The notes below the pieces were generated by a model. The model saw only the letters and a list, made by a program, of their open reading frames with translations. It had not been told where the DNA came from and did not search any database. A DNA stretch of 24,635 nucleotides from the IMG/VR virus record IMGVR_UViG_3300047560_002848, positions 1 through 24,635 of that record. One strand, written 5' to 3'. The first letter of the stretch is position 1, and the number at the start of each line of letters is the position of its first letter. Below, in pieces: positions 1 to 24,635 of the stretch. The DNA comes from a virus. Position numbers and translations under genes: made by a program.

Positions 1-1
1 C

Positions 2-265
2 ATTAAAGAAGTAGATGATCATTTATTAGAACTTTTCCCAAAAGCTCAAGAAGCAAGAGTAGGAGATGCTATTTTAGAGTTATTTAAGCGTAGAGAGAAT
101 ATAGATATATTCAATAAGAAAGCACTTTTTATTTATATAAAGGAGATTACAGATGCTCCTACTCCTGTCATTACCAAGGTGATAAAGGTATTAAAAGAGA
201 TTTATAAGGAAATGTTAAATGATTATTTAGAGAAAGGAACTGAATTTGACATTTTCTCTCGCTAG
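2..265 (+). CDS. C-terminal end of an unidentified protein (5' partial)
   Basis: An open frame enters from the left edge and ends at TAG 263-265, giving 87 residues with no start in the window. The visible part is rich in Lys, Glu, Leu and Ile and looks fully helical. It ends in the short tail EFDIFSR. Codon use (TTA, AGA, GAA, ATA) matches the downstream genes, which supports it as real coding sequence. It precedes the tail/baseplate genes with a 21-nt gap. I do not recognise the family. It could be a small assembly or regulatory protein, but this is only a guess from position. Confidence 0.75.
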   Translation: MKEVDDHLLELFPKAQEARVGDAILELFKRRENIDIFNKKALFIYIKEITDAPTPVITKVIKVLKEIYKEMLNDYLEKGTEFDIFSR

Positions 266-286
266 ATATTTATTTAAAATGTTACT

Positions 287-655
287 ATGAATCTTGATTT
301 TGAATTATATGACGGAAAGAAGTACTCTGATTTAGTACAGGACGTAATTAAGAATCACAAAAGTAAGCAATCTCAAATTAAAACCTTAATAGGACAGCTT
401 ACTGATATGGTAGATGATGCTGGTACTGCTGTTATTATGGTACCTTTGATTAAGGAGTATTTAGAGATAGATGTTAAGAATGATGATGCTCTTGTAAAGT
501 TAGCTTCTATATTACAAAAAGGTGGCCAAGCTAGTAAAGAAGGAGAGGGAGGACTTAGTGATAAAGATCTTGAATTGTTGTTTAGCGACATTCAAAAATA
601 TACTGTAGAAGATCTTCCAGAAATTAACGTAAAAGAATTACCTTCTAGCAAATAA
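287..655 (+). CDS. Small helical protein of unknown function, probably virion-associated
   Basis: This 122-residue protein begins MNLDFELYDGKKYSDLV and is predicted helical through about residue 80, with a hydrophobic stretch near residues 48-58 (TAVIMVPLIKEYL). A Gly/Glu/Lys-rich loop (about residues 78-89) separates it from an acidic C-terminal helix. An ATG eight bases upstream of the chosen start reaches a stop after three codons, so 287 is the usable start. It sits 1 nt before the probable OB-fold spike protein and is very likely co-transcribed with it. I do not recognise the family. Position suggests a tail or baseplate component or an assembly factor. Confidence 0.7.
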   Translation: MNLDFELYDGKKYSDLVQDVIKNHKSKQSQIKTLIGQLTDMVDDAGTAVIMVPLIKEYLEIDVKNDDALVKLASILQKGGQASKEGEGGLSDKDLELLFSDIQKYTVEDLPEINVKELPSSK

Positions 656-656
656 T

Positions 657-1610
657 ATGGCAACCAGTCTTAATACCACGTATGAACAATCGATAAAGTC
701 TCCAGATGCTAGATCTGCTAGACCTAAAACTCCCTATATTATAGGTAGAGTTGTTAGTGTAGTTCAAGGCCCTAGTATTGAAGGAACAAGACTTAACGAT
801 CCTGATTATCGAAATCCAAGCGATCTTGGTAAGATAAGATACGAATTAATACAAGGTAACCAAGGTTCATCTCTAAGTAGTAGAGGTAACCCTCTTGCAA
901 AACCTTTTTATTCTTCTTTCAAACAGCTACCGGTAGTAGGAGAAATAGTTTTAATATTTCCTGGTCCAAGTACTAGACTAAATGCTAATAAAGACGAACA
1001 GGATTACTACTACTTACCTGCTTTTAATCTTTGGAGTGCAAGTCACCATAATGCCTTTCCTAACTTAAACGATTATGCTGCTTACTCAAATAAAGTAAAC
1101 AGTTCTTATCAACAAGCCTCTAACCTTAATCAGACCACTAATCTATCTACAAGTGCTTCTGTAAACTTCCCGTTAGGTAATGGATTTCCTGAAAAATCAG
1201 ATATAAAGCCTTTACGTTTATTTACAGGCGATGTTACAGTAGAAGGTAGATGGGGTAATTCTATAAGATTTAGTTCAACAACAGAAGATAAAAAAGCAAA
1301 CAACTGGTCAGCTACCGGTAGTTTAGGTAGTCCTATTCTTATCATTAGAAACGGACAAGGGCCTCAAGCTGCTAAAGTAGGTTATGTTCCTACAGTAGAA
1401 AATATAAACAGAGACCCGTCTTCTATTTATTTAACTAACGGACAGCAGATAGTAATAGACGATATTAATAATAACTTTAGCTTAGCTAGCCTTGGAGTTA
1501 GTCTGGCTAATACTGTTACTGTTTCTATTCCAATTCAACAGCAATTAACAAGTATTGATACGATTTCACCTGCTGCACAGGATCAGCGTATTAGTAATAG
1601 TAATAAATAA
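657..1610 (+). CDS. Probable OB-fold baseplate hub/spike protein (gp5 N-terminal-like)
   Basis: This 317-residue protein has features of the OB-fold found at the base of T4 gp5 / VgrG-type spikes. The strand IIGRVVSVVQGP (about residues 28-39) opens it, and the segment LPVVGEIVLIFPGPS (about 91-105) resembles the usual 'VGDEVLV' strand of such barrels. Two further beta-rich parts follow: GDVTVEGRWGNSIRFSS (about 191-207) and a tail containing the strand GQQIVIDDI. No lysozyme domain can be seen, although T4 gp5 carries one. The next gene, 2 nt downstream, looks like the spike tip, so the spike may be built from two polypeptides. The assignment rests on motif appearance and context. The structural role is more certain than the exact gp5 equivalence. 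Confidence 0.55.
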   Translation: MATSLNTTYEQSIKSPDARSARPKTPYIIGRVVSVVQGPSIEGTRLNDPDYRNPSDLGKIRYELIQGNQGSSLSSRGNPLAKPFYSSFKQLPVVGEIVLIFPGPSTRLNANKDEQDYYYLPAFNLWSASHHNAFPNLNDYAAYSNKVNSSYQQASNLNQTTNLSTSASVNFPLGNGFPEKSDIKPLRLFTGDVTVEGRWGNSIRFSSTTEDKKANNWSATGSLGSPILIIRNGQGPQAAKVGYVPTVENINRDPSSIYLTNGQQIVIDDINNNFSLASLGVSLANTVTVSIPIQQQLTSIDTISPAAQDQRISNSNK

Positions 1611-1612
1611 AA

Positions 1613-2032
1613 ATGTATACACCTCAATTTCCATATTTAGGTAATCAAGTGATTATAACATCAGGAAGAGTTACACACCATTCTTACGATGACTTTATTT
1701 TCATGTTCGGTAAAAAAGGTGTAGCAATTTCTTCTCCTTCTACATTTACTGTAGATGCTAATGAAAAGACAGCTATAGCTTCTCCTAGAATTGAGTTAGG
1801 GTATCAAGCAATTGAACCTGTACTTTTAGGAAGAACAACAGCAGTACAGTTAGGATTTTTATTAGAAGCTTTAAGTAATTTTAGTACTGCTATTAGTAAT
1901 TTTTCTAGTGAAGAACCGGAAGTTGCAGTTGCTGAAATATTACAAACAAGTGTAGTATTAGCTGATACAGCTAAGACTGTTAAAGCACAATTAGAAACTA
2001 AATGCTTATCTCAAAACACATACACTAAGTAA
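1613..2032 (+). CDS. Probable spike-tip / beta-helix baseplate protein
   Basis: This is a 139-residue protein. Residues about 12-70 are short beta strands in the style of phage and VgrG spike beta-helices: QVIITSGRVTHH, then DFIFMFGKKGVAISS, FTVDANEKTAIASPRIELG and AIEPVLLGRTTAVQLG. The 'asPRI.LG...EPvLLG' pattern is common in small phage spike proteins that trimerise. The C-terminal part (about residues 80-139) is helical. It overlaps the next start by 1 nt (TAATG), so it is translationally coupled. It follows the OB-fold protein, as expected for the outer part of the membrane-piercing spike. I recognise the pattern from memory; a structure prediction would be needed to confirm it. Confidence 0.5.
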   Translation: MYTPQFPYLGNQVIITSGRVTHHSYDDFIFMFGKKGVAISSPSTFTVDANEKTAIASPRIELGYQAIEPVLLGRTTAVQLGFLLEALSNFSTAISNFSSEEPEVAVAEILQTSVVLADTAKTVKAQLETKCLSQNTYTK

Positions 2033-3897
2033 TGAGTGCAAGTACAGTAGCAACATCGATAGGCAAGTTAGTTAATAATTCATCTAAACTACTTGGAACT
2101 CTTCAAATAGGAGTTAATAAAGTATTATGGGGTCAAGCTAATACACAACCTAAACAGACTGTAAGCTATGACACTAAAACTGGTAATCTTGCCTATAAAG
2201 TTGAAACACCTTCTAATACTCAGCCACCAACAGGTAATCTAGTTACTTCAGGATTATTTAACGCTTTAGATGCTTTAAACTCAGTAGATTTATGTAATGT
2301 AATTTCTTATGCTACCGATCAAATAAACGTTAAGAAGAAAAAACGTCCTGAAAAACCTTGGACAGCGGCACAAACTGCTTTATATACTGTACAGGATCAA
2401 GCAGCATTAGTTCAAAATTTTATAGATAAGTACACTGCTTATCCTAACGTATTTATTGGATCTTACTTAGGTGTAGGACCAAATGCAGTACCTCCTGAAC
2501 AAGCTGTATCTCAGTCTAATGCACCAGTAGAAGGCGGTACTCAAGCACAGAAGTATAATATGTTCTTCTTAATGCAAGCCATTAAAGAAGCATTTACCTT
2601 TGGAGGTCCTAATTCTTTACTTACAGCAGAAGATGCAACTTTATTAAGTACTGTTCCTGGCCTTGGAGGTAATTTAAATATTATCGATGATTTTATTGGT
2701 ACAATTAATAAGTATAGTGACTATAGACAGATACCTAATGAAGATTTACAGAAGATTATAAACAAAATAAACGTTATTCGTTCTGTATGTGTCACTATTC
2801 AAAACCTAGACTTTAAGAGTGCTTTAGCACTTGCAGGTAACTTCTTAGGTAAAGATATTAGAGCAGAGATACAGAAATTAAATAAATACGTAGATGTTAC
2901 AAAGATTATACCTACGTTAAAACAGATTAATTCTGCTCTTAGATCTTTTATTAAAATTGCACAACAAGTACAAGGTATACTATCTTTAGGACAGTTTATT
3001 ATTAAACTCGCTTTACTATTCTACAAAGTATTTAAGTTTATAATTAACTTCTTCTCTCTTCTTTTAATACCGATGATCTTTAGTACAGCAGGTGCTCAAA
3101 CTAATGTTCAAGACCTTAAAGATAAAGCAAAAGCTGAAACAGACGGTATACAGAGATTACTGAAAGCAATTAACGGACTACTTTCTGTAGTAGTTAGTTT
3201 CATAAGATATTTGTTAGCTAATACTAATGAACTTCTAATAAGATTAGATTTATTGCTTACACAACTTGAAGGATGTGAGGCAGTAAAAGACTCTGAAGTA
3301 ATTCTAGAACTTAAAAAAACAAGAGAAGACTTAGTTGCTTTACGTGAACAATTAGGTACCTACATTACTCAATATGATTCTAAAACAAACCCTGATACGG
3401 CTACTTTCGGAGAATATGATATAAGAGTAGTAGACGAAGAGTTAACAGAAAAGACTATTGTAAATAAACGTAGAAGAGGTATTGCTTTAGATCAAAGAGG
3501 TAATATTGTTGCTCAATCAGATCTTACTTTCGCTACTAATTCTGCAGTAATTATACAAGAGGTTAAGCAAAAATTAATAGCTCTAGGATTAGTACAAGGA
3601 AAGCTAAGTCAAGCAAATTCTGCTACTTTAGCACTTATTAGCGATTCGTTAAATTATTTAGATAGCAACGACGTACTTCAAGATGATTTAAATATTCAAA
3701 CACCAGATCTAGAAGCTACAGATAACTTAGATGAAAATCAAGGATTAGGATTAAATGCATTTGTAAATAACTTAAAAGGCGGTAAGAGATTGAGACAGAG
3801 AACTAGAAATGCAGTAGCTGCTCAAACTGCTCAAGTAAAAACTCAAGTTGCTAACGAAGTTAGTACTTCTAAACAAACTTTAAAAACAAGTTCTTAA
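2032..3897 (+). CDS. Large tail protein with hydrophobic core; candidate hub or tape-measure protein
   Basis: This 621-residue protein is mostly helical. A strongly hydrophobic stretch spans about residues 315-352 (including KLALLFYKVFKFIINFF), with a second at about 382-397 (LLSVVVSFIRYLL). A Leu/Glu/Lys heptad-like region (about 405-447) may form a coiled coil. A distinctive segment follows near residues 476-510 (RRRGIALDQRGNIVAQSDL). The C-terminus is Gln/Ala/Thr-rich and basic. T4 gp29 (hub and tape measure) has a similar length, and internal hydrophobic segments are common in tape-measure proteins. Location between the spike genes and gp25 fits a hub component. No motif proves this, and a peptidoglycan-crossing or membrane-channel virion protein is also possible. 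Confidence 0.45.
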   Translation: MSASTVATSIGKLVNNSSKLLGTLQIGVNKVLWGQANTQPKQTVSYDTKTGNLAYKVETPSNTQPPTGNLVTSGLFNALDALNSVDLCNVISYATDQINVKKKKRPEKPWTAAQTALYTVQDQAALVQNFIDKYTAYPNVFIGSYLGVGPNAVPPEQAVSQSNAPVEGGTQAQKYNMFFLMQAIKEAFTFGGPNSLLTAEDATLLSTVPGLGGNLNIIDDFIGTINKYSDYRQIPNEDLQKIINKINVIRSVCVTIQNLDFKSALALAGNFLGKDIRAEIQKLNKYVDVTKIIPTLKQINSALRSFIKIAQQVQGILSLGQFIIKLALLFYKVFKFIINFFSLLLIPMIFSTAGAQTNVQDLKDKAKAETDGIQRLLKAINGLLSVVVSFIRYLLANTNELLIRLDLLLTQLEGCEAVKDSEVILELKKTREDLVALREQLGTYITQYDSKTNPDTATFGEYDIRVVDEELTEKTIVNKRRRGIALDQRGNIVAQSDLTFATNSAVIIQEVKQKLIALGLVQGKLSQANSATLALISDSLNYLDSNDVLQDDLNIQTPDLEATDNLDENQGLGLNAFVNNLKGGKRLRQRTRNAVAAQTAQVKTQVANEVSTSKQTLKTSS

Positions 3898-3898
3898 A

Positions 3899-3911
3899 AT
3901 ATTTATAACAT
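3899..3911 (+). promoter_or_regulatory. AT-rich motif ahead of gene 3912 (weak promoter candidate)
   Basis: The 10-mer ATATTTATAA (3899-3908) lies in the 14-nt gap just before the start at 3912. The same 10-mer occurs in the gap before the gene at 13175 (13147-13156). It contains a weak match (TATAACAT, 6 of 8) to the T4 late-promoter box TATAAATA. The spacing to the ATG is too short for a normal leader, so it could instead be part of an A/T-rich translation signal. Confidence 0.2.
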
Positions 3912-4349
3912 ATGGAAAAATTAGATTCACTTAGAAAAATTATACGCGAAGAGGTTAGAGCTGTATTCCAACAGGAATTAGCTGGAATCTTGAAAGAAGC
4001 TATTCTAGTCAATAAGAATCAACCAGTTATGACCGAATCAGCTAAGCCTAAAAGCGTTGCAACACCGCCTGCTACTTTAAACAGAGCAGCTCCAAGACCA
4101 GTAGCTCCAGTATTAGGTGCTGGAAATCCTCTAAACAGCTTACTTGCAGAGACTGCTCAGTCTATGACAATGGATGATTTTTCAGGATTTGGAGGTGAAG
4201 CAGTTGAAAAAGATGTTCCTGTTGTAGAATCAGTAGGAGACATGTTTGCATCTGCAAAAGGACGTTCTAGCGTAGAAGCAATTCAAATTAATGCAGTTCC
4301 GGATTTTACAGGATTGATGGCTAAAATGAAAGCAAACGGCGAAATTTAA
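3912..4349 (+). CDS. Small unknown protein between hub and wedge genes
   Basis: This 145-residue protein has an N-terminal amphipathic helix (about residues 1-33, containing REEVRAVFQQEL), then a Pro/Ala-rich disordered linker (about 38-72), then a mostly acidic, low-complexity stretch. It ends with a short conserved-looking helix, DFTGLMAKMKANGEI. The layout of two short helices joined by a flexible linker suggests an assembly or tethering factor rather than an enzyme. Its stop overlaps the gp25 start by 1 nt (TAATG), so it is coupled to the wedge genes. I do not recognise the family. Confidence 0.65.
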   Translation: MEKLDSLRKIIREEVRAVFQQELAGILKEAILVNKNQPVMTESAKPKSVATPPATLNRAAPRPVAPVLGAGNPLNSLLAETAQSMTMDDFSGFGGEAVEKDVPVVESVGDMFASAKGRSSVEAIQINAVPDFTGLMAKMKANGEI

Positions 4350-4759
4350 TGGCATATAACTTAAAGCAAATAAACGTACTTGATTTAAAGCCTTCTACAG
4401 GTATCGGAGTTGCTTTGCCATTTAGCACACCAGCGGTTTTTCAAACAGTCTATTCTACAAAAGAGCAGTTAAAGTATAATATTATAAATTTCCTGCTTAC
4501 AAATAAACGCGAAAGGTTATATAATCCTTCTTATGGAGCAAATCTAAGAGCAGAGTTATTTGAACAAATAACAGTTGATACAGCAGATGATATAGAGTTG
4601 CAAATAAGAGCTGGTATAGAGAACTACTTTCCAAACGTTGTAATTACCCAATTAACGTTCGATCCTAGACCAGATGAAAACTTATTAACAGTTCAGTTTT
4701 CTTATAATATTAAAAATACTGGAGAATCAGATAATATAATAATCGAGTTAAATGGCTAA
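4349..4759 (+). CDS. 25: Baseplate wedge protein, gp25-like (GPW/gp25 family)
   Basis: At 136 residues this matches the usual length of T4 gp25 and P2 gpW relatives, which form part of the inner baseplate wedge and trigger sheath polymerisation. Motifs visible: 'YSTKEQLKYNIINFLLTNKR' (about 34-53), followed by ERLYNPSYGANLRAELFEQI (about 54-73), which is the family's signature segment. A C-terminal beta strand, LLTVQFSYNI, follows. The family is known for a conserved 'EPR'-type motif; here the equivalent is ERL. It overlaps the next gene, gp6-like, by 8 nt. The adjacency of gp25 and gp6 homologues is a hallmark of contractile-tail clusters. Identification is firm. Confidence 0.92.
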   Translation: MAYNLKQINVLDLKPSTGIGVALPFSTPAVFQTVYSTKEQLKYNIINFLLTNKRERLYNPSYGANLRAELFEQITVDTADDIELQIRAGIENYFPNVVITQLTFDPRPDENLLTVQFSYNIKNTGESDNIIIELNG

Positions 4760-6611
4760 CAAAGACATAAAATATTTAAATAAAGACTTTAATAGTTTTA
4801 GGGAAGCCTTAATTGAGTACGCAAAGACGTACTACCCTAATAACTATAATGACTTCTCTACATCATCTCCTGGTACTATGTTTATCGAGATGGCTTCTTA
4901 TGTTGGAGACGTTCTATCTTTCTATTTAGATAACCAAGTACAGGAGAACTTCTTAGAGTACGCAAAACAAACTAACAACTTATTTGCCTTAGCTTACATG
5001 CTAGGTTACAGACCAAAAGTAACTTCTGCAGCTATTACAACTTTAGATGTTTATCAACAAGTACCTGCTTCTGGTTCTTCTTATGAACCTGATTTTGATT
5101 ATGCTATGACTATAGCAGAAGGTATGCAAGTTAGATCTAATATCAATACTACAAACTACTTCTACTGTCCAAATCCAGTTAACTTTAATTTATCTTCTTC
5201 TGTTGATCCTACAGAAGTATCTGTTTATACTACAGTTGGAGGTAATCCAAACACTTACTTATTAAAGAAATCTACACAAGCATTATCTGGCCAAGTTAAA
5301 ACAACTACTTTAAACTTTGGTACTGCAGAGAGATTTCCAATAAGAACTATTCAAGATGGTAACATTATCGAAATACTAAGCGTGTATGATGATAACGGCA
5401 ATAGATGGTACGAAGTTCCTTACTTAGCTCAAGACTTTATTTTAAATCCTGTTGCAAATACTGCATTAGCTTACCCTCAATTATATCAAGAAGCTAACCA
5501 AGTTCCTTACATTTTAGAAAGATTAGCAGTACCTAGAAGATTTGTTTCTAGATTTACTTCTAATGCTATCTTAGAATTAGAGTTTGGTGCCGGTATTTCT
5601 GCCGTATCTGGTTCTATTCCTAATCCATTTAATGTAGGTATAGGTACAGTAAACGGAATCGATTTATTAAATACTGCTTACGATCCTACAAACTTTGTAG
5701 TTAACGATTCTTATGGTATTGCTCCTTCTAATACAACTTTAACAGTTACTTACTTAGTAGGCGGTGGTGCTACTGCAAACGTTAACGTAAACGAATTAAC
5801 TAATGTAGTTTCTGCCGTTTCAACATTTGAGAATCCTGTTAACCCTACTACAGCAGCTAGTATTCAAGGTACTATTGTTACCAATAATGCTATTCAAGCA
5901 GTAGGTGGAGGAGATGGCGACACACCAGATACTATTAGATATAATACACTTGCTAAGTTTCCTTCTCAGATGAGAGCGGTAACACAACAAGATTACTTAG
6001 GTACTGTTTTAGGTATGCCACCAAAGTTTGGTCAAGTAGCTAAAGCTTATGTTACCAAGGATTCTGCTACTTTTGCACAATACTTAATTAACGAGCCGGG
6101 AGAAAGAGATCCTTTAGCGACTTCAATCTACTTGTTAAGCTACAATACAGACGGTACTTTTACAACTCCTGGTCCTGCTTTATATCAAAACATTCAAACT
6201 TATTTAGAAGATTATAGAATGTTGACTGATACTATCATCTTAAAACCTGCGTACATTATTAATATCCAGGTGAATTTCGATGTTATTTTAAGACCTGGAT
6301 ATACTTCAAGAGAAGTATTAGCTCTTTGTCTTGAACTTCTAAAGGGGTATTTTAGTAGAAGTGTATGGCAGATTAATCAACCAATCATACTTTCTGAAAT
6401 CTATACTCTATTAGATCAAGTAGCTGGAGTACAAACAGTACAGAAAGTTACTATAAATAACTTAGCGGGTACTTCAAGAGGTTATTCACAGTATAGTTAT
6501 GACATACCAGGTGCAACTTTGAACGGTGTTATTTATCCTTCATTAGATCCAAGTATCTTTGAGGTTAAATATCCTGATTCAGATATTCAAGGACGCGTAG
6601 TAACAATGTAA
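4752..6611 (+). CDS. 6: Baseplate wedge protein, gp6-like (J-like family)
   Basis: This 619-residue protein resembles T4 gp6, which forms the ring of the baseplate inner wedge. The N-terminus has the family pattern: KYLNKDFNSFREALIEYAK, then SSPGTMFIEMASYVGDVLSF and YLDNQVQENFLEYAKQTNN (about residues 8-76), then LAYMLGYRPK. The central segment (about 385-425) has DTIRYNTLAKFPSQMRAVTQ and QDYLG, the typical J/gp6 'P.....RAvT..DY' motif. The C-terminal third (about 480-580) carries the helix-rich fold with the DYRMLTDTIILKPAYIIN segment. The length is close to T4 gp6 (660). It lies directly after gp25-like and 4 nt before the next gene. Identification is firm. Confidence 0.92.
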   Translation: MANKDIKYLNKDFNSFREALIEYAKTYYPNNYNDFSTSSPGTMFIEMASYVGDVLSFYLDNQVQENFLEYAKQTNNLFALAYMLGYRPKVTSAAITTLDVYQQVPASGSSYEPDFDYAMTIAEGMQVRSNINTTNYFYCPNPVNFNLSSSVDPTEVSVYTTVGGNPNTYLLKKSTQALSGQVKTTTLNFGTAERFPIRTIQDGNIIEILSVYDDNGNRWYEVPYLAQDFILNPVANTALAYPQLYQEANQVPYILERLAVPRRFVSRFTSNAILELEFGAGISAVSGSIPNPFNVGIGTVNGIDLLNTAYDPTNFVVNDSYGIAPSNTTLTVTYLVGGGATANVNVNELTNVVSAVSTFENPVNPTTAASIQGTIVTNNAIQAVGGGDGDTPDTIRYNTLAKFPSQMRAVTQQDYLGTVLGMPPKFGQVAKAYVTKDSATFAQYLINEPGERDPLATSIYLLSYNTDGTFTTPGPALYQNIQTYLEDYRMLTDTIILKPAYIINIQVNFDVILRPGYTSREVLALCLELLKGYFSRSVWQINQPIILSEIYTLLDQVAGVQTVQKVTINNLAGTSRGYSQYSYDIPGATLNGVIYPSLDPSIFEVKYPDSDIQGRVVTM

Positions 6612-6615
6612 TAAA

Positions 6616-7962
6616 ATGGCAGTATATAACATATTCGCATCTGCTGATGCAACGATTTACTCTAGATACCCGATAAAGAATACCGGTAGAGATCCTATAT
6701 TAGAAGTGTCTGTAAAGAATTCTCAAGATGGAGTTAGATTCTTATCTAGAACTCCTTTAACAGATAATCCTTACTATAACTACGATTTAGCTGCAGATAG
6801 TAATGCATCTAACTACGGTGCTTATTTTCCTGGAGAAGATATTAGAAGATCTTTATTACAGTTCTCAGATGCTGATATAAGAAAATTATATACCTTTGCA
6901 TCACAGTCGGTAAGTAGTTCTTACGAAGCTAGCTTAAGACTTTACCTTGCATCTGCACAGAATTTAAATACAACATATTCAATTGACGTATATCCTGTCT
7001 CTCACTCTTGGGTAATGGGTACTGGTCAATATGCACAAACACCTCAATCTACAAACGGAGTATCTTGGTTATATACAGGACCTTCTGGAAGCTCTCCTAT
7101 ATGGACTGAGAACGGATTTTATTGGGGTAACGATAATTTACCTACATGGGAGAGTGCTAGCTACCAATGGACTTTTGTGCCAAGTGCATCTACAAACTTC
7201 TACATTACAGGAGGAGGTTCTTGGTATGATGAATTAGGAGACGCTCAGTACTTTGACTACATGTCTAACAAAGATATTAATGTAGACATTACTAATATAC
7301 TATCTAATTGGTTCTCTGGTTCAGTTCCTAACTACGGTGTAATCGTTAAACATCCACAAGTAGTAGAAGAAGATCCTAATGCCTTTGTAGATCTTAAGTT
7401 TTTCTCTGTAGATACACATACTATCTACCCACCAACTATTCAGTTTAAGTGGGATGATAGTTACTACTATCCACAAAGTACTCACTACGTGTTAACAGAT
7501 CAAGTTACTATTACATTAGCTAACAATCCTGGTCAATTCACACAAGGTGAAGTATATAAAATGAGATTATCTACTAGATACACTTACCCTCCAAGACAGT
7601 TCACTACATCTTCAGTATACTTAACTAACTTAATTTTATCTGAAAAGACATACTGGGCTTTACAAGATGTTAAGACAGGAGAAATGGTAGTAGATTTTGA
7701 TGAAAACTATACAAAGTTAAGCTGTGATAGCGTTGGTAACTACTTTACTCTTTACACTAGTGGTTTAGAAATTGGTAGATATTATCGTTTAATGGTTAAG
7801 ACAAGCATATTCTCAACCACTTTCGGTCCCCTTTCAGTATATGATAACGAGCAATCTATCTACAACGCATTATCTTTATATGGAACTGATGACTTAAAGC
7901 TATTACCTGCTGAGGAAGTTGTATATAGTGGTCAAAACTTAGTATTTAAAATTGTAGCATAA
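6616..7962 (+). CDS. Baseplate-region structural protein with DNRLRE-like beta-sandwich domain
   Basis: This is a 448-residue protein. Residues about 1-255 follow the pattern of the DNRLRE / CBM96-like domain. An opening strand ASADATIYSRYP and a G-x-D-P-I-L-E-V strand come first. RRSLLQFSDADIRKLY follows, then ASLRLYLASAQNL, SIDVYPVSHSW, DINVDITNILSNWFSG and NYGVIVKHP. Such domains are usually seen in secreted bacterial surface proteins and some carbohydrate-binding proteins. The C-terminal half (about 260-448) is another beta-rich part, ending in GQNLVFKIVA. It follows gp6-like and overlaps the next start by 1 nt, so it probably belongs to the wedge, perhaps in the place of T4 gp8 or a peripheral fibre-attachment protein. 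No catalytic residues are evident. Confidence 0.6.
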   Translation: MAVYNIFASADATIYSRYPIKNTGRDPILEVSVKNSQDGVRFLSRTPLTDNPYYNYDLAADSNASNYGAYFPGEDIRRSLLQFSDADIRKLYTFASQSVSSSYEASLRLYLASAQNLNTTYSIDVYPVSHSWVMGTGQYAQTPQSTNGVSWLYTGPSGSSPIWTENGFYWGNDNLPTWESASYQWTFVPSASTNFYITGGGSWYDELGDAQYFDYMSNKDINVDITNILSNWFSGSVPNYGVIVKHPQVVEEDPNAFVDLKFFSVDTHTIYPPTIQFKWDDSYYYPQSTHYVLTDQVTITLANNPGQFTQGEVYKMRLSTRYTYPPRQFTTSSVYLTNLILSEKTYWALQDVKTGEMVVDFDENYTKLSCDSVGNYFTLYTSGLEIGRYYRLMVKTSIFSTTFGPLSVYDNEQSIYNALSLYGTDDLKLLPAEEVVYSGQNLVFKIVA

Positions 7963-8309
7963 TGTCACAAGAGGTTAAATTAGTAAAAGAGGTTTATGGG
8001 CGTAATACTTACACAAGAGTTATAGATACTTCATTTAGTGAATTATACACTCCTGTAACTGCATCCACAGCACCAAACACACAATTAACTGTAGAACTCT
8101 TTTTTGACGCTTATAATGACCTGTTTTTCCAAATACCTGCTACTGGAGATATAAATTCTCACGAGTACCTAGTAAAAAGAAGTACAGAATATTTAGGCGG
8201 AGGAGTTTTATCTGATAACGAAAAGGCTTATATTGAAGAGATAAACTCTTTAAGACAGCAGTTATTAGAAGCAAATACAAACTATTTGAATTTAAATAAT
8301 ATAGTATAA
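7962..8309 (+). CDS. Small unknown protein in the wedge operon
   Basis: This 115-residue protein starts with a beta-rich part (KLVKEVYGRNTYTRVIDTSF), followed by TVELFFDAYNDLFFQIP (about 44-60). It ends with a helix likely to form a coiled coil (about 84-112, EKAYIEEINSLRQQLLEAN). It is linked by TAATG overlaps to both neighbours, so it is tightly co-translated with the DNRLRE-like protein and the 1610-residue protein. Position and size suggest a small wedge or adaptor subunit. I do not recognise the family. Confidence 0.65.
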   Translation: MSQEVKLVKEVYGRNTYTRVIDTSFSELYTPVTASTAPNTQLTVELFFDAYNDLFFQIPATGDINSHEYLVKRSTEYLGGGVLSDNEKAYIEEINSLRQQLLEANTNYLNLNNIV

Positions 8310-11300
8310 TGGAAGTAGTAGACGTAAAGTATATAGGATCTAATGACCAGTATCAAACATATTCTCCGCAGGATATGTCTTTGATTAATACTGTTACGGT
8401 TACAGGTACGTACGGTGCACCAAGCGACTATATTGAATATTTTATTAAGGACTTAAATGGTACTGTTTTAAGTAGTAACTACTATGCTAGTCAATATACT
8501 ATCGGTAGTAATTTAAATCCTACTAACGGTATTACAACTCAAATCTACTTAGACCCTGAAAAAGATGCAAGAACTGCAGGTTATAACAGAGGTTCAGTAA
8601 ATTTAAAGTATAACTTTTTCTCAAAACAACTTGCTTCTTCTCCAAATCCAACAGAGAATTTCTGGATTAAAGAGATTTCTACTTCAAGAACAGAGGTAAA
8701 AGCTGCAAGACAAGACTTATCTAATACACAATTATCATCTGCATTTACAGTATTTAATGCTGTACTTGCTGCCGATCCTTACTATCCTTCTTTCTATTTG
8801 AACTTTGGTTCAGATATTCAAGTTATTGCAATTAATGCAGTATACGTAGAAGAAGAAGGAAGCGGATATGTAATTTTTAAATTATACGAACCATTACCTA
8901 TTGAGTTTGACACTAAGTCAACTTTCTGGGTTGTTACTGAAGTAGCAGATCCTGCTGAATTTAATGTTGCAGTTAATGTTACTCCAGAAACTGTATTAGA
9001 TTCTACACCAGTACAAGGTCCAAACTTTAAAATACCGGTAAAAGATAAAATAAATCAGACTACACCTTATTACAATTATACTAACCTCTTATTAACCTCT
9101 GTAACATCTTCTTATCAACAGTTAAAGTCTTTGATGCAAGAAAAAGGCATTCAAATTAACGTTGATTATAGTGATTTTTCGAACTTTATACACTTCTCTT
9201 CTGCTACAGAGAGATTATATAACTTCGTCTACAAACTACAACTTATTGAGTCTGCTTCTGTCGGCTTAACTGAAACTAATACAGATACAGCTAAAGTACT
9301 TTTACAAAAACAAATAGATAATACCATTACTAACTTTGATGGTTATGAGTATTATTTATACTTCAACTCCTCCTCAACAGCATGGCCTAAGCAAACAGAA
9401 ACACAGCCTTACGAGTTGTATTCTGTAACTTCTTCTCAAGCTGTTAACTGGTTAGGTAGTACAGATATTACACCTAATGCAGCTACGATGAGTATGTATT
9501 TCTCTTCATCGTACTACGATGATCAGAATAAAGACTTATTAATACATTCTATACCAGGATATCTTTCAGAAGATCCTGCTAACACTCCATATCTTGTTTT
9601 CTTAAACATGATAGGACAGCATTTTGATAACATTTGGATTTACTTAAAGGACGTAACTAACCACTACTCTGCAGAAAATAATCCATTTGTAGGTATATCA
9701 ATGGATCAAGTATCTGATGCATTAAGAAGCTTTGGTATACAGTTATACACTAATACAAGTATTACAGATAATATCTACTATTCTTTATTAGGTATTAATC
9801 AAACTGGATCTGCTTTACCTGTTACCTCTAGTGCTTATTCTACACCAGTAGAAGCTAGCAGTAGTTTATATCCTTTATCAGGTAGTAGTTATTTGAGTGC
9901 TTCTTTATTATTACCTCCATTTGCAGAAGAGAAGATTAACAAGTATGTTATTACCTTTATAACAGGATCTAACGGTCAAGCTTTTGAAACTTTACCTTCT
10001 TCACAAATACAAGACGAAGTTTATAAGCGTATTTATCACAATTTACCTTATTTGTTAAAGACAAGAGGTACAGAAAGAGGTGTAAAAGCTTTAGTAACTA
10101 CATTTGGTATTCCTGATGATATTTTAAGTATACACGAGTACGGAGGTTATAATTACTATCAAGTACCGGGTATTCAAGAAATTAGTAATACAAGAATCTT
10201 AACAGGAAGTGTAGCAAGTATTTCAAGTAGTTTATTATCACCTTATACAACTACTCAATACTACGAATATACTTTAGAAAAGACCGCTAACGACGTAGAA
10301 GTAGCTTTCTCTCCTGCAGATTCTATCAACGCAAGTATTACTTCTTCAGGTTTTATTACCTCCTCTTTACAGCCAGGCTACTTCAATATTATGCAATATA
10401 TTGGAGCACCTAACTTACAATATTCAAGTTCATATACACCACTTGTTGCTTTAGCTGACAATTATTTTGCTGCTGAATATACAAGCAAGTACAATGTTTG
10501 GGACTTTATTAGAGTGATAAAGTACTACAATAACTCTCTATTCAAAATGTTGAGAGATTGGGTACCTGCAAGAAGCTCTGCCGATACAGGTATTGTTATT
10601 AAGTCTCACATGCTTGAGAGAAACAAGTATCCAAGACACGAACCTACATTTGTACAATTAACAGGTTCAGCAAACTACGACTTATTAGCAGTAACAGGAT
10701 CAAGTGGAGGTTCAGTAATAAAGAGCACTTCTTACATAGAAGCTATTCCGGTACAATACCAATCTAACTCAGTATATCTTTCAACTGCTCCAGGACTTGT
10801 ATATGTAACTTCCTCCAATAATATACAGAAATTCACAGGGGAATTTAGTGGGAGTACTATCGTAACAGATGTTAATACCTTTACGCAAGATTCAATATCT
10901 TCCTACGTATATCCCTGGACTTCTTCTGTAGCTCCATCAGAACATGGCGGTACAAATATTATATTTACAACGTATTCTGTAAGCCCTGTTATTAATAACG
11001 TTACAGGAGCTGTTATATCTCAAAGATTTTTAGACTTAGACTTTAACGGTAGTCAACTTGTAGCAACTAACTACGGATTGGTTACACAGTCTTTATCTCA
11101 GAGCTTGGTAATTGGACCAATATCTCAGAGTTTACAACCTTATTCTCAGTACGCACAGTTACAAGATTATAACTATAACTTACCTTCAACAGTAGCTATT
11201 AGATATAGTGGATCTTATTTATCAGGATTATACTATAATACACAGAGTATTGGAGATATTTCTTACGGAACTGACCCTGTAATTAACTATTATAGTGATA

Positions 11301-13141
11301 AATTAGGATTCTTTACTCAAGTTCAGACAAGTTCTTTCTTACCTGGAAGAGTAAATGCTACATTAGGCTACCTTGCTGACGTATCTGGCGGTTTATTTGA
11401 GCTAAATCAGAACAATAAACACTGGACTGACGTTCAAAACATCTTTGTAGCCGGTACTACTTTGACTGTTAAGCAGTTTGATAACAAAAAATACAGTAAT
11501 CAAGTTACTACAGACGGTATAAAAACCATTTATAACAGCGGATATTCTTATACTCCTCAATTATACTTCTTATCTGGATCTGATCAAAAGGTTTATTTCC
11601 AAGATAACGGAGGTACATCTGTAGGAACAGGCTTTACAGCGGTGAATAGCTTACTTGCTAATGCTTATATTAGTGGATCTTCAGGAGGCGGAGATGCATA
11701 CCCTGTTACTTTGATAACACCAGCAACAAGAGTAGGATCTATTTACAGAATATTTAATAGTCAGACAGGTGGCGGAACAGGATTTACCGCCGGTACTTTA
11801 ACTACTACACCGAGTTACATACCTACTGTCTCAGAAAACTTAGTATTTAACGCATCTTTCAATATTAATTTAGCATTTCAATCTGTTCCTCAAACTGGAG
11901 AATACACTTTCAGAATTATGAACGGATCTGATATATTAGCAAGTCAAGTACAGTCTTTTACTACTAGTACTAACCCTGCTACCAACGCTTCTGGTATAGC
12001 TACCACAAGTGGACCTGGAGTTTTAACTGGTCCAATATCAGGAACAAGCACTGTTACACTTACAGGACCTATTAACGTATATGTAAAAGCTACAACAGCA
12101 ACAGTTACTTACGTTCCGGCTTATGGACAATACGTACTTTCATATAGCACTGCAGGAACTGCCGTACCTTACGGTATTGCAACTGGAGAAACAGTAGTAT
12201 TTAAGCAGTATCAACCTACTTATTTAGGAAACCCAGTCGGAGGAACTGTATGGGCAGTATATTCTGATACTACTGCAGGACAATTATTCTTACAATGGGG
12301 TAATAGCGGCGGTAATAACGGATGGTTTCAAAGTTTTGATCCAGGAACTGCCGGTACAGATAATCTTACAGGAACTTTAAGCTTTAATTTAGCAACTATA
12401 CCTCAATCTTTCAATTCTAGCGATAATATTACTTTCCAATTGACTCAAAGTCAGATGACTACTGCTAATTTTACTGCTAGTTTGAGTGCTGGTAGCTTAG
12501 CGGCGGTAGTTCAAACGAGTGCACAAGGTAACTATCCTTATGCAACTGCAAGTATATCATTAAATCCAAACGGATGGTATATTGATAATATCGTTACATC
12601 TTCTTTATTAAGCGATGCAAGTGATTTAACCTTTACTACTAACTTATCACAGTTTTTCCAATATCAACAAGTACCTGGTTTTATATCTGCTTCTAATGGA
12701 ACTCAAGTAGCAATTACTAGTAGCTTGTATGCAGCTTATGGAGACATAAACTACACTTTAAATCCAGCATTTGGCGATAAATTAGTGATGAGCGATTTCG
12801 GAGGTAACATACAAGATTTAAACGTTGTAACTGCTTCTTACAGTTCAAGCACTAAGAAATTAAAAGTAACAGTAGCACCTCAAATTACAGGAGATTGGCA
12901 GACAAATCCTAAGTTAATCTACAGATTCTTGTTGTTAAAACGCTATGAGAATGAACAAAATGTGATTTTAACTTTCAATAAAGCACCTGGCCCAACTTCC
13001 TATGGATTTATCATACCAGATACTATTAATCCATCGGTGACTGCTAACATCAATGCTTTACAGGCTGCTGTACAATCACAATTATTATCAAACCAATCAA
13101 TACCTTCTATTGATACCATAAATGGAGGAACTTTTAACTAA
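8309..13141 (+). CDS. Very large baseplate protein with gpI / gp7-like segment
   Basis: This is a 1610-residue protein. Residues about 539-613 contain the segment QDEVYKRIYHNLPYLLKTRG followed by TERGVKALVTTFGIPDDILS and IHEYGG. This is the pattern of the P2 tail protein I family (R.yhnLP.l.k..GT...l...fG.....i.E), which is also embedded in T4 gp7, the wedge-initiating protein. A helix-rich region with IIGQHFDNIWIYLK-like residues lies just before it (about 429-448). Beta-rich Ser/Thr/Tyr/Gly segments fill residues 620-1600, including probable Ig-like stretches near 1180-1260. T4 gp7 is about 1030 residues, so this protein is considerably longer. It follows gp6, as gp7 does in T4. The wedge role is likely; the extra C-terminal half may reach out towards fibres. 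Confidence 0.65.
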   Translation: MEVVDVKYIGSNDQYQTYSPQDMSLINTVTVTGTYGAPSDYIEYFIKDLNGTVLSSNYYASQYTIGSNLNPTNGITTQIYLDPEKDARTAGYNRGSVNLKYNFFSKQLASSPNPTENFWIKEISTSRTEVKAARQDLSNTQLSSAFTVFNAVLAADPYYPSFYLNFGSDIQVIAINAVYVEEEGSGYVIFKLYEPLPIEFDTKSTFWVVTEVADPAEFNVAVNVTPETVLDSTPVQGPNFKIPVKDKINQTTPYYNYTNLLLTSVTSSYQQLKSLMQEKGIQINVDYSDFSNFIHFSSATERLYNFVYKLQLIESASVGLTETNTDTAKVLLQKQIDNTITNFDGYEYYLYFNSSSTAWPKQTETQPYELYSVTSSQAVNWLGSTDITPNAATMSMYFSSSYYDDQNKDLLIHSIPGYLSEDPANTPYLVFLNMIGQHFDNIWIYLKDVTNHYSAENNPFVGISMDQVSDALRSFGIQLYTNTSITDNIYYSLLGINQTGSALPVTSSAYSTPVEASSSLYPLSGSSYLSASLLLPPFAEEKINKYVITFITGSNGQAFETLPSSQIQDEVYKRIYHNLPYLLKTRGTERGVKALVTTFGIPDDILSIHEYGGYNYYQVPGIQEISNTRILTGSVASISSSLLSPYTTTQYYEYTLEKTANDVEVAFSPADSINASITSSGFITSSLQPGYFNIMQYIGAPNLQYSSSYTPLVALADNYFAAEYTSKYNVWDFIRVIKYYNNSLFKMLRDWVPARSSADTGIVIKSHMLERNKYPRHEPTFVQLTGSANYDLLAVTGSSGGSVIKSTSYIEAIPVQYQSNSVYLSTAPGLVYVTSSNNIQKFTGEFSGSTIVTDVNTFTQDSISSYVYPWTSSVAPSEHGGTNIIFTTYSVSPVINNVTGAVISQRFLDLDFNGSQLVATNYGLVTQSLSQSLVIGPISQSLQPYSQYAQLQDYNYNLPSTVAIRYSGSYLSGLYYNTQSIGDISYGTDPVINYYSDKLGFFTQVQTSSFLPGRVNATLGYLADVSGGLFELNQNNKHWTDVQNIFVAGTTLTVKQFDNKKYSNQVTTDGIKTIYNSGYSYTPQLYFLSGSDQKVYFQDNGGTSVGTGFTAVNSLLANAYISGSSGGGDAYPVTLITPATRVGSIYRIFNSQTGGGTGFTAGTLTTTPSYIPTVSENLVFNASFNINLAFQSVPQTGEYTFRIMNGSDILASQVQSFTTSTNPATNASGIATTSGPGVLTGPISGTSTVTLTGPINVYVKATTATVTYVPAYGQYVLSYSTAGTAVPYGIATGETVVFKQYQPTYLGNPVGGTVWAVYSDTTAGQLFLQWGNSGGNNGWFQSFDPGTAGTDNLTGTLSFNLATIPQSFNSSDNITFQLTQSQMTTANFTASLSAGSLAAVVQTSAQGNYPYATASISLNPNGWYIDNIVTSSLLSDASDLTFTTNLSQFFQYQQVPGFISASNGTQVAITSSLYAAYGDINYTLNPAFGDKLVMSDFGGNIQDLNVVTASYSSSTKKLKVTVAPQITGDWQTNPKLIYRFLLLKRYENEQNVILTFNKAPGPTSYGFIIPDTINPSVTANINALQAAVQSQLLSNQSIPSIDTINGGTFN

Positions 13142-13146
13142 TTCAA

Positions 13147-13159
13147 ATATTTATAAAGA
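13147..13159 (+). promoter_or_regulatory. Candidate late-type promoter before gene 13175
   Basis: In the 33-nt gap between 13141 and 13175, the box TATAAAGA (13152-13159) matches the T4 late-promoter consensus TATAAATA at 7 of 8 positions. It sits 15 nt before the ATG. It overlaps the 10-mer ATATTTATAA that is also found at 3899. AT-rich DNA produces such boxes by chance, so this is only a candidate, but the gap is one of the few large ones and could start a new transcript for the fibre genes. Confidence 0.3.
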
Positions 13160-13174
13160 GAAAAACAGTAAAAT

Positions 13175-13840
13175 ATGGGATATTTAAATAATACGTCAGT
13201 TGTTGTAGACGCTATTTTAACCGACAAAGGAAGACAGTTGCTTGCACAAAACGACGGATCTTTCCAAATTACACAATTTTCATTGTCTGATGACGAGGTA
13301 GACTACACTTTGTACAACCCAAATCATCCTTCAGGCTCAGCTTTTTATGGCGAAGCTATTGAAAACATGCCAATTATTCAGGCTTTCCCTGAATCTAACG
13401 AAATTATGAAGTATAAGTTGATCACTTTACCAAGAGGAACAGCTAAACTTCCAGTAGTTACTGTTGGTTACTCAACAATCGTATTGAAGCAAGGTTCTTC
13501 ACTTTCTCTTACACCTCAAACATTGAATTATTTGGGTGCAACTTCAACTTTCGAGCAATCTGGCTACGTTGCAACAATAGGAGACGTTAGAACAATGTCT
13601 GCATTCAACGGTGTCGGTATTAATACTCCAAATGCAACTGCATTAAACGCTACAGGCACAATTACAGTAGGTACAAACGTATCAAAAACTGTTATTGGTA
13701 CTTCAATTAACTTAACAGCAACTACTGTAAATACATTGTTCGGTACTAATACGACTTTATACACAACATTAACTATTGTGGGTCGTGATTCAGGTGCGAG
13801 ATTATTCATCCCAGTTCAAATTACTCAAGTAACACAATAA
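13175..13840 (+). CDS. Virion structural protein of unknown function (MGYLNNT family)
   Basis: This 221-residue protein has an N-terminal domain (about 1-115) with the sequence VVVDAILTDKGRQLLAQNDG, then FQITQFSLSDDEVDYTLYNP, then FYGEAIENMPIIQAFPESN. A proline-containing stretch (LITLPRGTAKLPV) leads into a Thr-rich beta C-terminus (about 145-221) resembling an Ig-like fold. I recall similar N-termini in environmental contractile phages, without a known function; this is memory, not a search. Leu is coded by TTG unusually often (8 of about 19), whereas neighbours prefer TTA, which may reflect high expression. The neighbouring gene starts 4 nt after its stop. A role in the outer baseplate or neck is possible. 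Confidence 0.7.
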   Translation: MGYLNNTSVVVDAILTDKGRQLLAQNDGSFQITQFSLSDDEVDYTLYNPNHPSGSAFYGEAIENMPIIQAFPESNEIMKYKLITLPRGTAKLPVVTVGYSTIVLKQGSSLSLTPQTLNYLGATSTFEQSGYVATIGDVRTMSAFNGVGINTPNATALNATGTITVGTNVSKTVIGTSINLTATTVNTLFGTNTTLYTTLTIVGRDSGARLFIPVQITQVTQ

Positions 13841-13844
13841 GAAT

Positions 13845-14930
13845 ATGTCATTCACACAATTAAATCCATCAGATTTCGTAGTTAGTTCCGATTCAGTAAC
13901 AGCTCCAGCTTGGAGTTCTAACGTACCGGTACTTTCTTCTTTCTATACAGCTTCATTAGCAGCTACTACTACAATAAGTGCAGGTGCTTATTACTTAAAT
14001 GTGTATCAAGCAGCAGTAGGAACAACATCAGCAGCAGTTCAATTTGCAATCGCTTATGGTAATGCACAGGGATCAGGTTCTAGATGGCTTAACGCTTTAG
14101 TACCAGGTGTATCTCCTTCATTAACTACCTACAATCAATATGCAACTTTAGTATATGGACCGGAAATTTCTGGTTCTCAAGGTTTTAACTTCGGTGGAAC
14201 TGCTACAAATGCACCAGATATCTTTGCTCTTAACGTAGATAGAAATAGATACAAGGAGAGCTTAATGCCAGGTACATTTAATATCAGCATTTCTGGTTCT
14301 GGAGGTAAGATTACATTATGTGATAACAGTAACGATGTATCTACAGTAACTTATTTAGACTGTGGTAGAGTATTTAACCTTGTTTCTGGTTCTTACGGTA
14401 AAGCAGTTGGTATTACACCAGTAGGTGGTATCGCTCCAGGCTATACAGTTTCTGGTTCTTACGGTTTATTCTTACCAGATATCGGTACAATTATCTTAAA
14501 TCCAAGTGCTCTTGCTTTAGGACCTACTTACGGAGGTATTAACTTAACAGTAGATCGTCAAAACTACGGTAGTGGTTCTTATACCTTGAACGCTTCTGCT
14601 TCTTATACGTCCAATAACAACACTATTTTGTATCAAGCAATTTCTAGAAGTGCAAACTTCCAGTTAAATTCTCAAGAAACTATTTCTTCAGATTATGTGT
14701 TTGTAAGAGTAGGTAATTCTGATTACAATTACTCAACAAATCCAACATTTACTTCTGGTTCTACAGGTGCTGTATTATATCAAACAATGATCTACAGTCC
14801 TCAAACATACGTAACAACAGTTGGTTTATATAATAGTAACAGTGAATTATTAGCAGTAGCTAAATTATCACAAGCCTTAGTTAAAGACTTTACAAAAGAA
14901 GCATTAATTAGAGTTAAGTTAGATTGGTAA
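13845..14930 (+). CDS. Virion structural protein of unknown function, beta-rich
   Basis: This is a 361-residue protein. The N-terminal part (about 1-135) is Ser/Ala/Thr-rich beta structure with an aromatic-rich segment. The central motif LNVDRNRYKESLMPGTFNIS (about 129-148) is followed by VSTVTYLDCGRVFNLVSGSY and GYTVSGSYGLFLPDIG. The C-terminal segment has SSDYVFVRVGNSDYNYSTNP, then TYVTTVGLYNSNSELLAVAK and FTKEALIRVKLDW. The end of the protein, an 'AKLSQ.L.KDFTKEAL.RVKLD' pattern, is reminiscent of conserved structural proteins in environmental myoviruses; I recall this without a search. It sits between the 221-residue protein and the first fibre protein, so it is probably a fibre-attachment or baseplate-peripheral protein. 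No enzyme motif is visible. Confidence 0.7.
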   Translation: MSFTQLNPSDFVVSSDSVTAPAWSSNVPVLSSFYTASLAATTTISAGAYYLNVYQAAVGTTSAAVQFAIAYGNAQGSGSRWLNALVPGVSPSLTTYNQYATLVYGPEISGSQGFNFGGTATNAPDIFALNVDRNRYKESLMPGTFNISISGSGGKITLCDNSNDVSTVTYLDCGRVFNLVSGSYGKAVGITPVGGIAPGYTVSGSYGLFLPDIGTIILNPSALALGPTYGGINLTVDRQNYGSGSYTLNASASYTSNNNTILYQAISRSANFQLNSQETISSDYVFVRVGNSDYNYSTNPTFTSGSTGAVLYQTMIYSPQTYVTTVGLYNSNSELLAVAKLSQALVKDFTKEALIRVKLDW

Positions 14931-14942
14931 TAAAATAAAACA

Positions 14943-16496
14943 ATGAGTAGAGCATCAAATAGTCTTAAAGTTACTGATGTTACGGCTACTCCCATTAAAC
15001 TTAAATACTCCGCTTCTTATAGTAATACTACTATATGCGATTCGGGCATTTATGCACAAAGTGGGTTGAATGGCCCCGTTACAGTCACTGGATCAATACC
15101 GCAAAGAACATTGCGTTACTGGTCCATTAGGCATTTGTTCTATTCTAACTTCTTAACTGGTAGTTATTTAACTACTACTTCTAGCTTCGATAACTTCTTA
15201 CAATCGACAGCTGCATCTGGAACTTTAGAGAATGACAACGTACTATCTTCTTCGGCGGATGTTCGTTATTTTCCTACAGAATCTAATGCAAAAATCAAAA
15301 TTATTAATATTCCTAAAAGCAGTTTTGGAGAGAAGACTTCTAGAAAAAGCTTCTTTTTAGAATCTGCTGACGGAACTAGCTATCAATTAGTTGATGACGG
15401 AAACGGTAACATTATCGACGTCTTTAACGATGATGTCCATGTAGGGAATATCATTTATGCACAGGGATTTGTGATTATTACCAATCCAGATTACTATTGT
15501 GCAATGGATGGCGGTCCTTTTACTTTTCCCAAGTCTTATGTATTCGACGTAACAGAGTCGGTTAAGTCATTTAACCCAATAACAGACGCACAGCCAGATT
15601 GTGCTCCTGTAGATGCAACGACTGTTGCTCTTTTACCTTACCCTGGATATCAATTTCCAAGTTCTAGTATCGCTACAAACGGTACTGTCACACTTAGTGA
15701 ATCAGATTCATTAACAAATATTGTTGGTACTTATAAAGATTATTATACAGTTGAATCTACTTACTGCGCATCATCAGATAAGCAGCCAATAACGGTTCAA
15801 ATTGTAGATTGTTCAGTTAGAAACTTAACAGCAACAGCTTTAAGTTGTAGTATTAATGGAATTGTTCTAACTTATATTCCACCACCTACTGCAACACCAA
15901 CACCAACATCTACACCTACACCTTCTGCTACACCATCACCAACTCCAACACCTTCTGCTACACCAACAGCAACTCCAACGCCTACTCCATTACCTCCGAC
16001 AGCTACTCCAACTCCAACACCGTCTGCTACTCCAACTGCAGGTCCAACATTAACACCAACTCCTACTGTGAGTCCTACACCAACTCCAGTACCTGTTGCA
16101 TTCTCTTTAGCAAATGATTGTGATACTAACACCGTTAGAGTATACAACATGTTAAACGGTAGCGGTCAATACGAAGGCACTACTGTCTACTTCAGTGAAG
16201 CTGAAGCATTGGGCGGATTGTTCTTTGACGTACCTCCTACGGATGTAACTTCTGGATACTATACAAGTAGAAGCGGTTATGCAGCTGGCGTGACAATGTA
16301 TGTAGCAGTTAGAGACAAGCTTAATCCAAGTAATGTAACTGTTAACTCGATTGTATTAGCTGCTTGTCCTACACCAACACCTACTCCAACAGTACCTCCA
16401 GGCGATTTATACACAGCAACAATAATATTAAACTTTGTTCCAACATCGCAGATTGTAAGTAGCGGTTGTGAAGCTTATACAAACTGTACTTGGTAA
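14943..16496 (+). CDS. Probable fibre/adhesion protein with Thr/Pro-rich linker
   Basis: This 517-residue protein has four parts. Residues about 1-310 are a structural domain with [19 protein letters not shown], then [20 protein letters not shown] and [31 protein letters not shown], which look like an attachment domain. Residues about 313-384 are a mucin-like Thr/Pro/Ser/Ala linker. Residues about 385-475 are a beta module ending in Cys ([14 protein letters not shown] ... IVLAAC). A short TPTPTP linker and only about 30 further residues (ending [12 protein letters not shown]) follow. The leader (TAAAATAAAACA) is A-rich without a Shine-Dalgarno sequence. The N-terminal part probably binds the baseplate, with the outer modules as adhesins. 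The short C-terminal end looks unfinished compared with the modules of the 1359-residue protein. Confidence 0.65.
15879..16094 (+). repeat. Thr/Pro-rich linker tract, first fibre gene
   Basis: A 216-nt tract of CCN-ACN-type hexamers encodes about 72 residues of Pro-Thr pairs with scattered Ser, Ala, Leu and Val. Synonymous codons are mixed (CCA, CCT, CCG; ACA, ACT, ACG), so selection on the protein, not only DNA slippage, keeps it. A short second linker of the same type lies at 16368-16403. The antisense strand shows an open VGVG-type frame here as a by-product. Confidence 0.85.
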
Positions 16497-16510
16497 TAAA
16501 CTAAAAGATT

Positions 16511-17032
16511 ATGGCATATCCATGTGACAAATATACATACTACTACCAAAACACTCTAACTCCTGGAACAGGGCTGTTAAACCAATCCTTCTATGTAGGC
16601 TCAAATGGCGGTGCAGTTCAAGACGGATACTATAGTGATGGGTCTTACGTATACACTGTCGTAGGTGGCATAGTAACAAGCGTAGTGACAGTAGGAGATT
16701 GCGGCAGTATTCCAACACCAGAACCAATACAGTACTACGAATATAACTTTGCTTTTGCAGCTAATGCAGTACTTGCCTGTACTAAAGGTACAGATCCTGG
16801 ACAATTAACTACATTATATAGTAATGCTAATACTTCAGACTTGTACGGACCAAGCGGAATTGTAAACTATTCACCTCAATCTGACGTATATACTTTTGGA
16901 TACTATCTGTATACCGATACTGGATTATCTAGCGCTGTAAGTAACGGATATTATTCAGATGGAGTATATTATTTCAGAGTAAACGGAAGTGGTGCAACAG
17001 CAGGATTAATAACAGCAGCAGGATATTGTTAA
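16511..17032 (+). CDS. Small fibre protein made of two Cys-bounded YYSDG modules
   Basis: This 173-residue protein has two related beta modules. The first spans about residues 5-67: it starts PCDKYTYYYQN, carries DGYYSDG (16622-16642) and ends VVTVGDC. After a short PTPEPIQ link, the second spans about 75-173: it starts with an ACTKG-type Cys, carries NGYYSDG (16943-16963) and ends LITAAGYC. Each begins near a Cys and closes with a Cys, suggesting a disulfide that staples module ends. The same signature recurs in the 1359-residue protein. The A-rich leader lacks a Shine-Dalgarno sequence. It is probably a fibre tip or accessory adhesin in the same transcript as its neighbours. No family name can be assigned. 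Confidence 0.7.
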   Translation: MAYPCDKYTYYYQNTLTPGTGLLNQSFYVGSNGGAVQDGYYSDGSYVYTVVGGIVTSVVTVGDCGSIPTPEPIQYYEYNFAFAANAVLACTKGTDPGQLTTLYSNANTSDLYGPSGIVNYSPQSDVYTFGYYLYTDTGLSSAVSNGYYSDGVYYFRVNGSGATAGLITAAGYC

Positions 17033-17058
17033 CGATAAAACTATTTATATAAAATAAA

Positions 17059-17316
17059 ATGACGTTTCCTTATAAAATACAATGTACATCGGTTGGAGTA
17101 AGCACAGACTTATTTACCATCATGTATAGTATTGTAGGAAGCTCTACATTATACGTAGCAGGCGCACCTTGCGGTGGAGGAGAAGCAACGCTTATTACCG
17201 GAGCTCAATTAATAAGTGGGTTTACAGCTTTATTTCCTGCAAACGTAGGAACCGTTTACGTATATAATATCGGAGGAGATTGTGTAGATAAATTTACAGC
17301 TGTAACAATAGCTTAA
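17059..17316 (+). CDS. Small protein resembling the N-terminal domain of the 1359-residue fibre
   Basis: This 85-residue protein aligns by eye with residues about 5-80 of the following fibre gene: YKIQCTSVGVSTDLFTIMYS against [20 protein letters not shown], and LISGFTALFPANVGTVYVYN against [20 protein letters not shown]. Both end shortly after a Cys-containing segment (GGDCVDKF and SGFCNCF). It is predicted all-beta. This looks like a paralogue of the fibre's N-terminal domain kept as a separate gene. It could cap a fibre, compete for the same baseplate socket, or be a remnant of an older fibre. The leader is A-rich (TTTATATAAAATAAA). Confidence 0.7.
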   Translation: MTFPYKIQCTSVGVSTDLFTIMYSIVGSSTLYVAGAPCGGGEATLITGAQLISGFTALFPANVGTVYVYNIGGDCVDKFTAVTIA

Positions 17317-17324
17317 AATTAAAT

Positions 17325-17332
17325 TATAAATA
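17325..17332 (+). promoter_or_regulatory. Candidate T4-type late promoter before the 1359-residue fibre gene
   Basis: An exact TATAAATA box, the T4 late-promoter consensus, lies in the 45-nt gap before the gene at 17362 and ends 29 nt before the ATG. That spacing allows a transcription start and a short A-rich leader. The same 8-mer also occurs inside the gp6-like gene (6452-6459), so chance matches exist in this AT-rich sequence. Position in a gap raises its weight, but it remains a candidate. Confidence 0.4.
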
Positions 17333-17361
17333 AAGGATATATAACAAGAGATTAGATAAAA

Positions 17362-20300
17362 ATGGCAGATAATAGATATTTAGTAACCGTTACAAGCTTC
17401 GGCGCAGACACAAGCGATACATTTAGTATCTCTTACAACCTTATCGGAGATCCGACTCAGATAACGGTGGCTGTTAACGTTACTAAAGCAGAACTACTTG
17501 CCGGTTATTATATTACTATCCCTAGTAATGCAAACAATGTTTATATTGCTAACGAAAGCGGATTCTGTAACTGTTTCTCTGATTCAGCTTTAGTACCAGG
17601 TGCTCCAACTCCAACTCCTACGCCGACTGCTACTCCTTCTCCTACACCAACTCCTTCTGCTACACCAACCGCTACACCAACTCCTTCAGGTACTCCAACA
17701 CCATCACCTACTCCTTCTGCTACCCCAACTGCAACGCCGACTCCTAGTCCTACACCAACTCCGGTACCTGTTCCAATATATTATAGACTTAATTTAGCTG
17801 CTAACGTACCGGCTACTATGTCTATTAAAGTACAAAGTCCTTCAGGATCAGCTACATCTAGTAGCTACTTCTATTCAAGCTCTATAAGTGGATCTTTTAA
17901 CGCTCTCCCTGGGGATTATGTAATCTTTAGCGGATATAATAGCGGAAGTGCATGGCCATTAACCGGTACTTCTACAATGACTTTATCTGTTACTGGATCT
18001 TCAAATTCTGGTAGCAATGTTTCTGTATTCTCTAGCAGTAGTTTAGTAACTAAAGGAACTTATTTAACAGGATCATTTACAGGATCTTTATCAGGAAGCG
18101 TATTAACTACTTACGCTTTACCGTCTACAGCTACACCAACTCCAACTTCAACCCCTACTTCAACACCAACACCGTTACCAGCTACAGCTACACCAACACC
18201 AACCGCTACTTCGACTCCTACTCCAACACCTTTACCGGTAGAAGTTAAATACTCTTTATCTTTAGATGCTGCAGTTCCTGCGAGTATGTCTATTGTAATA
18301 CAAAGTCCTTCAGGATCAGCTACATCTTCAAGCTTATTAATTTCTAGCTCTCAAGCCGGATCTTTAACTGCTCGTGTTGGAGACTATGTAACATTTAATG
18401 CTTATGCATCTCAAAGTACATGGCCTGTATACGGACATCCTTCAATGAGCTTAACAGTTACTGGTTCTTATACAGCTAGTTTATTGACAGATGACAAAGA
18501 TATAGTGTTATCTCAAGGAACTTACTTAACTGGATCTTATGCAGCTACTGCATTAACAGGTAGCGTTTCTACAGATTTACCGATTTATACGTTACAGTTA
18601 GGATATAGTACAGCAGGCTTCTATCAAGCTTGTAGTCAATATGCTATAGGATCTAAAGTAACTGTTTACTCTTATACATCTTTCCCTGACTTGACTAACG
18701 GTACTGCAATTTACAGTACTTACGCTGTACCATTAACAGATGCAGCACCTAACGGATGGTATTCAGATGGAACTGATGCTTGGATAGCAACAGGTGGATC
18801 AATGTACGGACAAACTTCTTGTAGTGCTCCAACTCCTACTCCAACTCCAACTCCAACACCTCCAGGTATTGGTTACTTAAGATATACAGGAACAACTTAC
18901 GCTAGTAAGAATGCAGCTTGTATAGATCCTAACTACGCACCAGGTACTCAAATGTACCTAAACGATGATGTATTACCTCAAGTAGGCGATATATTCTACA
19001 CAGATATTCAATGTACTACGCCATTTAACGGCGGTGGTTTAATTTATAAAGTTTCTAGAAGCAGTTCAACATTCCAACAATGGGGTATTGAAATTGGTGC
19101 TCTAGGTACTATCTTATCTATAACGGATTGTTCTACAGTTCCAACACCAACACCTACACCGACTCCTTCAGCAACACCTACACCTACACCAGTACCGGTA
19201 CAAGTTAAGTATTCATTTACAATGGACGACCTTGTTCCTGCTACTATGTCTATCGTATTGCAAAGTCCTTCCGGATCAGCTACATCTAGTAGTATAATCT
19301 TAACAGGTTCTCAAACTGGCTCTTTATCTGCTCAAGAGGGTGACTTTGTAACATTTAATACTTATGCATCTCAAAGTACATGGCCAGTTTACGGATATCC
19401 TTCAATGAGCTTGAGTACTATTTCTGGCTCTTATGTAATCACTGATATTACTGCTGATAAAAATGTACGCTTGACTCAAGGAACCTACTTGACTGGTTCA
19501 TTCTTAAAGACATTAACAGGAAGTGCAACATCAGATCTTCCAATCTATACTTTACAGTTAGGCTATAGTACTGCTAACTTTACAAATGCATGTAGTAACT
19601 TTGCTATAGGCACTAAAGTAACTGTCTACTCTTATACTCCAACTAGCTTATTAACAAACGGAGATGTACTATACGATACTTATAACGTACCTTTATCAAG
19701 TACAGCACCTAATGGATGGTATTCTGACGGTACTAATGCATGGATTGCAACAGCTGGTTCATTGTATAACCAATTAGCATGTACCTCTCCAACTCAAACT
19801 CCTACACCTACTCCTACACCTGTCGGCGTTGCATTCTTAAGATATACAGGAGCGACTTATGCTAGTACAACAGCAGCTTGCGTAGATCCAAACTATGCAC
19901 CAGGTGCTACAATGTACTTAAATGCTGATACTGTACCAAATGTAGGCGACTTCTTCTATACAGATATTAACTGTACTGCATCGTTTAACGGCGGTAGTTT
20001 AACTTATAAAGTATCTAAAGATGCTTCAAGATGGGGCATTACAATCGGTGCTACCGGTCAAATTACAGCAGTTACAGATTGTTCAACAATTCCAACTGCT
20101 ACTCCAACACCTACTCCATTACCTGCAACCGCTACACCAACACCTACTGCTACTCCATTACCTGCTACAGCAACTCCAACTGCTACACCATTACCAGCTA
20201 CACCAACACCTAGTCCAACTCCTGCACCTCCAACGTTTGCTTTCTTAACAAACACTGGTAGAAGTGGATATACAGCAGCTTGTTCAGCAGCTAAGACTCT

Positions 20301-21441
20301 TACGGTTTATGCATTTAGTAACATCTGGGGTAGTGGAAATACCTACTACGACAGTAATACAACAGGCTTTGCACCTTACGCTGGTGCTAACCAATGGTTC
20401 GTTTACAGTGGCGTTGCTATTCAAATAGACGACAATGGTGTATCTTCTAACGATACTAACTGTCCTACTGCAACACCTACTCCTCTTCCTCCAACTGCAA
20501 CACCAACACCATTACCTCCGACAGCTACACCAACACCTTCTGCTACACCAACGCCAACACCTACACCATTACCAGCTACAGCAACTCCTACTGCTTCACC
20601 TTTACCAGCTACTTCAACTCCAACACCTACTCCTTCTCCAACTCCTTTAGGACCGGGCTTCGGATTCTCAGTAGGTAACGGATCTAATACTCCAACTCAA
20701 GCTTGTAATGCTGCTAAGACTCAAACAATCTATGCATTTGCTAGTACATTCGGCGGTGGTCAAACATACTATACTAGCAACACTTATCCATTCAGTACGT
20801 TTGCTGGAGCTAATAAGTGGTATTCTAGCGGTGGAGTATCTGTTCAGATAGACGATAGTGGTGTATCTTCTAACGATACTAACTGTCCTACAGCAACTCC
20901 TACACCATTACCGGCAACAGCTACACCTACACCATTACCGGCAACTGCTACACCAACGCCTACTGCTACTCCGTTACCGGCTACTTCAACACCAACTCCA
21001 ACACCGTTACCGGCTACTTCAACACCAACTCCAACACCGTTACCGGCAACCGCTACACCGACTCCAATACCTGCTACTTCGACTCCAACTCCGGTACCTA
21101 CAGTAACAGCTACTATCTATGCTAAGCGTAATAGTATTGCAGGCGATACAACATACTTATACTACAGTACAGACGGTACAACTTGGAATACTACATTCCA
21201 GAACGTAGCTAGAGGTACAACATGTCAATTATATGCTACAGTAACTGTACCTCAAAACGGAACATTGTACTTGAAACAAACAAACGAAATTCAAGGAGTA
21301 GACGTACCAGCGGTAGCTTCAGAAAGTGCTTGTCCAAGCAGTCTTTCAGGAGAGATTTGTCAAAATACAATTAGCATGACAGCTAGCAAGACAATATACG
21401 TATACGTTGATGCTGCAAACTATAGCCCGCCAGTATGTTAA
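17362..21441 (+). CDS. Giant modular fibre/adhesin with eight Thr/Pro-rich linkers
   Basis: This 1359-residue protein has this order: N-terminal domain (17362-17604), linker, module A1 (17776-18120), linker, A2 (18241-18588), B1 (18589-18822), linker, C1 (18865-19137), linker, A3, B2, linker, C2 (19825-20088), linker, D1 (20236-20463), linker, D2 (20650-20886), linker, C-terminal domain E (21103-21438). A modules share VPA.MSI and [11 protein letters not shown] modules share NGWYSDG and end in Cys. C modules share LRYTG.TYAS, AAC.DPNYAPG and TDCS. D modules share GVSSNDTNC. All look beta-rich. Bead-on-string domains on stiff Thr/Pro stalks, located after baseplate genes and before glycosyltransferases, suggest a receptor-binding fibre. 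No signal peptide, anchor or chaperone domain is visible. A carbohydrate-binding role for the modules is an inference. Confidence 0.7.
17605..17775 (+). repeat. Thr/Pro-rich linker 1
   Basis: A 57-residue Pro-Thr linker joins the N-terminal domain to module A1. Ser, Ala and Gly interrupt the Pro-Thr pairs at intervals. Mixed synonymous codons argue for selection at the protein level. Confidence 0.85.
18121..18240 (+). repeat. Thr/Pro-rich linker 2
   Basis: A 40-residue linker separates modules A1 and A2. It contains the LPATATPTP unit that recurs in linkers 6-8, so this unit has spread within the gene. Confidence 0.85.
18241..19200 (+). repeat. Segmental tandem duplication, copy 1 (A2-B1-C1 with linkers)
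   Basis: This 960-nt unit (320 residues) is followed directly by a diverged copy. Landmarks recur exactly 960 nt later: CAAAGTCCTT at 18301 and 19261, TTACAGTTAGG near 18592 and 19552, AACGGATGGT-type at 18751 and 19711, GATATACAGG at 18881 and 19841. The short linker inside the unit (18829-18864) has the same length in both copies. Confidence 0.85.
19201..20088 (+). repeat. Segmental tandem duplication, copy 2 (A3-B2-C2)
   Basis: This is the diverged second copy of the 960-nt unit. It stays in register until module C2, where a three-residue deletion ([10 protein letters not shown] in copy 1 against KDASRWG in copy 2) shifts the spacing by 9 nt. The linker that follows is longer and different, so the duplicated block ends at about 20088. 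Confidence 0.85.
20092..20235 (+). repeat. Thr/Pro-rich linker 6
   Basis: A 48-residue linker joins C2 to D1, with repeated LPATATPTP-type units and a final PAPPT. Confidence 0.85.
20236..20463 (+). repeat. Module D1 of the giant fibre
   Basis: A 76-residue beta module with [16 protein letters not shown] near its start and ending [13 protein letters not shown]. It is a duplicate of D2, 423 nt further on. A 32-nt stretch (20437-20468) is identical to 20860-20891. Confidence 0.8.
20464..20649 (+). repeat. Thr/Pro-rich linker 7
   Basis: A 62-residue linker between D1 and D2. It is made of LPPTATPTP and LPATATPT-type units with Ser substitutions and ends SPTPLG. Confidence 0.85.
20650..20886 (+). 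repeat. Module D2 of the giant fibre
   Basis: A 79-residue module with [16 protein letters not shown] and ending [13 protein letters not shown]. It is the second copy of D1. The Cys near the start and the terminal Cys are both conserved, which fits a disulfide between module ends. Confidence 0.8.
20887..21102 (+). repeat. Thr/Pro-rich linker 8
   Basis: The longest linker (about 72 residues), built almost wholly of LPAT(A/S)TPTP units. It contains the perfect 33-nt tandem repeat at 20971-21036 and leads into the C-terminal domain E. Confidence 0.85.
20971..21036 (+). repeat. Perfect 33-nt tandem repeat
   Basis: Two identical 33-nt units (20971-21003 and 21004-21036) each encode [12 protein letters not shown] third copy begins (CCGTTACCGGC, 21037 on) and then diverges. 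Perfect identity, while other linkers use mixed codons, suggests a recent slippage or recombination event. Confidence 0.9.
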
Positions 21442-21457
21442 TCTAAACTAAACTACT

Positions 21458-21649
21458 ATGACACTCTATACAGTAAAAATGCAAATGACACCGGGAGATG
21501 ATTCAATCTATACTACTGGACTTACACCAGGAGGAGATTCATGGACCTATGAAACTTATGCAGAAGCGGAAGCTAAGATGTTAGAATTAAAAGCTACTGA
21601 TACAACTGATAGAGTTTACGATATACATACATACGAACAAAGTGTTTAA
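21458..21649 (+). CDS. Small unknown protein after the fibre gene
   Basis: This 63-residue acidic protein starts MTLYTVKMQMTPGDDSIYTT. A short helix, TYAEAEAKMLELKATD, is followed by the strand DRVYDIHTYEQ. The layout resembles a small alpha/beta domain. It begins 16 nt after the giant fibre and is followed by the largest gap of the window, so it is probably the last gene of the fibre transcript. It might be a fibre chaperone or cap, but nothing in the sequence shows that. I do not recognise the family. Confidence 0.6.
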   Translation: MTLYTVKMQMTPGDDSIYTTGLTPGGDSWTYETYAEAEAKMLELKATDTTDRVYDIHTYEQSV

Positions 21650-21686
21650 AAAATAAAGTTGGAAAACTGAATTAAATTAGTTATAT

Positions 21687-21694
21687 TATAAAAA
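21687..21694 (+). promoter_or_regulatory. Candidate promoter before the glycosyltransferase genes
   Basis: The 54-nt gap 21650-21703 holds TATAAAAA, which matches the T4 late-promoter box at 7 of 8 positions and ends 9 nt before the ATG at 21704. The spacing is short for a leader. A further A-rich stretch (AAAAAAGAAA) may aid translation initiation. No convincing terminator hairpin is present in the gap. Confidence 0.25.
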
Positions 21695-21703
21695 AGAAAT
21701 GTT

Positions 21704-22984
21704 ATGAGGAAGATTAAAGTAAAAGATACTGATAAGATCTTTGTACAAATAGCTAGTTATAGAGACCCGCAATTAATCCCTACGATTAACGATGCTCTGG
21801 AAAGAGCTTTACATCCGGAAAGACTTGTATTCGGTATTTGTTGGCAATACGACGAAACGGAAGATCCAAATCACTACGACGGAAATCCTCAATTTAGAGT
21901 AAGTAAGCATCATTACAGTGAAAGCCAAGGTTTAGGCTGGGCTAGAAATATAACTAATCAACTCTTAGAAGACGAAAAATATACTTTACAGTTAGATTCT
22001 CACCACAGATTTTTAATGGGATGGGATAGGATGATGGTAGAAGACTACGAACAAGCTTCTACTATGTCTAAGAAACCTATCTTAAGTACATATGTTACTC
22101 CTTTCGAAGTAGATAAGATAGAACAATGCCGTTGTCATTTAAATAAGACTCCGTGCTTAATGTCTCAATATGAATTTAGTCCAGATAAGTTACTTATGAG
22201 TATGCCTTGGTATATTCAAGATTATAAAGAAAGAGATACAGTTATTAAAGCTCGTACCCTTAGCGGACACTTTTATTTTACAAAGAGTGAATTTATTAAA
22301 GAAGTACCTTACGATCCAGATATCTACTTTGGAGGTTATTGTGAAGAGACTACTATGAGTGTTAGAGCTTGGACATCAGGTTATGATTTCTTCAGTCCTT
22401 ACCGTCAGTATATTTGGCATGAATACACAAGACAGGGTAGACCAAAGCATTGGGAAGATCACGGTACTAAAAGTGAAACCGAAAAGACTAGTGGTCAAAG
22501 AGATGTTTATGCTCGTCAAAAGACTCGTCAAATATTCGGACAAGAAGATAATGGTATTGATTTAGGTATTTACGGTTTAGGAAATGTTAGAACTTTACAT
22601 GATTACGAAGTGTTTGGTGGATTTGATTTTAAAAATTGTAGAATACAAGACTATACTTTACAGGTAAAAGAACCTGCCAATCCTACTCCATGGGAGGAAC
22701 AATTTAAGAGTATAAACTTTAATTTAATTTGTGATTGGGATAAAGAATTCTTTAAAGAGCAGCAATTTGAAAAACCTAAATTTTTAACTTTAGGACTATT
22801 AACTAAAACTGGCGAAGAGGTTTATAGAAGAGACTTTACTATGGAAGAAGAGCCTGATTATGTTAATTTAAAAATTACTCAATTTAATGCTGTAGGTAGA
22901 GCAGTAGAAGCACCTACTACATTAGTTATGTATCTTTACGACGAAGAAAAACAATGGAGTAATAGGTACGAAAAAGCAATTTAA
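21704..22984 (+). CDS. GlcNAc-transferase-type glycosyltransferase (PF11397-like)
   Basis: This 426-residue protein has a GT-A-type catalytic domain at about 10-270 with the family pattern: KIFVQIASYRDPQLIPTIND, then RLVFGICWQYDE, then GLGWARNITNQLL and YTLQLDSHHRFLMGWDRMM. The D98-S-H100 triad is the expected metal/nucleotide-sugar motif (DxH). Later come GHFYFTKSEFIKEVPYDPDI, YFGGYCEETTMSVRAWTSGY and YIWHEYTRQGRPKHWEDH, which are typical of this family. The family includes eukaryotic enzymes that add GlcNAc to hydroxyproline of Skp1. Residues about 290-426 form a second, beta-rich domain of unknown role. It overlaps the next gene by 1 nt (TAATG). Targets could be virion fibres or host glycans; the donor sugar cannot be read from sequence. 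Confidence 0.85.
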   Translation: MRKIKVKDTDKIFVQIASYRDPQLIPTINDALERALHPERLVFGICWQYDETEDPNHYDGNPQFRVSKHHYSESQGLGWARNITNQLLEDEKYTLQLDSHHRFLMGWDRMMVEDYEQASTMSKKPILSTYVTPFEVDKIEQCRCHLNKTPCLMSQYEFSPDKLLMSMPWYIQDYKERDTVIKARTLSGHFYFTKSEFIKEVPYDPDIYFGGYCEETTMSVRAWTSGYDFFSPYRQYIWHEYTRQGRPKHWEDHGTKSETEKTSGQRDVYARQKTRQIFGQEDNGIDLGIYGLGNVRTLHDYEVFGGFDFKNCRIQDYTLQVKEPANPTPWEEQFKSINFNLICDWDKEFFKEQQFEKPKFLTLGLLTKTGEEVYRRDFTMEEEPDYVNLKITQFNAVGRAVEAPTTLVMYLYDEEKQWSNRYEKAI

Positions 22985-24635
22985 TGAAGATAGTCTTTTT
23001 ACTAATTGGGGCAGAAGGAAGACCTAAAGTTTTAAACGGAGATACTATTAGATATGGTCAAGCTCCTGCTTCAGGTACAGACCAGTCTGTTATTATGGTA
23101 GCAGAATACCTAGCAAAAGGCGGTCACGACGTTACAATCGTCTTAGGTAAAACAGATAAACAACCTTGTAGAGGAGTTAAATACGACGATTTTAATTACG
23201 AAAGCTTAAAAGATCAAGAAGTAGATATTATAGTTTCTGCTCTTTGGTTTTCTAAGTATGAAGAACTTCCTTTTAAAGTAACTAAAGGCTTAATATACTG
23301 GTATCACATGGCATGGGTGTACGGCATTGATGAAATAACTCGATACTGTACTGCAAATAATTTAAAGCTAGGTTTTGTTAATATCTCTAAATGGGCACGT
23401 GAACAAAACGAATGGAGTGTAAAGTTAGGGCAACAACGAATTGAAAATACATTCGATGTTATTATACCTAATCCGATAATGACCGATCTTATCGATGAAA
23501 TTTTACAAGAAAAACAAATAGAAAGAAGAGATAAGAGTACAGTCTTTCATGCACAATACAGTAGAGGTGGTCAAGTTGCCAGTAGAGCAGTACAAGAATT
23601 AGGTTGGGATCCAATATACAGATTCGATTATACAGATGCTGCAAACGGTACAGATAAAAAGATATTATTTGAAAAGCTTTTAGAATCTGATTATTTTATA
23701 TTTCCTCTTTATCATCCAAACGGTTGTGTATACAAAGATACTTTCTCTTGTGCCGTAGCAGAAGCTATTGCAGCAGGAGTTATTGTAATTACTTATCCTT
23801 TAGGTGCTATACCGGAATATTTTTCAGACGGATGTTCTTTCTTAGTTTTCCCTTACGGTACTAATATGGAGAAAATGATGACCGAAAGAGTATCTTGTGA
23901 TGCACAGTATATGGATTTCCATTATAATATTTTAGATACTGTAAGAAATCTAGAAGAGAATCCAGAACTTAAACAGCAAATAAGAGATAAATCAAAGACT
24001 TTAATAAAGGAAAATTTCTCTATTGAAAAGGTAGGTAAAGAATGGGATAAGTTATTAGAAGAATTTGGACCTATTGAACCTCCTGCAGACAGTCCTTTTA
24101 ATTTCTTCGATAAAATATTTTATATTAACTTAGATAGCCGTCCTGACCGAAAAGAGTTCATGGAGCAGCAATTTAGAAAGTACGGTATTAAGGCTGAAAG
24201 GTATTCAGCAGTAAATGTTACTAAAGAACAAAACGAAGACTTTGTTAAAAGAGGCTGTGTATTTTACGACGATACAAGACCTGATTATGCACCAAGAATA
24301 AAATCTTGTACCTTATCTCACCTCTTTATTATGTTCCAGGCAAAGTTAATGAATTATAAAAACTACTTAGTGCTTGAAGACGATGCTCTTTTCGATGAAA
24401 ATATTGTAGAGGAGTTAAGAAATTGTGTTAATGAATTAGAAGGTAAAGATTGGGATATGTTTTATTTAGGGTGTAATCCTTTAGAATATTACAAAGAGAC
24501 AGAGTATTTAGGAAGATTATTACGTACAACTACCACACATGCTTTTGCTGTTAATCAAAAATTCTACGATACTATTTTAAATGCTGATTTCTTTCACCGT
24601 TATCCTTGTATTGATGGCTTTATAGGTAATTTAGG
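22984..24635 (+). CDS. Glycosyltransferase fusion: GT4-like (GT-B) plus GT25-like, 3' partial
   Basis: The frame starts at the TAATG junction (ATG 22984) and stays open to the window end, giving at least 550 residues. Residues about 1-350 look like a GT-B glycosyltransferase: MKIVFLLIGAEGRPK opens a Rossmann-like fold, SVIMVAEYLAKGGHDVTIVL follows, and the donor-site stretch SCAVAEAIAAGVIVITYPLG plus AIPEYFSDG lies at about 258-286. From about residue 374, KIFYINLDSRPDRKEFMEQQ begins a GT25 (LPS glycosyltransferase) domain. It continues with SCTLSHLFIMFQ and the acidic motif YLVLEDDALF (E465-D-D). Fusing two glycosyltransferases suggests consecutive sugar additions. It is cut by the window edge, so its C-terminus and any third domain are unknown. 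Confidence 0.85.
   Translation, partial: MKIVFLLIGAEGRPKVLNGDTIRYGQAPASGTDQSVIMVAEYLAKGGHDVTIVLGKTDKQPCRGVKYDDFNYESLKDQEVDIIVSALWFSKYEELPFKVTKGLIYWYHMAWVYGIDEITRYCTANNLKLGFVNISKWAREQNEWSVKLGQQRIENTFDVIIPNPIMTDLIDEILQEKQIERRDKSTVFHAQYSRGGQVASRAVQELGWDPIYRFDYTDAANGTDKKILFEKLLESDYFIFPLYHPNGCVYKDTFSCAVAEAIAAGVIVITYPLGAIPEYFSDGCSFLVFPYGTNMEKMMTERVSCDAQYMDFHYNILDTVRNLEENPELKQQIRDKSKTLIKENFSIEKVGKEWDKLLEEFGPIEPPADSPFNFFDKIFYINLDSRPDRKEFMEQQFRKYGIKAERYSAVNVTKEQNEDFVKRGCVFYDDTRPDYAPRIKSCTLSHLFIMFQAKLMNYKNYLVLEDDALFDENIVEELRNCVNELEGKDWDMFYLGCNPLEYYKETEYLGRLLRTTTTHAFAVNQKFYDTILNADFFHRYPCIDGFIGNL

Follow-up and report, generated by a model that had tools for sequence, protein, structure and literature searches.

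Why should a phage place tail-fibre genes with threonine- and proline-rich stalks directly ahead of glycosyltransferase genes? The question is raised by IMG/VR record IMGVR_UViG_3300047560_002848, a contig fragment of 24,635 bases (its whole length hereafter the window). A preliminary description had connected stalks and enzymes by position and enzyme family only; both observations stood, and the connection is now also backed by co-occurrence in relatives. Judging from the sequences, an uncultured aquatic phage group seems to encode enzymes that put sugar chains on Thr/Pro fibre stalks, and the best explanation of the locus is, with good confidence, a phage-encoded, cytosolic, mucin-type O-glycosylation of these stalks.

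Ten Thr/Pro linkers in two structural proteins

The window encoded gp25-like (4349-4759) and gp6-like (4752-6611) baseplate proteins, followed by fibre and structural genes; its gp6 was 45% identical to that of Flavobacterium phage immuto and 42% identical to that of Microcystis phage Mel-JY01. A search of the window for RNA families and tRNAs found none. Fibre genes, glycosyltransferase genes and the open reading frame between them were all situated on the + strand. As proposed earlier, the fibre genes carried ten Thr/Pro (TP) linkers, divided between two genes. A 517-aa structural protein (14943..16496) contained linker 1 (78 aa, 15876..16109) and linker 2 (19 aa, 16353..16409), and its orthologues in relatives free of the glycosyltransferase described below lacked TP linkers and in most cases had only about 200-350 aa, though some were larger. 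The other eight separated the folded modules of a 1359-aa modular fibre or adhesin (17362..21441), at whose syntenic site phage immuto has genes annotated as tail fiber and tail spike: linkers 3 (65 aa, 17584..17778), 4 (42 aa, 18121..18246), 5 (20 aa, 18814..18873), 6 (26 aa, 19129..19206), 7 (18 aa, 19783..19836), 8 (53 aa, 20083..20241), 9 (68 aa, 20461..20664) and 10 (74 aa, 20884..21105). Structure prediction for a 189-aa module between two linkers, made from 3 sequences, reached a pLDDT of 36 and was unusable.

Together the linkers comprised 463 aa, including 151 Thr, 160 Pro and 32 Ser (T 33%, P 35%, A 11%, S 7%), and 125 TP or SP dipeptides were counted across both linker proteins. Only 8 of 56 adjacent TP units were identical at the DNA level and third codon positions differed at 63% of sites, indicating that the repeats are kept as amino acid sequence and are not a product of recent DNA slippage. 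In unrelated viral contigs, 9 of 2275 genes (about 0.4%) encoded such linkers. The linkers had been described as lacking the Asp-Ser/Thr motif of Bacteroidota, which was essentially so: the sequon D-(S/T)-(A/I/L/V/M/T) occurred four times in the two proteins and never within TP repeats, with one copy touching the edge of linker 3. The general O-glycosylation system of Bacteroidota attaches O-linked glycans to Ser/Thr, as proposed here, but it belongs to the host, operates in the periplasm and uses a sequon that the linkers lack.

A GT60-type glycosyltransferase downstream of the fibres

Nothing but a 63-aa open reading frame (21458..21649; weak match to phrog_18127, E 0.02) separated the last fibre gene from a gene (21704..22984) whose product matched Pfam family PF11397 (E 1e-61, 209.9 bits against a cut-off of 21). 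It was followed by a GT4-GT25 fusion (22984..24633), open at the contig end, with GT25 (PF01755) at residues 376-526 (E 1.5e-14) and GT4-type models below their cut-offs, so that the two same-strand downstream enzymes of the preliminary description were recovered as such. The PF11397 protein, which ended in a beta-rich C-terminal region, had DxH instead of DxD at residues 98-100 (DSH). D98 and H100 were invariant in 13 aligned phage sequences; in a set of 57 sequences their conservation was at least 93%. A sequence search against the PDB gave no significant match. When its structure model (pLDDT 84) was used in a fold search of the PDB, polypeptide GalNAc-transferases made up 49 of the 50 best matches (E from 3.2e-10, TM-score about 0.5), including GalNAc-T2, T4, T7 and T12, at an identity of only 11-17%.

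PF11397 corresponds to glycosyltransferase family GT60, which has been grouped with GT27; both have DxH in place of DxD and both act in O-glycosylation of polypeptide Ser/Thr (PMC7185993). GT60 enzymes start Thr-linked mucin glycans in Trypanosoma cruzi and Dictyostelium (PMC3769586, PMC8724618), whereas the Skp1 enzyme of the same family (Gnt1) acts on hydroxyproline (PMC8724618). The protist enzymes of the mucin-type branch (TcOGNT-2, Gnt2) share with the phage enzyme the Pfam family, the DxH motif and, if the linkers are its substrate, a Thr-rich acceptor with nearby Pro; they differ as Golgi membrane proteins, whereas the phage enzyme is apparently soluble and cytosolic, has a different C-terminal part and would have a fibre as its acceptor. 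The GT27 initiators of animal mucins resemble it in fold, DxH and the proposed Thr/Pro-rich acceptors, despite the low identity and moderate TM-score. By motif and modelled fold, the phage enzyme looks more like the Thr-acting, mucin-type branch of GT60 than the hydroxyproline-acting Skp1 branch. By enzyme family, its first sugar is probably alpha-GlcNAc, on Thr.

Linkers and PF11397 come and go together

If stalks and enzyme belong to one system, they should co-occur in related phages, a check that the preliminary description had named and that came out in its favour. We collected 80 loci by the conserved neighbouring gene at 13175-13840, without selection on glycosyltransferases or TP linkers. 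Among the 56 informative loci, window included, 12 had both traits, 44 had neither, and none had PF11397 or TP linkers alone. Leaving the window out (11/0/0/44), p was 8e-12, a value inflated by relatedness; a tree of neighbouring structural genes was therefore built. On this tree the presence of both traits was patchy, and they changed together six times, five of these on supported branches, and never apart; a sign test on the five joint events gave 0.0625, which is weak by itself at five to six independent events.

Whole records pointed the same way. TP-coding DNA (ACNCCN x4) was present in 36 of 49 PF11397 records, compared with a single record in each of two control sets of 50. One set consisted of long records chosen for different low-complexity patterns; the other was selected by gp6 and is the weaker control, since many of its records were short. 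In the single TP-positive gp6 control record PF11397 adjoined the TP fibre, and the same arrangement was found in two further gp6 records with PF11397, while ten gp6 relatives with a complete site had neither trait. Several of the 13 PF11397 records that were negative by this strict pattern were fragments, and one (L008) had a looser TP form. In three lineages, the gene immediately upstream of PF11397 encoded a TP protein at 17/52, 49/78 and 5/58 loci, respectively, while the control frequency was about 0.4% of genes; in the third lineage TP genes were mostly downstream, at +1 or +2. The second and third of these, which are more distant PF11397 lineages, had TP linkers in 73/80 and 43/60 stretches, although, having been found via TP contigs, they are not an unbiased sample.

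Starting from the linkers, an HMM was run locally on the stretches around each pattern, and PF11397 was carried by 8 of 120 TP stretches, by 0 of 119 Ala-Pro (AP) stretches, 0 of 113 stretches with other patterns and 0 of 80 gp6 stretches; the 'GS' pattern was in frame in only 8/113 and served merely as a set of arbitrary contigs. Since the remaining 112 of 120 TP stretches of viral contigs had no PF11397 nearby, the enzyme is not a general requirement for TP linkers. Of other glycosyltransferase families, a single GT9 was among those listed near random TP genes, and none was among those listed for AP neighbours.

Ser/Thr-Pro tails on type VI secretion spikes

An independent instance came from bacteria, whose PF11397 relatives included a Burkholderiaceae group within type VI secretion system (T6SS) clusters. 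These clusters, whose genes were named by sequence inspection, contained TssA, a secreted protein of ~345 aa, PF11397 and a divergently oriented VgrG gene. All 11 VgrG proteins accompanied by PF11397 had long Ser/Thr-Pro repeat tails with varied repeats (TP, TEPPP, PPPSEE, EPSDEQP, PQTEEP, AASDEEP, ETPD), whereas such a tail was found in none of the best VgrG proteins from 28 genomes of the same genus without PF11397. The PF11397-positive loci form one related group. We put at about even chances the broader proposal that PF11397/GT60 enzymes, widely distributed among prokaryotes and phages, initiate mucin-type O-glycosylation of Ser/Thr-Pro repeats wherever contractile machines touch their hosts, on phage tail fibres as well as on T6SS VgrG spikes, and that some of the phages build galactofuranose-containing chains. 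On that view, mucin glycosylation in protists would represent a single branch of a system widespread in microbes and viruses.

The glycan cassette and what else it might do

Both adjacent glycosyltransferases noted earlier are present, but a survey of 55 PF11397 relatives in IMG/VR showed that PF11397 heads a larger glycan cassette and is not one of a pair. The shared order was PF11397, a GT4-type protein, then GT25 or an FkbM methyltransferase, GT11, more methyltransferases and a UDP-galactopyranose mutase. Where the upstream neighbour was not a TP-linker gene, as it was at 17 of 52 of these loci, the cassette could follow a baseplate spike gene accompanied by the mutase (L029 group), a fibre with an S74 peptidase (L057) or a helicase (L014 group); in L012, L019-L021 and L026 it stood alone or away from fibre genes. 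PF11397 relatives in XacN1 and RAS14 were also away from fibres, the XacN1 copy lying near a carbamoyltransferase. The mutase, which makes UDP-galactofuranose, is no more than a suggestive parallel to T. cruzi core 2, in which galactofuranose is added to GlcNAc (PMC3769586).

Such a cassette might alter the LPS, capsule or exopolysaccharide of the host against superinfection, tail loci being collection points for host-interaction genes and the TP linkers plain spacers. LPS and capsule loci often contain GT25, GT4, GT11 and UDP-galactopyranose mutase, and phages are known to alter the surface sugars of their hosts. However, a strongly hydrophobic stretch of 19 residues was absent from 225 of 251 cassette proteins, and the remaining 26 were mostly the GT4-type protein. 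Pfam scans recognised neither a flippase nor a polyprenyl-phosphate transferase in the cassette proteins that they covered. The closest folds of the PF11397 enzyme are polypeptide transferases, and modification of the host surface would explain neither its all-or-none coupling to TP linkers in the anchor loci nor the VgrG tails; we regard it as unlikely.

It is likewise unlikely that a TP-linker fibre and a functionally unrelated glycosyltransferase simply travel between phages on a shared DNA module. Adjacent genes would be moved together by recombination, and the patchy tree would fit this. Against it, TP linkers occurred in several separate genes of PF11397-positive phages, and of 30 PF11397 records without TP linkers near the glycosyltransferase, 17 had them at another place in the same record, an outcome not expected if neighbouring genes were simply transferred together. 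In TP-positive relatives of other lineages the extension enzymes were replaced (by GT10, GT7/GT2, GT34, HtrL_YibB or methyltransferases), yet PF11397 was kept, sometimes in tandem, and in the T6SS clusters PF11397 and VgrG were on opposite strands about 6 kb apart.

A route resembling that of Skp1, in which linker prolines would be hydroxylated and the PF11397 enzyme would add GlcNAc to hydroxyproline, is a further alternative; the preliminary description had mentioned the hydroxyproline-acting members of the family. Skp1 modification is cytosolic, involves the same Pfam family and often has its extension enzymes fused (PMC8724618). One record (L160) had a 2OG-Fe(II) oxygenase two genes from PF11397, and PF13640 was found in 3 of 136 TP-gene neighbours while not being among the families listed for AP neighbours. 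Nevertheless, PF13640 or a 2OG-Fe(II) oxygenase was confined to 6 of 50 records, namely L160 and 5 of the 49 cassette records, and occurred in none of the cassettes of the window's clade, nor was one identified among the window genes scanned with Pfam, a scan that covered part of the upstream genes. A prolyl 4-hydroxylase, which belongs to the Skp1 pathway, is thus not linked to the phage cassette, and the Thr of the TP motif would be unnecessary. As prolyl-hydroxylase-type genes are rare and unlinked, we disfavour this branch as a model and judge hydroxyproline acceptors improbable, with L160 as a possible exception. Glycosylation of phage DNA is most improbable: phage glycosyltransferases often act on DNA and one record (L574) had a weak TAGT match (E 0.009), but PF11397 groups with polypeptide transferases by motif and fold, and a DNA-modifying cassette would have no reason to co-vary with fibre linkers. 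Each of these four alternatives explains less of the coupling between PF11397 and TP linkers than does glycosylation of the fibre stalks.

Proposed pathway and its meaning

The coupling in the anchor set, on the tree and at VgrG, together with the fold and the cassette, supports glycosylation of the fibre linkers by phage-encoded enzymes. We propose that during infection the PF11397 enzyme, with a retaining GT-A fold and a DxH metal site, would place the first sugar, most likely alpha-GlcNAc, on linker Thr and some Ser. The GT4-GT25 fusion would then extend it in the window phage, and relatives may extend it also by GT11, FkbM-type methyltransferases and galactofuranose supplied via UDP-galactopyranose mutase. 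The outcome would be brush-like virion stalks that are extended, rigid, protease-resistant and variable; as first suggested, such glycans may stiffen the linkers, protect them from proteases and mask the virion, and the phage may benefit.

Mucin-type initiation by GT60 is known, as are glycosylated virions of mycobacteriophages, in which structural proteins are modified (Freeman et al. 2023, as cited in PMC12619734). There, capsid and tail-tube subunits are modified at their C-termini, and PF11397, TP linkers and tail fibres are not known to be involved. In the open-access literature we found no paper on PF11397/GT60 in phages or T6SS, and a phage GT60 system paired with fibre linkers, or GT60 in T6SS, is described in no source found.

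If the proposal is correct, a dedicated phage-encoded mucin-type pathway acting on fibres would enlarge the small set of phages known to glycosylate their virions, and the combination of Thr/Pro linkers with PF11397 would be a sequence rule predicting glycosylated fibres in many uncultured phages, extending to glycosylated T6SS spikes in Burkholderiaceae. Roles of fibre glycans in stalk rigidity, protease resistance, reach and escape from host recognition would become testable. The pathway would also bear on the origin of GT60/GT27 mucin initiation, and it would provide soluble bacterial and phage enzymes that may glycosylate Thr-Pro repeats in the cytosol.

Synteny and Thr/Pro-rich fibres in related phages

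The baseplate and structural genes at positions 4752-14930 of the window stand in the same order as in Flavobacterium phage immuto and Microcystis phage Mel-JY01. At the site matching the fibre gene with Thr/Pro-rich linkers (TP fibre), both phages carry genes without such linkers, annotated in immuto as tail fiber or tail spike, and no PF11397 gene (GT60-type glycosyltransferase) was found in either phage. In the window itself, a 63-aa open reading frame (21458-21649) that matches only phrog_18127, and weakly, is situated between the TP fibre and the PF11397 gene.

Two tandem PF11397 genes were observed downstream of a TP fibre in several relatives (L572, L573, L593, L630, L634, L647, L648, L654 and L656), and the later enzymes of L573 form a different set. 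At the fibre site of two relatives lacking PF11397 (L577, 11334-13766, and L618), the linkers are poly-Thr and poor in Pro, and thus Thr runs by themselves are not coupled to the enzyme.

PF11397 genes in cultured jumbo phages, bacteria and the phage locus L160

A distant PF11397 gene (32-34%) was identified in the cultured jumbo phages Xanthomonas phage XacN1 and Stenotrophomonas phage RAS14 (L058 and L059). The XacN1 gene lies away from the fibre genes; a carbamoyltransferase gene comes after it, and a GT9 gene is close by.

PF11397 genes, preceded by those for TssA and a fimbrial-like secreted protein, were also located in T6SS clusters of Burkholderiaceae (L516, L519, L520, L521, L526, L531, L536, L537, L546 and L561). 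Ser/Thr-Pro tails, absent from the VgrGs of same-genus genomes without PF11397, form long tandem repeats in the VgrGs of these clusters.

Prolyl hydroxylation of the linkers followed by addition of GlcNAc to hydroxyproline, as in a Skp1-like route, appears possible solely in the phage locus L160, where a TP fibre gene and genes for a 2OG-Fe(II) oxygenase and a radical SAM protein are followed in the same row (838-5801) by PF11397 and an epimerase gene.
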